This document shows, one piece after another, positions 1 through 64,000 of a stretch of DNA of 64,000 nucleotides; position 1 is the stretch's first letter; each line of letters opens with the position of its first letter. The notes under the pieces were generated by a model, which did no database searches, was not told where the DNA came from, and was given only the letters and a program-made list of their open reading frames with translations. The stretch is taken from positions 522,924-586,923 of the forward strand of contig CAJTFO010000001.1 in assembly GCA_910575755.1 (NCBI GenBank), read 5' to 3'. This DNA is from Desulfovibrionaceae bacterium (lineage in GTDB: Bacteria > Desulfobacterota > Desulfovibrionia > Desulfovibrionales > Desulfovibrionaceae). Made by a program: the position numbers and the translations under genes.

Positions 1-2
1 TT

Positions 3-452
3 CGAGCGGTTATTGAGGGCTATGAATACAAGACCCTGCCGCCGTTCGCCGTGTTGAAGCACGAACTGGACAACCTCTCGGGCACAAGCGAGCAGGCAAT
101 GGCCTTGCAGGCAGAAGCCGAATGGGTGCTGCTCCGGGAAAACATTGCGCGCCTTGGCATTTACAAGCAGCCCCACATGCACCCCACCACGGCGCATGTT
201 GTGCGTGTCATGGGCGGTTGGGAAGCGGTTTGTCATTGGGAGACGCGAAGCCTTGATTTCAAGCACAAGGATTTCTGCGAACTCTGGACGCAAGCGCATG
301 GCAAAACGGATGCGCTGGCTCTGGGGGCTGAGGAGGTACAGAGGGCTATTGCACAAACTCATGGCGGTTTTGTGCGTGTGGGCGCGGCCCTTCCCAATGG
401 CCTGCTGAAGGCGCTGAGCGAAACCGGAAAACAAGGAGCGCTTGTGTCATGA
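3..452 (+). CDS. C-terminal part of a phage protein resembling DUF6475 (partial at left edge)
   Basis: The reading frame is open from the first bases of the window, so the true start lies upstream; the methionine at 51 is internal. About 149 residues are visible. The stretch around VVRVMGGWEAVCHW, followed by the aromatic run around DFKHKDFCELW, resembles the DUF6475 domain found in phage replication-region proteins; this is recognition by eye. The stop overlaps the start of the RusA-like gene (ATGA at 449), so the two are translationally coupled and belong to the late part of an early replication or recombination operon. No catalytic motif is visible in the part present. Confidence 0.6.
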   Translation, partial: RAVIEGYEYKTLPPFAVLKHELDNLSGTSEQAMALQAEAEWVLLRENIARLGIYKQPHMHPTTAHVVRVMGGWEAVCHWETRSLDFKHKDFCELWTQAHGKTDALALGAEEVQRAIAQTHGGFVRVGAALPNGLLKALSETGKQGALVS

Positions 453-880
453 TTGCTTTTACCCTGCCCTGCATCCCCACAGCACAGGCACGCGCCCGGC
501 ACGGCGTGGTCAACGGCCACAGCATGACGTTCAAGTCCGACCGGCAGGCGGCCAACGAGCAAACACTGGACGCTCTGCTGGCGTCTTATGCGCCTGCCTC
601 TCCGTTTTCCGGGGCGGTGGTGTTGGAGTTTCGGGCCGTGTTTCCACCGCCAAAGAGCGCGAGCAAAAAAGCGCGGGCGGCCATGCTGCGCGGAATCGAG
701 CCGCACACGAAAAAGCCGGACTTGGATAACCTCACGAAACAGTTGAAAGACGCCATGACGCGCCTGCAATTCTGGCATGACGACCGGCAGGTGGTCCGCC
801 TGGCGTGCGAAAAACGCTATGGCGAAACAGGCCGCTGGGAAGTGTGCATACGCGAAATGATGGAGGGCGAAACGATATGA
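449..880 (+). CDS. rusA: RusA-family Holliday junction resolvase
   Basis: A 143-residue protein with the RusA signature: KPDLDNL at residues 89-95 and WHDDRQV at 109-115, giving three acidic residues (Asp91, Asp93, Asp112) in the spacing expected for the metal-binding active site. RusA enzymes are dimeric endonucleases that cut four-way DNA junctions, in phages usually to tidy branched DNA before packaging. The length matches the family (about 120-145 residues). The start overlaps the upstream stop by 4 bases and the stop overlaps the next ATG, so it sits in a tightly coupled operon. Confidence 0.9.
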   Translation: MIAFTLPCIPTAQARARHGVVNGHSMTFKSDRQAANEQTLDALLASYAPASPFSGAVVLEFRAVFPPPKSASKKARAAMLRGIEPHTKKPDLDNLTKQLKDAMTRLQFWHDDRQVVRLACEKRYGETGRWEVCIREMMEGETI

Positions 881-1083
881 ACGAATCGTGAACACCGGTT
901 GATCTGCAGCTGCCTGTTGTTGACGGCATAATCGGCGATGGCGTCAGGTTTGAGCGCATTCGCCGGATTACCGGCTACCTGGTGGGCACAATGGAGCGCT
1001 TCAACAACGCCAAGCGCGCCGAGGTTGCGGATCGCGTGAAGCATACCGGAACAGGCATGGAAAAATGGAGGGAAGACGCATGA
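877..1083 (+). pseudogene. Small ORF like the C-terminal tail of anaerobic NrdD, with in-frame TGA at codon 5
   Basis: The ATG at 877 overlaps the stop of the RusA gene, but the fifth codon (889-891) is TGA. The same frame then stays open for 63 codons to the stop at 1081-1083 and encodes RITGYLVGT, RFNNAKRAE and RVKH, the pattern seen near the C-terminus of anaerobic ribonucleoside-triphosphate reductase. The only in-frame standard starts after the TGA are GTG and ATG inside the conserved segment (about 981-991). It is either a recently broken gene or one started at a non-standard codon. The segment lacks the glycyl-radical domain, so catalytic activity is not expected. Confidence 0.5.
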
Positions 1084-1132
1084 TTGTGTCCACTGAACGC
1101 AACCCATACAAAAAACAAGAAAGGAGTATGCC

Positions 1133-1423
1133 ATGACAAAACAGGAGTTGATTGCAAAAGCTGCGGCGGAAACAAAAGGATACGGGCGACCGCTGACTCA
1201 AGCAGACATGGAAACAGCCCTTCATACGCTGTGCAATGTGGCCTCTGCCGAACTGCTGGATGGCGGGGAGATTTCGTTGCCGGGTCTCGGCAAGCTGAAA
1301 ATCAAAGAGGTACCCGCCCGCCAGGGGCGTAATCCCAGAACAGGCGAGGCCATGGAGCTTCCCGCGTCACGGAAAGTGGTGTTCAGCATGAGCAAGACAC
1401 TGAAAGAAACTATGAATCCGTAA
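1133..1423 (+). CDS. HU/IHF-family DNA-binding protein
   Basis: A 96-residue protein with the HU fold: an N-terminal helical dimerisation part (MTKQELIAKAAAE) and the conserved beta-arm segment GRNPRTGEAMELPASRKVVF at residues 65-84. HU proteins bend DNA and help form recombination, replication and packaging complexes. A clear ribosome-binding site (AAAGGAG) precedes the ATG. It is the last gene of the left replication or recombination cluster. Phage-encoded HU copies are common; which process this one serves cannot be told from sequence. Confidence 0.92.
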   Translation: MTKQELIAKAAAETKGYGRPLTQADMETALHTLCNVASAELLDGGEISLPGLGKLKIKEVPARQGRNPRTGEAMELPASRKVVFSMSKTLKETMNP

Positions 1424-1431
1424 TTCGTGTG

Positions 1432-1468
1432 TCTCGCACGGTTCTTCTCACACAAGGGTCGTGCGAGA
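1432..1468. repeat. Inverted repeat in the HU-muramidase gap
   Basis: TCTCGCACG at 1432-1440 is repeated in inverse form as CGTGCGAGA at 1460-1468, leaving a 19-base loop. It begins 8 bases after the HU stop, in a 212-base stretch without a gene. No T-run follows, so it is not a classic intrinsic terminator; a Rho-assisted terminator, an operator or an mRNA stability element are all possible. The rest of the gap shows nothing clear except the ribosome-binding site at 1625-1630. Confidence 0.5.
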
Positions 1469-1635
1469 GCCATACAAAACCATACATCATCTTTCCCCTC
1501 ACGGGTTGGAGTGCAAGGGCCACAAAAATGTTCTCAGGCGCTAAATATATCGCATTTGCGGGGGCTTTTCTTGCACCCAAGGATTCCGTCCGCGATTTTT
1601 TGGCAAAGAACGACAATCAGCACAAGGAGGCTCCG

Positions 1636-2256
1636 ATGTCAGCCCTTTGCCATGAAACGGCCTTTGAACTCGTTCACGCCCATGTTGCCAAATGGGAGGG
1701 AGGATACTTCGACCATCCAAACGACCCCGGCGGCGTCACCATGTACGGCGTCAGCCTGATGTTTTTGAAATCCCTTGGCCTGATTGAAGGGGACATTGAC
1801 GGCGATGGCGACATCGACAGGGATGATGTCCTTGCCATCACCAAGGCCACAGCCAAACAGATCTTCCGCAAACACTTCTGGGAAATCCCGCGCGCGCCGC
1901 AACTGCCGCCTCTGGTGGCAATGGCTTTCTATGATTTTGCGGTCAACGCCGGAGCCGGACGCGCCGCAATCGTCTTGCAGGAAGCCATCAACGTACTGTG
2001 CCCCGACGCCATCAAAAAGCTGGCGGCCAATGTCGGCCCCCTTACCCGCTCCTACAGCAACAACCTCGCCAGCATGGGCCGCGAGGCAGACCTCGTGTAC
2101 GCCTACCTCGACAGGCGCGAGGCATGGTATCGCAGACTGGCAAAAGCGAAGCCGCAGTCCGCGGCCTTTCTCAAGGGGTGGCTGAATCGCACCGCCGATT
2201 GCCGCAAGCTCATTGCCGATACCGCAGCAGCAGGGCAGCAACAGGGGGTGGCGTGA
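1636..2256 (+). CDS. GH108-type phage muramidase (endolysin)
   Basis: 206 residues from the ATG at 1636, which has a strong AAGGAGG site upstream; a longer frame back to 1429 has no such site. The N-terminus carries WEGGYFDHPNDPGGVTMYG (residues 20-38), the hallmark of the GH108 / secretion-activator family, with Glu21 as likely catalytic acid. Residues 53-64 contain a calcium-type loop rich in Asp at alternating positions (DIDGDGDIDRDD), like a dockerin or EF-hand loop. The protein would cleave peptidoglycan glycan strands at lysis. There is no signal peptide, so it needs the holin encoded by the overlapping downstream gene. Confidence 0.88.
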   Translation: MSALCHETAFELVHAHVAKWEGGYFDHPNDPGGVTMYGVSLMFLKSLGLIEGDIDGDGDIDRDDVLAITKATAKQIFRKHFWEIPRAPQLPPLVAMAFYDFAVNAGAGRAAIVLQEAINVLCPDAIKKLAANVGPLTRSYSNNLASMGREADLVYAYLDRREAWYRRLAKAKPQSAAFLKGWLNRTADCRKLIADTAAAGQQQGVA

Positions 2257-2819
2257 TGGACTGGAAAGACGTTGGCAAGACGATCTCCAAAGCGGCCCCC
2301 ATCCTTGGCACCATCCTGGGCGGCCCGATTGGCGCCGCCGCTGGCGGGGCGGCGTCTCTCATTGCTTCTCTCTTCGGTTGCGAAGATGACCCTGCGGCTG
2401 TCATGCAGGCAATCCAGAGTGATCCACAGGCAATGATTCGCCTCAAGGAGCTTGAAGTGCAGCACCGGGCGGACATTCTGAAATGGAAAACCGCCCAGAT
2501 TGAAGCCGAAGTTGCCGACCGCGTGAGCGCCCGGCAGGCATCCATTGATGGCGGGGACAGGACGCGCCTTTACTGGCTCACAATATTTCTTGTGGCCGTG
2601 ATTTTCGCATTTCATTATGCGGTATTCTTCTGGGGTGTCGGAGACAACATTGACTCTGGAATGGTTGACCGCCTTCTTGGCTCAATGGGCACACTTTTGG
2701 GCATCATTATCGCTTTTTGGTTTGGGGCATCCCGTTCGAGCCAGAACAGCGAAGCACTGCTTTACCATTCCACCCCCCTCCAGCAGAGCCTCACCAGGCC
2801 GGAAGGAAGAAAGCAATGA
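2256..2819 (+). CDS. Holin-like protein of the 3-TM / gene-transfer-agent type
   Basis: The ATG at 2256 overlaps the endolysin stop (TGATG). 187 residues: a glycine- and alanine-rich hydrophobic N-terminal segment (residues 12-38), a charged amphipathic middle (about 45-100), then two clear membrane segments at about 105-128 and 135-158. The arrangement matches the holin family of three-TM proteins linked with gene transfer agents and prophages. It would form inner-membrane lesions that release the muramidase. Its position between endolysin and a second small membrane protein makes a compact lysis cassette. Confidence 0.75.
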   Translation: MDWKDVGKTISKAAPILGTILGGPIGAAAGGAASLIASLFGCEDDPAAVMQAIQSDPQAMIRLKELEVQHRADILKWKTAQIEAEVADRVSARQASIDGGDRTRLYWLTIFLVAVIFAFHYAVFFWGVGDNIDSGMVDRLLGSMGTLLGIIIAFWFGASRSSQNSEALLYHSTPLQQSLTRPEGRKQ

Positions 2820-3169
2820 GCAATGAAACCCCAAAAAGCGGGATTCAGACTGTTACCGCGCAAGTCGTGGCTGGAATTGCCATTGCTGTTTTGGTGGGCA
2901 TAGGCAGCGCGGCACTCACCGGCTGGACAATGATGATTCGGATTGAGGGGCGGCTTGACGTGCTGGAGCGAGATGTGGCCCGACATGAAACCACCATCAA
3001 GGAAGACCTGAAGCGCATGGAAGGCGCGAGCGTCCAGAACGCGCAACGGACAGACGACCAGGAGCGAAGACTGACGCATCTGGAAACCGTTTTGAGCGGC
3101 TTGCGAGACGATTTCTCGGAAATCCGGGCGGACATCAAGTCTCTCCTCAAAATAACCGCACAGCATTAA
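2816..3169 (+). CDS. Small inner-membrane coiled-coil protein of the lysis cassette
   Basis: 117 residues starting at an ATG that overlaps the holin stop. One membrane segment at about residues 12-38 is followed by a charged helical region (about 40-115) with heptad-like spacing (RLDVLERDVARHETTI, LTHLETVL). This topology fits an inner-membrane spanin subunit or an antiholin-like partner. No outer-membrane lipoprotein partner is visible nearby, so the spanin reading is tentative. The upstream long frame from 2717 is out of register with the operon and was not used. Confidence 0.55.
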   Translation: MSNETPKSGIQTVTAQVVAGIAIAVLVGIGSAALTGWTMMIRIEGRLDVLERDVARHETTIKEDLKRMEGASVQNAQRTDDQERRLTHLETVLSGLRDDFSEIRADIKSLLKITAQH

Positions 3170-3178
3170 GAGGTGTAT

Positions 3179-3526
3179 GTGAAAGAAATAGAGGCCGGGG
3201 ACTACTGGTGTCCGATGGGGCGCATTTCCATTCAGCAAGGCTCAGACAAGCCGCACCTCGAAGTCGTGAAGTGTGGCGCCTTCAACAGGGTCGTCATCTA
3301 CGCCCCTGGCTCACAAGACCAGGGGCAGGCCTCATATCCATCGCGGTGCTTGGGCGTAGGCTGCGCCTGCTGGAAATGGGGTTTTTTCAGTGGCCTTGGC
3401 CTCGCCCCTTCCGGGCTGCGGCGGGGGAAATGCGGTTTGGCTGCATCAAGTAGCTGTTTTGCATTTTTATGGACATTATCTGCTGTAGCTGGTTTTCTAC
3501 TCTATTTTCTGCATGTGTTTTCGTAA
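3179..3526 (+). CDS. Small Cys/Trp-rich phage protein with C-terminal hydrophobic segment
   Basis: About 115 residues from GTG at 3179, preceded by AAGAGG; GTG at 3173 in the same frame is the alternative. The protein has WCPMGRISI near its start and CLGVGCACWKWG near residue 60, then KCGLAAS, a pattern seen in short phage proteins whose cysteines may bind a metal. Residues from about 90 on are hydrophobic and may form a membrane segment. An 8-bp GC-rich inverted repeat lies inside the gene at about 3302-3327. Function unknown. Confidence 0.5.
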   Translation: MKEIEAGDYWCPMGRISIQQGSDKPHLEVVKCGAFNRVVIYAPGSQDQGQASYPSRCLGVGCACWKWGFFSGLGLAPSGLRRGKCGLAASSSCFAFLWTLSAVAGFLLYFLHVFS

Positions 3527-3539
3527 GGGAGGATAGTTG

Positions 3540-3734
3540 ATGCCACGAACTATGGGGGTAATGGCAAGATGCAAATCTTGTAAAAGGGTGCGCCTCATCA
3601 ATCCTGAAAACGGATTCTGCATTTTGTGCGAAAACGATGCTCTGAAGGAGCGCGTGTCACTCCTGGAATTTCAACTCAATGAGTGTTCAAAGCAAAAGGC
3701 TGAACTTTTGCGACAGAGAGAGGCGAACGGATGA
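3540..3734 (+). CDS. Small zinc-ribbon / coiled-coil protein
   Basis: 64 residues from ATG 3540, with GGGAGG about eight bases upstream; TTG at 3537 is less likely. CKSC and CILC, about 18 residues apart, form a compact treble-clef or zinc-ribbon, followed by a charged helical tail suited to coiled-coil pairing. Such two-part proteins often act as small phage transcription or assembly factors, but no specific family is recognised. Its stop overlaps the next start (ATGA). Confidence 0.6.
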   Translation: MPRTMGVMARCKSCKRVRLINPENGFCILCENDALKERVSLLEFQLNECSKQKAELLRQREANG

Positions 3735-3970
3735 CAGAAAAAGAGTATGGAAGCTATCAATGCCCACGTTGCGGACAACCGACAACATGTGTTCGCAACA
3801 CGATGTCGTTTGATAACCACATTACGCGCAGGCGTGTATGTCTTACCTGCGGAGAAACCCACGAAACTATTGAAATGCGCGTGGATTCCATGAGCGTATT
3901 GAATTTTGCAAACAGGATAACACGCGAAGCGGAGGCAGAGGCCGCCAGGGCCTCCGGGGTATGCGCGTGA
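3731..3970 (+). CDS. NrdR/Ogr-like zinc-ribbon protein
   Basis: 79 residues. CPRCGQPTTCVR at residues 11-22 and RRRVCLTCGETHETIE at 33-48 place four cysteines as in the zinc ribbon of NrdR and of Ogr/Delta phage late-gene activators. The RRR before the second cysteine pair strongly recalls NrdR. The rest is a short helical tail without the ATP-cone domain, so a nucleotide-sensing role is unlikely. Placed directly before the terminase genes, it may be a late-gene transcription activator; that is inference. Confidence 0.6.
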   Translation: MTEKEYGSYQCPRCGQPTTCVRNTMSFDNHITRRRVCLTCGETHETIEMRVDSMSVLNFANRITREAEAEAARASGVCA

Positions 3971-4785
3971 AAAAGACGCCCAAGTCTCGCAAGCCCATAC
4001 CCACGGGGCGGCAAAAGCTGTTTGTGGAGCACTACCTCATTTCCATGAACGGCGCCGATGCCGTCCGTGCAGCCGGATACCAGACCAGGAATCCGCGTTG
4101 CACCGCGAGCGAGCTTCTTTCCAAGCCCCATATCCAGGAGGCCATAGACAAAGGCATCGCAGACCGTGTGGCGCGCCTGCATATCACCCAGGACTATGTG
4201 CTTCTCAAACTCGCGGAAATCGCTCAGTCGAACATCGGGGACTACCTGCATTTCGACCACAACGGCGTAAGGCTACGCGACATGGATGAAATTCCGCCCG
4301 AAAAAATCGCCTTGATAAAGGAGCTCACGGAAGGCGAAGATAAAAATGTAAAACTGGTGTTGCATGACAAGATTTCCGCGCTGGATAAGCTCGCCCGGCA
4401 CCTTGGAATGTTCGAGCGGCATCGGCAGCGCCAGACGCGCCAGAGCGATTTCACACGGCAAATCCTTACCGACGTGCGGGACAAGAAGATAGACCCGACA
4501 GAAGCGGCGCTTACGCTTGAGGCCGAAGGCTACCCCCTTCCCGAATCCCTGCGCCTGCTGCTCGCCAAGGCGGAACCGGAGCCACCCTCCGATGACAACG
4601 GGGCATACGCAACCATCAGCCCGGAAGAAATGGCAGAGAGGGCCAAGGCCCGAATGGAAGCGGCAGAAGCGCAACGGACAGGATTTGTCCCGGCCAGGGC
4701 AGAAGAGGTTCGACAGATGAAAGACGAAATGGGCGGAGGCTCATTCCAACCGGAGCGCGTCAGCGATGGCGAAAAAGGTTCGTGA
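3961..4785 (+). CDS. terS: Terminase small subunit
   Basis: 274 residues. The N-terminal part has the Terminase_2 pattern: TGRQKLFVEHYL, then NGADAVRAAGYQ and a helix-turn-helix-like region up to about residue 65, which binds packaging sites on phage DNA. The acidic, proline-rich C-terminal third is expected to contact the large subunit. The gene overlaps both neighbours (10 bases with the zinc-ribbon gene, 20 with the large subunit), consistent with fixed-ratio translation. Confidence 0.85.
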   Translation: MRVKKTPKSRKPIPTGRQKLFVEHYLISMNGADAVRAAGYQTRNPRCTASELLSKPHIQEAIDKGIADRVARLHITQDYVLLKLAEIAQSNIGDYLHFDHNGVRLRDMDEIPPEKIALIKELTEGEDKNVKLVLHDKISALDKLARHLGMFERHRQRQTRQSDFTRQILTDVRDKKIDPTEAALTLEAEGYPLPESLRLLLAKAEPEPPSDDNGAYATISPEEMAERAKARMEAAEAQRTGFVPARAEEVRQMKDEMGGGSFQPERVSDGEKGS

Positions 4786-6310
4786 AATCCTCCGCGACCC
4801 GCGGTATGTCGAGTTCCAAAACCGCTACTACGACAATCTGGTTGCGTATGTGCTGGACAACTCCCGCTACCAGCCGACATGGCAGCAGATGGAATTTCTT
4901 GAAGCGGTGAGCAAGCCCGGTTGCCGCGTGGCCGTTTCATCAGGGCATGGCACGGGCAAAAGCGCGATGCTCGCGTGGATTCTGGACTGGCACCTCCGCG
5001 TCTTCCATTTCTCCAATGCCATGCTCACCGCCACGAATATCGAACAGGCCCGCTCTGTGGTCTGGAAGTATCTCGACGACGTGATTGCGGACGTGGAAGC
5101 CATGTATCCGTGGCAGGCCGGGTATTTCGTAAAGGAAACCCGCCGCTATTTCTCGGTGCTTCACAAGGATTCATGGTATGTCATGCCGAAAACGGCGAGC
5201 AAGGCCAAACCGGAAAACCTCGCGGGGCAGCACAACATCAACTACCTGGTTGTGGTGGATGAGGCCTCCGGCGTGGATGATGTGATTCACGATGTCCTGA
5301 AGGGCGCGCTCACCAATGAGCGGAACCGGTACGTCATGACCTCACAGCCGACCAGAGCAACAGGACATTTCGCGGAGGCCATGACCAAGCTCGCGGTGAA
5401 GGAAGGTGGCGGGAATGGCATTTACACCGCAATCACCATGAACTCGGAATTGAGCCCGCTCGTCTCGAAGCAGTTTATCCGGGACAAGCTCATAGAGTAC
5501 GGCGGACATCACTCCCCGGAGTACCAGATTCGTGTTCTGGGCAATCTTCCCGACAACCTTTCCGGCTACCTCATACCCCGAAGCTGGTGCGTCCAGTGCG
5601 TATCGAACAAGATTGTCCATGAAGAGGCGTGGGGCTGGGTTCTGCTCGCGGACGTTGCCGAAGGTGTCCACAGGGATTCATCGGTGATGACCATTTGTCG
5701 CGTGTCCGGGAGCGGCCCGCGGCGCATGGTGGAAACCGTTTCATGCGATGAATACCTCGACCTGGATGAAAAGCGGTTCGCACGGTGTATTGCGGCAAAA
5801 TACCACGAACTGCCGGCGCTCACGATAGCCGTTGACGCGGACGGTGCAGGGAGAACCGTTGTCCTTGAACTCGAAGAAATGGGCATCCCCGTATCCCGCA
5901 TCCACTGGGGCTTGCCCTGTCATGCGGCGGCAGACCAGCGGCGCTATTTCAACTTGCGGTCGTATGCCCACTGCAAGCTGCGGGAAGCCATCTTTGAAGA
6001 GCGGTTCAGGGGGCCGGACCTCAAAAAATTTGTCGAGCAGGCCTCCCGGCTCCCTTACAAAATTGATGAACGCGGGCGCTACCAGATGCTCCCCAAGGAC
6101 CAGATGAAAGCGCAAGGCATAAAAAGCCCCGACATATCCGACACCTGCTGTTTCGCCTTCATCGTTGACTACATCCCCGCCGACCAGGATGCCACCATAG
6201 TTGGGGAAGAAGCCGAACTCTTGCGCCTCGCAAGAGAGCTTTCCCGCTTGCGGGACGGTGAAGAAACCAAAAGCCCCCGCGTAGAGCGGGGGCCGGAGGT
6301 GAGGCGATGA
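4766..6310 (+). CDS. terL: Terminase large subunit (packaging ATPase-nuclease)
   Basis: 514 residues. Walker A is SSGHGTGKSA with Lys65, Walker B is YLVVVDEAS with Asp165-Glu166, followed by a coupling motif around MTSQPTR. The C-terminal half (from about residue 290) contains acidic positions in LLADVAEG and IAVDADGAG, as expected for the RNase H-like nuclease. The enzyme translocates DNA into the prohead and cuts it. Length is typical. The portal gene, normally next door, is 39 kb downstream. Confidence 0.93.
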   Translation: MAKKVREILRDPRYVEFQNRYYDNLVAYVLDNSRYQPTWQQMEFLEAVSKPGCRVAVSSGHGTGKSAMLAWILDWHLRVFHFSNAMLTATNIEQARSVVWKYLDDVIADVEAMYPWQAGYFVKETRRYFSVLHKDSWYVMPKTASKAKPENLAGQHNINYLVVVDEASGVDDVIHDVLKGALTNERNRYVMTSQPTRATGHFAEAMTKLAVKEGGGNGIYTAITMNSELSPLVSKQFIRDKLIEYGGHHSPEYQIRVLGNLPDNLSGYLIPRSWCVQCVSNKIVHEEAWGWVLLADVAEGVHRDSSVMTICRVSGSGPRRMVETVSCDEYLDLDEKRFARCIAAKYHELPALTIAVDADGAGRTVVLELEEMGIPVSRIHWGLPCHAAADQRRYFNLRSYAHCKLREAIFEERFRGPDLKKFVEQASRLPYKIDERGRYQMLPKDQMKAQGIKSPDISDTCCFAFIVDYIPADQDATIVGEEAELLRLARELSRLRDGEETKSPRVERGPEVRR

Positions 6311-6321
6311 ATGTGAAAAGG

Positions 6322-6993
6322 TTATTCCGTGGCGGCCAGCGTGGTGGAGTACACGTCCAGCAGGTCGGACAACGCGGATACATTCATACCGATGGCGGTG
6401 ACGAACTGCGGCAGAGTGCGTTCCAAGGCCTTGGGCAGGTCAGGCACGGCTGGGTTCATCTTGATCGGGCGAAAGCGCAAGGCAGATTGCAGCATGAACA
6501 TGGAGGACATGAACTCGTTCCCTCGCTGCTTCACCTCATTCATAAGCGATTGAATTTTCTGCGTCTGTTCATCGAGAACAGTAGGAGATGTGGGCAAGGC
6601 AAGCTGCTCCGACGCGGGCAATGCCTTGCGGGAACGCCTCTGTCGGGGGGAGGGTTTGGCCTTATTGAGCAGTTCCGCCTCCATCGCGTTGAACGCCTGG
6701 ATGTACCGAATTTTCCAAGCCAGAGCTTTTTTGCCTGCGAACCCCATGGCCAGAAGCGAGAAACCGTCACGGGTGAGGTGGTACATGGGGAGTTCACGAC
6801 CTATGTCATCGGAATATTTATTCAACGAAAAATTCCGTTCAATGAACTCCGGCGGACATTCGGAAGAAACACGGCGTATCGCTTCAAGAACATCAGCATG
6901 TCGCTTTTGAAAGTGGTCTGCAATATCAAGGCTGGTTACGGTAGGTTTACCATTGACCAAGGAAATGGATGGGTTGATAATAAGCTCAGTCAT
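6322..6993 (-). CDS. rha: Rha-family phage regulatory protein
   Basis: 223 residues on the minus strand, with AGGAGGT before the ATG at 6993. The N-terminal 110 residues match the Rha domain (VTSLDIADHFQKRHADVLEAI, then YHLTRDGFSLLAMGFAGKKA, then YIQAFNAME). Rha proteins were described as phage functions that interfere with growth in hosts lacking IHF. The C-terminal part is not recognised. The gene is antisense to the late operon and sits with an HTH gene, forming a small leftward regulatory pair between terminase and virion genes. Confidence 0.85.
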   Translation of the reverse strand: MTELIINPSISLVNGKPTVTSLDIADHFQKRHADVLEAIRRVSSECPPEFIERNFSLNKYSDDIGRELPMYHLTRDGFSLLAMGFAGKKALAWKIRYIQAFNAMEAELLNKAKPSPRQRRSRKALPASEQLALPTSPTVLDEQTQKIQSLMNEVKQRGNEFMSSMFMLQSALRFRPIKMNPAVPDLPKALERTLPQFVTAIGMNVSALSDLLDVYSTTLAATE

Positions 6994-7026
6994 AATCGTA
7001 CCTCCTGTGAAGGTCGGTTGTGGTTA

Positions 7027-7069
7027 GGCTTGGTTCCGGTGTTGGTAGCACCGGGCCAAGCCGTTTTTT
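7027..7069 (+). terminator. Strong intrinsic terminator on the plus strand
   Basis: GGCTTGG (7027-7033) pairs with CCAAGCC (7056-7062), and CCGGTG (7036-7041) pairs with CACCGG (7049-7054), giving a near-continuous stem of about 14 bp with a 7-base loop, followed by GTTTTTT. On the plus strand this would stop transcripts that leave the terminase gene and cross the antisense rha gene. On the minus strand no T-run follows, so it should not separate the HTH gene from rha. Confidence 0.8.
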
Positions 7070-7391
7070 AGTCTTTGCTCCGCAAGTAATTTGACACTGT
7101 GGACTGGGAGATGCCGAGTTTCCGCGCTATTTCTGCCTGCGTGGTACGCTCCGTAGCCCTCATTTCACGGACAAGGTGCTTCATTTCATCTCGGCTCATA
7201 GAATTTGGATCGAATGCCGTAAATGCTTGAAATCCACCGCGAGAATAGACTCGTTGTGTCAGCACTCGACCGTCCGGTTTTCGTACTGTCGCTTGGGCGA
7301 AGCCCTTCTGGTATTCTACGACGACCGAATCTTCAGGGTCTGCACCCACGTTGGTTAAAAAACTGGGGAGGAGCGAAGGGAGTTTACTCAT
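7068..7391 (-). CDS. Helix-turn-helix regulator with C-terminal DNA-binding motif
   Basis: 107 residues from the ATG at 7391 (AGGAG about six bases upstream; a longer frame to 7418 lacks a site). The C-terminal segment TQAEIARKLGISQSTVSNYL (about residues 82-101) is a clear helix-turn-helix of the resolvase/Xre kind. The N-terminal 75 residues carry no known domain. It precedes rha in the same direction and faces a divergent operon across a region with repeated operator-like sites, so it probably regulates itself and the divergent genes. Confidence 0.75.
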   Translation of the reverse strand: MSKLPSLLPSFLTNVGADPEDSVVVEYQKGFAQATVRKPDGRVLTQRVYSRGGFQAFTAFDPNSMSRDEMKHLVREMRATERTTQAEIARKLGISQSTVSNYLRSKD

Positions 7392-7413
7392 ATGTATCTC
7401 CTGGTTGAAGTTG

Positions 7414-7463
7414 ACCAAATTATGTAATGCACATTTTTTACCAAATTTACCAAATTATGCAAT
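7414..7463. promoter_or_regulatory. Direct repeats likely serving as operators in a divergent promoter region
   Basis: ACCAAATTATGTAAT (7414-7428) and ACCAAATTATGCAAT (7449-7463) differ at one position and are 35 bp apart, with a half copy ACCAAATTT at 7440-7448. They lie just upstream of the leftward HTH gene, inside a 218-base AT-rich gap (7392-7609). The AT-rich rest of the gap contains several possible -10 boxes but no single convincing promoter. The HTH protein at 7068-7391 is the natural candidate to bind here. Confidence 0.6.
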
Positions 7464-7609
7464 ATTTATTTTTTATAATTAATTTACATAGTTATTATGA
7501 AGACTTCTCCAAAGACAAGCCTTGTCTATATTCATCACATATATACGTTTTTTTCTTGCCAATTATCCGCCATGCCCTCATTTCATACCAAAGTTGGGAG
7601 AAGCAGCGC

Positions 7610-8251
7610 ATGGATAACGAGAAAAAGAAGATTTTCACACTGTCCCTGGACAGCGAAAACCGGCACATGGCCTCGGCTATCCTCTTTGAAGGGAACCGGC
7701 TCGCCATCACCCACTGCGTACCTGTTGCCGGCCCTCCCTCACAGTGGCGGAACAAAATGCTTGCTGACATGGAAACGAAAGCCGCCGCCGGGTTCGCTAT
7801 TGCCGTTGAAGACCGCTCCGGGGCGTTCTCCTCCCATGCGGCATCAGTCTGTTTTGACGATGTTGAGGACGGGCGCACACTTCTCCAGCAGTCTTTTGAC
7901 TGGTGGTTCTCCTTGAAGAACTCCGGTAACTTGCTTCTGGACGCATCTGTCACGCGGTATGACATGAAGGCAGGGGAAGAAGGCTCTCTCATCGACATCA
8001 GGCACGATGAAAAGGGCCGCATCGTGTATCACCCGAACTGGATGCAGTTCCACGGCGGGCACAAGGCCATGCTGTTGTGCGTGGCCGCCGCCATGCTTGA
8101 GGAGCCGCTGTCCGGGCGCTGGGTTGATACCATGCTTGCCGCTGTAGCAAAGAGAAATCCCGTTTCACCCTCGCCCTTCTCGTCCTGGCAGGCCATCACC
8201 ATGCAGCGGGACGCCGACAGGGCCAGAGAATTGCGAGGCGGTCATGAATGA
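7610..8251 (+). CDS. Unknown phage protein, first gene of the virion operon
   Basis: 213 residues from ATG 7610, which has GGGAG nine bases upstream; the frame is open further upstream without a good start. It begins with a beta-rich acidic segment (IFTLSLDSENRHMASAILF) that could suggest an RNase H-like or actin-like strand order, but no catalytic motif is secure. No family recognised. It overlaps the next gene by 8 bases and begins the rightward virion operon. Confidence 0.6.
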   Translation: MDNEKKKIFTLSLDSENRHMASAILFEGNRLAITHCVPVAGPPSQWRNKMLADMETKAAAGFAIAVEDRSGAFSSHAASVCFDDVEDGRTLLQQSFDWWFSLKNSGNLLLDASVTRYDMKAGEEGSLIDIRHDEKGRIVYHPNWMQFHGGHKAMLLCVAAAMLEEPLSGRWVDTMLAAVAKRNPVSPSPFSSWQAITMQRDADRARELRGGHE

Positions 8252-8567
8252 CCGACTTTCTCCTCTCAATATCGAAGATCCTCTTGTGCGGGTCGAGTTG
8301 TACCGTGAAATTCGACAGGCCCAATCCGAAAGGCCCGGCGCGGACTGGACAGAGTATGAAATTCAGCCTGCGGATGCACTTATGCCGGAACTCATAGCTT
8401 ACAAGGTGTACAGACTGGACACGCTGAAATGGGTCGTCATGGTAGCCGCAGCGCTCGACAATCCAAGAGAAAGGCTTGCCCCCGGAAACAGGATTTTCTT
8501 GCCGTCAACAGCATGGATTCGAGAGCGCATCAAGCACTATCAAGAGTTTGAACGCATCGGCAGGTAG
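8244..8567 (+). CDS. Baseplate gp53-like or LysM-like small protein
   Basis: 107 residues. The segment around YRLDTLKWVVMVAAALDNPR followed by RLAPGNRIFLPS (residues about 55-91) recalls the pattern of T4 gp53 and LysM baseplate proteins, in which a short helix pair is followed by a 'pG..l.iP' strand. This is pattern recognition, not a firm assignment. It lies between two unknown virion genes upstream of the hub. Confidence 0.5.
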   Translation: MNDRLSPLNIEDPLVRVELYREIRQAQSERPGADWTEYEIQPADALMPELIAYKVYRLDTLKWVVMVAAALDNPRERLAPGNRIFLPSTAWIRERIKHYQEFERIGR

Positions 8568-8572
8568 GCGAT

Positions 8573-9697
8573 ATGGCCGAAAACAAGCAGGACATCCTTC
8601 GCCAGCTCAAGGAGTTTGAGAAAGAGGCCACTGCCGAAAGGCGGGAGGCCCGCGAGTTGCGTGAAGACGCGGTAGGCCTTCTCACTCCGGCGTTGCTCCG
8701 TAAACATGTCAGGGCAGGAACCGGTCTTGTGCTTGCCTATGGACGCAAGGGCCACACGGTTGAGTTCACCATCGACGACCTCAAGCGCTTTGTGGCCGCC
8801 AATGAACGCGCGCAGAAGAATTTCCGGCGTGAAGTCCGGGGCGTTCCTCTTATCCAGCTTGAGAAGTCATCCGATCCCGCAGACATTCAGCGCAGCCGTA
8901 ATGTACGCTCCGCCATGCTTTACAAGGTAAACAAAAACCTCCTCTTTTTCAGCGTAACCGGGAACACCAGGGCGCATTATCAGGTGCGGGTGCGGCTCGA
9001 AGACTGGGATATGGCCCTCCATTCAACGGCAATGCCTCTGGTTTCGGCGCGTACCGTTGCCACGGGCCGCATCTCCTTCGACTGCTCATGCGGGCGGCAT
9101 CAATACTGGTATCGCTACCTGACTTCCATCGGCGGCTTTGACGTGAATCCGCCCAAAGAGCAGGACTTCCCCAAGATACGGAATCCCGGCCTCAAGGGTT
9201 GCTGCTGCAAGCATGTTCTCAAGGTGCTCCGGGTTCTCAAGAGCAATACGATCCATACTGTGCTGGCGGGCGAAATTGAGCGCCAATCGGCCACCATTGG
9301 CTTTGCGGACACCGTTCGTTCTCGCTTCCTCAAGGCTGACGAACTCCGGCGCGTATCTCTTGCCCGCGGCGTGGCGCGAAATCCGACAGAGGCCAGACAG
9401 GCGCAACAAAAATTCCTCCGTGAAGCGCAAGAGTTCATTACCGATGCGAAAAAGAAAAAGAGCGTCAAGGAAATGCAGGGAAAGCTCAAGCCAAGGCACA
9501 AACAAAAAAAATTGCATGGAGCGATGACCGAAGTACAAAGAAAAAAGATTGTTGAAAGCCTCCACAATCTCTCTGTTGCTGTAAAATTCAATCTTCCGGG
9601 GTTCGACCTCAAGACCGGGCTGGAGAACCTCGCCAAAGAGTTTTCTGTCTCGGTGGCTGACCTCAAGGGCATGATGCAAAAGGAAGGCATTGCATGA
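8573..9697 (+). CDS. Virion-cluster protein with SWIM-type zinc finger
   Basis: 374 residues. FDCSCGRHQYWYRYL and, about 35 residues later, GCCCKHVLKVLR give the order CxC...CxH that defines SWIM zinc fingers (about residues 168-220). The N-terminus is a charged helix and the C-terminal 130 residues are Lys-rich and helical. SWIM domains bind DNA or proteins. A SWIM protein among baseplate genes is unusual; it may be an assembly factor or an injected DNA-binding protein. The gene overlaps the next by 4 bases. Confidence 0.6.
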   Translation: MAENKQDILRQLKEFEKEATAERREARELREDAVGLLTPALLRKHVRAGTGLVLAYGRKGHTVEFTIDDLKRFVAANERAQKNFRREVRGVPLIQLEKSSDPADIQRSRNVRSAMLYKVNKNLLFFSVTGNTRAHYQVRVRLEDWDMALHSTAMPLVSARTVATGRISFDCSCGRHQYWYRYLTSIGGFDVNPPKEQDFPKIRNPGLKGCCCKHVLKVLRVLKSNTIHTVLAGEIERQSATIGFADTVRSRFLKADELRRVSLARGVARNPTEARQAQQKFLREAQEFITDAKKKKSVKEMQGKLKPRHKQKKLHGAMTEVQRKKIVESLHNLSVAVKFNLPGFDLKTGLENLAKEFSVSVADLKGMMQKEGIA

Positions 9698-10257
9698 TTG
9701 AGAAGCTGAATCCGCGGGATTTCCGTGCGCCGGCCCGAATACTGGCCGAAGACCTGCAAACCATGCTTACACACGACCCGAAGGCGTTTGACTGCCTCAT
9801 CTTCCCGGCGATTCCGGGCGACGAAGAAACGGTTGCCGTTGCGGACGACCCTGTGGGCAGCCTTGATGCCGGGGAGCGCGCGCAGAAGTATGGGGAGCCT
9901 GTGCTTGGCCGGGCCATGATTGTGCCGGAGGAAGGCCTCGGATTTGAGGTGCTGGCAGGTGAAGTGGCAAACAGCTTTCTCGGCGCCACCGCTCCAATGA
10001 ATATCCTCCTCTCCATGCCCGTGCATAACTACTCCCTCATCCAGTGGAGCGAATACGCCACGCCTGACGCCGATGAGCCGGAAATCCGCACAGTGTACGT
10101 TTTGAACAGCAAGGCTGTTGGCCGGGTGTCCGGGGCGGGAACTGTCTATGTCTGTGCGCCATTACCCGCGCTTGGGGAGGTACCGAACACGCCTGAACAG
10201 GAAACAGAAGACAGGGAGCCGGATACACCCGAAGATGATTGCGTGGGGGTGCTGTAA
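9694..10257 (+). CDS. Unknown virion-cluster protein
   Basis: 187 residues with an acidic C-terminal tail (about 165-187) rich in Glu, Asp and Pro. The middle is mixed alpha/beta. No domain is recognised. The start overlaps the SWIM gene and the stop overlaps the next ATG, so it is part of one translation unit leading to the hub gene; a baseplate or head-tail connector role is plausible from position only. Confidence 0.6.
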   Translation: MIEKLNPRDFRAPARILAEDLQTMLTHDPKAFDCLIFPAIPGDEETVAVADDPVGSLDAGERAQKYGEPVLGRAMIVPEEGLGFEVLAGEVANSFLGATAPMNILLSMPVHNYSLIQWSEYATPDADEPEIRTVYVLNSKAVGRVSGAGTVYVCAPLPALGEVPNTPEQETEDREPDTPEDDCVGVL

Positions 10258-10937
10258 TGGCCGAAGCAAACGCGATCAGTGACCTCCAGGCTGTTGATTT
10301 CGCCGTGGGCGGCGTCATTGTCGGCGCGTATGACGGACTTCGGGACGACAAGCCAGAGGCTTTCCGGCGCTTCCTGAACCGCCCGGCCAGGGACAAAATT
10401 TTCAGGGCGGAAAATGAAGACCCTCCTTCGCTCATACGGCGGATTGCCCGGCATAATCCCGGCAAAAAGAAGGTGCCTGATCTCCCTGTCGTTGCCTACT
10501 ACCGCTCCCCCGGCATCGTCGGCAATCAGAACGAAAAGCCTGTCGTACTGGATGTGGAACGGCACATTGATGATACGCCGCGGGCCATGCGGTTGAGTTC
10601 AATCCCTGTCACGCTGTCATATTCGCTTCTCTGGTGCGCGTGGGACAAACCCACACTGGATAAAATCACCCTGGCCTGGTTTGCCTATGTGGCGCACCGT
10701 GGACGCAAGTACAGCCGGTTCAGCGTCCCCTACAGGCTCGGCAGCGAGCCAATAGAGATTCCGGCTTCCATCTCGGTGCCGAGGGAAATCCAGGCGGACA
10801 ATGCGAGCGGAGAGCAGGCCGAAGGCCGCTTGTGGGCCGCCCGTGCGCTTGTGGAGGTAAACACGCAAGTCCTCTATGGGCGCGAAGTGCAGCCCGTGGA
10901 CGAAATAACGGCGCTCGGCCAGGTGCGACTGATTTGA
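10257..10937 (+). CDS. Probable baseplate or tail-completion protein
   Basis: 226 residues from the ATG at 10257, which overlaps the previous stop; a start at 10239 is possible. Mostly beta-rich, with an aromatic central stretch (LSYSLLWCAW, ITLAWFAYVAHR) similar in feel to contractile-tail wedge or tube-completion proteins. No named family recognised. It sits directly before the hub gene. Confidence 0.55.
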   Translation: MAEANAISDLQAVDFAVGGVIVGAYDGLRDDKPEAFRRFLNRPARDKIFRAENEDPPSLIRRIARHNPGKKKVPDLPVVAYYRSPGIVGNQNEKPVVLDVERHIDDTPRAMRLSSIPVTLSYSLLWCAWDKPTLDKITLAWFAYVAHRGRKYSRFSVPYRLGSEPIEIPASISVPREIQADNASGEQAEGRLWAARALVEVNTQVLYGREVQPVDEITALGQVRLI

Positions 10938-10949
10938 AGGGCAAAATTC

Positions 10950-11963
10950 ATGGCTGATGACACTCTGTTCAAAAAATTCATCCACGTCCGTTCCGGCAAG
11001 GAGTTCGACATCGGGTTTCTGCGCGAATCGAACTATATTGAAACCCTCGGTCTGGACGGTCCGAAGCTCATTATGAGTTGGGATGACCCCAACCGTTATC
11101 TCAAGGATGAACTTCAAATCAGGGAGCAGGACGAGATAGAGGCGCACCTCTCGGATGACTGGGCTATGGACGGAATGAACGTAAAGCAGAAGTTCACGGT
11201 TATGGTCGACCCGTCCGCCGACAGATTCCTCAAGCTCAATCTCATGGCTTCCCCAGTGTTCAAGCTCAAAACGCTGTCTGACAAGACACGCATTTTCAGG
11301 CAACGGGGGGTGGCGGAGATTATCGGAGCGGTTTCCGCGGGCTTCAGGATCGACGCGGGGAAGTTTCCCGTGGTGGAAGACTACCACTGCATTGCGGGAG
11401 AACGCCCAAGCGCCATGCTGCGCCAAATTGCGGGGGAGCAGGGCGGGCATCTCTGGTTCGGGCGCGAGGGATGGCACGTCAAAACGCTTGCCGCTCTCTT
11501 CGCCGAAGAACCGGCGTTCGAGTACCACTACGGGAAGCCCGGCGCCGACTTTCAGATAATCAGTTTTACACGGCCAAGCCAGCAGTCGCAGATTCAGGAG
11601 CGGGCCGTGAGAGGCTTTTCCGGGTGGAATGACGTTCTGGGGCGCGTCAGAGCGCCCTCTGCTGGTCCGGTGCTTTCCAAAGCTCACAGGTACGCCCCAA
11701 GCCTGAACGCATCGCAAAACGTGCGGACTCTGGGGAACCGTCCGACATCTTCCCGCATTGCCATTGATTTTCAGACGCACGGCAACGGCTTTCTCACACC
11801 GGGGATGGTGCTCAAGTTGTGGTGGCACATGGCAACCCCGGACAGGCCGCTGGATGAATCCCTGCCGGATAAGGTGGTGATAAGCTCCGTGGCACACTAC
11901 TATTCGGCCCAAAAGTATTACTGCCGCGTAAAGGGGGCGGTTCCCTTTGAGCCAACAGCCTAA
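10950..11963 (+). CDS. Baseplate hub protein (gpD / gp27-like)
   Basis: 337 residues. The segment MLRQIAGEQGGHLWFGREGW (about 152-171) and the surrounding beta-rich layout resemble hub proteins of contractile tails, which form the trimer holding the spike. The start follows AAGGGC. The gene overlaps by 17 bases with the OB-fold spike gene, the usual neighbour of a hub. Exact family assignment needs a profile search. Confidence 0.65.
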   Translation: MADDTLFKKFIHVRSGKEFDIGFLRESNYIETLGLDGPKLIMSWDDPNRYLKDELQIREQDEIEAHLSDDWAMDGMNVKQKFTVMVDPSADRFLKLNLMASPVFKLKTLSDKTRIFRQRGVAEIIGAVSAGFRIDAGKFPVVEDYHCIAGERPSAMLRQIAGEQGGHLWFGREGWHVKTLAALFAEEPAFEYHYGKPGADFQIISFTRPSQQSQIQERAVRGFSGWNDVLGRVRAPSAGPVLSKAHRYAPSLNASQNVRTLGNRPTSSRIAIDFQTHGNGFLTPGMVLKLWWHMATPDRPLDESLPDKVVISSVAHYYSAQKYYCRVKGAVPFEPTA

Positions 11964-12777
11964 GATATACAGCGGGGAGTATGTCTCCCAAGTGGTGAAT
12001 CTCGATGATCCAAAGCGGATGATGCGCGTCCAGGTGCGCGTCTTCGATATTTTTGACGATGTTCCCGTGGCTGACCTGCCGTGGGCCACTTACCGGCTCC
12101 CCCTTGGAGTGCGCCCGTCAGACGGAGGCCTTGTTCCGGTAAAGGTCGGCGATCTGGTCTGGGTGGATTTTCCTTTCAATGGTGATACCCGCCGTCCGCG
12201 CATCACCGGAGGCGTCCACCATGCGCCGGAAGGCAATCCGAACATGCCGCCCGAAGCATGGGCCGGGCCGGGCCAATTCGAACATAAGCGCACCCCGAAT
12301 GAACCCACGCCCGCGGCTCCCGTGTACCATGAAGACATCGTGTTTCAGCAGAACGGCGTTCTCGTCCAGATCACAAAGCCCGGCGCGGCTCGGATAACCA
12401 ATCTGGCAAGCGGAACGGCGGCGGAAATCGCGCCTGACGGCGACGTGATTATCCACTGTGAAAAAAACTGCTATCAGAGCGTACAGGGGGACTACCTTGT
12501 GGATGTGAAGGGGGATTTCAAGCTGCTCGTTGCCGGAGCAATGGATATGCTATCCCAGGGGGCAGGGACCGTTCAATCGCAGGGGAATATGACCCTCGGA
12601 AGCTCCGCCGAAAGCCTGAATCTTTCCGCCGCAAAGGAAGGCAAGATGACTGGCCCCGGCGGCCTTGCCTTCTCCGGGCCTGCCAGCTTTGACAAGGATG
12701 TAAGTATAAGCGGCGATGCCAATGTCGCCGGCTGTGTGAATGATGCGGGCGGGAATACGAATCACCACTCGCATTGA
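11947..12777 (+). CDS. Baseplate spike protein with gp5/VgrG-type OB domain
   Basis: 276 residues from TTG at 11947. The N-terminal 100 residues look like the OB-fold of phage spikes (DDPKRMMRVQVRVFD, VGDLVWVDFPFNGDTRRPRITG). The C-terminal half is repetitive and beta-strand-rich (DGDVIIHCEKNCYQSVQGDY and similar turns), as in triple-stranded beta-helix needles, and ends with a His-rich HSH-like tip (NTNHHSH) that may hold a metal. It would puncture the outer membrane on contraction. Confidence 0.8.
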   Translation: MSQQPKIYSGEYVSQVVNLDDPKRMMRVQVRVFDIFDDVPVADLPWATYRLPLGVRPSDGGLVPVKVGDLVWVDFPFNGDTRRPRITGGVHHAPEGNPNMPPEAWAGPGQFEHKRTPNEPTPAAPVYHEDIVFQQNGVLVQITKPGAARITNLASGTAAEIAPDGDVIIHCEKNCYQSVQGDYLVDVKGDFKLLVAGAMDMLSQGAGTVQSQGNMTLGSSAESLNLSAAKEGKMTGPGGLAFSGPASFDKDVSISGDANVAGCVNDAGGNTNHHSH

Positions 12778-12800
12778 CTTCGGAATGGTTTTCTCTCCGG

Positions 12801-13112
12801 CTATGCAAAAACAATCTTTCCCTGATGCCCGCCTGTCGGCTTGACCCTTATTTCCAAATCATTTCCGAGCAGGGAGAGACAGGCCAGCAAGCGGAACTCA
12901 CTGACACCACGGAACTGCCCATTCAGGATGTTGGAAATCCTGCTTTGCGGAATCCCTGTAAGTTTGGAGACTTCTTTCTGTGTCATTTTCCTTTCTTCAA
13001 TAATACCGCTGATGCGTGAAACAATGGCGGATTTTATCTTCATGGATTCAGCATCATTATACCCCAAGTCTTCATAGACATTCCCTGAGCCTTTTTTGAT
13101 AAAATCATCCAT
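12801..13112 (-). CDS. HigA-like Xre antitoxin
   Basis: 103 residues on the minus strand. A helix-turn-helix is visible at MTQKEVSKLTGIPQSRISNIL (about 43-63). The gene starts 1 base after the toxin gene ends, the toxin-first order typical of higBA. The protein should neutralise the toxin and repress the shared promoter. The pair is inserted between spike and major capsid genes, against the direction of the late operon, so it is probably expressed in the lysogen. Confidence 0.85.
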   Translation of the reverse strand: MDDFIKKGSGNVYEDLGYNDAESMKIKSAIVSRISGIIEERKMTQKEVSKLTGIPQSRISNILNGQFRGVSEFRLLACLSLLGNDLEIRVKPTGGHQGKIVFA

Positions 13113-13113
13113 G

Positions 13114-13467
13114 CTACATCTCCTTTTTCAAAATAGATTTGAGCCTTTTCAATCGTTCAGTGACCAACGTCACATCTTTTTGTGGTGTTTTTATACCGAT
13201 AGTTGATTTTTTTTGAAAACAATGGATTACATAGATGGCATCATCATAGCGGACGGTATAGATAGCCCGAAACGTATCGCCATCATAATCCCCCACTACC
13301 TCAATGATCCCTGATTCCCCCTTCACTTTGAAGGGCTTGGCCTTGGGGTGACGTTTGCCGTTTTGCGCCAAATCAAGCGCATAGCCAAAAATATCCTGAA
13401 TATGTTCAGGCATCTCCTTCAAATCATTATAGGATGAGCCAAGCCAAAACAGTTGCTTTTCAGACAT
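13114..13467 (-). CDS. Gp49/HigB-like RelE-superfamily toxin
   Basis: 117 residues. The pattern is that of phage-derived Gp49-like toxins: an N-terminal LGSSYNDLKEMPEHIQD helix, then GIIEVVGDYDGDTFRAIYTVRY and YVIHCFQKKSTIGIKTPQ, with a conserved Arg and Lys in the putative RNase site. GAGAGGTG precedes the ATG. Family members cleave mRNA on ribosomes. The following gene is the matching antitoxin. Confidence 0.88.
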   Translation of the reverse strand: MSEKQLFWLGSSYNDLKEMPEHIQDIFGYALDLAQNGKRHPKAKPFKVKGESGIIEVVGDYDGDTFRAIYTVRYDDAIYVIHCFQKKSTIGIKTPQKDVTLVTERLKRLKSILKKEM

Positions 13468-13489
13468 CGATCACCTCTCACCCAAAACC

Positions 13490-13518
13490 AAAATATGTCA
13501 ATTTTGATATAAAGTCAA
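13490..13518 (-). promoter_or_regulatory. Promoter of the HigBA-like operon
   Basis: On the minus strand TTGACT (13518-13513), a 17-base spacer and TATTTT (13495-13490) form a good sigma-70-type promoter 23 bases ahead of the toxin start at 13467. The spacer holds TATCAAAATTGACA, part of an imperfect palindrome that could be the antitoxin operator. The other side of this 192-base gap leads to the capsid gene (GGAG ahead of ATG 13660); no plus-strand promoter is evident. Confidence 0.6.
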
Positions 13519-13659
13519 ATCCAAAGCCAATTTTGTGGCGACAAATCTATATGCGCTACATCTGCACGAAAAGTTGTGTACTCGCGTGCCGACCTGTTGC
13601 CAGACTTGGGAAGCCTCCGCTGCGAGGCGAGCAAACCAACCTGACAACGGAGTGCAGCA

Positions 13660-15294
13660 ATGAGCAAAAATCTTGACGGGTACAAGCAGCAGGTTACCAA
13701 CATCGTAACGCGCGCGCACCAGATGCGCGCCGCCCTGCTTGATCCCATCCTTGACGACAGCGGCAAGTTCATCTCGGACAGCAAGGCCAGGGCCGAACGC
13801 CTGAAAGGGGCGGTGTCCAATTCGGTGTATGAAAGCACCGGCGAAAGCGCGCCCATGATTCTCGGCGCGCACAGCCGGGCGCTTCAGGCGTTCTGTCAAC
13901 AGTATGGACGCCTCCCCGGCGACGAGCTTCTGGCGAGCGCCCATCAGGCCATTGAAAACGCCATGATTGTCGGCAAGGCGGGCAACGGCCTGCCCGGCGT
14001 CTTTGAATCCGCCGACATGAGCACGACCGAGGGCATCATGATGCGAGACCGCATGGTGTCCCTCATTCTGCCGGTTCTCTTGCAGTCCGTCACCGCCCAG
14101 ATGACGACCCTGATTCCCGGCCAGTTCAACCGCTCGGAGATGTTCCGCGTCCATCGCGTGGCAGGGAGCACCTTCGGAGACCTTCAGGCCGGAGACCGCA
14201 TCGACTTCCGCTACAATGGGCGTTACGCCGTCATGGATCAGATGTCCGCGCCGTACATTGGCGATGCGAGCAGGAAGCAATTCGTCTTCGACAGCGCCAC
14301 GGACGGCGGCAAACTGATGCCCATCAAGCCCGGCTCGGTGAAAATCCTCCACGACCGCAACATGGTGGCCCATGATGACAACAACGGCCACATCCTCGGC
14401 GTATTCGCCCTTGATGGCGCGACCATCAATGTCAGCGGTTCCGTTGACTACGCGAGCGGCAAGGTTACGGCTGACTTCACTGTCGCCCCGGCGGCGGGCA
14501 TTGAAGTCCACATCGGCTATGATGTGGACATCGAGAAGGACTACAAGCTCATCCCCAAAATCGACCACCAGATGGAATCCCGTGTGCTCGTTCCGCACGA
14601 ATCGGCCATTACGGGCAGCGTTACCCTGCAAGCCCTCTGGGGACTGCGCCGCGAGTTCGGGCTTGATGCGGACAACCTCGCCATGTCGGGGATGCGTAAC
14701 CTTCTGGCGGCAGACAAGGACCGCAAGATACTGCGGGATATGTACTTCTTCGCGCGTGATGTGGTGGAGTGGAATCGAACCCCGAACGAAAACCTCACTT
14801 TGCGCGAGCATTACGAAAGCCTGAACTCGGCGCTTCTGGAACTCGATTCCGCCCTGATGAAGCGCAACGGCATCAGCGGTCTTGTCGGTCTTGTGGGCGA
14901 CAATTTTGCCGTCAATGTCTTCCGCTACCTTCCGGCCCCGTTCTTCCAGGCCGCGCCGGGCTATCGCAGCGTGCCGCAGCCCCATTATGTGGGGCGCGTC
15001 TTCGGCCAGTTTGACCTCTACTGCGATCCCAATCAGGAAGAATACACCTGCCTCGCCTTCGCCCGCGGCTCGGAACACGGCCAGACCGGCTACGTCTGCG
15101 GCGATGCCGTGCCCGCCCTTACGTTCCGTCATGCCGTTCTGGGCGACCTCATCACCAGTTCCACGATGTGGGACCTGGCTTACCGCGATCTTCAGCCCTT
15201 CGATGGGCGTGACTACCTGATGAAGCTCAAGATGGTGTCCGGCAGCAATGCAGCGGGCGGCGATACATCCGATTCCGGCAAAACCGATGAATAG
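13660..15294 (+). CDS. Major capsid protein (probable)
   Basis: 544 residues with GGAG before the ATG. The N-terminus is a long charged helix, as in capsid proteins with an N-arm. Blocks such as TAQMTTLIPGQFNRSEMFRVHRV and later TCLAFARGSEHGQTGYVCGDAV resemble HK97-fold coat proteins of myoviruses. It is the first large gene of the late block and is followed by a small head protein and the sheath. No other capsid candidate is visible in the window, which supports the assignment. Confidence 0.72.
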   Translation: MSKNLDGYKQQVTNIVTRAHQMRAALLDPILDDSGKFISDSKARAERLKGAVSNSVYESTGESAPMILGAHSRALQAFCQQYGRLPGDELLASAHQAIENAMIVGKAGNGLPGVFESADMSTTEGIMMRDRMVSLILPVLLQSVTAQMTTLIPGQFNRSEMFRVHRVAGSTFGDLQAGDRIDFRYNGRYAVMDQMSAPYIGDASRKQFVFDSATDGGKLMPIKPGSVKILHDRNMVAHDDNNGHILGVFALDGATINVSGSVDYASGKVTADFTVAPAAGIEVHIGYDVDIEKDYKLIPKIDHQMESRVLVPHESAITGSVTLQALWGLRREFGLDADNLAMSGMRNLLAADKDRKILRDMYFFARDVVEWNRTPNENLTLREHYESLNSALLELDSALMKRNGISGLVGLVGDNFAVNVFRYLPAPFFQAAPGYRSVPQPHYVGRVFGQFDLYCDPNQEEYTCLAFARGSEHGQTGYVCGDAVPALTFRHAVLGDLITSSTMWDLAYRDLQPFDGRDYLMKLKMVSGSNAAGGDTSDSGKTDE

Positions 15295-15306
15295 GAGGAA
15301 ACGTCG

Positions 15307-15783
15307 ATGCTGAAAGTGACCATTGAAAACAAGGGTTCCGCCAGTCTTTCCATCAAGGGCCGCCACAGCTTCCATATCGGCGCACACTCCACCGTGAACG
15401 TGGAACTGCCCGATACGCCCGGCAGCGCGAATATGCTCCAGCGCCTGCGGCGAGAGTATCCCGCGATGCGTGTGCTCGTGGAGAGGAAAAGTGCCCAGCC
15501 TCCGGTCGTCGCCGTACCCTCCGGCGCCCATGACACCCCCAATGCGTCTTCCGCTTCCGCCACCCTCTCCGGTTCCCTCGCCGGAGAGGCGGAAGACGGC
15601 GCCGAACCGATGAGCGCGGAAGACTTCGCATCCCGCGCCAGGGTGACGGAGGGCGAAGCGGGGTGGTGGACGGTATCCGTTGAAGGCATCAGGGACATCA
15701 AGGTGCGTTCCGCCAAAAGCGAGGTGAACGCCCTTGAAATGGCCTACGCCAAATACCTCGAAGGCCAGGGCACGGGTGAATAG
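15307..15783 (+). CDS. Unknown small head or neck protein
   Basis: 158 residues with AGGAGG before the ATG. A short beta-rich N-terminal domain (about 1-62), a low-complexity Ser/Ala/Pro linker (about 65-105) and a C-terminal domain around WTVSVEGIRDIKVRSAKSEVNALEMAY. Between capsid and sheath genes one expects decoration, head-completion or neck proteins. No specific family recognised. Confidence 0.55.
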   Translation: MLKVTIENKGSASLSIKGRHSFHIGAHSTVNVELPDTPGSANMLQRLRREYPAMRVLVERKSAQPPVVAVPSGAHDTPNASSASATLSGSLAGEAEDGAEPMSAEDFASRARVTEGEAGWWTVSVEGIRDIKVRSAKSEVNALEMAYAKYLEGQGTGE

Positions 15784-15785
15784 CC

Positions 15786-17516
15786 ATGAAGAGCGTCATC
15801 ACCAATGCGGCGGAAATCACCGTCCTTGAGCCAATCGACAACACCTACAAGACAGGCGGCGGGCCGGTCAGTGTCGGGGGATGCGTCATCCTTGCCGGCA
15901 AGGGACGCCCCTTCACCGTACATGAAATATTCGGCGTGGGCACAAGCCAGGAAGACACCTTTGGCTCTCCCCTGCCGAAGAAAGCCTACGGCATGGAAGG
16001 ACTGCGGCATCTCTCCGAAGCAGCCAGGGAATGCAACTGGGTTCAGGCTGTGCGAGTGGTGAACCAGCAGGAATACCGTTATCCGTCCCTCGGCTTCCTC
16101 ATGTTCAGGGAATGCGGCGAATGGGATTCCAAAACGGATTATGCGCCCGGCGATGTCGTTTCCTGTGATGGCAGGAAGTACATTGCCGCGACTGATGTGG
16201 CCGCATCGGCGACGCCCCCCGCAACCGGAACCGGGGAATGGCTGGAATACACCGGCCCCGTTGAGAAGGACGCGCACCGTCACAATGAAAGCGTCATTGT
16301 TGGCGATGACGGCTTCTGGCTCGTGGTATATCCCATTGACGGCGATGCCAGTATCCGGCGCACGCTCCGTTTCGAGGATGTGGACAAGGAGCGGCGCCGC
16401 TTCAGGCTGGTGTTCTACGATGTGGATGATACCGGCTATGAATACGCCCTCGAATCACATCTTGTCGGCATCAACGAGGATGACAAGGACGATATGGGGC
16501 GTCCGGCCTACATCGAAACCGTTCTTGAAACACAGTCCAAACGCTTTCGGTGTGACTTCCTTGAAGGAACAGCGTGGGAAGACCTCGAATCGGTTCTGCT
16601 TGCCCTTGAAGACAAGAAGGCCATGCCGCGGAGCTTCGGCTTTGAAGGCGGCACGTCCGGCGGCCAGCCCGAAAATGATGACTGGTTCAAGGCCGTGGAA
16701 CTCCTTCGCCGCGAATCCATGCCGCTGAACATGATTTTTGCGGCAGGCATTGCGGAGCAGGACATCATCGCCCGCCTGGCGGAAATCGCGGATTTCCGCC
16801 ATATCGGCTTTTTCTTCGACGTGCCTTCCTACCTCCCGCAGGACAGCGCCCTTGAATGGCTCAAGGAACTGGGCCTCAACTCCCGTCATTCGCGGGCCTA
16901 CTATGCTCCCTATGAGGCGTCGGACCCGTGGCGCGGCGGCAAGACAGTGTGGGGCGTTTCCGGGGCCATGGCCGCCGCAAAGGCCCGCGGGAACGCCATA
17001 TTCACGAAGAACGTGCCGGGCATACACTACTCCCCCGCCGGAGAGAAACGCGGCTACCTTTCGCGCACGGGTGTCGCCCCGCTGTTCCCGGAGCAGAACA
17101 TCAACCGGGATACCTTCTACACCGCACGGCTCAACCCCATCATCGACATGACATCGGGCGGAGCCTGCGCCGATGACGACCTGACGCAGTTCTTCCGCGA
17201 ATCCTACCTCCGCTTCGGCTGGATAAACGATGTGCTGGACTACATCGACCAGCGCTTCGTGGAGGCGGCGCGGATCGCCAAGTTCGAGCCGGATGGCCTG
17301 ACGCGCGAAATCCTCTACGACCTGCTCAAAACCATCATGGATGAACTTGTCACTTCCGGCGCGCTGGTTTCGCCGCGAGAGCCGGACAAGGACGGTACGA
17401 AGCCGTACATCATCACCATCACACAAGTCGAAATCGACCTCTGGCACTGCGAATGGGCCGTCTGCATCACCGGCGCGGCGCGGCGCATTGCCGGGCAACC
17501 CCGCCTCATGCGGTAA
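15786..17516 (+). CDS. Contractile tail sheath protein with inserted CBM5/12-like module
   Basis: 576 residues. The C-terminal third carries sheath features: GVAPLFPEQNINRDTF, LNPIIDMTSGG and a final beta-rich domain (KPYIITITQVEIDLWHCEW). Residues about 108-157 form an extra domain with the pattern W-x(5)-Y-x(2)-GD-V...G..Y.A...W, as in type 5/12 carbohydrate-binding modules (WDSKTDYAPGDVVSCDGRKY). Such surface insertions can bind sugars on the outside of the tail. The sheath defines the phage as a myovirus type. Confidence 0.85.
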   Translation: MKSVITNAAEITVLEPIDNTYKTGGGPVSVGGCVILAGKGRPFTVHEIFGVGTSQEDTFGSPLPKKAYGMEGLRHLSEAARECNWVQAVRVVNQQEYRYPSLGFLMFRECGEWDSKTDYAPGDVVSCDGRKYIAATDVAASATPPATGTGEWLEYTGPVEKDAHRHNESVIVGDDGFWLVVYPIDGDASIRRTLRFEDVDKERRRFRLVFYDVDDTGYEYALESHLVGINEDDKDDMGRPAYIETVLETQSKRFRCDFLEGTAWEDLESVLLALEDKKAMPRSFGFEGGTSGGQPENDDWFKAVELLRRESMPLNMIFAAGIAEQDIIARLAEIADFRHIGFFFDVPSYLPQDSALEWLKELGLNSRHSRAYYAPYEASDPWRGGKTVWGVSGAMAAAKARGNAIFTKNVPGIHYSPAGEKRGYLSRTGVAPLFPEQNINRDTFYTARLNPIIDMTSGGACADDDLTQFFRESYLRFGWINDVLDYIDQRFVEAARIAKFEPDGLTREILYDLLKTIMDELVTSGALVSPREPDKDGTKPYIITITQVEIDLWHCEWAVCITGAARRIAGQPRLMR

Positions 17517-17525
17517 GGAACGGAA

Positions 17526-18251
17526 ATGAATAAACAATCCTTCACCTTTGACGATGACTTCACCTTTCCGGCCACACGGCGCGGGCAGGCTCTTTCCGGC
17601 GTTCTGGAATCCGCGGACAAACCGAAAACAGGCACAGACGCGGTACAGGTCTTTGCCCGACAGCAGACGCGCACACAGGCCATGTCCGCCGTTCTCGCGT
17701 GGGTCGAGGATGGCGAGTACAACTACAACGCCTTGGATGAGTACATCATCGGCATGGCCGACCTCGACGGCGATTTTGAAATCAGCGACGAGGAAGAGGC
17801 TATCTACAACGCCGTCTGGGCCGAAGTTCCTGACGCTCTTCTGAGCCTCGGCGCTACCGAGGCCGATGCCAACGACTTCGTGAACGGCGAAGGCAAGGCC
17901 AGCGCCGATGCGGCCGCTCGCGTCGGCAAGGCTCTGAAAGAACGCCTTGATGAACTGGAAGCTGATGACGACGAAATCATTGCCGGGTTCGCGCTCGGTG
18001 AAGACGCCGTTTTCGAGAATGCCTCCGACGACCCCGAAGGCCGTCACATGATTCTGGAAGCCACCTATCGCAAGCAGAAGGTCGTCCGCGACGGCAAGGT
18101 GGTGAAAATCAACAAGCGCATTTCCGGCAAGGTGCGCCTTTCCGCCGCACAGAAGGCCGGGCTTCGCAAGGCCCGGCGCAAGGCCAACACGGCGGCGGCC
18201 CGGCTTCATCGCAAAAAATCCATGCGTCTCCGCGCACGGCGCGGCATGTAG
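17526..18251 (+). CDS. Unknown tail-region protein with EF-hand-like loop
   Basis: 241 residues. Residues 79-90 (DLDGDFEISDEE) match a canonical 12-residue calcium loop with acidic residues at positions 1, 3, 5 and 12. The N-terminal part is acidic, while the last 65 residues are strongly basic (Lys/Arg-rich, ending in RLRARRGM) and could bind nucleic acid. No family recognised. It lies between sheath and tube genes. Confidence 0.6.
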   Translation: MNKQSFTFDDDFTFPATRRGQALSGVLESADKPKTGTDAVQVFARQQTRTQAMSAVLAWVEDGEYNYNALDEYIIGMADLDGDFEISDEEEAIYNAVWAEVPDALLSLGATEADANDFVNGEGKASADAAARVGKALKERLDELEADDDEIIAGFALGEDAVFENASDDPEGRHMILEATYRKQKVVRDGKVVKINKRISGKVRLSAAQKAGLRKARRKANTAAARLHRKKSMRLRARRGM

Positions 18252-18260
18252 GTCCGCGAC

Positions 18261-18842
18261 ATGGAAGGCATCGGCAACCGTGATACCCGTATTTCCCTGT
18301 TCCGCAAGTGCTGGATACAGGGGAGCGAGGCCACGGTTGTCGGTGTCTGGGGTACAGGCACATCCAAGGAACTGACGGCGAACTGGACTTCGCCGTTTGA
18401 GGGAGAGAGCATAGGCAACAAGATTCCCCTTGCGGGCGGAGTGGCGCAGGCCGCCACGGACATGACCACCGTGACGACGCTGAACTCCCGCCAGACATGG
18501 GAGGGGAACAGGCCCACAACCTTCAACATCGAATTGAAGCTCTATGCTCTTGAAGACCCGGAAACCGAGGTTATGCAGCCCATTCGTGCGCTTGAGTTCA
18601 TGGCCGCGCCGGACGTGAATGACATGCAACCGGCGGGGGGACGAATCCCCGACCGGGTGTGCGTGAATATCGGGACGCGCCATATTTTCACCGACATGGT
18701 GATAGATTCCATTTCGCAGCCCTTCGACAAGGAAATTGACTCCCAGGGCAGATTTGTCCGGGCGACACTGAATATCCAGCTTTCCACGCTTACCATGATA
18801 AGCAAGGACATGCTGCGAAAAGGCTACGGCCAACAAGCCTAG
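18261..18842 (+). CDS. Unknown tail or baseplate protein
   Basis: 193 residues, beta-rich, with a central segment EVMQPIRALEFMAAP (about 108-122) and RIPDRVCVNIGTRHIFTDMVIDSIS that recall tube-initiator or LysM-type baseplate proteins, which sit at the base of the tail tube. The next gene encodes the tube, supporting this reading. The gene's stop codon is also the first bases of an inverted-repeat element. Confidence 0.55.
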   Translation: MEGIGNRDTRISLFRKCWIQGSEATVVGVWGTGTSKELTANWTSPFEGESIGNKIPLAGGVAQAATDMTTVTTLNSRQTWEGNRPTTFNIELKLYALEDPETEVMQPIRALEFMAAPDVNDMQPAGGRIPDRVCVNIGTRHIFTDMVIDSISQPFDKEIDSQGRFVRATLNIQLSTLTMISKDMLRKGYGQQA

Positions 18843-18988
18843 AGCGGTTTGCCGTTGAAAACGACAGCCGCTCTGGCGGCCGCGAAAGCGGACGCCCGCG
18901 CCGAATGAGCCTGAAAACCACGCTTTTCAGGCGAAATGAGGGCAGCGCCGCTTTTGAAATTGTCCAATTTCAAAAGCAAAATGCTCTA
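18840..18988. repeat. Compact element of four nested inverted repeats (REP/MITE-like)
   Basis: The 149-base gap between two tail genes is bounded by TAGAGC and its inverse GCTCTA. Inside are four hairpins in a row: AGAGCGG/CCGCTCT (18841-18874); CCGC-GAAA-GCGG (18880-18891); GCCTGAAAA/TTTTCAGGC (18909-18932, 9 bp perfect); and a perfect 13-bp stem with a 2-base loop (18950-18962 with 18965-18977). The density of perfect stems and the matching outer ends point to a non-autonomous mobile or REP-type element rather than a terminator; no T-run follows any stem. The ribosome-binding site of the tube gene begins right after it. Confidence 0.7.
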
Positions 18989-19001
18989 AAGGGGAAACAA
19001 C

Positions 19002-19529
19002 ATGGCAAACATATCGGATGTGGCGGGGAACATTCCCAAGATTCGCGCCGGATACCGCAGGCTGCTCGCTCTGGGCGAAGGTGTGGCTTCCGATGAGTTC
19101 ATTCTGACCATCGAAGGCTACCCGAACCTTCGCTATCTGTGCCAGTCCACGCAGCTTCCGGCGCTCATGCGCGAAAACATCGAAAGCTACGGCCCGCAAG
19201 GGGTGCAGTTCAACCAGCAGGGCCGCTATAAAAACGCGCAGGACGTTCCCATCACCTTCAAGGAGGTGATTTCGGGAGAAGCCTACAAGGCGGTTCGGGA
19301 CTGGGTGAAAAACAAGAAGTACCTGAACGTCAAAATCGGTCTGGCCGGGGAGTCCTTCCCCACGTCCAACAGGAACACCACTGTTGTTCTGGAAGATTGC
19401 TGGCTGGAACTTGAAGGCGCCGACCTGTCCGTTGAGGACGGCGCAAGCCTCGTGCGACCGGCGGGTACGCTCCACGCCAACTGGATTAGCTGGCTGGACG
19501 ACGACCAGGACGGAACCCTTTCCCTCTGA
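19002..19529 (+). CDS. Tail tube protein
   Basis: 175 residues, small and beta-rich, as expected of the tube subunit beneath a contractile sheath (segments FILTIEGYPNLRYLCQSTQLP, VPITFKEVISGEAYKAVRDWV). AGGGGAAACAAC precedes the ATG. The order sheath, tube, chaperone, tape measure is the usual one. The C-terminus contains an Asp-rich WLDDDQDGTL segment. Confidence 0.72.
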   Translation: MANISDVAGNIPKIRAGYRRLLALGEGVASDEFILTIEGYPNLRYLCQSTQLPALMRENIESYGPQGVQFNQQGRYKNAQDVPITFKEVISGEAYKAVRDWVKNKKYLNVKIGLAGESFPTSNRNTTVVLEDCWLELEGADLSVEDGASLVRPAGTLHANWISWLDDDQDGTLSL

Positions 19530-19542
19530 TTGACGGGCACCT

Positions 19543-20094
19543 ATGACCCCTCTGGAACTGCTCGAAGAAGTGAAGGGGCGTTTCGTGGTGCTGTATCACA
19601 ATAATGATGCGGCACTGCGACGCCTTTTGCGGCAATCCCTTGGCAAATATCAGGACAAGGCGGGTGTTCTTCTTCAGACCAGATACCCCGCGGGAACGAC
19701 AGAGGCCGAACTCCCGGAACTCTACCTCACCATTGCGGAATGCCAGGACGAAATGCTTCGGCACGTCCCGGTGTTTGTGGACGATGCAGAGGGGAAGCTT
19801 GTGTTTTCGCCGGAAGCCGCATCCGGTCCCCTGACGCTTTATTGGCTGGCACGGCTTCGTGACTGGCCGGATGACCGTCCGCTTCCCTACGGCTGTGTCG
19901 GCCTGGTGGGCGACTACCTCGAAGCGCTCATCGACATCCCGAACACTTCGCGCACCCGTGACGCCTATCACGGCATGGACGGTCCCATTCCAGACCTGCC
20001 CTCGATGCAGGAATTGCGGGCGCGCCTGACAGAACTCGAACAGCAGATGGAAGAAAGCCGCGCGATTTTGCCGGTGAGCCTGGTTATTTGCTGA
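19543..20094 (+). CDS. Unknown tail protein
   Basis: 183 residues. Mixed helical N-terminal region, then a domain around PLTLYWLARLRDWPDDRPLPYGCVGLVGDYLEALI, and a C-terminal charged helix (about 155-178) that may be coiled coil. It has no recognised family; it is between two tube-like proteins and so may be a tail terminator or baseplate component. Confidence 0.55.
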   Translation: MTPLELLEEVKGRFVVLYHNNDAALRRLLRQSLGKYQDKAGVLLQTRYPAGTTEAELPELYLTIAECQDEMLRHVPVFVDDAEGKLVFSPEAASGPLTLYWLARLRDWPDDRPLPYGCVGLVGDYLEALIDIPNTSRTRDAYHGMDGPIPDLPSMQELRARLTELEQQMEESRAILPVSLVIC

Positions 20095-20104
20095 TGGAGG
20101 GGCC

Positions 20105-20626
20105 GTGGCGGAGGATTTCAACAAGTTGCGGATGCTGGCCCGGAAGCTGGTAGCCACTGATTTTCAAAAGGACTGGCTCTTTCGGCTCGAAGTCGAGGGG
20201 GAACCTGCCGACCTTGATTTGTACGTCAAGGACATCGCCTACAACCCGCTCGAAATCACAACGGATGAAGAAAACTATGGCGGGGTCACCATGTCGTGGC
20301 CAACAGGACGTGTGCCGGTAAAAATCACCGCCACCATGCGGGACAACTCGGACCGCAGGATAAGCGCATTCGTCTGTGAATGGTGCGAGAAAGCCGTCCA
20401 TGCTGATGGAACCGTGGGTCTGCCCTACGGCGCCGATGGATATGTCCGCAAGGTTCGGGTCTATGAGCAGCGTGATGACGGCTCGGAAACCCTGGCCGGT
20501 GAATGGGAAATGTACGCCACCACACCGGGAGAAACGAGCCGCTCCCGCGAGAACGGCGCTTACAAGGAATTTCCCGTAGCCTTTGTTCAGTTCAGCACGG
20601 CAACAAGCCCCGCTCAATTCCTGTGA
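20105..20626 (+). CDS. Second tube-like or baseplate protein
   Basis: 173 residues from GTG at 20105, directly behind GGAGGGG. Beta-rich (LFRLEVEGEPADLDLYVKDI, TMSWPTGRVPVKITATM), similar in layout to tube-fold proteins of contractile tails such as tube initiators. Position between tube and tail chaperone supports a tube or baseplate-tube junction role. No exact family assigned. Confidence 0.55.
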   Translation: MAEDFNKLRMLARKLVATDFQKDWLFRLEVEGEPADLDLYVKDIAYNPLEITTDEENYGGVTMSWPTGRVPVKITATMRDNSDRRISAFVCEWCEKAVHADGTVGLPYGADGYVRKVRVYEQRDDGSETLAGEWEMYATTPGETSRSRENGAYKEFPVAFVQFSTATSPAQFL

Positions 20627-20633
20627 GGTATCC

Positions 20634-21449
20634 ATGTCGTTTCTTCCAGATTTCTGCCTTCCATCCGACCCCGCAAGGAGCGTCCGTCTCGCCGAAGCGA
20701 CAGTGGCCGACGCCATTGATTTTTCCGGGGTTGACCCGCTTTGCGAAGAGGAAGCCACAAGCCTTTTTCTGGAGCGTCTTCAGGCGAAGGAAAAATACAC
20801 CGATCCCAGACAGTGGACGGTCGAGGACAGACGCTATGCGCTCTTCATGTACCACCTGCACACAACGCAGTTCGCTGATCTTCCCCTTACTTATGCCTGC
20901 CAGCCGTGTTCGGAGGCGGCGGGACATGAAGTGACACATACCGTATCCGTCAAACTGGCGGCCATGGCCGAAGAATACACCCCCATTGCCGGAAAGCCTC
21001 TACGAGACGTGGTGCATGAGGGACACGCCGTCATCGTTCATCCTCTGTTGGGCGTGGACGCGGAAATCATCGAGAAAACCCGCATGGGCATCATAGCCCT
21101 GGAGCAGGAAAAGAACGCCATCGCCAGAAAGGAACGCAGCCAGCTTGCCCTGCTCCGCATTCTTTCCTGCATCGACATTCCGGCCATGGAAGGCAAAACA
21201 GAGCAGGAACGCCGAAAACCGGTCGAAAAATTCATTCTGAGCATGTCCACCAGCGAGTTTCAAGGTTTCAGCAGCAAGGTGATGAACGCCCTCGCCGAAA
21301 TGCGACACGGGTTGCAATCTGTCTTCAAAGACGGGCGAATCCTGCTCGAAACTCCTCCGGTGCGGTGCCCGGAGGGCAGGGACAAGGAGGGGCCGGGAAT
21401 CCGGCTTCAGTTTCCCTTTCGGGCTTTCGACTACATTCCGCGGGTATAG
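20634..21449 (+). CDS. Tail assembly chaperone, zero-frame product (probable)
   Basis: 271 residues from ATG 20634 (GAGG seven bases before). The protein is largely helical from about residue 100, with a CQPCSEAAG motif at about 88-96. It lies between tube genes and the tape-measure gene, the position of tail assembly chaperones. A second open frame, offset by +1 (or -2), overlaps its last 160 bases and continues to two bases before the tape-measure start, the usual layout of a frameshifted chaperone pair. Confidence 0.6.
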   Translation: MSFLPDFCLPSDPARSVRLAEATVADAIDFSGVDPLCEEEATSLFLERLQAKEKYTDPRQWTVEDRRYALFMYHLHTTQFADLPLTYACQPCSEAAGHEVTHTVSVKLAAMAEEYTPIAGKPLRDVVHEGHAVIVHPLLGVDAEIIEKTRMGIIALEQEKNAIARKERSQLALLRILSCIDIPAMEGKTEQERRKPVEKFILSMSTSEFQGFSSKVMNALAEMRHGLQSVFKDGRILLETPPVRCPEGRDKEGPGIRLQFPFRAFDYIPRV

Positions 21450-21621
21450 TCCCCGTGCGTGGGATACGATTCTGAGCAATCTATGCCTGAATGACAGCCA
21501 AAGCCTTGGCAGTCTGCTTGCGTGTCCGGCTCGCCGGGTGCTTGCACTCCACGAAAACGCAATAAAGCGCCACAAGGCCATCAAAAATGCCACGAGGAAC
21601 CGCAAGGGTGGCCGGAGGTGA
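21286..21621 (+). other. Candidate frameshift extension of the tail assembly chaperone
   Basis: The frame +1 to the chaperone gene is open from 21286 to the TGA at 21619-21621 and has no ATG, GTG or TTG before the post-stop region; the first GTG is at 21538. After the zero-frame TAG (21447-21449) it reads AWDTILSNLCLNDSQSLGSL and then a basic helix (HENAIKRHKAIKNATRNRK), which looks like protein. It ends 2 bases ahead of the tape-measure ATG. Expression would need a +1 or -2 slip, as known for tail chaperones in other phages; I do not see a classic slippery heptamer. Confidence 0.5.
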
Positions 21622-21623
21622 CG

Positions 21624-24600
21624 ATGGACGAAGACAAAAGACTGCCCTTCCAGGACGTGCCGGAACTCAATCAAAAACAGGACGATGCCCAAGGGGAACA
21701 ATTCTGGGCGCATATCGCGGAACTTCTTGAACAAATCGAGGCCAACACCCGTGGCGGCGCTGGCCGGGGATTGTCAGCGGCAGCGGTGGCCACGCCCGCA
21801 CGTCCGAAGGAAGAAGCGAAGGCGGGAAAGAAGCAGGCTGGCGGCCCAGGTGCCGCCCACAGCAATGCAGCAATGCGAACGACTGCCCGCACGGCTCCCG
21901 CTGAACGTCGCCCATCCCGCAGTATTATCCCCTCGCCGCCCGCTCACCAGGAGAAAGCCGCTTCCAGCAGCCCTCTTGGTGGGCGCTCCGCAACCAAAGC
22001 TCCACACCCTGCCGGAAAAGGGAAAAACCAAGACGACGGTCTTGGGGGTGGAACTGGCCCGCACGCGGCCCGGAAGCAAAAAGAACCCGACGCCCCGCTT
22101 CCTCTCCCCACCAAAAGCCAGGAAGCCCTCGCGCAAAAACGCGAAGAAGCGATTGCCCAGAAGCAATCCAAGGGCATTTTGGGGGCATTGAAGCAAAACC
22201 TTGCTTCGTGGGACGGTTCCGTTGCCTCCTCCGACAAATCCGACATGCAGGACGCGGCGGGTCTGGCCGCTGGAGGTCCGCTCTGGTCGGCACTCAAGGA
22301 ACTGAAAGAGGTTATCCCGGAAAACGACAAGGAGGATGACAGCCTTGCCGGCGTCCTGAAAAAGACCATCGCGCAAAAAACGGGCGTCACTGCCGCAAGG
22401 GAAAGGATAGACCGCGCCGCAGAGACAGCACGGGCAAAAGTGGTGACATGGGCCGGGGGAAAAGTTGACGCTCCGAAACGGGGCAACCGCGACAAACAGG
22501 GCCGCTTCATCAAGGGGGCAGGCAAAGAATCCAAAATTGCGGAAAAAACTCTGGCTCTGGCATCGCAGGAAGCGCGGGAAGGTAAAAAGCGCCATGATGA
22601 ACTGGTGGAGGCTGTCAAGCAAGGGCCAAAGCATGGCGGAGGCGGCATCTTCGGGGAAGACGGTCTTGTTGACCGCATGGGCCGCAGGCGTGGCGCGCGC
22701 GGAGCAGGAACGTCAAAACCGGGCAGGATGCCGGGGCGGAGAGGAAAATTCGGGCTTCTTGCGGGAGCGGGTGCGGCGCTGTTGGGGGGCGCGTCGGTTT
22801 TCAACGGCGATCCCGTGAGTTCCGCCATTGATATTGGCAGCGCGGCATTGTCCGCGCCCGGCGCCGGGAAGGCCGCAGGCGCGGCAGGAAAAGCCCTGGG
22901 GCTTGGCGCAAAAGGAGCCTTGGGGGCCGCGAAAGCCATTCCCATTGCAGGACAGGTCCTTGCCGCGGGTATGGCGCTTTATGACGGCGTATCCGGCTGG
23001 AATGATGCCGACATGCACCGGGAGGCGTTCGGCCTTGAAGATGGGCAAGAGGCCTCCACAGGGCAGAAGGCGAGCGCGGCGGCGGCAAATATCCTCGATA
23101 TGGGAGGTCTGCTCACCGGGGCGGCGGGGTTGTTCGGCTTCGAGGTTTCCACGTCTGATATTGCCAGGGGTATTTTTGACTTCGGCGATTCCATTGGCTC
23201 CACCTTGTCCGATGCGTGGGGCGGTGTGACCTCGCTCTTCTCTTCGGACGATGAAGAAGGCTCGGAAGGGCTTTTCGGCAAGCTCACCGAAGCCATTTCC
23301 GAACTTACAGACACGATTGATGATGACATCAGGGAAAAAGAAAAGCCGGGTATCATTGCTTCTGCGGGCGGCTTCTTCTCCCGCTTTTTCGGGGGTGACA
23401 ACAGCGGGAGCCGCAGCAGCGATGGCGACCGGAGCACACGCTCGGACACGGGGGCAACCAGACGGGCGCAAGCCATCATGGGCAAGGAGCTTGGCGCGCT
23501 GTCCGCACAGTACGAGAGTGGCGCCCACGGCAGCGACGCCATAGGCCATGATCGTACCGGCGGTACATCATACGGAAAATACCAAATTGCATCCAATACC
23601 GGCACAATGGATGCCTTTCTCCGCTGGGCCGAACGAAATGGTGGAGAAAACGGAAAAGAAGTCGCAGCCAGAATGCGCTCCTCCGGCCCCTTGAACACGG
23701 GAAGCAAATCAGGCGCGGCTGTGGATACATGGCGGAGCCTTGAGCGGGAAGGCAAGCTCGGAACCCTGGAACATGATTTCATCAAGGCGACTCACTTTGA
23801 TCCCGCATTTGCCGGTATTCAAAGTGAAGAACTACGGAAGCGTGTCGAAGGGTCCAAGGCGTTGCAGGACGTTCTATGGTCCACGTCCGTCCAGCATGGG
23901 GCGGGCGGCGCAGCAAAATTGATCAACCGAAACTTCAAGCAGGGCATGAGCGATGAAGAGTTTATCAATGCCCTGTATGCGGATCGGGCAACGCAATTCA
24001 GTTCTTCAACTGTCCAAGTTCAGAAATCCGCTCGCAACCGTTTTGCCGACGAACGTCAGGTCGCTCTGGCAATGCTGCAAAGGGAGCGGCGTGGTGCTGC
24101 CCAAATGCCCCAAACAGCCGTGGAGGCGACATCACAGGCCTTGCAGCTTGGGACACAAGAAGCCATCGACCGTGGGGTGCGCTACAGTTTCGGCAGTAAA
24201 AACTCTGGCTCTGGCGGCATTGATTGCTCAGGCTGGGTGACAGAGAACACCCGAAACATGATGGAGGCGGTGAACGCCGAAAGCGGTAAGCCAATCTACG
24301 GAAAAGAAGCGCAGGCCGTCTTGCGAAAGGGGGCTAATGGTGGCGCCGCCGGCCTGATTCAGACAGTCAGTGAAGCGACAGGCGAACTTTTGTCCAACGA
24401 TGCTCTTGCGCCGGACAGGGTGCGCGAGGGCATGATGATTGGCATGGACACGGGCGACAAGGGATGGGACCGAGGCCGTTTTGGCGGCATAGACCATATT
24501 GTCCAGACCTACCGGGACGCCGAAACCGGAAGGATGATGGTTTCGGAATCCAGCAGTCGCAAGGGTGTCACCGTTACAGATTATGAGGAATGGTACAAGA

Positions 24601-25055
24601 AGTGGAACGGACGCGCCAATCTGTACGGTACAGACATTACAAAACTTGCGGATGCAAGCCAATTTCAGCCCTCGGAAGGTGCAACCGTTGCAGACGTGGG
24701 ACAAACAGGCACAGAAGCGCGCGAAGCGTCCCCAGAGAAAAAGGAACAGACCTCTGTTGCTTCCGCCTCTCCTGCCACAGCCGCACCGCAGGAAGTGCAA
24801 ACTGTGGCGGTGCAAGAGGTTCAGCCGCAGGCGTCGCAACGCTATCCAGAACCGGAACCGATTCGGCCTGAACCTTTCGCCGCGCCGCAACAAATTGATT
24901 TTTCGCAGGTTATCGCGCTGCTCACGCAGCTTGTGGATGTGACCAGGCAAAATGCGACAGGCAAGGAACGAGATACGGAAAACGCGAGTTCGCCGAATAT
25001 TCCAATGGACTACGACGATCCGTTCTGTCTGGCTCTCGCTCACGATAGGGCATAA
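21624..25055 (+). CDS. Tape measure protein with lysozyme-like and NlpC/P60 domains
   Basis: 1143 residues from ATG 21624, with GGAGGTG upstream; an earlier start at 21522 would overlap the chaperone extension. Residues 1-370 are charged and repetitive; about 370-470 form a Gly/Ala-rich hydrophobic segment typical of tape measures. From about 625 a lysozyme-like domain appears (YESGAHGSDAIGHDRTGG, Glu631 likely catalytic; SYGKYQI). From about 850 an NlpC/P60-type peptidase follows (GGIDCSGWV with Cys868; GGIDHIV with His958). The protein sets tail length and probably cuts both glycan and peptide bonds of peptidoglycan during injection. Confidence 0.85.
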   Translation: MDEDKRLPFQDVPELNQKQDDAQGEQFWAHIAELLEQIEANTRGGAGRGLSAAAVATPARPKEEAKAGKKQAGGPGAAHSNAAMRTTARTAPAERRPSRSIIPSPPAHQEKAASSSPLGGRSATKAPHPAGKGKNQDDGLGGGTGPHAARKQKEPDAPLPLPTKSQEALAQKREEAIAQKQSKGILGALKQNLASWDGSVASSDKSDMQDAAGLAAGGPLWSALKELKEVIPENDKEDDSLAGVLKKTIAQKTGVTAARERIDRAAETARAKVVTWAGGKVDAPKRGNRDKQGRFIKGAGKESKIAEKTLALASQEAREGKKRHDELVEAVKQGPKHGGGGIFGEDGLVDRMGRRRGARGAGTSKPGRMPGRRGKFGLLAGAGAALLGGASVFNGDPVSSAIDIGSAALSAPGAGKAAGAAGKALGLGAKGALGAAKAIPIAGQVLAAGMALYDGVSGWNDADMHREAFGLEDGQEASTGQKASAAAANILDMGGLLTGAAGLFGFEVSTSDIARGIFDFGDSIGSTLSDAWGGVTSLFSSDDEEGSEGLFGKLTEAISELTDTIDDDIREKEKPGIIASAGGFFSRFFGGDNSGSRSSDGDRSTRSDTGATRRAQAIMGKELGALSAQYESGAHGSDAIGHDRTGGTSYGKYQIASNTGTMDAFLRWAERNGGENGKEVAARMRSSGPLNTGSKSGAAVDTWRSLEREGKLGTLEHDFIKATHFDPAFAGIQSEELRKRVEGSKALQDVLWSTSVQHGAGGAAKLINRNFKQGMSDEEFINALYADRATQFSSSTVQVQKSARNRFADERQVALAMLQRERRGAAQMPQTAVEATSQALQLGTQEAIDRGVRYSFGSKNSGSGGIDCSGWVTENTRNMMEAVNAESGKPIYGKEAQAVLRKGANGGAAGLIQTVSEATGELLSNDALAPDRVREGMMIGMDTGDKGWDRGRFGGIDHIVQTYRDAETGRMMVSESSSRKGVTVTDYEEWYKKWNGRANLYGTDITKLADASQFQPSEGATVADVGQTGTEAREASPEKKEQTSVASASPATAAPQEVQTVAVQEVQPQASQRYPEPEPIRPEPFAAPQQIDFSQVIALLTQLVDVTRQNATGKERDTENASSPNIPMDYDDPFCLALAHDRA

Positions 25056-25057
25056 CC

Positions 25058-25405
25058 ATGATTGAAGCACAGCGAATGCTCAAATCCTCACCAGGGGACG
25101 ATGTTGAGCGATTTTCCGATGGCGATGCCATGAGCGAGCGTATCAGGGAATGGCTTGATACCCCGGAAGGGACAATGGCGCACTATCCGGCGTGGGGGCA
25201 TAACCTCACCCCGTTCAGGCATGACCCTCTCAGCAAGGGCGGCGACCTTGATGTACTCATGGAAATGGCAATCGCGCGGAAATTGCCCATTGATGTGGAG
25301 GGCATCATCTTGCAGGGCGTGAATGTCGTTGTGATGGACATTGATTTGTGCCGTATTGAAATTCTGCACCAATTCGGGTTTCAGGCAGAGGAAATCCGCC
25401 TGTAG
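25058..25405 (+). CDS. GPW/gp25-like baseplate protein
   Basis: 115 residues. The arrangement IREWLDTPEGTMAHYPAWGHNL (residues 29-50), in which a 'tp.G....p.yG..l' motif is followed by helices, is characteristic of the gp25/W family that links baseplate wedges to the sheath. The length suits the family. It is followed by the gp6/J-like gene, its usual partner. Confidence 0.8.
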   Translation: MIEAQRMLKSSPGDDVERFSDGDAMSERIREWLDTPEGTMAHYPAWGHNLTPFRHDPLSKGGDLDVLMEMAIARKLPIDVEGIILQGVNVVVMDIDLCRIEILHQFGFQAEEIRL

Positions 25406-25414
25406 GGGAAAATC

Positions 25415-26821
25415 ATGATTCTGAACGAACAGGTTGCAAATAAACTGAAGACGCTCCTGTCTTCCCTCCCCTCGTGGAAAAGTCTTACAAATTCGCAATT
25501 CGTACAGCATCTTGCCATTTTCATGGGGTGGACCGTCGAAGATGCAAACTTCAAAATCGAGCGCGCACGCCAGGAAGCGTTCATCGGAACGGCTCTGAAT
25601 CGTTCAAGCCTTGTCGCCCACGCCGAAGACCGTGAATATCTTCCCCGCAAGCCCAAACCCAGCGAAGGGACGGTTCTTTTCACCAATGCGGGGCCGCGCC
25701 CTGTCCTGCTCAAGAGAGGGCGCGAGTTCGTGTCCGATGCGCAGCTTCCCTATACGTTGGGTCTCAAGCTGCTTGTCCCCGCGCAGAGCAAGGTGGCCGC
25801 TCCTGTCACACAGTACGGAAAAACCTCAATTCTTCATACCGTAAGCGAAGAAAAGCCGTTTTATGAGATTCTTATCGACAAGGCTCTAACCCCGAAAGTA
25901 ATGGCCCTCGAAGTCTGGGTTGATAGCGGAGATGGATTCCGGAAATGGGAGTACAGCCGCCTCTTGACGAACGCATATCGGGATTCTTTTGTCTGGGACG
26001 AGTTCTATCATGTGAGCGATCAGATAGGCATCAGGTTCGGCAATGGCACCTTTGGTAAAATTCCGCCACAGGGCGCACAGGTGCGGATTGACATCAAGTA
26101 CACGGATGGGGACACGCTTCTTCTGGAGCGGCAATACCTTTATCCCCTGGAAGAAATCGTTGATGTTGCCGGTGTCCCGGCATCTCTCAATATTGAGGTG
26201 GAAACAACCATCCAAAACGGTCAGGCGCAGGAATCAACAGAAGAAATGCGCCGAAACCTGCACTATTGGTCCGTGTACAACGAGCGGCTTGTCTGGGACA
26301 ACGACTACGAATATTTCATTCGCCGCCGATTCCCGGAAGTGGTTTTTGTGCGGGCATGGGGTGAAGAAGAAGCGGAACGCCTTTGGGGGCCAAAGCTCGA
26401 ACACATCAATAAAATCTGGATATGCGCCTACGCCCCGCGAGAAGGCATAGTGCAGGACGTGATGAACGCCATTGCGGATGTTCCCATGCTATGCCGCAAC
26501 TTTCAATGGTACAACCCGGAGCATGTATCCTTCACGCTGAGACTTACCGCACGGGTCTTGTCGGACAAGGTGCTTTCGGAGGTCGATGAAGACGTTCGCG
26601 CGGCCCTCATGCGGGCATATGGCCGCGATTCGCTGTATCGGCGCGACAAGGTGCTTGTCTCCGAAATCTACGAGTGCATCCAGTCCACAGGGCACTTTGA
26701 AAAAGAAACCGGAGCATGGTTCGAGGCTGTCCCGGAAGGGCATTTTGAGGCCAACCTCATTTACCAGATGGTGAGTCTCGACCTTGATAATTCACAAATT
26801 CAAATCGCGTATCTCACATAA
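25415..26821 (+). CDS. Baseplate wedge protein (gp6/J-like)
   Basis: 468 residues. Segments such as DSFVWDEFYHVSDQIGIRFGNG and the region SLNIEVETTIQNGQAQESTEEM match the general layout of J/gp6 baseplate wedge proteins, which build the ring that triggers sheath contraction. It comes straight after the gp25-like gene. The last 8 bases overlap the end of a reverse-strand HTH gene. Confidence 0.75.
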   Translation: MILNEQVANKLKTLLSSLPSWKSLTNSQFVQHLAIFMGWTVEDANFKIERARQEAFIGTALNRSSLVAHAEDREYLPRKPKPSEGTVLFTNAGPRPVLLKRGREFVSDAQLPYTLGLKLLVPAQSKVAAPVTQYGKTSILHTVSEEKPFYEILIDKALTPKVMALEVWVDSGDGFRKWEYSRLLTNAYRDSFVWDEFYHVSDQIGIRFGNGTFGKIPPQGAQVRIDIKYTDGDTLLLERQYLYPLEEIVDVAGVPASLNIEVETTIQNGQAQESTEEMRRNLHYWSVYNERLVWDNDYEYFIRRRFPEVVFVRAWGEEEAERLWGPKLEHINKIWICAYAPREGIVQDVMNAIADVPMLCRNFQWYNPEHVSFTLRLTARVLSDKVLSEVDEDVRAALMRAYGRDSLYRRDKVLVSEIYECIQSTGHFEKETGAWFEAVPEGHFEANLIYQMVSLDLDNSQIQIAYLT

Positions 26822-27131
26822 CCTCCATATCGTAAAAATTGGTTATTTTTACGCTTCCAGTGGGAAATTTGGCAATGACATAAAGTTCGCCGCCCATCGC
26901 TTCAATATGTTCTCTCAACGTGGAAATATACATGTCTGTCTTTTTTTCCATCTTTGCGATAGTCGGCTGGCGCACATGAAGAATTTCCGCCAGGTTTTTC
27001 TGTGTCAATCCTTGCGCTTTTCGTAATTCGGAAAGCCGCATCTCTTTCAACATTTCGTCAGCCTTTGCCGTTGAACGCGCCAGGGCTTCCGGCGACATTC
27101 TCGCTTCAAGCAGTTTAAAATTCCTGGCCAT
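26814..27131 (-). CDS. Orphan Xre-type antitoxin
   Basis: 105 residues from the ATG at 27131. The N-terminus MARNFKLLEARMSPEALARS and the HTH AQGLTQKNLAEILHVRQPTI (about 51-70) match the Xre antitoxins that pair with RelE-like toxins; the C-terminus AMGGELYVIAKFPTGSVKI is also typical. The cognate toxin gene is missing except for a remnant that overlaps the start of this gene. The gene interrupts the late operon between two baseplate genes. Confidence 0.8.
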   Translation of the reverse strand: MARNFKLLEARMSPEALARSTAKADEMLKEMRLSELRKAQGLTQKNLAEILHVRQPTIAKMEKKTDMYISTLREHIEAMGGELYVIAKFPTGSVKITNFYDMEVM

Positions 27132-27171
27132 CCAATAATCCATCCTTCATGTACTCCACTTCCCATTCCAT
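27115..27171 (-). pseudogene. Remnant of a RelE-like toxin gene
   Basis: On the minus strand an ATG at 27171 encodes MEWEVEYMKDGLLDGQEF and stops at 27115, overlapping the antitoxin start. MEWEVEY is the usual beginning of RelE/HigB-type toxins that accompany this antitoxin family, which normally run about 100-120 residues. Everything after residue 8 is lost, so the toxin appears deleted by a simple internal loss that kept the translation start and the antitoxin. Short, so the call rests on position and the first seven residues. Confidence 0.5.
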
Positions 27172-27318
27172 GCGGAAAATATAGCCAAAAGGCTATATTT
27201 ATGCAAACTGCAAATATGCCAGATATGCGCTGGTTTTCGTTGATGCGGCCAATAATCGCCCTCTATCCTTGGCGAAAAATGTACGCACCGTGCATTGAAG
27301 CCGGGAATCAGGCGCGAA

Positions 27319-28464
27319 ATGAAAGATTGGCTCGTCAAAAGGCTCACGCCTCGCAAGCAAAAAGAAGACCGCTGGTTGGGGCTGGCCGAAAGCACCCAGA
27401 CAATCTGGGAGCAGGACTTTGACCCGCAGCTTGTACGGCTTGAAGCTCTCCGCTCATATTTCAGTGCTGATGACGCCGACCTGGCGCGCAAACTGCGCGA
27501 AATGGGCGACTATTTTGCGGCGGACATGCCGCGGTCGAAAGACCGCCCCATTGCTGTTGCCTGGAGGCGTCTTGAACTTGAGTACAAAGACCTCGAACTG
27601 ATTATCACTTCTGTCTTCCGCAGGCATTACAGCGACCTTCCCGTCACCTGGTTCCCGCTGTTTGCCCCTCTTGATGAACCCTACGGGACGCGCTTCATCC
27701 CCGCCGATGGCCCATGGCCAGAAAAGAAAAACGTCCCGCCGGAGGGAATGTTCCTTACCTCACGGGGCCTTCTGGGAACCGACCACGCGCACCTTCTCTC
27801 CCTTGGCCTGACAAAACAGACTTTCCTCGACAAGGCCCTTCCGCTTCTTCTGCGCGCCAAACCGCTGCATATCGTCTTTGACGGTACTCTCTGGTATGCG
27901 CGTTTTGACTTCCCGTTTGAAGGCAATCCTGTTGCTTCCTGGGAACGCGACTGCGGTATTTTTGAAATGAATTTTGCCGTTCAGGGGACGTATTTCGATT
28001 CAACGGATGCCGATGCCTGTCCGCTTGACGTGCAAAAGATGTCTTGCCGATGGGAGCGTGAGCAGCCTTGCATTGCCATCCCCTTTATCAGACCGAAAGA
28101 GCGCTTCTGGCACATGGATTGGCACGCTCCAGAGGGTTTTCCCCCCGACTGGTTGCCCCTTGATTGGTATATGGCCGGACACGAAGGAGAGCCTTGTATT
28201 CCTCTTGGCCTGTACCTGATTGAGAAAAAACGCTCTATCATCTTCCGTCAAAGTCTGGGGGAACTGGAAATCCATGTGGAGAAGACGACGCTTCCCTCGT
28301 GCCCCACGCCGTTCGTGTCGGAAATAGATGCGGCAGGCGAAAAGAACGTGTCCATGTCCGTAAAATTTCAAGGTCTGGACCGTCTGGATCGCTATCCGCG
28401 TTTCGATGACATCCCCGCTGATACATTCCCTCTGGATATGCCCGTAGGAGGTGCATATGCCTGA
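27319..28464 (+). CDS. Tail protein I-like baseplate protein
   Basis: About 381 residues from ATG 27319; TTG at 27295 is possible and no strong ribosome-binding site decides between them. The N-terminal half (LESTQTIWEQDFDP-like helix region, then LIITSVFRRHYSDLPVTWF) resembles the tail-protein-I position in P2-like baseplates, where a protein links wedge to tail fibre. The C-terminal half is beta-rich and may bind the fibre. Family membership is tentative; position after gp25 and gp6 supports it. Confidence 0.55.
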   Translation: MKDWLVKRLTPRKQKEDRWLGLAESTQTIWEQDFDPQLVRLEALRSYFSADDADLARKLREMGDYFAADMPRSKDRPIAVAWRRLELEYKDLELIITSVFRRHYSDLPVTWFPLFAPLDEPYGTRFIPADGPWPEKKNVPPEGMFLTSRGLLGTDHAHLLSLGLTKQTFLDKALPLLLRAKPLHIVFDGTLWYARFDFPFEGNPVASWERDCGIFEMNFAVQGTYFDSTDADACPLDVQKMSCRWEREQPCIAIPFIRPKERFWHMDWHAPEGFPPDWLPLDWYMAGHEGEPCIPLGLYLIEKKRSIIFRQSLGELEIHVEKTTLPSCPTPFVSEIDAAGEKNVSMSVKFQGLDRLDRYPRFDDIPADTFPLDMPVGGAYA

Positions 28465-28900
28465 AACTCCGAAAGTATGGCAACGAGCAAAGCTGCTCAA
28501 TCGGTACTATGACAAGGTAGGCATGGCCGCTGCGGGCATTGGGCGTTGTCCCCGTTTCGTGGAGTTCCGCGCCGGCTTTGGACTGGTGGATGAATACAGC
28601 CCATCTGAGCTGGAATTGCAGGACATTCCCCCAGATATGAAGGAAATCCCCGGAGAATTTTACCGGGGATTTGTAGACGTATCCTACAGCGCCGGGATTG
28701 CTCTGTGCAAATGCGAAATCCCGCAAGGCGCTGTCGGCGCTCCGGTACGCCACAACCTTATCGGCATCTTCGATGATGAGGGGGATCTGATTGCCGTTTG
28801 CTCCACACTTCCCGACTGGGTAACGCCTGCCGAGGTCTATCGGGCGTTCCCGGCCATAACCTTCCCGCGTGAGGAGGAACGCACAGATGGCAACGAATGA
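28457..28900 (+). CDS. Tail-collar / DUF3751-like fibre protein
   Basis: 147 residues from ATG 28457 with GGAGG five bases before. The order of blocks, YDKVGMAAAGIGRCPRFVEF, then GEFYRGFVDVSYSAGIALCKCEI and NLIGIFDDEGDLIAVCS, resembles the N-terminal collar domain of phage tail fibres. It is shorter than most such fibres, so it may be a baseplate adaptor. The next gene starts inside its 3' end. Confidence 0.55.
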   Translation: MPETPKVWQRAKLLNRYYDKVGMAAAGIGRCPRFVEFRAGFGLVDEYSPSELELQDIPPDMKEIPGEFYRGFVDVSYSAGIALCKCEIPQGAVGAPVRHNLIGIFDDEGDLIAVCSTLPDWVTPAEVYRAFPAITFPREEERTDGNE

Positions 28901-29594
28901 CGCCCCCTTGTTGCGCCAGAGTGTCCGCTGGGGGGAAGAATATGTTTCCCGCGCTCTGAACATGAAGATGGCCGGAATCGTCAAGCCTGGCGTCTATCAT
29001 GGCTTTGTACTCAAACCCGGCGGCACCATGTCAGTTCTCGTAGATCACGGATCGGACTATCCGCGTAGCGTAGCCGTGGTTGAGCGGAACGGTTATTCCC
29101 TCACGGTAGTTATGGACGATCCCGGCCTTGTGCGTATCCCGGCCACGGGAACATGGTTCGTCTGCCTTGAGGCGTTCTACGCCCCCACGCAGCAAGGGTA
29201 CCAGCGCATTGTGGTTCGGGAACAGCCGGAACCGCACCATGTCGTGCTGGGCAAGGTCAGAGCCGGTATGCCATTGACGGAACCCGGAGAAGATGAGGGC
29301 GACGATGGTGACGGGGAAGCGTCGGCTCCCGGTGAGGCGGTGGTCATCACCGAGGACATGATTTCTTCGGATGAAATTGACAAGGCCAACGCCGACATTG
29401 CCACAGTCAGACAGATGGAAGCGCTCTCCGAGCAGCTTGAAAGGCATACCCGGAGAACGCTCATCCTGCACGCCGAATCCACCACGCGGATGATACATCT
29501 TTCCCGTCGGCTTACGACCCTCGCCCTTACCGGAAGCGCGGCGGCGGGGGATGAAGACACCTATAGCCCGGCAAGCCCGGCAAACAGAGGATGA
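28887..29594 (+). CDS. Unknown tail-fibre-region protein
   Basis: 235 residues from ATG 28887 (GAGGAGG nine bases upstream). An N-terminal beta-rich domain with an aromatic, glycine-rich core (PGVYHGFVLKPGGTMSVLVDHG), an acidic linker (about 130-150), and a C-terminal helix likely to form coiled coil (about 165-215). It lies between a collar-like protein and the DGR target and may be a fibre attachment or trimerisation protein. No family recognised. Confidence 0.55.
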   Translation: MATNDAPLLRQSVRWGEEYVSRALNMKMAGIVKPGVYHGFVLKPGGTMSVLVDHGSDYPRSVAVVERNGYSLTVVMDDPGLVRIPATGTWFVCLEAFYAPTQQGYQRIVVREQPEPHHVVLGKVRAGMPLTEPGEDEGDDGDGEASAPGEAVVITEDMISSDEIDKANADIATVRQMEALSEQLERHTRRTLILHAESTTRMIHLSRRLTTLALTGSAAAGDEDTYSPASPANRG

Positions 29595-29596
29595 CA

Positions 29597-31279
29597 ATGC
29601 CCGAAAACGAAATCCCCGACATGCAGCCCACGATGCAGGATGTCGCCGATAAACTGGATAAGGGGGCAGATGCGCTTGCGTCCGCCCAGGAACAGCTTGG
29701 CGGCGATGTAGCCAGGGCGCTTGCCCGACTTGCGGAGCACGAAGCCGATTCCAGCGCTCACGGGGGGGCCATTGGTGGCGGCGCATCCGCCTCCCAGATT
29801 GCCGAGGCTGTTGCAGCCCATAACGAAAGCCCCCTGGCGCATGGTCTGGATAATCCCGACAGTGCCATGTATCAGATGATTGCTGCCGCCGCTGCCAATG
29901 CCGTCAATGACAAAATCGGTGAGTCTGACGGGCAAATCAATCTGGTGGCACACGCCAAGACACATGCAGCAGGCGCCGCTGATGCCCTCACCCCTGCGGA
30001 CATCGGAGCCGTAGCGGATAATGATGACCGGCTTTCGGACGCGCGCGATCCGAAGCCTCACCATCATACGATGGACGACATCACCGGCTTTTCTCTTCCT
30101 GGTGAAGAGGGAGGGGCCGAAGATGGCGGTACGGCCTCCATTTCAGAGTTTGTGGAGAAAAAAGCGAAGGCTGCCGTTTCCGCGCACGATTCCAGCGAAT
30201 CCGCCCACGCCGCCCTCTTCGAGAATATCCTTGTCGGCAATACAAGTCCCATTATCGGCATCTGCCGTGTGGCAACAGGCGGCGGCGCCGGCCTCTGGTT
30301 CAACATTGACGAAGAAGGGAATCCGGTGTCGCCCAACACCGCCTACTTCGACAATAATCCGGTTTTCGGGGGCATCCGGCGCATGATTGTGGACGATCAA
30401 ATCATGGGCAAGATTCCCCAGTTCTGGATGAAGGACTTCACCCCCACGGAAGGAATGTTCGCGGGGAAGCCGTGCAAGCTTATTTCTCCGGGCCAGAAAG
30501 AGGGATTCCGCATTCATCCGGCGTTCATGCACAATAACGCCCAGATTCCCTACTACCTGCTTGGCTGCTACGAAGCCACGGATGAAGGCGGAAACCCGAA
30601 GAAACTCGGTTCCCGGCCCGGCAAACTCCCCTTCGTCAATGTGAACTTTGATACGATGAAGACCTACTGCGCCAACAGAAACGTCAACGGTGTGTCGGGG
30701 TTCATGCTCTGGGATGTTTATCAGTGGTCGGCCTTGACCCTGCTCATGCTCATTGAGCTTGCAACGACCGATGCTCAGTCCAGGTTGGGTCGCGGCAATG
30801 TGGACAAGACATGGGATGGGAAAACGAGCTATGCCGTCAACACCGACAGCCTGGTCAACCATGTCCCATACCGCGGCTTCCACGCCCTCTACGGAAACGT
30901 CTGGAAGATGCTTGATGGTGTTCGGGCGGATTCCAACAAGAAGACGGAAATTTTCAAGAATGACGGCACACGCGCGTGGATTTCCACGGGATTTGCCATG
31001 CCGCCATACTCCAGCGGTCTCACTGGCTGGCCGGTTTCCATGCGTTCCGGCAAGGGTGACGGTTACAACTTCGATGATGTTTTTCTGCCGGAAGTTGTTA
31101 CCGGGGCGGAAAACAGCGCAACATACGCGGACGGCTTTTGGGGGCCAGTTGCTAATGGTGTTTGTTATCAGGGCGGCACTTGGCATTTTGGGGCGCACTG
31201 TGGCCCTTTTTGCCTGAATTTCGGTAATCCGTCGAGTGATGCGTACCTCAGCCTTGGAGGCCGTCTCGCAAAGATTTAG
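29597..31279 (+). CDS. DGR target: tail fibre protein with C-type-lectin-like variable domain
   Basis: 560 residues from ATG 29597 (AGAGG six bases before; ATG 29591 is too close to it). The N-terminal half has fibre features: helical stretches, then DDRLSDARDPKPHHH and DITGF, a repeat-like motif common in tail fibres. From about residue 270 the C-terminal domain (WDVYQWSALTLLML, YGNVWKMLDG, GTRAWISTGFAMPP) is of the CLec / formylglycine-generating-enzyme type that DGRs diversify. The last 36 codons are the VR, ending GPFCLNFGNPSS...LGGRLAKI. The protein probably forms the receptor-binding tip. Confidence 0.9.
   Translation: MPENEIPDMQPTMQDVADKLDKGADALASAQEQLGGDVARALARLAEHEADSSAHGGAIGGGASASQIAEAVAAHNESPLAHGLDNPDSAMYQMIAAAAANAVNDKIGESDGQINLVAHAKTHAAGAADALTPADIGAVADNDDRLSDARDPKPHHHTMDDITGFSLPGEEGGAEDGGTASISEFVEKKAKAAVSAHDSSESAHAALFENILVGNTSPIIGICRVATGGGAGLWFNIDEEGNPVSPNTAYFDNNPVFGGIRRMIVDDQIMGKIPQFWMKDFTPTEGMFAGKPCKLISPGQKEGFRIHPAFMHNNAQIPYYLLGCYEATDEGGNPKKLGSRPGKLPFVNVNFDTMKTYCANRNVNGVSGFMLWDVYQWSALTLLMLIELATTDAQSRLGRGNVDKTWDGKTSYAVNTDSLVNHVPYRGFHALYGNVWKMLDGVRADSNKKTEIFKNDGTRAWISTGFAMPPYSSGLTGWPVSMRSGKGDGYNFDDVFLPEVVTGAENSATYADGFWGPVANGVCYQGGTWHFGAHCGPFCLNFGNPSSDAYLSLGGRLAKI
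31166..31272 (+). repeat. DGR variable repeat (VR)
   Basis: 107 bp at the 3' end of the target gene align without gaps to the TR at 32823-32929. There are 15 differences, and every one is at a position where the TR has A (31 A positions in total); none of the 76 non-A positions differ. Changed codons alter at least ten residues (for example Asn to Thr, His, Phe, Gly, Asp, Tyr, Ser), while several changes are silent or Ile to Leu. The match ends at CTCGCAAA, seven bases before the gene's stop. Confidence 0.97.
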
Positions 31280-31312
31280 GCTACTGTGTCCTGTTCACTG
31301 CCTTTCTGAAAA

Positions 31313-31330
31313 GGCCGCCGAGAGGCGGCC
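31313..31330 (+). promoter_or_regulatory. GRNA-tetraloop hairpin downstream of the VR (likely retrohoming element)
   Basis: GGCCGCC (31313-31319), loop GAGA (31320-31323) and GGCGGCC (31324-31330) form a perfect 7-bp stem with a GRNA-type tetraloop, 41 bases past the VR end. A hairpin or cruciform with a 4-base GRNA loop just downstream of the VR is known to be needed for efficient homing in the Bordetella phage BPP-1 DGR. A second, shorter hairpin (ACCGCC/GGCGGT, 31338-31352) follows. It could also act as a weak terminator. Confidence 0.7.
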
Positions 31331-31379
31331 GTGCTTTACCGCCGAAGGCGGTCGAAAATATTTTTGAAGGAGAAAGCGT

Positions 31380-31643
31380 ATGTCCGAAATCAAATTTTCT
31401 TATGGCGGACAGGAGTTCACTACGCCCGTACCGCTTTCCGGCCATGTGAAGCTGTACGCAGTACCTGAAAACTACAGCGATGACGGCCTGTACCTCGCAA
31501 CATGGGCCAACGGGGAAATCGAACCCATCCCTGCCTGTGCCATCGGCGATACACTCATGCTTGCCCACCTGGAAATGACGCAGGACGGCAAATCCTGCAA
31601 AAGAATCTATCTCGCGGAGGGGGTGAAGTATGCCCAGAAGTAA
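31380..31643 (+). CDS. Small unknown protein in the fibre/DGR cluster
   Basis: 87 residues with GAAGGAG before the ATG. Beta-rich and acidic; begins MSEIKFSYGGQEFTTPVPLSG. It follows the DGR target and precedes a probable fibre-assembly protein. No domain recognised. It could help folding of the variable fibre tip, as accessory genes between VR and RT sometimes do, but there is no direct sign of this. Confidence 0.6.
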   Translation: MSEIKFSYGGQEFTTPVPLSGHVKLYAVPENYSDDGLYLATWANGEIEPIPACAIGDTLMLAHLEMTQDGKSCKRIYLAEGVKYAQK

Positions 31644-32046
31644 CCAAGGGGTGAATCCTGAAACCTGGCTGTCAGGCGTGGAACACGCCAAGGCCCAAAA
31701 ACTGGCCGAGATCAACGACCAGTGTGATATGATGCTGGGCGTTCTGACCAAGAGCTACCCCGGTTCCGAACTCCTCACCTTCGACCAGCAAAAGACGGAG
31801 GCGGAAGCATATCTCTCCGACCAGAGCAAACCATGCCCGCTTCTGGCCCCGCTTGCCCAAGCGCGTGGCATAGAACTGCAAGACCTGTGTAATCGCGTCA
31901 TCGTCAAAGCTACAGCCTTTTCTGCCGCGTCCGGTGCAATCATCGGCCAGAGGCAGAAGTTTGAGGATATGCTGGACGCCTGTACCACTCCTGAACAGGT
32001 GGCGGCCATCGAAGTCATCTATGCGCTTCCGGGAGCAGGGGCATGA
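31630..32046 (+). CDS. Tail fibre assembly-like protein (DUF4376 type)
   Basis: 138 residues; start overlaps the preceding gene. The helical layout with AKAQKLAEINDQCDMMLG near the N-terminus and FDQQKTEAEAYLSD in the middle is that of DUF4376/tail-fibre assembly proteins, which chaperone fibres into trimers. The stop overlaps the next start (ATGA). It probably assists the variable fibre. Confidence 0.65.
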   Translation: MPRSNQGVNPETWLSGVEHAKAQKLAEINDQCDMMLGVLTKSYPGSELLTFDQQKTEAEAYLSDQSKPCPLLAPLAQARGIELQDLCNRVIVKATAFSAASGAIIGQRQKFEDMLDACTTPEQVAAIEVIYALPGAGA

Positions 32047-32390
32047 AAACGTGGGACTGGCGATTTGGCCCCAGAAAGGCCGCATTTCGCCATAATGCGA
32101 AGCAATGCCTCATTGCGGCAGACCAGCTCGGAAACGCCTCTCTGGGGCTGTTTCTGGGCCTTCTTGGCCTGCTATACCTTCTCCCCCGCGCCGCGGGTTA
32201 TTGGTGGGCCGATGAAACTATCAGCGCCCATTGCTGGCGCTGGGAAATAAGCGGTGTGCGGCGGTGGCCTCGTGTCGTTGTGGATTTTCTGGCCGCCTGC
32301 CTGGGTGACATCAACCACTGCCGGGAATCGTACATTTCGGAGAGGGAGGGACGGCACTTGCCCCCTGATATTCGCGCCGGCCCCGAATAG
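32043..32390 (+). CDS. Unknown phage protein (SGYRxR-like His/Arg-rich type)
   Basis: 115 residues. A hydrophobic N-terminal stretch (LGLFLGLLGLLYLLP, about 33-47) is followed by WADETISAHCWRWEISGVRR and HCRESYISEREGRHLPPDIR, the pattern of small phage proteins annotated only as hypothetical. It is coupled to the gene before it. An RNA or membrane role cannot be judged from sequence. Confidence 0.55.
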   Translation: MKTWDWRFGPRKAAFRHNAKQCLIAADQLGNASLGLFLGLLGLLYLLPRAAGYWWADETISAHCWRWEISGVRRWPRVVVDFLAACLGDINHCRESYISEREGRHLPPDIRAGPE

Positions 32391-32422
32391 CTCTTGTCTG
32401 TCTGTTTGGCCAATGATACCTT

Positions 32423-32446
32423 GCCCCCTGACAAAGGGGGCTTTTT
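32423..32446 (+). terminator. Intrinsic terminator immediately upstream of avd
   Basis: GCCCCC (32423-32428) pairs with GGGGGC (32436-32441) around the loop TGACAAA, followed by TTTTT. It should end the fibre operon. The avd start (GTG 32448) lies 2 bases after the T-run, with the right arm AGGGGG serving as its ribosome-binding site, so avd translation may depend on read-through or on opening of the hairpin. Confidence 0.7.
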
Positions 32447-32447
32447 C

Positions 32448-32825
32448 GTGGCATTGGATAGCTTGCAAATCCTGACGAAACTGGAGGAACTGAATCAGTA
32501 TTCTCATCAGACCGTTATGCTCTTTCCAAAGTCAGAAAGGCATGTTCTCGCGCAGGATATACGCAATACCCTTGCCACTCTGATTCACCTCACAATCACT
32601 TCCGCCAAACGCTATTACAAAAAGACAACATTGCAGGATATGGACATAGAGCTTGAATACCTTCGTGTTCTGATTCGTATGTCCAGAAACCTTGGTTACA
32701 TCAACGACCATAAATATGAAGTGTGGTCTGGTCATGTTTCCGAAGTCGGAAGGATGCTTGGCGGATGGCTCAAACATGTTCGTGACCCAAAACCTGGGAC
32801 ACAAGATAGCAGGGCTACAACCTAA
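32448..32825 (+). CDS. avd: DGR accessory variability determinant (Avd)
   Basis: 125 residues from GTG 32448 (AGGGGG upstream); a longer form from TTG 32394 would add 18 residues that cross a terminator hairpin. The protein is almost all helix, basic, with LQILTKLEELNQYSHQTVML and IRNTLATLIHLTITSAKRYY, matching Avd four-helix-bundle proteins that pentamerise and bind RT and template RNA. Its TAA stop (32823-32825) is the first codon of the TR. The following gene is the RT. Confidence 0.85.
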   Translation: MALDSLQILTKLEELNQYSHQTVMLFPKSERHVLAQDIRNTLATLIHLTITSAKRYYKKTTLQDMDIELEYLRVLIRMSRNLGYINDHKYEVWSGHVSEVGRMLGGWLKHVRDPKPGTQDSRATT

Positions 32826-32929
32826 AAGGGCGGCAATTGGAATAATGGGGCGCACTGTGGCCCTTTTTGCCTGAATTTCAATAATCCATCGAGTAATGCA
32901 AACATCAACATTGGAGGCCGTCTCGCAAA
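32823..32929 (+). ncRNA. DGR template repeat (TR)
   Basis: 107 bp matching the VR, offset by exactly 1657 bases. Read in the VR frame it encodes GGNWNNGAHCGPFCLNFNN and NANINIGGRLA, the Asn-rich (AAY codon) pattern of DGR templates. Thirty-one adenines are available for mutagenesis. It begins at the avd stop codon and ends about 158 bases before the RT start. The RNA made from it is the template for error-prone cDNA synthesis. Confidence 0.96.
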
Positions 32930-33087
32930 TCAGCACCCGCCAGAGGCCATGTCCCTACCGGGGGCGTGGACAGCGCGAGTGATTTGGGGTTGTAGTCCCC
33001 CTCGGCCAACAGCGCCGGGGAAACAACAATGGGGCCGGAACGGCAAGTAAGATGCCTGAACGCGGTTCCGGTCCTTTTTTGGAGCCT
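32930..33087 (+). ncRNA. Spacer part of the DGR RNA, between TR and RT
   Basis: No gene fits here. A GC-rich stem is visible near 32997-33020 (CCCC.CGGC against GC.CCGGGG), the kind of structure that in the studied DGR helps RT and Avd bind and prime. The region ends with a terminator-like hairpin (33035-33071) placed just before the RT start. The exact ends of the RNA are not visible. Confidence 0.65.
33035..33080 (+). terminator. Terminator-like hairpin between TR RNA and RT gene
   Basis: CCGGAAC (33035-33041) pairs with GTTCCGG (33065-33071), with an inner stem GGCA/TGCC in the loop; the tail TCCTTTTTT runs to 33080. GGAG (33081-33084) and the RT ATG (33088) follow at once. It could end the template RNA while letting a share of transcripts continue into RT. 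Confidence 0.6.
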
Positions 33088-34131
33088 ATGCCAAAACCCG
33101 CAAAAAATTTATGGCCGCAGGTCGTGGACTTCGGCAACCTATACGCCGCATGGCATGGAGCGCGTTGTGGAAAACGGTACTATGATGAGGTACTCCGATT
33201 CTACGGACGCCTTGAAGACAACCTGCTTGAAATCCAACGAGCCTTGATTGCCGGGACGTGGTTCCCTTCTCCGTGTCGAGAGTTCGTTATTCGAGAACCC
33301 AAACTCCGCCTTGTCCAGGCGCCCACTTTCGCAGACCGCATCGTCCATCGTTCCCTTGTGAAAGTCATCGAACCGTTCTTTGAACGGCGGTTTATCCCGG
33401 ACAGCTTTGCCTGCCGGAAAGACAAAGGGCCGCACGAGGCCAGCAAACGACTCCGCAGTTTTATCACAACCGCAAGCGCGAACTGGTTCCATCCCTATGC
33501 GCTCAAGGCGGACATCAAAAGCTACTTCCCCAACATCCGGCACGGCATTCTGTTACGCCAGATTGCAAGGACACTGGGCGATGTGAATGTGCTTGATCTC
33601 TGCGGAAAAATCGTCCTGAAAAACGGCTTTACCGATTCAGGGCTCCCCATCGGGGCATTGACATCGCAACTCTTTGCAAATGTCTATCTGGATAAGTTCG
33701 ACCATTTTGTAAAAGATGAATTGGGGGTCAAATTCTATGTCAGATATATGGATGATTTTATAATCGTTGGCGAAGATAAACGATTTTTGAAATCAATTCT
33801 TGCATCTATTGAAAATTTTCTGAATGAAGAGCTTGAATTGAATCTAAATCCGAAAACGTCCATCTTTCCTATATCACACGGCATTGATTTTTCTGGATAT
33901 AGACACTGGACAACACATACTTTGCCCAGAAAGCGCAACACACGCCGGGCAAGGCTTGATTTCAGAAGGATTGCGCGAGAATACGCCGAAGGGAAAATAG
34001 ATTTGGACTACATCCGCCCGCGAGTGGCTTCATTCTGCGGCCAGATGAAGCACTGTGACGCCACCAGAACAACGGAAAGCGTTCTCTCCGAGCTTGTCCT
34101 GGTCCGCCCTCCACGCGGACGCATGGCGTGA
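33088..34131 (+). CDS. DGR reverse transcriptase
   Basis: 347 residues from ATG 33088 (GGAG before it); ATG 33052 is in frame but lies in the terminator loop. Motifs in order: KADIKSYFP with Asp142, the DGR-type IGALTSQ at 188-194 (SQ instead of QG, typical of DGR RTs), YMDD at 220-223 inside YVRYMDDFIIVG, and FSGYRHW near 273. The enzyme copies TR RNA into cDNA with errors opposite adenines; the cDNA then replaces the VR. No retron or group II maturase domain is attached. Confidence 0.95.
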   Translation: MPKPAKNLWPQVVDFGNLYAAWHGARCGKRYYDEVLRFYGRLEDNLLEIQRALIAGTWFPSPCREFVIREPKLRLVQAPTFADRIVHRSLVKVIEPFFERRFIPDSFACRKDKGPHEASKRLRSFITTASANWFHPYALKADIKSYFPNIRHGILLRQIARTLGDVNVLDLCGKIVLKNGFTDSGLPIGALTSQLFANVYLDKFDHFVKDELGVKFYVRYMDDFIIVGEDKRFLKSILASIENFLNEELELNLNPKTSIFPISHGIDFSGYRHWTTHTLPRKRNTRRARLDFRRIAREYAEGKIDLDYIRPRVASFCGQMKHCDATRTTESVLSELVLVRPPRGRMA

Positions 34132-34237
34132 AAATATCGAACCTCTGCATATCTGCCACATATTCATAAAATCTTCTTGCCGGGTCTTGATGGCTTTACG
34201 ACCATGAGCGGAACCATACTTTTGCGAGGTTCCACGC

Positions 34238-34846
34238 ATGGCAGCACCATCAAAGCAAGTTCGGCTCCCATTTGACAAGCTCACGGAACAGAATCTCCGC
34301 CCGATCATCAAAAAAATGGAAAAATGGGGTTTGGAGGTCACGTCCGTGGATGCGCCGAATCGCGCGCGCCGGGAAAGTGGCTTCTTGCTCAAAGACGTGA
34401 CCTTCGTCTTCGAGGACGGCCAAAAGATGCTCGTTCGCGTGAAGTCTGATGGTACCGTCTTTCAGGTCAAGCTGAACAAGAAGGTCGTCCCTATCCGGCA
34501 TGTGGATGACATGGACAAGGCCATCATCGAGATGGTGGATTACGTCCAGGAAAACGCGAAGGCGTATGAGCGTGCGAAGCTCCAACGGGAACGTCGACGC
34601 AAGCTGCATATCGACCCGCCGCCAGTGGTCACAAACCGCCGGGAGAAGATTGAGCGTGCCAAGGGCCAGCTTGCAGAACTCACTGCAAGCAACGAAGACC
34701 TTCAGGCCCAAATTTCCGCAACGGAAACCACAGTTCAAATGAAGCAGGCTGAGTTGGACAAGGCTGTGGCAGCCCTCAAGGCGGAACAAAATAAAACCGT
34801 CGAACTGGAGCGCATACTGACAGAACTGGAGGGGGCACAAGCATGA
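34238..34846 (+). CDS. Unknown coiled-coil protein at the head of the Dar-like cluster
   Basis: 202 residues. An N-terminal alpha/beta domain (FDKLTEQNLRPIIKKMEKWGLEV, VTFVFEDGQKMLVRVKSDGT) is followed by a long charged helix (about 115-200) with heptad spacing. No family is recognised. It is coupled by a 4-base overlap with the DarA-N-like gene, so it is likely an internal head or packaging partner. In the 107-base gap upstream, GGAACC/GGTTCC flank a small hairpin just before the start. Confidence 0.6.
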   Translation: MAAPSKQVRLPFDKLTEQNLRPIIKKMEKWGLEVTSVDAPNRARRESGFLLKDVTFVFEDGQKMLVRVKSDGTVFQVKLNKKVVPIRHVDDMDKAIIEMVDYVQENAKAYERAKLQRERRRKLHIDPPPVVTNRREKIERAKGQLAELTASNEDLQAQISATETTVQMKQAELDKAVAALKAEQNKTVELERILTELEGAQA

Positions 34847-35991
34847 ACGGGGATTTTGATTTCTTTGAGCCTGCGCTTGCATCCGAAGACGGTGCCACTC
34901 CCGTAAGCGCCCCCAACCCGTATTGGCAAGGGCATCGTGTCGTGGACAGGGACGATCTCTTTCCGAAGGGCTTTTCTCAAGTCGAGCTTGATGCCACCTA
35001 TGCAAGCCTCGCCAATGACGTTCACGACCTTGGTCTCTTGCTCGAATCGCCTTCCCTGGACGAACTGGACTACTACAATCCCGGCAGGGATGAGGTCGAG
35101 GAAGGCTATGTTCTTGAGGCTATAACCGTTGAGCACTTCTCGCGCACGGAACGCCGCATGGCCGCCGTGGTGCGGGTACTGAACCGGCACCTCTCCGATT
35201 CGGAAATCAAAGCCTTGCCTCCGGTTGTCGGGAAGCCGAAGAAATCCGGTTCCTTTGCGTATGTTATCGTGCAGCTTCCCTTCTCCGATGGACAAACGGT
35301 GAATGTCGTCTTCCATTCGCCGGAAGGGGATAAAAAACGCATCGGCCCAAGTGACGCCATTATTGCCTTCCGCTGGCTCCTCAACAAGCGGGACATTACG
35401 CATGTCGTGGCCCCCGAAGACGGGGAAGAAATCTCTCTGGAGAGCATTGCGAAGCGTATCACGCAACTCGTAGTCAAGAACTCGGCGAGGTTTGAGCGCC
35501 AGCAGAAAGCGGCGCAAGCGGAGCGGAAAGAGCTTGAAGAAACCCGTGAGGCCGTAAAGGACGCGGAAGAACGCCAGTCCGCCCTGATGGAACAGGTTTC
35601 CGCCAAGGCCAAAGAGACGGAAACCATTGAAGCGCGGCTTTCCAACACGCTTTCCCTACTGGAGAAACAGAAGACCATCAACGCGGAATTGCAGGCGAAG
35701 ATTGACGCGCTGCGCAGGGCCAAGCCCGGCGGCGGAACAGGCGGAACCTCTGGCGATGGCAAAGGTAAAAAGGGTGACACTGCGGGCAATGGTAGTGGCA
35801 CACCGCACTATGCCCGCGACCTTCGGGACATTCTGGACGGCAAATACGATGCCGATTCCGGCAAGGTGCTTGACCTGCTCGAACAGGCAATCACGGCCGC
35901 GGAGAGTGACGGCAAGCTTGAAGAGTTCCAAGCCCTCTTGGATGCCGCATCGAATCACCTGACCGATCTGCTGGCCAAGGAGGCCGCATGA
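34843..35991 (+). CDS. P1 DarA N-terminal-domain-like protein
   Basis: 382 residues. Residues about 75-215 (VIVQLPFSDGQTVNVVFHSP, IGPSDAIIAFRWLLNKRDITHVVAP) match the layout of the DarA N-terminal domain found in P1-like internal head proteins that help protect DNA against type I restriction. The middle is coiled coil and a Gly-rich linker lies at about 290-315. It overlaps both neighbours by 4 bases. The assignment is by pattern and context and needs a profile search. Confidence 0.6.
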   Translation: MNGDFDFFEPALASEDGATPVSAPNPYWQGHRVVDRDDLFPKGFSQVELDATYASLANDVHDLGLLLESPSLDELDYYNPGRDEVEEGYVLEAITVEHFSRTERRMAAVVRVLNRHLSDSEIKALPPVVGKPKKSGSFAYVIVQLPFSDGQTVNVVFHSPEGDKKRIGPSDAIIAFRWLLNKRDITHVVAPEDGEEISLESIAKRITQLVVKNSARFERQQKAAQAERKELEETREAVKDAEERQSALMEQVSAKAKETETIEARLSNTLSLLEKQKTINAELQAKIDALRRAKPGGGTGGTSGDGKGKKGDTAGNGSGTPHYARDLRDILDGKYDADSGKVLDLLEQAITAAESDGKLEEFQALLDAASNHLTDLLAKEAA

Positions 35992-36950
35992 TGTTGAATA
36001 TCAAGGAAAAACTGACCCTTCAACGGGCGGTCAAGGAAGGTCTCGACAAGCTCAAGTCAGGCATCAAAGACATCCGGCAGCGGCTTGCCACGCAAAGACA
36101 GATAAAGGAAGCGCTGGACAAGCTGAAAGGCGTGTCTGGGGGTGACTCCCAATCACTCTTCGAGCAGCTTATTGCCGGAAAATTTCTCAAGGAAGTTCCG
36201 GCCCGCTTCCTTGCGATTCTGAAGAAGGCTCTGGCCGAGGTGAACGGCAATATTCAGATGATTCAAGACCCGGTTATCGCCTACCTCGCGGAGCACCATA
36301 GCGAAGAAGGCGTGTTCGAGAGCGCCGATGTATCTTCTTTTTTACCGGTGCGTCCTTTTGACGCAAAAAATCAGGCAAATGGAGCCGTTCGCTCCTTGCC
36401 AAAAGGCCTCGAATACGGCGCTCCGCAGAACATCATCATAGACATCGACACCGATTTTGAGTCTCCCGAAACCTTCCGGGGCATCATCCGCGCCATTGAA
36501 CAGGCGCGCGAAGTGGATACTGTCACCCTCAAAATCAATTCCCACGGAGGCCGCACCGATTCGGCTCAGGCCGTCTATGCAGCCCTCATGGAATGCAAGG
36601 CCAAGACCATCGCGCGCATCATCACGGCCTATTCCTCCGGCTCCATCGTGGCCATGTCCTGCGATGAGATTCAGACCACTCCCCACTGTACCATGATGAT
36701 TCACAATGCTTCGGGGTTTTCGTGGGGAAAGGTCGGCGACATGAAGGCCCAAAGTACGTTCCTGGAAAAGCATTTCAGGAAGTGGTTCGATGAACTGTAT
36801 TCCGGCTTTCTGACTGCTGAGGAAATCGCGGACGTTCTCAAGGGCCAAGAGGTTTGGCTACGCGAGGAAGACATCAAGAGCCGTCTCCCGAAGTGGAGGC
36901 CTATCCGTGAACGCCGAGGTGCAGAAGCGCAAGCCAACAACGCGGGATAG
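35988..36950 (+). CDS. ClpP-like serine protease
   Basis: 320 residues. The S14 core is clear: NSHGGRTDSAQAVYAALM, then AYSSGSIVAMSCDEI with Ser216, and MMIHNASG with His239. Phage ClpP-like enzymes usually process capsid or scaffold proteins. Here the gene sits in the Dar-like cluster, 10 kb from the portal, so its substrate could instead be an internal head protein. The N-terminal 100 residues are helical and not typical of ClpP. Confidence 0.8.
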   Translation: MMLNIKEKLTLQRAVKEGLDKLKSGIKDIRQRLATQRQIKEALDKLKGVSGGDSQSLFEQLIAGKFLKEVPARFLAILKKALAEVNGNIQMIQDPVIAYLAEHHSEEGVFESADVSSFLPVRPFDAKNQANGAVRSLPKGLEYGAPQNIIIDIDTDFESPETFRGIIRAIEQAREVDTVTLKINSHGGRTDSAQAVYAALMECKAKTIARIITAYSSGSIVAMSCDEIQTTPHCTMMIHNASGFSWGKVGDMKAQSTFLEKHFRKWFDELYSGFLTAEEIADVLKGQEVWLREEDIKSRLPKWRPIRERRGAEAQANNAG

Positions 36951-38742
36951 CACTGTGGCATTTTATAGCACGCTGGAATCGGCAACGCAGGCCGTGCGAG
37001 ATGCGAAGAGTTTTGGCGACATCGTTGCCATCTTCAGTGTTTTCTCGCGCCATGGAGAGATCATTTCTTCCGAGACCCCCGAACTGGTTGCCTCCCTGGA
37101 ACGATACATAGAACGGATTCAGTCATCGCCCAGCCCGGCCGCCGATGTTCTCTACGAGTTCGCCGCAATGGCAAGAATCGCCCGGAATGATGCCGCCCTG
37201 GCAGCCGTCAGAGACGCTTCGCCCCAAAACGCGCAACTCTTGGAAATGGCCGAATCCTCGACGCCGGATGAAGTGAGAAAGGTCATCATCGAATCGGGTG
37301 CATCAATCATCCAAAATAATTTTTCTGACATCATATCCAAGATGGAAGAAGCAAAGGCTCTCAAAAATAATTTGAATGAGCTGCACAAGGATATTTATTC
37401 AGGAAAATTCGCAGAAGTCACACAAAGAATAAACGCAAGAATTTTTTCTTTATTACGTCAAGATGGTATGTTCCGTGTTCCGGGATACGTTATTTCTGAA
37501 ATTACTGAGGGACGTATAGACCGGTTTACTAAATCAGATATGATATATGGAGAAAATGCTTCTGAACTCATAAGGCGCATTTCTGAAATGAAAACGGCCT
37601 TGATGGAGCAGGAAAGAGCGGATAATCCTGAATACGCTGAATTGTATAACCGTATGAAAAGCCTTGCAAAGGATATAGAAGCACGAGAAAAGGAAACTTT
37701 TGAAAGTGTAAAAAAAGCACTCGAATCCATATCGTCCATATCAAAAGAAGAGGCGCAGGAATGGGCAAACGAAAATGTTTACATTGCCCCCAATGTCGCC
37801 AGAAAGCTCAAAAAAATAAACTATCCCAAGGAGCAGTTTATTAACGATATGGCCGAAGTGTATCAGTATCTTGGGGGCAAACTCGGCCCCGTGGAGTTTA
37901 TCCTCCAAAAAGGCACTCGACGGGCCTTTGCGCGGGGACGTTCGCAAATTTGCCTTGATTCTGACTTCAACAAAACAACGCTCTTCCATGAGTGCGGCCA
38001 CCTTGTTGAGCGCTGGGACCGCACCGCGCTTGCAGCCAGCCTCTCCTTTATCAGGAGCAGGGCGCAAGGCGCACCAAAGTCGCTGAAAACAATGACAGGC
38101 GGTGCGTATGGGCCTGGGGAAAAAGCTTTTCCCGATTCTTTCATCAACCCTTATGTCGGGAAGGACTACCAGGGCGAAGCATCGGAAGTCTTCTCCATGG
38201 CCTTGCAGCACATGTCTTCACCGGCGCATCTCGCAAATTTTATCGAAAAAGACCCGGAGCATTTCAAGTTGTTCCTGGGGGTATGCGCGCGGCAAAGCCC
38301 AGAGCTTTCCCAAAAAATGCGAGAGGTCGAACGCGAGGCCAGAAAGGCATATGCTGACAGGGAAAAGGCGAAGGGTGAACGCGCTGAATTGCGTGGACCA
38401 TGGGAAAAGGCGTTACGCAATGCCATCCCGGATGGATTTTCCGAACTTCTGAAAGCACGGCAAGGGTTTGCCGGATATGCTGTCTTGCAGAACGTCCGCA
38501 AGAAAAGCCAGTGGACTTTGTATCAAATCAACGATGACGGATGGTGGAGAGGGCTTTACAAAGCCACCCTTCCTTCAGTCACACGCCTTGCCTATCTGCA
38601 TATAATGAACGACCGGCGTGAGCTTCCGGTTCATTATGAAACTGCGAGCGATGCCACGACCGATTTTTTCTCCTTTGTCTGCTCCGATGCAGTTCCGACA
38701 TGGTTTGATGTCGAAAAGGGACTTCCAAGGCTTCAGATATGA
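36907..38742 (+). CDS. Zincin metalloprotease-like internal head protein
   Basis: 611 residues from GTG 36907, overlapping the protease gene by 44 bases; GTG 36955 is an alternative. The first 300 residues are helical and charged. TLFHECGHLVERWD gives an HExxH zinc site (His361, Glu362, His365), and GEASEVFSMALQH further on supplies a likely third ligand. A stretch at about 37.3-37.75 kb has lower GC and rarer codons than its neighbours. Role unknown; zincins of this type occur in large phage polyproteins. Confidence 0.65.
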   Translation: MNAEVQKRKPTTRDSTVAFYSTLESATQAVRDAKSFGDIVAIFSVFSRHGEIISSETPELVASLERYIERIQSSPSPAADVLYEFAAMARIARNDAALAAVRDASPQNAQLLEMAESSTPDEVRKVIIESGASIIQNNFSDIISKMEEAKALKNNLNELHKDIYSGKFAEVTQRINARIFSLLRQDGMFRVPGYVISEITEGRIDRFTKSDMIYGENASELIRRISEMKTALMEQERADNPEYAELYNRMKSLAKDIEAREKETFESVKKALESISSISKEEAQEWANENVYIAPNVARKLKKINYPKEQFINDMAEVYQYLGGKLGPVEFILQKGTRRAFARGRSQICLDSDFNKTTLFHECGHLVERWDRTALAASLSFIRSRAQGAPKSLKTMTGGAYGPGEKAFPDSFINPYVGKDYQGEASEVFSMALQHMSSPAHLANFIEKDPEHFKLFLGVCARQSPELSQKMREVEREARKAYADREKAKGERAELRGPWEKALRNAIPDGFSELLKARQGFAGYAVLQNVRKKSQWTLYQINDDGWWRGLYKATLPSVTRLAYLHIMNDRRELPVHYETASDATTDFFSFVCSDAVPTWFDVEKGLPRLQI

Positions 38743-39032
38743 GCAAATTCATTTTCAGCGTCAATGTCTCTCCCGCAGAGGCAGGTGAAAGTTATGTATC
38801 TGTGTCGCTTGAATCGGACGCATGGGACGAAATTGTCAACGCCCCGCCAGAATATATTGGCGATGAAATGTCAGTCCTCATGCTCAAGCGAACCCTGAAT
38901 ACAGCGTATGTCATGTATGGCTACGCTTTCGATATGCAGAGATTCAGTCCGCGGCATCTCCATGAGGCTCTGTCTTCCAAAGGAATGAATTTTGCCGTGA
39001 ATGGCGATGTGCCAAGCAACCTCATCGACTAA
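38739..39032 (+). CDS. Small unknown protein
   Basis: 97 residues; start overlaps the previous stop (ATGA). Begins with a beta strand pair and contains WDEIVNAPPEYIGDEMSVLMLKRTLNTAY. No family recognised. It is between the zincin and the methylase-helicase and may act with either. Confidence 0.55.
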   Translation: MSKFIFSVNVSPAEAGESYVSVSLESDAWDEIVNAPPEYIGDEMSVLMLKRTLNTAYVMYGYAFDMQRFSPRHLHEALSSKGMNFAVNGDVPSNLID

Positions 39033-39048
39033 AGTGCGAGGTGATACA

Positions 39049-42000
39049 ATGCGAAACGCTATTTTTGAGCGCGCCCCGCTGGATGGTATTGTGGAGAAAG
39101 AGGTTCTCGCGGCAACGTCTTTCAAAGACATTGAGAAGCTCTTTTTCCGTCTGTTCAATGTTGCATTGCCAGGCGATCCGGACGCCTACAAGGCCGCCGG
39201 CTCCGATTACGGACTGAAAGTTCGCGGCAAGGAGGCGCGGGAAAAGCTCAACGCCCAATGCCGGGAAATCCTTTCCCGCGTTACATCGCCGGAAGAATTG
39301 ACCGCCGAAGACCGCGCCGTGCTGCTCCAATACAGTGGACGCGGCGGCCTCGCCGAAGGAAGCCAATACGAATACTATACGCCCACGCCCGTAGCCGAAG
39401 GGCTTTGGGAGGCCATGAAGGCCAACGGCTTTGAGAACGGCAACGTCATGGACCCGTGCTGTGGTGCGGGCGTTATGTCCGGTACGAAGCCTGGCGGAGT
39501 CGTTGTCAGCGGTAATGACCTTGATCCCACGAGTTCCAAGGTAGCGGCGCTGCTCAACCCGGAAGACAAGATTATCAATGCGCCCTTTGAACAGGTGGTC
39601 ATGGATACGCCCGACGATACCTTTGACGGCTGTATCACCAACGTCCCGTTCGGGGATCAGCGCGGGGCCTACAAACATATCGACCAAGCGTACAAGAACG
39701 AAAAACACATTGAACGCTATTTCATTCTGCGTATTCTGGACAAAATACGCCCCGGCAAGCTGGCCTGCCTGATTGTACCAACGAATATCGTGGGTACGCG
39801 CAGCGGCAAATGGACGCAGTTCCGACAGGCCGTGTCCCGCAAAGCTGAATTTCTGGGCGCCCACAAACTGCCTTCCGGGACATTCGCCGCGCAGGGTACG
39901 GATGCCGTTGTTGACCTTGTGGTTTTCCGCAAACACCCCAAAGACCTGCTGGACAAGCTCAAGAAAGACGAAATTTCAACCCAAACCCTGGAAGCGTCCA
40001 AGGTATTCTGGGATGAGTTTATCGATGGCAAATACTGGATGGGCGAAGGCAGACGGTTTATTCAGGGCCGATACATCCCGAAGGACGCCAAGGACCGCTT
40101 TTCACGCGAGCGCGTGGAAGCCGAAGGCCCAATTACCGGCGAAGCCATGAAGCGCAAGCTGGCGATCAAGTTCCATAGCCGGATCGACTGGGATATGCTG
40201 GAACTGGAAGAACCCATTGACCGAGCTTACAGCGAGGGCGATCAGCGGTACATAAACGGTGAACCTTACGAGCTCCGCAACGGGCAATGGAACAAGCTGG
40301 AAACCGCCTTGGAGCAGACGGAGATTGACCCCGCAACCTATGGGGTAAGTACCGTTCAGGAGCTTGAATCCGTACTTGCCGACCCGCGTACAGCTATGAA
40401 TATGCCTCTGGACGCGGCTTTTTCCGCACTGGTGTCCTACCCTCACCTTATGGGCCAGCAGCAAAAAGACGCCGTGAAATTCGCCATGAGCCAGCCGCGC
40501 GAAGAAGTGCGGTTACAGGTCTATCGGGGGTCCATGATCGGAGCCATGCTTGCCAGGATGGCAAGCGACGAGGCCCAGGGCGAGGATGTTTCCGAACGCC
40601 GCAAGGCCCTGCAAGAGCTTGTCGTAGCTGAGATTGAAAAATACGGGCACCCGGCAAATAACCCCAGGCTCTCCGTCTCTGGTCCGGACGCCCGCGCTTT
40701 TGGCGTTTTCGTGAACTGTGTCAATGTCAAGGGTGAATTTTCCGCCATGCTGGCCGGCACGTTGGACAAGTCCACAGGCGGCGGTTACCGCGAGGATGAC
40801 ATCGCCGACATCGTTGCCCACCTCTCTCGCACACAAGAAGGCATAGAACTCGAAGACGTGAAGGCTCTTTATAAGGGGGCAATCAAGATCAACAGTCTTG
40901 GGGACATCGCGGAAATTGACAGTATTGCCATTACCGAAGACGGCATGATTGAAACAATGGCAAGCTACTGTTCGGGGAGTGTGCTGCCCAAAATGGCGGC
41001 CATGGCAAAATCCATTGAGCAGACCGACGATGAACGGCTCAAGACCAAGTTTCGCAAGCAGATTGACGAGATGAACCGGCGGATTCCCCGTTCGAAAATT
41101 GAGGACATCACGTTCAATATGCAAGCGCAATGGTTCCCAAGAAAGTATCTGATCGAATTTTTGCGCGACAACGGTTATTCCCACGCTACATACGGCAGAA
41201 TGGAAAACATTGAAACCGAAGGGCCGGACGGCAAAAAGGAAGTTGTGCAATCCTTTGTCGAGGATTTTAATGCCAAAGATGGGACGCTTTTTATTGAAGG
41301 CCCTGCCGGAAGGCCCAAAGAGTTCAGCAAACAGATTGAAAGGTATTTGAACGGAGGGAATATCACCTCGTCAAAGAGGGAAATCGCCGAAGCATACAAG
41401 AACGAAGCGGACAAGCTGGAAAGCATGTTCGATAACTTCATGAAAACACACATTGACGTTGACGATCTGGCAGAACAGTACAATTTGCGCTTCAACAGCT
41501 ATGTTGAGCCGGAATATGCAAAGGCGGCTCTGGACATTGATGAATATATTTCGGGCGAAATTGTGCCCCATGATTACCAGGCCGCCGAAGTACGCCGTCT
41601 TTCAGACATCGGATCGGGTATCTGCGGTTTTGGCGTTGGGCTTGGCAAGAGTTTCACCGCTCTGGCCATGGCCGCATACAACCACAAGCACAACAAGGCG
41701 AAACGCACCTGTGTGGTTGTCCCCTCGTCCGTGCTGGAAAACTGGTATCACGAAGCCAGAATGTTCTATAATGATGGGTATTTCCGTTCCAATGTGCTTT
41801 TTGTGGGGCTTGAACCCAAGACCAACAGGGAAGGCGTGGTTGAACGCCGGGCGCTTGTGGACGAACAGGGGCAACCCCGCACGAGCAAAAGCGGCCAACC
41901 GCTCATGCAGGACGTGATTCGCTTTACCAATTCCCCGGAAGACATTTTCGAGCAGATGTGGCGCATCCCGCAGTCTAATTGTTCCCTGGTTGTGATGACC

Positions 42001-45000
42001 AAGGAAAAGTTCGCCTCAATCCCGATGCGGCCAGAATCCGTGGACGCCTACACCGATGAAATGGTCAACCGGCACATGATGAGCGACGAGGCCGCTCAGG
42101 GTGAGGATAAAGGCAAGGGGAAAAAAAAGCCGAAGGGCTACGACCTCGCCAAAAAAATTGAGGGGCTGCGGGGGCGATACAGCGACACGGGATCAAAAAA
42201 GAAAGGGGAATTGCCCTATCTGGAAGATATGGGCTTTGACAGCATCGTGACCGATGAATCCCACTTCTTCAAAAATTCTCTGGGCGGAGGCGAATCAACT
42301 CAGGGCATCGCCTATATCCCGAACGCTGACCCGGCAAATATCGCCGTGGATATGTCCCTCAAGAGCCACTACATCCGGCAGAAGAACGGCGGACGCGGCG
42401 TATACGGCTTGACGGCCACGCCTGTAACCAACTCTCCGATTGAGATATTCAACATGCTCAATCTGGTGGCGGACAAGCATGACTTTGAGGAGCGTGGCAT
42501 TTACACCGTGGATGATTTCATCCGTGTTTTCGGCAAGATTGAGCTGCGTACACGAGCCGGCGTTGACGGTGAACTGAAAGAACAGGATACTCTGGTGGGT
42601 TTCAAGAACCTTTCCGGGTTGAGGAACCTTTTCAGAAAGTACGTCAATATCAAGACCGTGGAAGACGTGGATGATGAGATTCATGTGCCGGATGCCGTGG
42701 AAGTCATTGATGAAGTTCCCATGTCCGACAACCAGACCGCAGTTTATGAGCAATTGAAGCAGGAAGTCAGTGAGGCAAAAAATGGCGGTCTCTTCTCGGT
42801 CATGCGCGATATGGATCGCTGCACAACCGACCTTGATCTCTATTACCACCGGATTACCTATTCTATTGCCAGAGACAAAAAAAACAAGCTGGAAGAGGTA
42901 GCCAACGCCATATCGGGAGAGCACAAGATCAAGACGGAGGATGAGGAAGGCAAGGCTGTTTCCTCAACGATCAGTGTCAATGCCAGAGTGATTGACGAAG
43001 GCGGCGATTCCGTGTCCATGTCCGTACCCGAAGAGTTGGAAGGCGTGGTCATAGCAGCCATGCAGCGAGCCGGAATCAACCTGAATGATGTGAATCATCC
43101 TCTCTCGCCCAAGTATGCCAAGCTGATTGAAAACCTCAAAAAACACCTGGACGCGGGCGGAAAGCAACTCGTCTTCACCGAAGAAAAGACGCAACACGCC
43201 AAAATCAAGCGTATTCTGGTTCATAATCTGCCCATAACGGATAACCAAGTGGCGATTATCAATGCTGAAGATGCCTCCGGGGACAAGCTGGATAAAATCT
43301 CCAAGGCATACAACGCCGGCGACATCAAGATCGTCATTGCCAACAAGAAAGCGGAAGTGGGCGTGAACCTGCAAAAAGGCACAACAGCCATTCACCATCT
43401 CACTCTGCCCTGGACACCTGCCAGCATCAATCAGCGCAACGGTCGTGGTGTTCGGCAGGGCAACAAGGTGGATTCGGTCGATATTTTTTACTACGTCGGG
43501 AAGGGCACCTTCGACGAATACCGGCAGCAGATGCTCAAGGGCAAGGCGAACTGGATCAACGCCCTGCTTATGGGGAACGAAGCCACAGCGGCCAATGCCG
43601 ACCTTGAAGCGGACGAGGAAATGTATGCCGCGATGACCGGCACATTGGAAGAGTATCGCAAGAAGCGGGCTGAAGAAGAGGCCAAAAAGGCGGCCCGCAG
43701 CCAGGCACAACTTGTCAATCGCCTGAAGCAGCTTGCCTCGCTCATGGAGGCCTTGAACAGTCATGATGCACGGCTGAGCAGCGCCAGGGATACATGCAAC
43801 CGTGAGATTGAAAAGGCTGAACAGTATCTGCAAAAATACCGGCAATACCCCGAACACTATGGAAACGAGGCCATCGCCAAGGCAGAAGCCAAAATAGCCA
43901 AGGCCAAGGCCCGACTGGCAGGGCTGGATGAAAAGTTTGAGGCGGAGAAGACCAAAAACGAATCACGCCGCAGGCAAGTTGTTGGCCTTCTGCGTCAGGC
44001 CAACAAGAACGGTGAACTGCCGTTTAGTGCGGAACTCATTGACCATCCCGAACGTGCGATTCTGTCGAGCAAGGGAAGCCTGTTCGCCGAGGGCGACACG
44101 ATTGAATACGAGGGAGGCCTCTATCTCATTGAGTCCATCATGCAGGATTACAGCGGCAAGCCGTCCGCCAAGCTGGAAACCATCTCGGCGCCGGAATACA
44201 GCTACCCCGCCTATGGGCTCAACCAGCATGAATTGGACAAGGCCCAAAAGGTATCCTACTCCGCGAGCGAACTTGCGGTAAAGAGGATGTTGTCCGGGAA
44301 TATGAAATATGCCGATCTGGCAACTTCCGGCGTTACAAAGCGGCAGTTTCTTGAAAACCTGCCGACCCTGAAAATGGAATTTCCCGCCTTTGTGCGCAGG
44401 GCCGAATCAGGAGAGATTGTTATCCTCGACGGCGAGTATCAAAAAAAGGAAGGTGATGAATTTGTCTGGCCCGAACCGCAAGATTCCGCCTTCCGCAAGG
44501 CGGCCATGCAGTCATGGCTTTCCAAGGTGGACATGAATCGTGTCAACAAAGACCACCTGCCCATGAAAAATCTCATGGTGCCGCTTTTTGGAGAGAACTT
44601 CTACGAAGAGGCCGTGCAATACGCCAATATCGCATCGGACGATGAACTGACGGAACTGTGCGAAAAAGTCTTTGAGGAAAGATTCGGCGCTGTGGACTTG
44701 AATTCGTCCAGGTTCTCCGAGAGAGATTTTGTCTACTATGTGAAAGAGACGTGCAGGAAAAAGAACATCCACAACGTCAGCGGCGCCATAACAATCGCCA
44801 CGCAGATAGTGGCGGGCAAGCGGGCTGAAATGGCCAGAAAGGCCGAAGACGCCAGGCGCGAGGCCGCGCGTGAGGCCGATGAGGCACTGCGCGCGAATCC
44901 GAACTTCAAAGAAGTTCCTCAGAAATGGAAGGAACTCTTTGAGGCAATGGACATCGAAATATGCTACAATACGCAGCCCTATCACAACTCATTCCGGGGG

Positions 45001-45195
45001 AGAAAAACAAGCTACGAAGCCTTTGAACGGCTGTTTATCCACGACAAGGCTTTTGGCGGCCCTGTGTACCAAAACAAGGAAAAACTCAAAGAGCATGGCG
45101 CTTCCTGGGCAAAAACATGGGATGAACGCTCCGGTGGATGGTGGCATCTCCCGGCAGAGGTTGAACTTGAGACGCTGTATGCTATCCTCTCGTGA
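39049..45195 (+). CDS. DarB-like methyltransferase-helicase
   Basis: 2048 residues from ATG 39049 (GAGG eight bases upstream). An N6-adenine methylase-like domain has DPCCGAGVMSG (from Asp135) and ITNVPFGD (Asn198; NVPF replaces NPPY). A superfamily 2 helicase follows: GLGKS (Lys867), DESH (Asp1069) and QRNGRGVRQG (from Gln1462). Then come long coiled coils and a C-terminal domain with GASWAKTWDERSGGWWHLP, like DUF5710. P1 DarB has the same two-part design and shields phage DNA from type I restriction after packaging in the head. It is the largest gene here. Confidence 0.85.
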   Translation: MRNAIFERAPLDGIVEKEVLAATSFKDIEKLFFRLFNVALPGDPDAYKAAGSDYGLKVRGKEAREKLNAQCREILSRVTSPEELTAEDRAVLLQYSGRGGLAEGSQYEYYTPTPVAEGLWEAMKANGFENGNVMDPCCGAGVMSGTKPGGVVVSGNDLDPTSSKVAALLNPEDKIINAPFEQVVMDTPDDTFDGCITNVPFGDQRGAYKHIDQAYKNEKHIERYFILRILDKIRPGKLACLIVPTNIVGTRSGKWTQFRQAVSRKAEFLGAHKLPSGTFAAQGTDAVVDLVVFRKHPKDLLDKLKKDEISTQTLEASKVFWDEFIDGKYWMGEGRRFIQGRYIPKDAKDRFSRERVEAEGPITGEAMKRKLAIKFHSRIDWDMLELEEPIDRAYSEGDQRYINGEPYELRNGQWNKLETALEQTEIDPATYGVSTVQELESVLADPRTAMNMPLDAAFSALVSYPHLMGQQQKDAVKFAMSQPREEVRLQVYRGSMIGAMLARMASDEAQGEDVSERRKALQELVVAEIEKYGHPANNPRLSVSGPDARAFGVFVNCVNVKGEFSAMLAGTLDKSTGGGYREDDIADIVAHLSRTQEGIELEDVKALYKGAIKINSLGDIAEIDSIAITEDGMIETMASYCSGSVLPKMAAMAKSIEQTDDERLKTKFRKQIDEMNRRIPRSKIEDITFNMQAQWFPRKYLIEFLRDNGYSHATYGRMENIETEGPDGKKEVVQSFVEDFNAKDGTLFIEGPAGRPKEFSKQIERYLNGGNITSSKREIAEAYKNEADKLESMFDNFMKTHIDVDDLAEQYNLRFNSYVEPEYAKAALDIDEYISGEIVPHDYQAAEVRRLSDIGSGICGFGVGLGKSFTALAMAAYNHKHNKAKRTCVVVPSSVLENWYHEARMFYNDGYFRSNVLFVGLEPKTNREGVVERRALVDEQGQPRTSKSGQPLMQDVIRFTNSPEDIFEQMWRIPQSNCSLVVMTKEKFASIPMRPESVDAYTDEMVNRHMMSDEAAQGEDKGKGKKKPKGYDLAKKIEGLRGRYSDTGSKKKGELPYLEDMGFDSIVTDESHFFKNSLGGGESTQGIAYIPNADPANIAVDMSLKSHYIRQKNGGRGVYGLTATPVTNSPIEIFNMLNLVADKHDFEERGIYTVDDFIRVFGKIELRTRAGVDGELKEQDTLVGFKNLSGLRNLFRKYVNIKTVEDVDDEIHVPDAVEVIDEVPMSDNQTAVYEQLKQEVSEAKNGGLFSVMRDMDRCTTDLDLYYHRITYSIARDKKNKLEEVANAISGEHKIKTEDEEGKAVSSTISVNARVIDEGGDSVSMSVPEELEGVVIAAMQRAGINLNDVNHPLSPKYAKLIENLKKHLDAGGKQLVFTEEKTQHAKIKRILVHNLPITDNQVAIINAEDASGDKLDKISKAYNAGDIKIVIANKKAEVGVNLQKGTTAIHHLTLPWTPASINQRNGRGVRQGNKVDSVDIFYYVGKGTFDEYRQQMLKGKANWINALLMGNEATAANADLEADEEMYAAMTGTLEEYRKKRAEEEAKKAARSQAQLVNRLKQLASLMEALNSHDARLSSARDTCNREIEKAEQYLQKYRQYPEHYGNEAIAKAEAKIAKAKARLAGLDEKFEAEKTKNESRRRQVVGLLRQANKNGELPFSAELIDHPERAILSSKGSLFAEGDTIEYEGGLYLIESIMQDYSGKPSAKLETISAPEYSYPAYGLNQHELDKAQKVSYSASELAVKRMLSGNMKYADLATSGVTKRQFLENLPTLKMEFPAFVRRAESGEIVILDGEYQKKEGDEFVWPEPQDSAFRKAAMQSWLSKVDMNRVNKDHLPMKNLMVPLFGENFYEEAVQYANIASDDELTELCEKVFEERFGAVDLNSSRFSERDFVYYVKETCRKKNIHNVSGAITIATQIVAGKRAEMARKAEDARREAAREADEALRANPNFKEVPQKWKELFEAMDIEICYNTQPYHNSFRGRKTSYEAFERLFIHDKAFGGPVYQNKEKLKEHGASWAKTWDERSGGWWHLPAEVELETLYAILS

Positions 45196-45209
45196 AAGGA
45201 GCCTGAAAA

Positions 45210-45653
45210 ATGAACGTGTACAAACCCGGCATAAACGACCTGCACTCTCTCAAGAGAGAGGCGACGCATGACGGCACAGTTTCCGATGCCGACTGGCTCC
45301 GAAAAATGTGCGGAACAATGGCAAAGGTTCTTGATGGCGATCCGCGCTCGTATCGCTCCTTCGGGCCGTACTGGTGGATTGTCAAAAAGGAACTGCTGGA
45401 TGCCGGATATAATCAGTTCGGGGATTTCCTTGACCGGGAATGGCTGGAAATCATGGACTATGGCGATCCCGTCTGGAATCTGCTGGCGGGCTGGCTCTAT
45501 CAGGATCATGCCCTGAATAACGGTATGATTTACGCGAATGGACACCCCATCGTAGTCACGCCGGATGAGCCGGAAGGCGCCGAGCCAGAAGATCGTGTAT
45601 ACACCCTCGCCGATGAAGATATGGAAGCGCTGAGCATTACTGGAGGAATATAG
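45210..45653 (+). CDS. Small unknown protein of the head-gene cluster
   Basis: 147 residues, acidic and aromatic (SFGPYWWIVKKELLDAGYNQFGDFLDREW). No domain is recognised. It overlaps the portal start by one base and follows the methylase-helicase with 14 bases between them, so it is translated with the head genes. Confidence 0.55.
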   Translation: MNVYKPGINDLHSLKREATHDGTVSDADWLRKMCGTMAKVLDGDPRSYRSFGPYWWIVKKELLDAGYNQFGDFLDREWLEIMDYGDPVWNLLAGWLYQDHALNNGMIYANGHPIVVTPDEPEGAEPEDRVYTLADEDMEALSITGGI

Positions 45654-47266
45654 TGCCGCCACTGCCCAAAAGAGCGCGACGGGATTCCGCAGGTGACGGG
45701 GCCTTTCAAGGCCTTTACCCCGGCTATGCTGTGGTAGATGTCCGTGAAGCCGGAATGGTTGACCTTCCCGGAGGGGCTGTGGCCTACTTTCCGGCAGTCC
45801 AGCCGGATGCGGACACAACCACCTCTGGCGGGGCAAATTCTCTCGGCGTGTACGCGAGCGAGGAATCAAAGCTTGTGCGCCGGCTGCCGCAAGAGCGCAT
45901 GGCGAGGTATGCCGCACTGGAGATCATGGCCGAAGACCCGACCATTGATAGCGCCGTGAAATTGCACATGGCCCATGCCCTCAGCGCGCGCTCTGATACC
46001 AACCAGGTCGTCAGCATTGAATCCATCACTGACGACAAAGACCCCATCGTGAATGAGCTTCGGGATACATTGCAGAAGCGTATCAACCGGGAATTGAATG
46101 AATGGGCCTACAGCGCTGCAATTTATGGCGCGAGTTATGTGCGCGTGTATGGAACGAAGGGAAAGGGTATCACAAACATTCGGAGTGATTACTACACGCA
46201 CCCGCGCTTCATAAAAAAATTTGAAAAAGCTGGACAACTTGCCGGGTACACCACCACTTATCAAGGCACATCCGGGACACAGAATATCATCCGGCTCATG
46301 CCCCCGTGGACATTCGTGGGGTTTGAAATTCCGCACTGGAAAAGCGTCAGCAACCTTGAACCCACAAATGTAGGAATCAGGCCGGTTGACCTCTCCCTGG
46401 ACGATTACGAGGCCGAGGCATTGGTGGAATCGCAGGAATACGGGGCGAGCCTCATCGAGACAGGATACCAGCCGTGGCTCGACCTTCTGGATGCAATCTG
46501 TTCACTGAACGCGAGCAGGCGAAATGCCGCCCGGCTGGAGCGCCTCATCGGCGTCAGTACGGGAAGGCTCGATCCAGAGAAAGCGGCCAAGTACATCAAC
46601 CTGATTTCTTCCCAGATTCTCCAGACTGACAAGGCTGTCAGCACACGTTCCTTGCGTAACGGCTTCGTCCAGACCGTGATAAATCGCATCTTCCCCATGT
46701 TCGGGGAAAAAGGACGGATGGATGTCAACACTGTCCAGGGAACGCCGGACATCAACGGTCTTGAAGACGTGCTTTTCCATGTCAAACGGCTTGGCGGCGC
46801 GCTGGGCGTTGACCCGTCAATGCTTGGCTTCGGTGACTTCCTTTCCGGAGGGATCGGAGACGGTGGATTTTTCCGAGTGAGCATCATGGCCGCCATGAAA
46901 GCAAACCTGCTCCGGCTGGCCATCCAGAATGGCATTCAAAGGCTCTGTGAAATCCATGTAGCCTACAAGTACAACAAGATTTTTCTTGATGGGCAACAGC
47001 CGTGGCGCATCGTATTCAACTCTGTCTCCACGGCCCTTGAGCGCGAGGAGCAGGAAAATCTTGAATCCAGGGCGAATATCGCGTCCTCCCTGTCTGGGAT
47101 TGTTGCAACGCTCGATCAGGAGTTCAGCGCCACTGACAAGCGCGCATTTCTCAACTTCCTGTGGACACACATTCTGAAAAAGGACGAGGAGAGTTTCAAA
47201 CTCGTCTTCCCGGAAGGGAAACAGGCGGAGCAGCCGCAGGAAAAAGAAGAAGACGATGGGTATTGA
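45653..47266 (+). CDS. Portal protein (T4 gp20-like)
   Basis: 537 residues from GTG 45653 (GGAGG in front). The central region (AEDPTIDSAVKLHMAHALSARS, YAPHPRF-like stretch, then VQGTPDINGLEDVLFHVKRLGGALGVDPSMLGF) matches large portal proteins of myoviruses. Portals form the dodecamer through which terminase pumps DNA. The C-terminal 20 residues are acidic. Its distance from terminase (39 kb) is unusual. Confidence 0.8.
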   Translation: MPPLPKRARRDSAGDGAFQGLYPGYAVVDVREAGMVDLPGGAVAYFPAVQPDADTTTSGGANSLGVYASEESKLVRRLPQERMARYAALEIMAEDPTIDSAVKLHMAHALSARSDTNQVVSIESITDDKDPIVNELRDTLQKRINRELNEWAYSAAIYGASYVRVYGTKGKGITNIRSDYYTHPRFIKKFEKAGQLAGYTTTYQGTSGTQNIIRLMPPWTFVGFEIPHWKSVSNLEPTNVGIRPVDLSLDDYEAEALVESQEYGASLIETGYQPWLDLLDAICSLNASRRNAARLERLIGVSTGRLDPEKAAKYINLISSQILQTDKAVSTRSLRNGFVQTVINRIFPMFGEKGRMDVNTVQGTPDINGLEDVLFHVKRLGGALGVDPSMLGFGDFLSGGIGDGGFFRVSIMAAMKANLLRLAIQNGIQRLCEIHVAYKYNKIFLDGQQPWRIVFNSVSTALEREEQENLESRANIASSLSGIVATLDQEFSATDKRAFLNFLWTHILKKDEESFKLVFPEGKQAEQPQEKEEDDGY

Positions 47267-47268
47267 AA

Positions 47269-47292
47269 GGGGGCCGCAAGGCCCCCTTCTTT
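47269..47292. terminator. Bidirectional terminator between portal and moron genes
   Basis: GGGGGCC (47269-47275), loop GCAA and GGCCCCC (47280-47286) make a perfect 7-bp stem. TTCTTT follows on the plus strand and TTTC on the minus strand, fitting two convergent genes. Confidence 0.8.
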
Positions 47293-47824
47293 ATTGCTTG
47301 GAAAGCGCTGAAATGAAATCAGCGGTGCCTTGAAGATATGCGAGAGCGGATTCACGGGAGATCAACCCATCCGCCAACGCTTTTTTCAAATACTCCTCAT
47401 TGTTCAGAACCATGCTTACGGGAAGGAAAAACTCTGAACGTCTGGTGTTGCCCAGCCAGTAATACGCATCCGGGCTTATCCCATCGTAGGTCACGAAGAT
47501 CGTTGCATCGTAATCATACCCGATTTTCTGCATGGCGCGTGAGAAGGCCTGCAAGAGCAAGAAACCCTGTGGGTCTCTCTGAAAGGCCGCAACTTCAGGC
47601 CCCACCGCTGCGGCGAACTGCTGGTTCAAGGCCCCAAATTGTTGCCTGTCTTCCATGAAAATCGGGAAAGCCTTTCCGGCGCTGCTGTCCTCAATTTTTG
47701 CGGGGACAGTTTGCGCCAAGGAGATCAGCGCTTGAATTTTTTGGGCATCCTCTGCCCCATTTGCGATAAGCGGGGCAGCAACCCACAAAGCCACGGCCAC
47801 CATACAGATCATCAAGCTCCGCAT
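47291..47824 (-). CDS. Secreted protein, probable prophage moron
   Basis: 177 residues from ATG 47824, preceded by GGAGGG. A clear signal peptide (MRSLMICMVAVALWVAAPLI, cleavage near ANGA) points to the periplasm. The mature protein is helical with segments such as IQALISLAQTVPAKIED and DATIFVTYDGISPDAYYWL. It is on the opposite strand among head genes, so it is likely expressed from its own promoter in the lysogen. No family recognised. Confidence 0.65.
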   Translation of the reverse strand: MRSLMICMVAVALWVAAPLIANGAEDAQKIQALISLAQTVPAKIEDSSAGKAFPIFMEDRQQFGALNQQFAAAVGPEVAAFQRDPQGFLLLQAFSRAMQKIGYDYDATIFVTYDGISPDAYYWLGNTRRSEFFLPVSMVLNNEEYLKKALADGLISRESALAYLQGTADFISALSKQ

Positions 47825-47915
47825 CGAATCCCTCCAGATATGCGGTATTTGAAGCGAAAGGCCTTGAACTATCGTGCCAGTGGCCACTATGCCAAAAAGA
47901 CCAGGAGGGATCCAG

Positions 47916-48950
47916 ATGGCCGCGCCTCATAAGATTTCCTGCTCGTTCTCGTTACTTGACGAAGGGCGGCAGTACACGGGCAATCACCGAAAATATCTGG
48001 TCGCCAATGCGCGTGAAATCTGCTACAGCGCCCCCACGCGGGAGCGCATTGCCCTGCGGGAAGCCTATGGCTATTACGGGCACGGGCGCCGCATCCTTGC
48101 CGGGCGCATGAAGATCGGCGAAGTGGAGGCCGTGACTCTCCCGGACGGCGGTACGGCCATCATTTCCAATATCCCCTCCAACATCACCATCGCTTTTGAC
48201 GTTGCCGAGGACGGCACCGTAACCCACACGCAAGAAATACTCTCAACAGAGACGGGACAAATCGTAAAAGGTTTGCACGATTCCCGCGTGGGGGGCTTTT
48301 CTTGGGCGTGTCCTGGGACTGACTGCGGCTCGAAGGGTGTGACGCACCTCTCCGGCTTTGCGGGGATGGATTATGTGCTTTCGCCTGGGTTCAGCGCAAA
48401 TCGAGGCTATGTCCTTGAATCGGCGGACGGGGCAGACCAGGGGATTTTAGAAAGCGTGGCCGCCACGCTCAAGGATGATGCCAAAGCGGAACAGTATGTG
48501 CGCGGCTGGACGCGAGACTATCAGGCCCGCATTGCCCAACTTGAAAATGAGCTTTTCAGGCTTGAATCCAATGGCGCCGAAATGGCTGCGGAACAGGGAG
48601 CACTCAAGGGCATTGCCGAGGAGGCGGCGGCAGCGCGTGAAAAAGCCGTCCAAGAATCGAATGCCCTGAAATCTGCGGTAGCTGATGCCATGAAGGCACT
48701 GAATGATGCACTCCCGATCTTCATCCCGGAAGACGCCATGCACGCCATGCTCAACGGAGATTTCAGCCGGGCGAAGGCGATATTTGAGAGCGCATCACGC
48801 ATTGACTTCGGGCAATATCCTCTTTCCCAGATAAAACTCAATTCTACCAATGTCGCCCCACAGCCTGTGGTGCCCCAGAATGGCCCTGATTATGGATCGC
48901 CTGGATATGGTGAAGGTCTGTTCACTGAAAAATACAAGTTCGGCGAATAA
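47916..48950 (+). CDS. Prohead protease-scaffold fusion (candidate)
   Basis: 344 residues from ATG 47916 (AGGAGGG seven bases before). The N-terminal 190 residues have a beta-rich protease-like layout, with YYGHGRRIL at about 51-59 and DSRVGGFSWA at about 122-131, reminiscent of T4-type head proteases that use His and Ser. Residues about 200-265 are coiled coil, followed by a Pro/Gly-rich tail, as in scaffold proteins. A protease fused to scaffold is common in phages. Next to the portal it is the best candidate for the capsid maturation enzyme. Confidence 0.55.
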   Translation: MAAPHKISCSFSLLDEGRQYTGNHRKYLVANAREICYSAPTRERIALREAYGYYGHGRRILAGRMKIGEVEAVTLPDGGTAIISNIPSNITIAFDVAEDGTVTHTQEILSTETGQIVKGLHDSRVGGFSWACPGTDCGSKGVTHLSGFAGMDYVLSPGFSANRGYVLESADGADQGILESVAATLKDDAKAEQYVRGWTRDYQARIAQLENELFRLESNGAEMAAEQGALKGIAEEAAAAREKAVQESNALKSAVADAMKALNDALPIFIPEDAMHAMLNGDFSRAKAIFESASRIDFGQYPLSQIKLNSTNVAPQPVVPQNGPDYGSPGYGEGLFTEKYKFGE

Positions 48951-48951
48951 C

Positions 48952-49275
48952 TCAGTCAAGAGCAAGATGCAGCCTGATCGCCGCATCAATTTTGTGCATG
49001 TCCATACGCGAAATAGTACCCAAAAGGTTCTTCAGCCGCTTTTTATCCGCCGCCATGATTTGGTCAGCCATCGCCTTGCTCTTTTGAGCCCCTATCATAA
49101 TGACAGCTTCGCCTGGATAAACTTTGGACGTGTTGCTGGTCAGAGGCACCACCACAACCCGCGCCAGGGCTGCATTGGCTTCATCATTGCTGACAATAAC
49201 CGCAGGGCGTGTTTTCTGAATTTCAGACCCCACAGACGGGTCAAACGCCACCCACCAGACTTCACCGCGCCTCAT
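48952..49275 (-). CDS. PemK/MazF-family toxin
   Basis: 107 residues from ATG 49275. MRRGEVWWVAFDPSVGSEIQKTRPAVIVS at the N-terminus is the PemK/MazF signature, with the usual Arg-Pro-Ala-Val-Ile-Val strand and PLTSNTSKVYPGEA. MazF-type toxins cut mRNA at short sites. The start overlaps the antitoxin gene by 14 bases. Translation beyond the ATG upstream is not supported. Confidence 0.9.
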   Translation of the reverse strand: MRRGEVWWVAFDPSVGSEIQKTRPAVIVSNDEANAALARVVVVPLTSNTSKVYPGEAVIMIGAQKSKAMADQIMAADKKRLKNLLGTISRMDMHKIDAAIRLHLALD

Positions 49276-49492
49276 GGAATCCGTCTCCCACCAGGGTTTC
49301 ACACCATTCCACGGCCTCCTGTTCCCGTTCGGTATCCGCAGCCATGGCCGCATAGCCGGCGGCAAGGGATTCCTTGACCACATGGGGGCGTGCAAGGTCT
49401 TCAAGAAATTTGCTGACCTTCCGGCGTCCTATCACGGACATCAAACCATTATACACCGTCTCATCAATTGAAATGGTCATTTTTCGTTGCAT
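49262..49492 (-). CDS. Antitoxin of the PemK/MazF-type pair
   Basis: 76 residues with AAAGGAG about nine bases before the ATG. MTISIDETVYNGLMSVIGRRKVSKFLEDL is a ribbon-helix-helix-like DNA-binding part, and the C-terminal helix with EREQEAVEWCETL should wrap the toxin. Antitoxin-first order and overlap with the toxin are typical. Confidence 0.85.
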   Translation of the reverse strand: MQRKMTISIDETVYNGLMSVIGRRKVSKFLEDLARPHVVKESLAAGYAAMAADTEREQEAVEWCETLVGDGFHEAR

Positions 49493-49513
49493 GGTAAAAA
49501 ACTCCTTTTACGT

Positions 49514-49544
49514 CTATATAGCCGTATAGTGGGAAAGGTGTCAA
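49514..49544 (-). promoter_or_regulatory. Promoter and operator of the PemK/MazF-type pair
   Basis: On the minus strand TTGACA (49544-49539), 18 bases and TATATA (49520-49515) form a near-consensus sigma-70 promoter, 22 bases from the antitoxin ATG. CTATA (49514-49518) and TATAG (49525-49529) form an inverted repeat over the -10 box, a likely site for self-repression by the antitoxin. Confidence 0.75.
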
Positions 49545-49564
49545 TTTGCCACGGAGCAACCAAT

Positions 49565-49594
49565 CTCATTGGTGATTTCATTGGTGATGACCTC
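49565..49594. repeat. Ectopic copy of an integrase 3' end (repeat of 62259-62288)
   Basis: This 30-base stretch matches 62259-62288 at 26 of 30 positions (CTCATTGGTGAT...ATTGGTGATG.CCTC). At 62 kb it encodes part of the C-terminus of the leftward integrase (ITNRITNE); here it is not in a long frame (minus strand: EVITNEITNE then stop). It lies in the 297-base gap 49493-49789, to the left of the tRNA fragment. The rest of that gap has the toxin-antitoxin promoter and a weak hairpin at about 49633-49655. Confidence 0.5.
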
Positions 49595-49789
49595 TGAATT
49601 TCAACCAACAGTGAGCGGTTTTTGCCTGTTCTTCCCTATTGAAGGAAGGGCTTTTCTGTGCGGATTTGAGGAATGAATTGATGAAAAATAGTGAATAATT
49701 ATATGCAGCTATGTGGATTCTTTGAACAGATTTCTGACAAGGAAAGATAGGCAGGGATTGAGAGGCGTCTTTTTGGGTTTTTTATCAAA

Positions 49790-49854
49790 GCACGATTGGA
49801 AATCGTGTGTACGTTAACAGCGTACCGGGAGTTCGAATCTCCCCCTCTCCGCCA
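49790..49854 (+). tRNA. 3' fragment of tRNA-Ser(GGA): attachment-site copy
   Basis: From 49790 the sequence follows tRNA-Ser from the anticodon stem on: CACGA-TTGGAAA-TCGTG (anticodon GGA), a variable arm GTACG/CGTAC, the T-arm GGGAG-TTCGAAT-CTCCC, the acceptor 3' strand CCTCTCC and CCA at 49852-49854. The acceptor 5' strand and D-arm are missing, so it is not a working gene. Such fragments arise when an element integrates into a tRNA 3' end; this one marks the right end of the prophage and the left end of the island. Confidence 0.9.
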
Positions 49855-49857
49855 GAT
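49843..49857 (+). repeat. Attachment-site core, left copy
   Basis: CCCTCTCCGCCAGAT, the last bases of the tRNA-Ser gene plus GAT, is repeated exactly at 62098-62112. These 15-bp direct repeats bound the island that contains the integrase at 50016 and the mob genes. Confidence 0.8.
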
Positions 49858-49896
49858 ATTTATCCACCTTGGTTCGGTACAGTCCAAAAAGTCATT

Positions 49897-50004
49897 CCTG
49901 GCAAGGGATTAGGCAAAACGGACTGTCCGACCAAGAGGATTAATCGCCATAGACATCCACCATTTTTAGGGGTATTTCAAGGGGTACATTAATCCCTTGC
50001 CAGG
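49897..50004. repeat. 15-bp inverted repeat upstream of the integrase
   Basis: CCTGGCAAGGGATTA (49897-49911) and its exact inverse TAATCCCTTGCCAGG (49990-50004) flank 78 bases directly upstream of the integrase start at 50016. The right copy carries the AGGAG ribosome-binding site. The pair could be arm-type binding sites, an operator for integrase self-control, or a long-range hairpin that hides the ribosome-binding site. Confidence 0.65.
49969..49988 (+). repeat. Arm-type site, left copy
   Basis: GGGGTATTTCAAGGGGTACA matches the site at 62014-62033 at 18 of 20 bases. Each lies inside the island, 65-115 bases from the att core at its own end. Direct copies near both ends are what one expects for integrase arm sites. 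Confidence 0.6.
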
Positions 50005-50015
50005 AGAATACCCCT

Positions 50016-51209
50016 ATGCCCCTCACTGATACCGCCATTCGTGCGGTTAAGCCCCTTGATAAGCCGCAAAAACTCTTTGACGGCAATGGCCTTTTTCTTT
50101 TTGTTGCGCCAAGCGGCACCAAAAGCTGGCGTGTCAAATATCATTTTCAGGGCCGTGAAAAACTCCTCACCCTCGGCACATACCCCCAGCTTTCCTTGAA
50201 AGAGGCGCGGGAAGCCTGCATTGCCGCCAAAAAGCAATTGAGTGGCGGCGTGGATCCGTCTGCCGAGAAAAAGCTCCGGGCGAAAAGCCTCCAAACAACC
50301 TTTGAGGCTGTTGCACGGGAGTGGCACAGCAACCAGACCGCCATCTGGACGGAAAATTATGCCAAAGACGTGATGGAGCGGATTGCCAAAAATATCTTTC
50401 CTTATCTTGGCAATCGTCCTATTGCGGAAATCACCCCGCCTGAATTGCTGGCAGTCCTTCGCAAAATTGAAATTCGTGGCGCTGTTGACCAGGCCCATCG
50501 GGTACGGGGCATCTGTTCCCTTATTTTTCGTTACGCCATTGCCACAGGCCGCGCTGAACGCGACACGGCTGCCGACCTGCGCGGAGCCTTGAAAAGCCGT
50601 ATTGTTACGCCTCGTGCGGCCATAACCGATCCAGAGGCTATCGGCGGCCTCTTGCGGGCGATAGACGATTTCACCGGCACCTATACCGTCAAGGCTGGCC
50701 TGCAACTCTTGGCGTTGACGTTCTTGCGCCCCAGTGAAGTTCGCCTTGGAGAGTGGACGGAAATTGACTTTGAGGAAAACCTTTGGCGTATTCCGGCCAA
50801 ACGCATGAAGATGCGCCATGACCATCTGGTGCCCCTTTCCTCGCAAGCGCTGGCAATCCTGCATACGCTTCACGATATGAGCGGGGACGGTCGCCTGATG
50901 TTTCCGGGGTTGCGTTCCCCGGACAAAGCGCTCAGTGATGCCGCCTTTATCGCGGCCTTACGGCGTATGGGCTACCCCAAGGAAGAAATGTGCGCTCACG
51001 GCTTTCGGGCTATGGCCTCTACCCTGCTCAATGAACAAGGCTATTCCGCCGATGTGATTGAAAAGCAGCTTGCCCATAACCCGCGCGAAAAGATACGCGG
51101 TATTTACAACCGGGCCGAGTATCTGCCGGAAAGGCGGAAGATGATGCAGGAATGGGCTGACTATCTGACAGGATTACGCGATACAGTCAATCAGAAAAAA
51201 ACGAGTTGA
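50016..51209 (+). CDS. int: P4-type tyrosine integrase
   Basis: 397 residues. The N-terminal DUF4102-like part (MPLTDTAIRAVKPLDKPQKL, LFVAPSGTKSWRVKY) is followed by a SAM-like domain and the catalytic part with FLRPSEV (Arg about 239), AHGFRAM, QLAHNPREKI and IYNRAEYL (Tyr nucleophile). P4-type enzymes insert elements into tRNA genes, consistent with the tRNA-Ser fragment just upstream. CAGGAG precedes the ATG. Confidence 0.93.
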   Translation: MPLTDTAIRAVKPLDKPQKLFDGNGLFLFVAPSGTKSWRVKYHFQGREKLLTLGTYPQLSLKEAREACIAAKKQLSGGVDPSAEKKLRAKSLQTTFEAVAREWHSNQTAIWTENYAKDVMERIAKNIFPYLGNRPIAEITPPELLAVLRKIEIRGAVDQAHRVRGICSLIFRYAIATGRAERDTAADLRGALKSRIVTPRAAITDPEAIGGLLRAIDDFTGTYTVKAGLQLLALTFLRPSEVRLGEWTEIDFEENLWRIPAKRMKMRHDHLVPLSSQALAILHTLHDMSGDGRLMFPGLRSPDKALSDAAFIAALRRMGYPKEEMCAHGFRAMASTLLNEQGYSADVIEKQLAHNPREKIRGIYNRAEYLPERRKMMQEWADYLTGLRDTVNQKKTS

Positions 51210-51215
51210 GGAAGC

Positions 51216-51383
51216 ATGAACGAGGACGCCATGAATGACCGTGATATTTGTGTCTCCATTGGAAAAATCGAAGAAGAGTCCCAGATAACAATCAGAGATA
51301 CCGGCTGGAGCGAGGAGGAAAAGGAGCACATGCGGCAGGCCGGTTATGATGACATGGACATGATTCGGGCGTGGTACAGCTGA
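51216..51383 (+). CDS. Small acidic protein after the integrase
   Basis: 55 residues (starts MNEDAMNDRDICVSIGKIEE, ends DDMDMIRAWYS) with GAGGAAG before the ATG. It starts 7 bases after the integrase stop, so it shares its transcript. Strongly acidic; no family recognised. It might be a recombination directionality or anti-defence factor by position only. Confidence 0.5.
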   Translation: MNEDAMNDRDICVSIGKIEEESQITIRDTGWSEEEKEHMRQAGYDDMDMIRAWYS

Positions 51384-51464
51384 AGCCCCTTGCTGCTCTT
51401 CGAGCTGAAATAAAACACCCGTTCGGCGGCGTGATCAGAATACATTCTGACCACGCCGCCATTC

Positions 51465-51830
51465 TTATGGAGCCATATCGTCGAGCGCGGCTTTGGGAGG
51501 AAACGCCTCCTGAGCGGGAACGAGTGGACCCTTGGCAGGATGTTGGTCTGTGCCTTTTTTCGCCTTATCCTTGCCCATTACCGCCTCCGGTTTCGGAGCT
51601 TTCCCAAACAGTCCTTGCAGCCTGGCAAGCGGAACCGATACCCCGGCCTCCGCCAAGAAGTCCCGTATGTCCCGTAGCGTGTAGCCCTGTCGCATGGCTT
51701 TTTTGATGTCGTTGACCAGAAATTCCGCGACTTCCCCGCGTGTTTTTCCCGCCTCTTTCACCGGCAAACTGCGGAGCTTTTTCCGGGCGGCCTCTATCTG
51801 TTCCATCGTATAGCGTCGAGCTGTTGCCAT
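51465..51830 (-). CDS. Mobilization-associated HTH-like protein
   Basis: 121 residues from ATG 51830 (GGAAGG eight bases before). TMEQIEAARKKLRSLPVKEAG and the region NDIKKAMRQGYTLRDIRDFLAEAGVSVPLARLQGLFG look like a small two-helix or HTH protein often found near mobilization genes. The C-terminal third is Pro/Lys-rich and disordered. It is divergent from mobC across the candidate origin of transfer. Confidence 0.6.
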   Translation of the reverse strand: MATARRYTMEQIEAARKKLRSLPVKEAGKTRGEVAEFLVNDIKKAMRQGYTLRDIRDFLAEAGVSVPLARLQGLFGKAPKPEAVMGKDKAKKGTDQHPAKGPLVPAQEAFPPKAALDDMAP

Positions 51831-51872
51831 AAGCATCACCTTCCTTGTCAAAAATTCCTTTTCCTTTCCCAT

Positions 51873-52286
51873 ACCACGATGAAAACTTTATTGACAACTT
51901 TTCTTGCCGGATAAATGCGTACAAAACTGGATAAATACGGACGCTATTCCACAAATAAGAACAATAATATTTTCACTCTATCCTATTTTCAAATTTATAT
52001 TTCTGCATGAATGAATTGTTCAAGGAAAAACAATACCGTCTTTTTGTCTTTTTCTCTGGCCTTCAAGCGCATTTTTCATCTATGCTTGCGCCAAAAGAGG
52101 AAGCATGGCGCACCTGATGCGCCAGCCAAGGCGTGAAGATAGTGTTCCAGAGACTGAGGAGCGTTCTTCTTTACAGGATGGCAGCTGTCTGACAACAGCT
52201 GGCATCCTGCCAAAGGCTTCGCCTCTGGACTCCAAAGAGCGTTCGGCGCTTCGCTTCTCACGCTCGCAAAAAGGCAGGAAAGGCAG
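51873..52286. other. Candidate oriT region with long palindrome
   Basis: A 414-base region without genes between divergent mobilization genes; the left half is AT-rich. A strong imperfect palindrome lies at 52174-52209: CAGGATGGCAGCTGT against ACAGCTGGCATCCTG, one mismatch, 6-base loop. Such repeats next to a MobC/relaxase operon usually mark the origin of transfer. The nick site itself cannot be named. Confidence 0.5.
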
Positions 52287-52607
52287 ATGGAAAAACGGAA
52301 GGCGGCAAACAGATTTCAGAGGCGGCGGACGCTCCGGCTTACCGCCGAGGAAGATGAAAGAATAGCCCAACAGGCCAACACCGCCGGAATCTCCGTTTCC
52401 GAGTACATGCGGCGGCTGTTCTTTGGCGGCAGGCCCATCATCGCCAGAACGGACGACCAGACCATCCGGGAATTGCGGCGGCTTGGGGGACTGCTCAAGC
52501 ATCATTTTGACGTGGTGAAGCGGACGTGCAACGCGGCCACTCTCGCGGAACTGGACGCCGCTTTGCGGCAAATCCGGGTAGCCATTGAAGCCCTGAGCGA
52601 AAAATAA
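52287..52607 (+). CDS. mobC: MobC-like ribbon-helix-helix mobilization protein
   Basis: 106 residues. TLRLTAEEDERIAQQANTAGISVSEYMRRLFFGG is a ribbon-helix-helix domain like NikA/MobC, which binds oriT and helps the relaxase nick. The C-terminus has the LGGLLKH and LDAALRQIRVAIEAL helices. It overlaps the relaxase start by one base. Confidence 0.85.
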   Translation: MEKRKAANRFQRRRTLRLTAEEDERIAQQANTAGISVSEYMRRLFFGGRPIIARTDDQTIRELRRLGGLLKHHFDVVKRTCNAATLAELDAALRQIRVAIEALSEK

Positions 52608-54226
52608 TGATTGTCAAAAAGCTCAAGCGCACCAGCTTCAAGAAATCCAAGTCCACCATGATCGGCGGTCTGGTAGACTACATCCTTGCTTCGCATGATG
52701 ATGAAGGAAGGGACAAACTTGCTTTTGCCGGAAGCAGAAATTTCCTGACCACGACGGTCGCCGCACAAAAAAGGGAAATGATTTCTCTTGCAGAAGAATC
52801 CATTCAGAGCAAAATGCCGGTCACACACTGGATTCTGTCATGGCAGGAAAACGAACAGCCTACCCGCGAACAGGTGGACGAGGCGGTCAGTCTTTTTCTC
52901 CGGGGAATGGGCCTTGCCGAACACCAGACAATTTACGCCCTGCACAAAAACACGGGCAACTATCACATGCACATTGTTGTGAATCGGACACATCCTTACA
53001 CGCAGAAAGTCATCCAGCCGCACAGGGGGTTCGATATCGAGGCGGCGCACAAGATTGTTGCCGCAATCGAACACAGGCAGGGATGGGCATCGCAGATGAA
53101 TGCCCGCTATCGCGTCAATGAACAGGGGCATGTGGTCAAAAACCTTCAACGGCGCGAACAGGTAAAGCCCAAGTCCAAAGCCGAGGACTTTGAAAGTGCC
53201 ACGGGCGGAAAGTCCGCACAGCGCATTGCCCAGGAACGCGGCCGTGTCATCATTCAGAACGCCTCATGCTGGGAAGAGCTTCACGCCGGGCTGGATGCAG
53301 TCGGTCTGCGTTTTTCCCGCAAGGGTTCCGGCGCGGTGATTTTTGTGGGCGACACGGCGGTCAAGGCGTCCAGCGTGGACAGGAAGTTCAGTATGTCCAG
53401 GCTGTGCAAGCGGCTCGGCGAGTTCAAGCCTGGCTACTACTCCCAGCGGACATTCAGCAAGCCCACTCCGGAGCCGGTCAGTCACATTTGCCGGGAGGAA
53501 TGGGAGGAATATCAGAAGGAGCGGCAAAGGCTGGCAGAAGGAATACGCCTCGCCAGGGTAAAACGGGAGGAAGAACGGGAAGCGCTGGAACGGCGGCAAA
53601 AAGAGCGACGTGAGGCGGCTACAGTGCGTCTTGCCGCGCACGGGCTTTCCGTGCTGAACATAGCCCGGCATTTCCTGAAGGAACAGGAGCGGGAAGAAAA
53701 AGCGGCCTTACAGAACAGGCAGTCTCAAGCAGAAAAACCGGAGCGGCTCCCTCGCTTCAAGCACTGGCTCGGCAAGCGCAGTCCGCATCTTGGCAATCTC
53801 TGGCGTTTCCGCAAACGGATCGCTCCCGGCGTAGAGGTCAGGAAACGCGAGTTCCCCAGGGTCGGCACACTGGCTTCCCCGTATGCCGCCTACCGGGAAA
53901 TGGTCAAAAAACGTTTTCCCGAAAAGATGGACGAATCACGGCTGGACGCGGCCATTGCCCTGTATATGCGCTGTGCGGGATATACGGTGCAGGAGGTAGC
54001 CAACGAATTATTCAGACACACCCCCGCCCGCCCCCACGGACAGAACCGTGACGAACGGATAGAGTACGGGCACAGGGTGGTCTGGTACGCCTTTGGAACG
54101 GCGGGAGATATTGATATTGCCAATGTGCTGCCGACGGAGGAGGATATTCTAAAGTTCAACAAGGAAGCAAATTCCATAGCACAAAAAGAAATTGAATCTG
54201 CTCGGTGCAAAGTCCGTCTACGATAA
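52607..54226 (+). CDS. mobA: MobA/VirD2-type relaxase
   Basis: 539 residues. The N-terminus MIVKKLKRTSFKKSKSTMIG and the histidine motif NYHMHIVVNRTHP (His120, His122) define the relaxase domain (PF03432 type); a Tyr in the first 40 residues (DYILAS) is a candidate nucleophile. After about residue 300 the protein is a basic helical region (RQRLAEGIRLARVKREEEREAL) and a C-terminal domain not recognised. It would nick at oriT and lead the strand into a recipient using a helper conjugation system; no type IV secretion genes are here. Confidence 0.88.
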   Translation: MIVKKLKRTSFKKSKSTMIGGLVDYILASHDDEGRDKLAFAGSRNFLTTTVAAQKREMISLAEESIQSKMPVTHWILSWQENEQPTREQVDEAVSLFLRGMGLAEHQTIYALHKNTGNYHMHIVVNRTHPYTQKVIQPHRGFDIEAAHKIVAAIEHRQGWASQMNARYRVNEQGHVVKNLQRREQVKPKSKAEDFESATGGKSAQRIAQERGRVIIQNASCWEELHAGLDAVGLRFSRKGSGAVIFVGDTAVKASSVDRKFSMSRLCKRLGEFKPGYYSQRTFSKPTPEPVSHICREEWEEYQKERQRLAEGIRLARVKREEEREALERRQKERREAATVRLAAHGLSVLNIARHFLKEQEREEKAALQNRQSQAEKPERLPRFKHWLGKRSPHLGNLWRFRKRIAPGVEVRKREFPRVGTLASPYAAYREMVKKRFPEKMDESRLDAAIALYMRCAGYTVQEVANELFRHTPARPHGQNRDERIEYGHRVVWYAFGTAGDIDIANVLPTEEDILKFNKEANSIAQKEIESARCKVRLR

Positions 54227-54349
54227 ACAACGAGATACGATATTACTATCGAATATTTATTTAATAATTAATATAAAAATATGATATGAAATTTTTTATT
54301 TTTTATAAATTATATCAATGTACTACATGCCAAACTTTATTGAGATGTA

Positions 54350-54639
54350 CTCAAGCATCATTTTGACGTGGTGAAGCAGACGGGAAACGCGGCCACCCTC
54401 GCGGAACTGGATGCCGCCTTACGGGAAGTCCGGCGAGCCATTGAAGCCCTGAGCGAAGAAAATGATCGTCAAAAAGCTCAAACGCACCAACTTCAAAAAA
54501 TCCAAATCCACCATGATCGGCGGTCTGGTGGACTACATCCTTGCTTCGCATGATGATGAAGGAAGGGACAAACTTGCTTTCGCTGGAAGCAAAAATTTCC
54601 TGACCACGACCGTCGCCGCACAGAAAAGGGAGATGATTT
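54350..54639 (+). pseudogene. Truncated duplicate of the mobC-mobA junction
   Basis: This 290-base segment matches 52494-52784 at roughly 90% of bases: the end of mobC and the first 60 codons of mobA. In the copy a base is lost at the mobC stop, and the relaxase frame runs from 54462 to a random stop at 54689. It marks an old recombination or a remnant of a second island. The 123 bases before it (54227-54349) are AT-rich and show no gene. Confidence 0.85.
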
Positions 54640-54765
54640 TTCGGCGTTCAAGTTACCTGCTCTATCAGCAAAAAAAAATATATATATAAAAGTATATTAA
54701 AAATCGTATTTTTTTGCCATGCAAACTTCCTTCAAAAAAATAAGGGTTGATCTGAATATTTTTTC

Positions 54766-54796
54766 TTGACCATGCAGTTACTGCATAGTTTAGAAT
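54766..54796 (+). promoter_or_regulatory. MerR-type promoter of the first GNAT gene
   Basis: TTGACC (54766-54771), a 19-base spacer and TAGAAT (54791-54796). The spacer contains the dyad ATGCAGTTACTGCAT. A 19-base spacer is typical of MerR-family promoters, which are activated when the regulator untwists the DNA. The site resembles the one at 56755-56785. Confidence 0.75.
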
Positions 54797-54892
54797 GGCT
54801 AACCTGAACCCCTTTTTCTCGCGTCAGATAGAACGCGGTTTTTGCAATAAGGCGTCCGGAGGCACCAGAGGCTGCCGGGAGGGCTTTCAAAA

Positions 54893-55333
54893 ATGATCCA
54901 TATAGAAACGAAAAATTTTGTCATGACTGGCGTTGAGTATCCAGACAGGTCATTCCGAGAAATATCAGTTTATCTGACAGTTAAATTTTTTATCTACAAA
55001 AAAATGAGCAGAGAAATTCTTGGAGAGCTTTTTGCCCACCAAGAAGATGCCGATACATGGCATATAGGTTATGTCTGGAATGAAAATACGCCGCATGAAC
55101 ATGAAGAAGCCTTCAGGAAATTCTGTTCATTTCTCTTTGAGGAAAAAAATGCAAGAAGAATATATACTTTTATTTCTGAGAAAGATATTTATTCTCTGGA
55201 ATTGTGTCAAAATATAAAAATGCGTCAAGAGGGACACTTTATTGAATTCACTCCCCTTGAAGAAAATACGGAATATGTTCCAGATTATGATAATATTTAT
55301 CTTTATGCAATGCTACAAAGAGAATGGCAATAA
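54893..55333 (+). CDS. GNAT-type acetyltransferase (divergent)
   Basis: 146 residues with GGGAGG before the ATG. The C-terminal half (EKNARRIYTFISEKDIYSLELC, MRQEGHFIEFTPLEEN, AMLQREWQ) aligns well with the GNAT at 61225, but the acetyl-CoA loop region (motif A) is less clear. It is driven by a MerR-type promoter. It may acetylate a drug or toxin as part of a resistance response; substrate unknown. Codon use is AT-rich. Confidence 0.65.
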   Translation: MIHIETKNFVMTGVEYPDRSFREISVYLTVKFFIYKKMSREILGELFAHQEDADTWHIGYVWNENTPHEHEEAFRKFCSFLFEEKNARRIYTFISEKDIYSLELCQNIKMRQEGHFIEFTPLEENTEYVPDYDNIYLYAMLQREWQ

Positions 55334-55421
55334 ATTCTATGGAACCTTATAGGTTGTCACTTAGAATGGCGAACATTGAATAGTGATAATCTCCATCAAC
55401 CCAAAACAAAAGGAGAATACA

Positions 55422-55856
55422 ATGAATTTCGGAGCCATTGGAAGCTGCAGCATGGCAGATATGGAAATTGCCCAGAAGAAGGTGGCAAAAGAAAACTCAA
55501 CTCAAGAAAAGGAGATTTCCTCCTCTATAATACAGGAAGACACCGTTACCATTTCAGAAGAAGGCAGGCAGAAATCAAAATCACAACGGATACAGATGGA
55601 TGGCAGGGATTCCCAGGATACTGTCTCAGCAGATACAAAAGGTGAAGGCGAAACAAAAATCAATGTTGATGACATAAAAAAAGACTTGGAGCTAAAAAAA
55701 TCAGAAACCAAAAGAAAGCAGAAACAACTTGACGACCTACAACGGCAGGCAGAAGACGATCCTTCAAAGCAAGCCGAACTACAAAAAGCAAAGGCAAAAG
55801 TTGCACAATTAAAGAAGGAAACGGAAAAGCTGAAGTCGCAAACATATTCAGCTTAA
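55422..55856 (+). CDS. Coiled-coil protein with flagellin-like SEEG motif
   Basis: 144 residues from ATG 55422 (AAAGGAG upstream). The N-terminal part has DTVTISEEGRQKSK, a motif of small Desulfovibrio-type proteins of unknown role; residues about 85-140 are a strong coiled coil (LKKSETKRKQKQLDDLQ). No membrane segment. Function unknown. Confidence 0.6.
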   Translation: MNFGAIGSCSMADMEIAQKKVAKENSTQEKEISSSIIQEDTVTISEEGRQKSKSQRIQMDGRDSQDTVSADTKGEGETKINVDDIKKDLELKKSETKRKQKQLDDLQRQAEDDPSKQAELQKAKAKVAQLKKETEKLKSQTYSA

Positions 55857-55862
55857 CATTTC

Positions 55863-55909
55863 ATATCAATAAAGAGCTGGATAGTAAATGTCCAGCTCTT
55901 TATTGATAT
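55863..55909. terminator. Bidirectional terminator with perfect 19-bp stem
   Basis: ATATCAATAAAGAGCTGGA (55863-55881) is followed after 9 bases by its exact inverse (55891-55909). It lies between two convergent genes and has T/A-rich flanks on both sides, so it can stop transcription from either direction. Confidence 0.85.
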
Positions 55910-55933
55910 TTATATAATATATGATATATTATT

Positions 55934-56746
55934 CTATACACCAATACAATACTTTTGCGCATATATATCGCCATCCTCGCGGAGGATACAACTCATCATA
56001 TCATAAACATAAATATCACTCTTTATAGTCATCCCTGAAGATTCTATTTGCCCTATCATATCACGCAATGATTTTCTATGTGTCGCATCTGTCCCCTTAT
56101 GTCCCATAACAGCATACATTCCTTCCCGCTTGATATGCAAACTTGAACATGGCGTACACTTTCTTTTTTTATAAAAATAATAAGTATCCACATACTTATC
56201 TTGTTTTACATCTTTTAAATCCAAGATAACACCAAATGGATATCGAGGCATTTCTTCCTGATTAATAATATAGTTGTTATAATTAATAAGTCTCTGAACG
56301 GCTTCTTCCTGGGACTCGGATGGCTTCGATCCTGTTGGCATAATCTCGAAGCGTTCTTCATCATGATGTTGTATCGTCAATATATCATACTGAAATTGTA
56401 CAGATTCGCGTAAACAGCTAATCATATCCTGTAACATTAAATTTCTCTGTTTCAGAGTATGGAGCTCCTTCTTTACAGAACTATGTCTTTCTTCAAGAAA
56501 ATCAAGAAATTCTTTACCATCCATATGGTGAAGATGTTTTTTTATCTCTTTTAATGAACTTCCAGTATCTTTCAGCATAGAAAGAAGGTCAAATTCAAAA
56601 AACTGCTCTATTCCATAACGTCGATAACCATTTTCAGATATATGTTTAGGCTTCAGAAGTCCTTCTTTGTCATAAAACAAGAGCGTGCCTTTCTGGGTTC
56701 CGCATAGTTTCGCAAAAGCACCGCTGGTCAGCATCTTCGTATTCAT
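55934..56746 (-). CDS. MerR/BmrR-type transcription regulator
   Basis: 270 residues from ATG 56746 (AGAGGAAA before). The N-terminal MerR HTH reads LTSGAFAKLCGTQKGTLLFYD, ENGYRRYG and a dimer helix at about 80-120. The C-terminal half (YPFGVILDLKDV, MYAVMGHKG, YVYDMMSCI) resembles GyrI/BmrR drug-sensing domains. It is divergent from the efflux pump, whose promoter has a 19-base spacer, so it likely switches the pump on when it binds a drug or dye. Confidence 0.85.
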   Translation of the reverse strand: MNTKMLTSGAFAKLCGTQKGTLLFYDKEGLLKPKHISENGYRRYGIEQFFEFDLLSMLKDTGSSLKEIKKHLHHMDGKEFLDFLEERHSSVKKELHTLKQRNLMLQDMISCLRESVQFQYDILTIQHHDEERFEIMPTGSKPSESQEEAVQRLINYNNYIINQEEMPRYPFGVILDLKDVKQDKYVDTYYFYKKRKCTPCSSLHIKREGMYAVMGHKGTDATHRKSLRDMIGQIESSGMTIKSDIYVYDMMSCILREDGDIYAQKYCIGV

Positions 56747-56754
56747 TTTTCCTC

Positions 56755-56785
56755 TTGACCCTAAAGTTACTGTATCCTTTATTCT
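56755..56785 (+). promoter_or_regulatory. MerR-type promoter of the efflux pump operon
   Basis: TTGACC (56755-56760), a 19-base spacer, TATTCT (56780-56785). The spacer includes CTAAAGTTACTGTAT, sharing AGTTACTG and the final AT with the promoter at 54766. It sits 62 bases upstream of the pump's first ATG and inside the MerR leader on the other strand. Confidence 0.75.
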
Positions 56786-56847
56786 GCCCAGGAATCCAAA
56801 AAATGGCAACCGGTTGTTGATTCCCGGTTGAGGGTGAGCACTATATC

Positions 56848-58059
56848 ATGTTGAAAACAAATAAAAAAATATGGGGAACCATCCTTCCCGTCTGTCTTGT
56901 TCTTCTCCTTGCGGGCTGTGATACGCCAAGGAAGAAAGAGTCAGAAGCAGAAACCGCGCATGTGCGCTACCTGGCGCTTAGGCAGGAGAAATTGCCCCTG
57001 ACCAGTGCCCTGCCCGGCAGGGTAGCTTCACTTGTACTGGCGGAAGTCAGGCCGCAGGTAGACGGTATTATTACTGAACGCCTGTTTGAAGAAGGCTCGA
57101 CCGTACAAAAAGGGCAAACGCTGTACCGCATTGACCCTGCCCCGTATCAGGCCGCATATGCTGCCGCCCGGGCGTCTCTGGATGAAGCGAAAGCTCACGC
57201 GACCGCGCTGGCCCTGCTGGAAAAACGTCAACGGGGCTTATTGCCGGGGCAGTCCATCAGCCGTCAGGATTTGGATAACACCATTTCCCAGCACGGCCAG
57301 GCCCGCGCCCGTGTCAGCAAGGCACAGGCGGAGCTGGAAAATGCCGCCATCAACCTTTCCTATACGGAAATAAAAGCTCCAGTGTCGGGACGCATCGGAG
57401 CCTCCGCCGTAACCATCGGAGCGCTGGTTACGGCAAATCAACCCTCCGCACTCGCAGTCATCCGGCAAACCGACCGCGTATATGTTGATATGACACAATC
57501 CAGTGTGGATATTATCCGCCTACGCCGTGCCATAGCCCAACGCGTGATGTCTGTCAGCAGTGACATAACAAAAGTTCGCCTCAAACTCGAAGACGGCTCT
57601 CCCTATACCGCAATCACACAGACACAAGGTGAAAATTTCCCTCACTGGATACAGGGAGAACTCTTGTTCTCGGAAGTCTTCGTCGAGCAAAGCACAGGAA
57701 ATGTAAAACTTCGTGCTGTATTTGATAATCCGGATGGCCTCCTGTTGCCGGGCATGTATGTGACGGCAATCCTCGAAGAGGGAACCATCAATAATGCCAT
57801 ACTGGTTCCTCAGCGCAGCGTTATGGCGAACAATACCGGAGGCCACGCTGTTTTCCTGCTGAAAAAAAACGAAAAAGACAACGGTACTTTTCGGGTGATA
57901 CGTCGTGATGTCGCGCTTGATCGGGCTATCGGCAATCATTGGCTGATAAAGAACGGCCTGAATGAGGGCGATCTGCTGGTCGTGGAAGGGTTACAGAAAG
58001 CCATGCCGGGGACACTGGTCAAAGGCGCGCCCTCATCGCCTAGTGTGAAGGGGAAATAA
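56848..58059 (+). CDS. RND efflux periplasmic adaptor lipoprotein
   Basis: 403 residues. A lipoprotein signal ends in LLLAGC with Cys24, so the protein is anchored at the inner membrane. The usual membrane-fusion domains follow: barrel and lipoyl halves (VRPQVDGIITERLFEEG, IDPAPYQAA), an alpha-hairpin (about 95-160), lipoyl second half (YTEIKAPVSGRIG), and the beta-barrel and membrane-proximal parts. It links the RND pump to an outer-membrane channel, which is not encoded nearby. Confidence 0.93.
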   Translation: MLKTNKKIWGTILPVCLVLLLAGCDTPRKKESEAETAHVRYLALRQEKLPLTSALPGRVASLVLAEVRPQVDGIITERLFEEGSTVQKGQTLYRIDPAPYQAAYAAARASLDEAKAHATALALLEKRQRGLLPGQSISRQDLDNTISQHGQARARVSKAQAELENAAINLSYTEIKAPVSGRIGASAVTIGALVTANQPSALAVIRQTDRVYVDMTQSSVDIIRLRRAIAQRVMSVSSDITKVRLKLEDGSPYTAITQTQGENFPHWIQGELLFSEVFVEQSTGNVKLRAVFDNPDGLLLPGMYVTAILEEGTINNAILVPQRSVMANNTGGHAVFLLKKNEKDNGTFRVIRRDVALDRAIGNHWLIKNGLNEGDLLVVEGLQKAMPGTLVKGAPSSPSVKGK

Positions 58060-58062
58060 ATT

Positions 58063-61000
58063 ATGGCTGCTTTTTTTATCAATCGTCCGGTTTTTTCCTG
58101 GGTTATCGCCATCATTATCATGCTTGCGGGCATACTTGCACTGAATAAACTTCCTGTGGAGCATTACCCTGATATTGCCTTGCCGCAGATATCCATTTCC
58201 ACACAATATCCTGGAGCTTCCGCATCCATTATTGATCGAAGCGTCACTCAGATTATTGAACAGCAAATCAAAGGCCTGGACAATCTTCTGTATATGAATT
58301 CAACCAGCAGTTCTTCCGGGGAATCGGAGATCATTCTTACATTCAAGACCGGAACGGATATTGATACTGCTCAGGTACAAGTTCAGAATAAATTGCAGCA
58401 GGCCATGTCGCAACTGCCTGATGTAGTCCAAAGGCAGGGAGTTCAGGCTTTCAAGGCTGCGGAAAATTCGTTCATGATGGTCGCTTTTTATGATGAAAGC
58501 GATACCATGCGCGGAAACGATATCAGCGATTATGTGGCAAGTTCCCTGATTGATGCCTTGAGCAGAATTCAGGGAGTCGGCTCCGTTACGCTGTATGGTT
58601 ATCAGAATGCCATGCGTATCTGGTGCTATCCTGATAAGATGTTGCAGTACAAGCTCAATCCCCAGGATGTCATTGCTGCTGTCCAGGAGCAGAACGCTCA
58701 GGTTGCCGGTGGACAAACAGGCGCAGCGCCCGCTCCTCCAGGCCAGGAAGTCAGCATCACAATCAATGCTTCTTCCAGTCTGGAATCCGTTGAAGAGTTT
58801 GAGCAGATCATTCTGAAGGTCAAGGAAGACGGTTCCTCTCTCTTCCTTAAGGATGTGGCCCGCATTGAGCTGAATGAAGAGCAGTTCATGGGAGGTACAT
58901 GGTTCAACGGGCATATGGGAACCGGTGTCGCCTTCAAGCTGGCTTCGGGAGCGAATGTTCTGGATACCACAAAAGCCATCAAGGCTGAACTGGCTTCTCT
59001 GGCCCGCTTTTTCCCGCCCGGACTCACCTATGCCTTTGCCGACGACCGCGCCCCTATCGTGGAGAAATCCATTGCTTCCGTGGCTCGCACATTATTTGAG
59101 GCCATTGCGCTTGTTGTGATCATCATGTTTCTCTTCATGCAAAGTCTGCGGGCCACCGTTATTCCTGCCATTACTGTTCCTGTTGTTCTGCTCGGTGTCC
59201 TGTCCATACTTTATGCAACGGGATTTTCCATTAACACTCTGACCATGTTCGGCATGGTGCTGGCTATCGGCCTGTTGGTGGACGACGCCATTATCGTGGT
59301 GGAAAACGTGGAGCGCCTCATGAGGGATGAAAATCTTTCTCCCAGGGAAGCCGCCTTCAAGTCCATGCGCCAGATAACCGGAGCACTCATCGGCGTAGCA
59401 GTTGTCATCTCCGCCGTATTTGTCCCTATGGCTTTTATATCCGGTTCCACAGGAGCCATTTTCAGACAATTTTCCATTACTCTTGTATCCTCAATGACGT
59501 TATCCGTCATTATTGCCATCGTCCTTACCCCAGTTCTTTGCGCCACTATGCTGCGCCCTGCGAATCATCATACCTCACATGAAGGTTTCTTTGGAAAATT
59601 CAACAGAGGCTTTGATTCTCTGACAAAATATTACATCACCCAGCTCAACGTCATTCTGGGAAAAATCGGTTTATGGGGCGCGGCTTTTGCTCTGCTTGTT
59701 GTCGTATGCGGCGTTCTTTTCATGCGCCTGCCTTCCTCTTTTCTCCCCGATGAGGATCAGGGAACTCTGTATGTTGACGTACAATTACCTTCAGGTGCCA
59801 CAATAGAGCGAACAAAGAAAGTCGTTGAAGAAATTGATGCCTATTTTCGCACGGTTGAAAAAGACTCCATCCAAAGCGTGATGTCCGTTATCGGCTGGGG
59901 ATTCAGCTCAACCGGACAAAATTCGGCCATGGTGATGCCCCTGCTCAAGGATTGGAGCGAACGAGGCAAGGGACAAAGTTCTTTTGATATTATGGAACGC
60001 GCCTCTGCCCACTTCGCCTCCATTCCCGACGCCAATGTCTTTGTCATGACCCCTCCAGCAATGATGGAGCTGGGCACTTCCTCCGGGTTTGAAATGCAAC
60101 TGATGGACCGTGCAGGAAAAGGTCATGGGGCTCTGTTTGCCGCCAGGGACAGGCTGCTGAAAAAGACAAAAGAATCCGCCTCCATTGGATATGCCCGATA
60201 TTCCGGCATGGAAGACACTGAGCAGTATGATCTTTCCATAGATACCGCCAAGGCTGGCGCGTACGGTTTAACCAGAGGCAATATTAACGGAGCCATCAGC
60301 GCCTATTGGGCCGGTGAACACATCAACAACTTCTCTGACAACGGCAGGACCAAAAGTGTCTATTTTCAGGCTGAGCCCGAATTCCGCACAAACATCAACG
60401 ACTTCTCAAAGTATTATCTTAGGAATGCCAATGATGAAATGGTTCCTCTCTCCAGTGTTGTCAAAGCGCAATCCAGCGTGGCGTCTCCCAGTCTGACACG
60501 CTACCAGGGAATTCCTTCCGTCAAAATCGAAGGCTCCGCCGCGCATGGCCAAAGCTCTGGACAGGCCATGCGCGAAATGGAGCAATGCGCCTCCAGCCTG
60601 CCGCCCGGCTTTGACACTGCATGGACAGGACAATCTTATCAGGAACAGACCTCTTCCAATCAAGCCCCCATGTTGTACGTCATATCCATCGTTTTCGTTT
60701 TTCTCAGCCTCGCGGCGCTGTACGAAAGCTGGACGATTCCACTGGCAGTCCTGCTTGCCGTGCCTACCGGCGTCATAGGCGCCCTCGGCGGCGCATATCT
60801 GAGAGGGATGAACAATGACCTCTATTTTCAGATAGCAATATTGACCATCATCGGCCTCTCCGCAAAAAACGCCATCCTCATCGTAGAGTTTGCCAAAGCT
60901 CTCCACGAAAGCGGAAAAGATGTGCTTTCAGCCACTGTGGAGGCAGCGCGGCTTCGTTTGCGTCCCATCCTCATGACATCCCTGTGCTTCATTCTCGGCG

Positions 61001-61161
61001 TCGTGCCTCTCACAATCAGCGCAGGAGCCGGATCAGGAGCGCAGAATGCGCTCGGAACAGCGGTAATGGCGGGAATGCTTACTGCTACGGGACTTGGCAT
61101 CTACTATACTCCTCTCTTTTTCGTATTGGTGACGCGAATATTTTCCCACAGGAAAACATAA
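58063..61161 (+). CDS. RND multidrug efflux transporter (AcrB-like)
   Basis: 1032 residues. The twelve-TM layout begins FFINRPVFSWVIAIIIMLAG; the proton relay is at GLLVDDAIIVVENVERLM with Asp407-Asp408, and Lys935 in LSAKNAILIVEFA matches the third relay residue. The transporter domains have the DB segments with porter loops (residues about 35-330 and 560-870). Length is standard for HAE1-type pumps. It likely exports drugs, bile salts or dyes in exchange for protons. It starts 3 bases after the adaptor stop. Confidence 0.95.
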   Translation: MAAFFINRPVFSWVIAIIIMLAGILALNKLPVEHYPDIALPQISISTQYPGASASIIDRSVTQIIEQQIKGLDNLLYMNSTSSSSGESEIILTFKTGTDIDTAQVQVQNKLQQAMSQLPDVVQRQGVQAFKAAENSFMMVAFYDESDTMRGNDISDYVASSLIDALSRIQGVGSVTLYGYQNAMRIWCYPDKMLQYKLNPQDVIAAVQEQNAQVAGGQTGAAPAPPGQEVSITINASSSLESVEEFEQIILKVKEDGSSLFLKDVARIELNEEQFMGGTWFNGHMGTGVAFKLASGANVLDTTKAIKAELASLARFFPPGLTYAFADDRAPIVEKSIASVARTLFEAIALVVIIMFLFMQSLRATVIPAITVPVVLLGVLSILYATGFSINTLTMFGMVLAIGLLVDDAIIVVENVERLMRDENLSPREAAFKSMRQITGALIGVAVVISAVFVPMAFISGSTGAIFRQFSITLVSSMTLSVIIAIVLTPVLCATMLRPANHHTSHEGFFGKFNRGFDSLTKYYITQLNVILGKIGLWGAAFALLVVVCGVLFMRLPSSFLPDEDQGTLYVDVQLPSGATIERTKKVVEEIDAYFRTVEKDSIQSVMSVIGWGFSSTGQNSAMVMPLLKDWSERGKGQSSFDIMERASAHFASIPDANVFVMTPPAMMELGTSSGFEMQLMDRAGKGHGALFAARDRLLKKTKESASIGYARYSGMEDTEQYDLSIDTAKAGAYGLTRGNINGAISAYWAGEHINNFSDNGRTKSVYFQAEPEFRTNINDFSKYYLRNANDEMVPLSSVVKAQSSVASPSLTRYQGIPSVKIEGSAAHGQSSGQAMREMEQCASSLPPGFDTAWTGQSYQEQTSSNQAPMLYVISIVFVFLSLAALYESWTIPLAVLLAVPTGVIGALGGAYLRGMNNDLYFQIAILTIIGLSAKNAILIVEFAKALHESGKDVLSATVEAARLRLRPILMTSLCFILGVVPLTISAGAGSGAQNALGTAVMAGMLTATGLGIYYTPLFFVLVTRIFSHRKT

Positions 61162-61224
61162 AAACGTAACATCTGACAAATTAATAGTAATAGATACAAA
61201 TCAGACTCTCAGGAGAATTATTCC

Positions 61225-61761
61225 ATGATCAATATTAACACCAACAGACTTATTCTAAGAAATTTTCAAAAAAAGGATGCTCATGGACTCTTTGAGTATT
61301 TAGCTAACCCACGCTCCTCATGCTTTCTTGATGAAAAAATTGACAGTATCGAACAGGCAATTGAGCATATAAACCAGATAAATACTTTTCCCGAAGAAAC
61401 AAATATTGCAGTTTGCACTAAAGGAAATGATCTTCTTATAGGGAATATGTTTTCTCAAAAAGAAATCCCGGATACTTATAGCGTTGGATGGCATTTTAAC
61501 AAAAACTATGAAGGAAAAGGCTATGCAACTGAGGCAGCAACGGCATATATAGATTTTCTTTTTGCACATAAAAATGCAAGCAGAATTTATGCTTATGTTG
61601 AAGAAAACAATATACGCTCAAAGAAACTATGTGAACGGTTAGGAATGAGACAGGAAGGATTACTTTTAGATTTTGTAAGCTTCACAAAGGACATAAATGG
61701 GATATGTATTTATGAAAATACATTTATATATGCAATATTAAAAAGAGAATGGTATATATAA
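61225..61761 (+). CDS. RimJ/RimL-type GNAT acetyltransferase
   Basis: 178 residues. TNRLILRNFQKKDAHGLFEYL starts the fold; WHFNKNYEGKGYATEAA is motif A with the Q/RxxGxG/A-like acetyl-CoA loop (YEGKGYA), and MRQEG closes it. It is paralogous to the protein at 54893. Together with the pump and MerR regulator it forms a drug-response island. Codon use is AT-rich, as in the neighbours 54.2-56.8 kb. Confidence 0.88.
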   Translation: MININTNRLILRNFQKKDAHGLFEYLANPRSSCFLDEKIDSIEQAIEHINQINTFPEETNIAVCTKGNDLLIGNMFSQKEIPDTYSVGWHFNKNYEGKGYATEAATAYIDFLFAHKNASRIYAYVEENNIRSKKLCERLGMRQEGLLLDFVSFTKDINGICIYENTFIYAILKREWYI

Positions 61762-61798
61762 TAGTATACCATACCCATGAATCAATTAATTAGGATAA

Positions 61799-61978
61799 AA
61801 ACTAAAAAGTCAACACATATTGCCGAGTAGGCGGCTTGTTTGCTTGGCTGCAAAAAACTTCCATCGTCTTGGCGTGCCATATGAATTTCATGCTGAAATT
61901 TTCTGGCAATGCGTAACTGCTCAGGTTGATTATGAGTTGATTTCCACTGCCGAGCAAATGCTTCTGATTGACCAGTAA
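61799..61978 (+). pseudogene. Remnant open frame of unknown gene
   Basis: After a stop at 61796-61798 the frame is open to TAA at 61976-61978 and reads LVCLAAKNFHRLGVPYEFHA and QCVTAQVDYELISTAEQ, which looks like real protein, but there is no ATG. It may be the C-terminus of a gene cut by recombination at the island's right end. No family recognised. Confidence 0.35.
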
Positions 61979-62013
61979 GAGGCGATAAAGGCCAAAATTA
62001 TCGCAAAAATTTG

Positions 62014-62033
62014 GGGGTATTCTAAGGGGTACA
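62014..62033 (+). repeat. Arm-type site, right copy
   Basis: GGGGTATTCTAAGGGGTACA, 18 of 20 identical to the site at 49969-49988 (a swap of TC/CT in the middle). It lies 65 bases inside the right attachment core. Confidence 0.6.
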
Positions 62034-62097
62034 GATAAAAAAAATAACACAATAAATTATTATATTTCACTATAGTATATAATTCATTGTCATCCCA

Positions 62098-62112
62098 CCC
62101 TCTCCGCCAGAT
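62098..62112 (+). repeat. Attachment-site core, right copy
   Basis: CCCTCTCCGCCAGAT, exact repeat of 49843-49857. Only the last part of the tRNA-Ser acceptor is kept here; the stretch before it does not look like tRNA. It ends the island and abuts the integrase of the next element. Confidence 0.8.
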
Positions 62113-62115
62113 TTC

Positions 62116-62147
62116 AAGGGGTTACTGTAAAAAGTAACCCCTTTTTT
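62116..62147 (+). terminator. Strong terminator after the right attachment site
   Basis: AAGGGGTTACT (62116-62126), loop GTAAAA and AGTAACCCCTT (62133-62143), followed by TTTT. The 11-bp stem and T-run form a textbook intrinsic terminator, placed where the terminator of a tRNA-Ser transcript would be. The stop codon of the leftward integrase lies inside it. Confidence 0.8.
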
Positions 62148-63282
62148 CATTGGTGGAATTTGCGCCATTGGTGATTCCATTGGTGGAATTTATAACGTGG
62201 TCGTTTTCAGGGGCATTTTTGCCCTTGTGAACAACGACTTCCGGGGACAAATTTTTCTCATTGGTGATGCGATTGGTGATGTCCTCAAAAACGGCGGCCG
62301 CCTCACGGTCGACGCCCAAATCATGAAGGTAAATTTCCGTGGTTTTCAGGTTCTGATGCCCCAGGACTTTTTGAGCCTTGTAGGGGTCGTGAAAGCCCGT
62401 GGCAAGAAAGTGCCGCAGGCTATGCGCGCCGAAGTGGGTTACACCAGCCCGCAAGCACAAATCGCGCATGAGGTATTTGATGCGGTTACTGGTGCGAGTG
62501 TAGGCGGTGCCCGTATTCGGGTCGTTGAAGACGTAACGCTCATCCCTGAAGCGGGCCGCCCACAGACGGCTCAAGACCTCGTGAAGCGTTGTGGACATGG
62601 CGATTTTCCTCGCCTCCATGTTCCCGCCGCGCCTTTTTGAAGTCCAAAGCGTGACGATGCGCCGGCCAAGGTCAACGTCTTCCCAGGCCAGAACCCGGAT
62701 TTCAGAAATCCGGGCCGCGGTATGCAGCAGACAAGTCAGAAAATCGTGCTCAAAGCCTGGTTTTGCAACGGTGAGCAGACTCTTTATATCCGCGGCCGGC
62801 GGGACGTACTTCACGGCCTTTTTGACAGCATAGGCATCAATCTGACGTGGCGGATTGCCCGTGACATAGCCTTCTTTCCCTGCCCAAGCCCAGAGCGAGG
62901 AAAGCTCCGTCTTGTATTTGTTCGCTGTCTTCTTGCTTATCATCTTTGCCGCCGTTTCCACAAAGCCGTCTATCGTGGTCTTGTCTATTCTTCTGAACGG
63001 AGTCATTGCACCTGCATATTCAATGAATCTTCGGTATGCAGTCTTTTTGTAAGAAATTGTGTTTGGCTTTAGCCTGCTTTCACAGTAGAGCAGATGTGCA
63101 GTACATACGTCACGCAAGCCCAAATCTTCGGGCTGCGTCCGCAAGCTCTTCTGTTCTTCTTCCCAAGCCAGAGCTTCGCGACGACTTCGGAATCCTGCCT
63201 TCCTTCCGATTCGTACCCCGTCCTGGTACACGTCCGGTATCCAGCGCGGACCGTTCTTTGTCTGGTACTTCGAGACTGCCAT
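62122..63282 (-). CDS. int: Tyrosine recombinase of a second island
   Basis: 386 residues from ATG 63282 (GGAGG about six bases before). An AP2-like N-terminal segment (GPRWIPDVYQDGVRIGRKAGFRS), a SAM-like core domain, and the catalytic set ARISEIRVLAWEDVDLG (Arg), FGAHSLRHFLATGF (His-x-x-Arg), LGHQNLKTTEIYLHD (His and Tyr). The C-terminal tail repeats NSTNGITNGANSTNE, an unusual Asn/Thr-rich end. It is different in type from the P4-like enzyme at 50016, so it belongs to a separate element extending to the right. Confidence 0.92.
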   Translation of the reverse strand: MAVSKYQTKNGPRWIPDVYQDGVRIGRKAGFRSRREALAWEEEQKSLRTQPEDLGLRDVCTAHLLYCESRLKPNTISYKKTAYRRFIEYAGAMTPFRRIDKTTIDGFVETAAKMISKKTANKYKTELSSLWAWAGKEGYVTGNPPRQIDAYAVKKAVKYVPPAADIKSLLTVAKPGFEHDFLTCLLHTAARISEIRVLAWEDVDLGRRIVTLWTSKRRGGNMEARKIAMSTTLHEVLSRLWAARFRDERYVFNDPNTGTAYTRTSNRIKYLMRDLCLRAGVTHFGAHSLRHFLATGFHDPYKAQKVLGHQNLKTTEIYLHDLGVDREAAAVFEDITNRITNEKNLSPEVVVHKGKNAPENDHVINSTNGITNGANSTNEKRGYFLQ

Positions 63283-63310
63283 CGTTTGCCTCCGCCCTGA
63301 CAGGCCCGGA

Positions 63311-63457
63311 TTACCAGTAAAAGCGCATAGAGCAGAGCGTATTGCCCATCCCCACGCGCTCGTGCTTCCAGCGCTTCCAGGTTCTGCGAAATGTGTCAAA
63401 ATTGGTCTTGAGCCTTTCGCACATTTCATCTGCCGTCAGAAGTTCGGTTTCCATCAT
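63311..63457 (-). CDS. Excisionase/AlpA-like small HTH protein
   Basis: 48 residues from ATG 63457 (second ATG at 63454), ending 28 bases upstream of the integrase start. The sequence around LTADEMCERLKTNFDTFRR looks like the short winged HTH of AlpA/Xis proteins, followed by a basic, Trp-rich tail. Position directly ahead of an integrase on the same strand supports a role in excision. Confidence 0.6.
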   Translation of the reverse strand: MMETELLTADEMCERLKTNFDTFRRTWKRWKHERVGMGNTLCSMRFYW

Positions 63458-63528
63458 AAATTCCCGCGCCAATTATGAATGATTATACGTCAAAGTATGT
63501 ATAAAAATGATGAATCCTACCAAGCTAT

Positions 63529-63777
63529 CTATGTTTTTTGTATTGATTTTTCTCCTATCTTCAGCCCGGCATCGGTCAGAGTATACTTTGCATGACATCC
63601 ACTTTTTATGTGACTGGGAAGCGTAATCAATTTTGCAATGGACAGAAATTCTATAACATCTTTACGGTATCCAAAGATACGCTTTACCGTAGAGCTAATT
63701 CGAAGTGGTTCATAATATGTTACCTTGCCATCTTCCACTGTACACAGAGCGCGGAGTTGTGCGTATGTGAGCTTCAT
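63529..63777 (-). CDS. Small unknown protein
   Basis: 82 residues with AGAGGAAC before the ATG at 63777. Starts MKLTYAQLRALCTVEDGKVT and ends with a basic tail; may be a winged-helix protein by its strand-helix order. It precedes the excisionase and integrase genes on the same strand. Function unknown. Confidence 0.55.
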   Translation of the reverse strand: MKLTYAQLRALCTVEDGKVTYYEPLRISSTVKRIFGYRKDVIEFLSIAKLITLPSHIKSGCHAKYTLTDAGLKIGEKSIQKT

Positions 63778-63835
63778 ATCAGTTCCTCTTCATGGAAAAT
63801 ATCACACATGCTGCCAACAAAAATTTTTGAGAGTG

Positions 63836-64000
63836 TTAACTAAATAATGTTTTAATGTCTTCCAGTCTTCCATTTACATGGAACCTGGCAAAAAGAGCCA
63901 TTGTCAAATCAACCATATGCAGACTCCGAGAAACAACTACTGACTTTCGCCGAAACCTGGCAAACCAGTGACGCTGACGGCAATTGTTCCTTTCGATACG
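63836..64000 (-). mobile_element. C-terminal end of an IS1-family transposase (partial at right edge)
   Basis: On the minus strand the frame is open from the window edge to the stop at 63836-63838, 54 codons. RIERNNCRQRHWFARFRRKS followed by VVVSRSLHMVDLTMALFARF is typical of the C-terminus of IS1-type DDE transposases. The terminal inverted repeat is not identified; the other end lies outside the window. Confidence 0.75.

What the first reader, a model, noticed from the sequence alone, without database searches (positions are those of the whole stretch)
29597..34131. Complete diversity-generating retroelement aimed at a tail-fibre tip
Target gene with C-type-lectin-like domain, VR at its 3' end, Avd, TR and DGR-type RT (IGALTSQ and YMDD) lie in order within 4.5 kb. 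VR and TR align over 107 bp with 15 differences, every one at a TR adenine (15 of 31 A, 0 of 76 other positions). DGRs are an established class; what looks new is this instance, inside a myovirus-type prophage that also has a Dar-like cluster. The mutation pattern shows the system has worked.
Basis: partly seen in the sequence, partly recalled or inferred. Interest (0 to 1): 0.95.

Follow-up and report, generated by a model that had tools for sequence, protein, structure and literature searches.

The report
Phage tail mutator caught at work
A virus integrated in a Desulfovibrio genome carries all the recognised parts of a retroelement that likely rewrites the end of a predicted tail-fibre gene: one whole and one partial near-identical copy of this virus, from two metagenomes, differ from it almost only in that short stretch, and the cassette sits where the related phage P1 keeps its tail-fibre inversion switch.

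Summary
Confirmed. Window 29597-34131 holds a complete diversity-generating retroelement (DGR): a target gene resembling a C-type-lectin-fold DGR protein, its variable repeat (VR), Avd, template repeat (TR) and RT. TR and VR differ at 15 of 106 positions, all 15 at TR adenines. A hairpin like the one BPP-1 needs lies 40 nt after VR.

Beyond the finding: (1) An IMG/VR record carries the same phage as a likely 70,107-bp circle. Against the prophage it has 18 SNPs in VR, 17 at TR adenines; elsewhere one SNP, one 1-bp indel and two attL/attR differences. A 31-kb record differs by 14 SNPs, all in VR, plus one 8-bp indel. The two records differ from each other at 9 VR sites, all at TR adenines. (2) The phage is P1-like, and the DGR fills the interval where P1 and D6 carry the Cin tail-fibre switch. 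(3) Two sister P1-like prophages hold other DGRs there, with divergent RTs and targets not significantly similar to this one.

The DGR itself is an ordinary new member; the shared slot and the natural-variation series are the interest.

The parts
27295..28464 (+). gp16-like tail tube/baseplate gene, left neighbour of the slot
   Evidence: phrog_2015; P1 gp16 32% identity
28451..28900 (+). R-like tail-fibre assembly gene
   Evidence: phrog_2032 E 4e-4; same place as P1/D6 R; P1 R itself gave no match at E 1e-3
28896..29594 (+). short gene whose start resembles the constant N-terminus of P1 tail fibre S
   Evidence: window 28911-29042 matches P1 S residues 20-63, 52% identity, E 1e-8
29597..31279 (+). 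DGR target gene, C-type-lectin-like C-terminal part, predicted tail-fibre tip
   Evidence: phrog_5302 tail protein; PDB 5vf4 TaqVP by sequence profile E 5e-6 and Foldseek E 2e-5
31170..31272 (+). variable repeat (VR); similarity extends to 31167 across adenine differences
   Evidence: varies between three copies of the phage
31254..31272 (+). invariant 3' end of VR, candidate IMH (initiation of mutagenic homing)
   Evidence: identical to TR in window and G079; G080 readable to 31267
31313..31330 (+). hairpin/cruciform candidate GGCCGCC-GAGA-GGCGGCC, 40 nt after VR
   Evidence: only stem of 7 bp or more with a GRNA 4-nt loop on the + strand of the whole window; stem and loop match the consensus of PMC3240598, distance slightly beyond it
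31380..31643 (+). small gene of unknown function kept with this cassette
   Evidence: 40% identity in another Desulfovibrio DGR locus, L053
31630..32046 (+). small gene of unknown function kept with this cassette
   Evidence: phrog_2618; 57% identity in L053
32043..32390 (+). small gene of unknown function kept with this cassette
   Evidence: phrog_3342; 42% identity in L053
32423..32441 (+). terminator-like hairpin followed by TTTTT, just before avd
   Evidence: consensus scan only
32448..32825 (+). avd, accessory variability determinant (GTG start assumed; frame open from 32394)
   Evidence: PF22296 E 4e-29, NF033474 above its cut-off, phrog_3206
32827..32929 (+). template repeat (TR); extends to 32824
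   Evidence: identical in G079
33052..34131 (+). DGR-type reverse transcriptase
   Evidence: RVT_1, phrog_1423 E 1e-123, IGALTSQ and YMDD
34238..34846 (+). hdf-like gene, right neighbour of the slot
   Evidence: phrog_1620 Hdf-like; P1 hdf E 3e-22
34843..35991 (+). darA-like
   Evidence: DarA_N; P1 darA 35% identity
39001..45195 (+). darB-like
   Evidence: P1 darB 35% identity, E 0
45653..47266 (+). P1-type portal (prt)
   Evidence: 24 phage records match: 22 at about 36% identity (P1, P7, D6, RCS47, SJ46, JK004 and others), two at 26-27%
49789..49857 (+). attR, 69-bp repeat in the 3' part of tRNA-Ser; attL lies at C1:502606-502674

Best explanation
Window 29597-34131 is a complete DGR in a P1-like prophage, and it likely diversifies a predicted tail-fibre tip by mutagenic retrohoming: RNA from TR would be copied by RT with Avd, with errors at adenines, and the cDNA would replace VR. 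Shown directly: the parts, the adenine-only TR/VR differences, and three copies of one phage (one of them a 31-kb piece) that are almost identical except in VR. Inferred: priming, cDNA synthesis and homing (from BPP-1), the role of the hairpin, the tail-tip location of the target, and the effect on which cells are bound. The cassette occupies the interval that in phages P1 and D6 holds the Cin-invertible tail-fibre segment; sister prophages carry other DGRs there, so this interval likely works as a slot in which different tail-variation modules are exchanged.
For: TR/VR 15 of 15 differences at A. Families of RT, Avd and target. Prophage versus G079: 18 VR SNPs (17 at TR-A), 1 SNP and one 1-bp indel elsewhere in about 70.1 kb, plus 2 attL/attR differences; TR identical. 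Prophage versus G080: 14 VR SNPs (13 at TR-A), no other SNP in 31.2 kb, one 8-bp indel. G079 versus G080: 9 of 9 VR SNPs at TR-A. VR hairpin with GAGA loop. In the target's frame 9 TR codons are AAT/AAC and only 1 of 18 A-bearing codons could become a stop. Slot: P1 and D6 annotations, window against P1, sisters G004 and G036 with adenine-specific TR/VR pairs, RT tree split 100/99.
Against: One VR difference site is not a TR adenine (31173, G in TR and window, C in both relatives); it lies at the 5' edge and may be an ordinary mutation. The sister phage of G004 shows no VR change: L065 and L081 are identical over 17,683 bp including VR and L081 equals L082. The GRNA-loop hairpin is not general: a 6-bp-or-longer stem with a 4-nt loop within 80 nt of VR was found in 0 of 6 other DGR loci; of the two sister DGRs one has it. 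The TR-to-RT leader folds no better than shuffles (z 0.59). No promoter-like site lies upstream of avd, and a terminator-like hairpin precedes it, so how RT is expressed is open. Metagenome VR sequences are assembled consensus, possibly mosaics. The target model is weak (mean pLDDT 61, VR region under 50).
Confidence: 0.93

Rival explanations
1. The VR differences between the three phage copies were imported by recombination with other phages that carry related VRs; the DGR itself is no longer active.
For: Related targets with other VRs exist (98%, 89% and 79-80% identity). At 9 sites G079 and G080 differ from the window in the same state, so part of the VR difference is inherited.
Against: The flanks show no SNP tract around VR: 1 SNP in about 70 kb against G079 and none in 31 kb against G080. 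Recombination would not restrict differences to TR adenines (17 of 18, 13 of 14, 9 of 9), unless the donor VRs were themselves DGR products. RT, Avd and TR are intact and TR is identical in G079.
Confidence: 0.05
2. The VR differences in the metagenome records are assembly artefacts, VR reads being mixed with TR reads or with several VR variants.
For: G080 ends 5 bases before the end of VR, where assemblers break on TR/VR repeats or on mixed variants.
Against: Mixing with TR reads would give TR bases, but G079 has 14 and G080 16 differences from TR at adenines. G079 spans VR and TR in one contig with identical TR. Mixed variants would themselves show diversification.
Confidence: 0.04
3. The DGR works, but its target is not a tail-fibre tip: it might be a surface or defence protein of the lysogen.
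For: DGR targets nested among defence-related genes are reported for Quimbyviridae (PMC8008677, abstract and passages); hdf/darA follow directly. The target is a separate gene from the S-like stub.
Against: phrog_5302 is annotated tail protein; the gene follows gp16, R and the S N-terminus, where P1 has its tail fibre.
Confidence: 0.1
4. The shared slot is coincidence: tail fibres sit there in P1-like phages generally and DGRs simply follow tail fibres.
For: G535, a P1-like prophage of another family, has a plain tail-fibre-like gene there, no RT and no Cin match. DGRs next to tail genes are common (recalled).
Against: Of six distinct P1-like genomes whose interval I could read, five carry a tail-variation system there (two Cin, three DGR); the window's DGR target has no significant similarity to either sister's.
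Confidence: 0.35

Closest known systems
Bordetella phage BPP-1 DGR (mtd-avd-TR-brt)
   Same: Gene order target-VR-avd-TR-RT (recalled for BPP-1), adenine-specific TR/VR differences, GRNA-loop hairpin after VR (PMC3240598 abstract and passages), RT nearest to PDB 8ub7 (that this is the BPP-1 enzyme is recalled), Avd weakly to 4dwl Bbp7 (E 0.05)
   Different: Three extra small genes between target and avd; hairpin 40 nt from VR against 4-34 in the published set; carrier is P1-like; activity here is read from natural variants, not experiments
Desulfovibrio piger prophage DGRs (PMC12724379, abstract and passages)
   Same: DGR with RT, Avd-like and FGE-sulfatase-type target in Desulfovibrio prophages
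   Different: Those three prophages are 44.7, 46.5 and 58.0 kb; the text places them in its partly Mu-like group B (its table lists one under C). Here the phage is P1-like and 70 kb
Hankyphage DGR (PMC6199706 passages; PMC12135933 passages)
   Same: Identical TRs with adenine-specific VR variation between copies of one temperate phage
   Different: Bacteroides phage with a Mu-like transposase; there activity was also measured in culture reads
Phage P1/D6 Cin-C-segment tail-fibre switch
   Same: Same interval between gp16/R/S N-terminus and hdf/darA; varies the tail fibre
   Different: DNA inversion between alternative fibre ends instead of retro-mutagenesis; no P1 Cin match in window 1-50000
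Thermus aquaticus DGR variable protein TaqVP (PDB 5vf4; PMC6328139 passages)
   Same: FGE-type C-type-lectin fold with VR at the C-terminus
   Different: Low similarity (16-18% in the structure match); different host and phage

Membership tests
Diversity-generating retroelement (DGR) | DGR-clade reverse transcriptase with [IVL]GxxxSQ and YxDD | tested here: met
   IGALTSQ 200, YMDD 232; phrog_1423 E 1e-123. The motif definition is recalled
Diversity-generating retroelement (DGR) | TR/VR pair differing almost only at TR adenines | tested here: met
   15 of 15; 14 of 15 and 16 of 17 in the two relatives
Diversity-generating retroelement (DGR) | Accessory protein Avd | tested here: met
   PF22296 and NF033474 above curated cut-offs
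Diversity-generating retroelement (DGR) | VR at the 3' end of a target gene with a C-type-lectin or Ig-like fold | tested here: met
   VR ends 4 bases before the stop codon; TaqVP match, though the VR part of the model is low confidence
Diversity-generating retroelement (DGR) | Hairpin/cruciform downstream of VR | tested here: met
   31313-31330, 7 bp, GAGA loop; distance 40 nt, slightly beyond the published 4-34; function not tested
Diversity-generating retroelement (DGR) | VR turnover with constant TR in nature | tested here: met
   TR readable in one of the two relatives (G079)
Diversity-generating retroelement (DGR) | RT- and TR-dependent mutagenic homing | not testable with these tools
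   needs culture and gene removal
P1-like phage (Punavirus structural module) | P1 morphogenesis and dar genes in P1 order | tested here: met
   13 of 21 P1 proteins tried match window 1-50000 at E <= 1e-3. Ten, pmgC-pmgB-sit-pmgA-bplA-16-S-hdf-darA-ddrB, are in P1 order; darB, prt and pro are present but placed differently from P1. No match: cin, R, tub, U, lydA, lydB, lydC, ddrA
P1-like phage (Punavirus structural module) | Prophage kept as a plasmid (recalled for P1) | tested here: not met
   Integrated at tRNA-Ser with 69-bp att repeats and an integrase at attL; so it is called P1-like, not Punavirus. Cre and plasmid replication genes were not searched for
P1-like phage (Punavirus structural module) | Cin invertase and C-segment | tested here: not met
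   No P1 Cin match in window 1-50000 at E <= 1e-3; a DGR is there instead

The most novel reading that the evidence does not exclude
The interval between the tail-fibre base (gp16/R/S N-terminus) and the hdf/dar genes of P1-like phages is a dedicated tail-diversification slot: unrelated variation engines, Cin DNA inversion in enterobacterial phages and at least two independently acquired DGR types in Desulfovibrio phages, replace one another there as cassettes, so that one phage backbone can change not only its receptor-binding protein but the very method by which that protein is varied.
Probability: 0.6. Interest if true: 0.75.

Novelty: new member of a known kind. Interest (0 to 1): 0.6.

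Why it matters
A natural series of three copies of one temperate phage, nearly identical apart from VR, separates DGR action from background divergence and gives a clean read-out of which TR adenines are rewritten. The slot comparison links two textbook ways of varying a tail fibre, P1's Cin switch and the DGR, to one homologous place in one phage group, which makes it testable whether phages exchange diversification mechanisms as modules. As far as my literature searches show, a DGR in a P1-like phage has not been described in the held open-access library.

Tried and rejected
Rfam, whole window: 0 matches at gathering score. TR-leader RNA fold: no better than shuffles (z 0.59). Extra VRs in the own genome: none beyond one TR and one VR. 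Nucleotide relatives among 50,697 phage records: none; RT by tblastn: 167 records, all under 60% identity (20 listed). VR variation in the sister phage: none. Slot in Xanthomonas phage Rb1 and Acinetobacter phage ABMM1: portal only 26-27% identical and gene order too different to compare; Cronobacter JK004: the stretch ends at the record's end before the slot could be read. G072: gp16, R and the S-like stub lie on the same contig as hdf/darA but apart and in opposite orientation, no TR/VR pair, no RT match in the genome, so not counted. G073: contig ends after the S-like stub. G029 and G038: short contigs with darB and portal, or portal alone; G048 and G060: portal pieces only, not fetched. 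G575: 20 kb upstream of the portal lacks the tail and dar genes apart from a darB end piece, no bplA match. G535's first 20-kb fetch had no match; the right stretch was found through bplA.

Considered and rejected: that integrase 50016-51209 belongs to this prophage. It lies outside attR; the prophage's own integrase is at C1:502684-503976.

Left out of the slot tally: L081/L082, which duplicate the G004 phage. Of the 24 phage records with a portal match I read the interval in two, P1 and D6. Notebook entry 5 calls the whole gene row collinear with P1; that is too wide, see the membership table.
Full report
WHAT IS THERE. The finding is correct. On the + strand, in order: target gene 29597-31279, VR 31170-31272 at its 3' end, three small genes (31380-32390), avd 32448-32825 (GTG start assumed), TR 32827-32929, RT 33052-34131. 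RT: RVT_1 and phrog_1423, closest solved sequence 8ub7, motifs IGALTSQ and YMDD. NCBIfam gives only sub-threshold matches to group II intron, retron, Abi and defence RTs. Avd: PF22296, NF033474, phrog_3206. Target: no Pfam or NCBIfam match, but phrog_5302 'tail protein', TaqVP by sequence profile (5vf4, E 5e-6) and by Foldseek (E 2e-5; three chains of 5vf4 and nothing else below 0.001). The AlphaFold model is moderate (mean pLDDT 61) and poor in the VR itself.

TR AGAINST VR. 103 bp with 13 of 13 differences at TR adenines (29 A), or 106 bp with 15 of 15 (32 A), p 6e-9 and 9e-10. The last 19 bases of VR (31254-31272) are unchanged, as expected of an IMH. Read in the target frame, 18 TR codons hold an adenine, 9 are AAT or AAC, and one (at the 5' edge) could become a stop; the theoretical repertoire is about 1e14 peptides. 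Forty nucleotides after VR lies GGCCGCC-GAGA-GGCGGCC (31313-31330). PMC3240598 (abstract and passages) shows that BPP-1 homing needs such a hairpin and gives the pattern for phage DGRs: 7-10 bp GC-rich stem, GRNA loop, 4-34 bp from VR. In the whole 64-kb window this is the only + strand stem of at least 7 bp with a GRNA loop. The distance is slightly beyond the published range. In other DGR loci the picture is mixed: with a 4-nt loop and a stem of 6 bp or more within 80 nt, 0 of 6 (L053, L055, L033, L030, L031, L034); sister G036 has an 8-bp stem with GACA loop 28 nt after its VR, G004 and G037 have GC-rich hairpins with 5-nt and 3-nt loops, and G041 only a 6-bp one 111 nt away.

THE PHAGE. 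The prophage is C1:502606-572780 of the genome (about 70.2 kb; the window holds it from its base 1 to 49857). It is bounded by 69-bp att repeats with two mismatches, attR in the 3' part of tRNA-Ser, with an integrase (phrog_1, E 7e-53) next to attL. A host gene left of attL points to Desulfovibrio (HisD, best match 93%; the names given among the 120 listed matches are Desulfovibrio or Desulfovibrionaceae). Of 21 P1 proteins tried, 13 match window 1-50000 at E <= 1e-3: pmgC, pmgB, sit, pmgA, bplA, gp16, S N-terminus, hdf, darA and ddrB in P1 order, then darB, prt and pro, whose arrangement differs from P1's. Cin, R, tub, U, LydA, LydB, LydC and DdrA gave no match. The portal matches 24 phage records, 22 at about 36% (P1, P7, D6 and others) and two distant. 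It differs from P1 in being integrated at a tRNA.

THREE COPIES OF ONE PHAGE. IMG/VR record 3300006217_000029 (handle G079, 70,184 bp) ends in an exact 77-bp terminal repeat made of 8 bases of the prophage's left interior plus att; that is, left interior-att-right interior is continuous, as in an excised circle of 70,107 bp, and its att is the attL version. A tandem or packaged concatemer would look the same. Over the whole prophage it differs by 18 SNPs in VR, 1 SNP elsewhere (39465), one 1-bp insertion near C1:520140, and the two attL/attR bases. TR is identical. Record 3300006204_000070 (G080, 31,199 bp) matches window 77-31267 with 14 SNPs, all in VR, and one 8-bp insertion near window 545; it stops inside the VR end and does not hold TR. 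Of the VR differences, 17 of 18, 13 of 14 and, between the two records, 9 of 9 lie at TR adenines; at 9 sites both records differ from the window in the same state, so the two share history. The one exception site, 31173, is C in both records and G in TR and window: an ordinary mutation, or the 5' limit of homing tracts. 21 of the 32 TR adenine sites differ from TR in at least one of the three copies (G080 covers 29). The direction and number of homing events cannot be told, and assembled VRs may be mosaics.

WHERE THE CASSETTE SITS. In P1 (NC_005856 annotation) and D6 (MF356679 annotation) the interval between gp16-R-S N-terminus and lyd/hdf-darA holds the invertible tail-fibre segment and cin. 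In the window the same interval, after gp16, an R-like gene and a short gene matching P1 S residues 20-63, holds the DGR; P1 Cin has no match in window 1-50000. I then looked for P1-like prophages. Portal: 8 of 79 genomes of the genus, 3 of 395 sampled from the phylum, own genome included. darA: 8 of 288 of the family, 4 of them strong. bplA: 5 of 79 of the genus. The interval was readable in six distinct phages, P1 and D6 included. Window: DGR. G004: DGR with another target, an Avd-like protein (phrog_3206), IGSQISQ/YMDD RT 27% identical, TR/VR differences 9 of 9 and 13 of 13 at A in two overlapping blocks split by a 3-base gap. G036: DGR with a third target, a phrog_30516 protein in the avd place, IGVEPSQ/YMDD RT 23% identical, 17 of 17 at A. 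P1 and D6: Cin. G535, of another family: a gene with a weak tail-fibre match (phrog_8469, E 2e-4) and a small gene, no RT, no P1 Cin match, no TR/VR pair. The immediate neighbours (bplA, gp16, R, S-like stub, hdf, darA) of G004 and G036 are 41-63% identical to the window's over the matched stretches, ddrB-like 32-33%, whereas their targets have no significant similarity to the window's (E 0.14 and 1.0) and share with each other only about 47 residues at the VR (E 0.006). In a tree of 21 RTs the G004 and G036 RTs are split from the window's RT and from the other Desulfovibrio prophage DGR RTs with 100/99 support, though G036's branch is very long. The window's RT is nearer to those of G013, G018, G037, G038 and G041 (48-54%). 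In G013, G018 and G037 the 10-14 kb read show none of the P1-like genes tried apart from the cassette's own; the G038 and G041 contigs are too short to tell, and G038 has a P1-type portal on another contig. Module exchange is the simplest reading; it is inferred.

AGAINST. The G004 phage and two IMG/VR records of it are identical including VR, so not every copy set varies. The TR leader shows no unusual fold energy. avd is preceded by a terminator-like hairpin and no promoter-like site was found upstream of it. None of this contradicts a DGR, but expression is unexplained.

LITERATURE. DGRs in temperate phages, including VR turnover between copies, are known: hankyphage (PMC6199706 and PMC12135933, passages); D. 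piger prophage DGRs (PMC12724379, abstract and passages). Searches for a DGR in a P1-like phage or in place of Cin found none in the held open-access library: 'P1-like' 0 papers, invertase/phage P1 (10 of 11 listed), site-specific inversion (20 of 57 listed), invertible/same locus (one listed). For some searches I saw listings and abstract starts only, apart from passages of PMC8008677, PMC3240598, PMC6199706 and PMC12135933. Most subscription papers and bioRxiv preprints are not covered, so this is weak evidence of novelty.

VERDICT. A real, complete DGR of the known kind with strong natural-variation evidence that it has worked since these copies diverged; the new points are its P1-like carrier and the shared slot.

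Noticed in passing
L065 (G004:C15:28000-47000) 7044-10212; L066 (G036:C193:15000-34000, minus) 8076-12713: Two further complete DGRs with other targets in the same interval of sister P1-like prophages; part of the argument, listed because they lie outside the window.
   Followed up: yes
L052 (G018:C1:56000-69000) about 6548-7904: Several tandem copies of a roughly 320-bp unit that contains the TR/VR-like repeat upstream of a DGR RT: perhaps multiple VRs or decayed targets. L051 (G013) has a similar 188-bp repeat pair.
   Followed up: no
window 52494-54642: A 111-nt and a 187-nt repeat, each present twice 1.86 kb apart (89-92% identical), beside a second integrase (50016-51209) outside attR: likely another integrated element next to the prophage.
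   Followed up: no
window 62092-63486: About 85% identical at DNA level to the stretch by attL that holds the prophage's integrase; frame 62122-63429 (minus) is itself an integrase by PHROG.
   Followed up: partly
window 32423-32441: Terminator-like hairpin with TTTTT directly before the likely avd start: possible attenuation of avd/RT expression.
   Followed up: partly
L056 (G054:C68:14000-23381): A more distant DGR-type RT (36% identity) about 5 kb from a sit-like (P1-type) gene fragment; no TR/VR pair found by my scan.
   Followed up: no
G080 near window 545: 8-bp insertion relative to the window, the only non-VR difference of that record; it follows a similar 8-mer and looks like slippage or duplication.
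   Followed up: no
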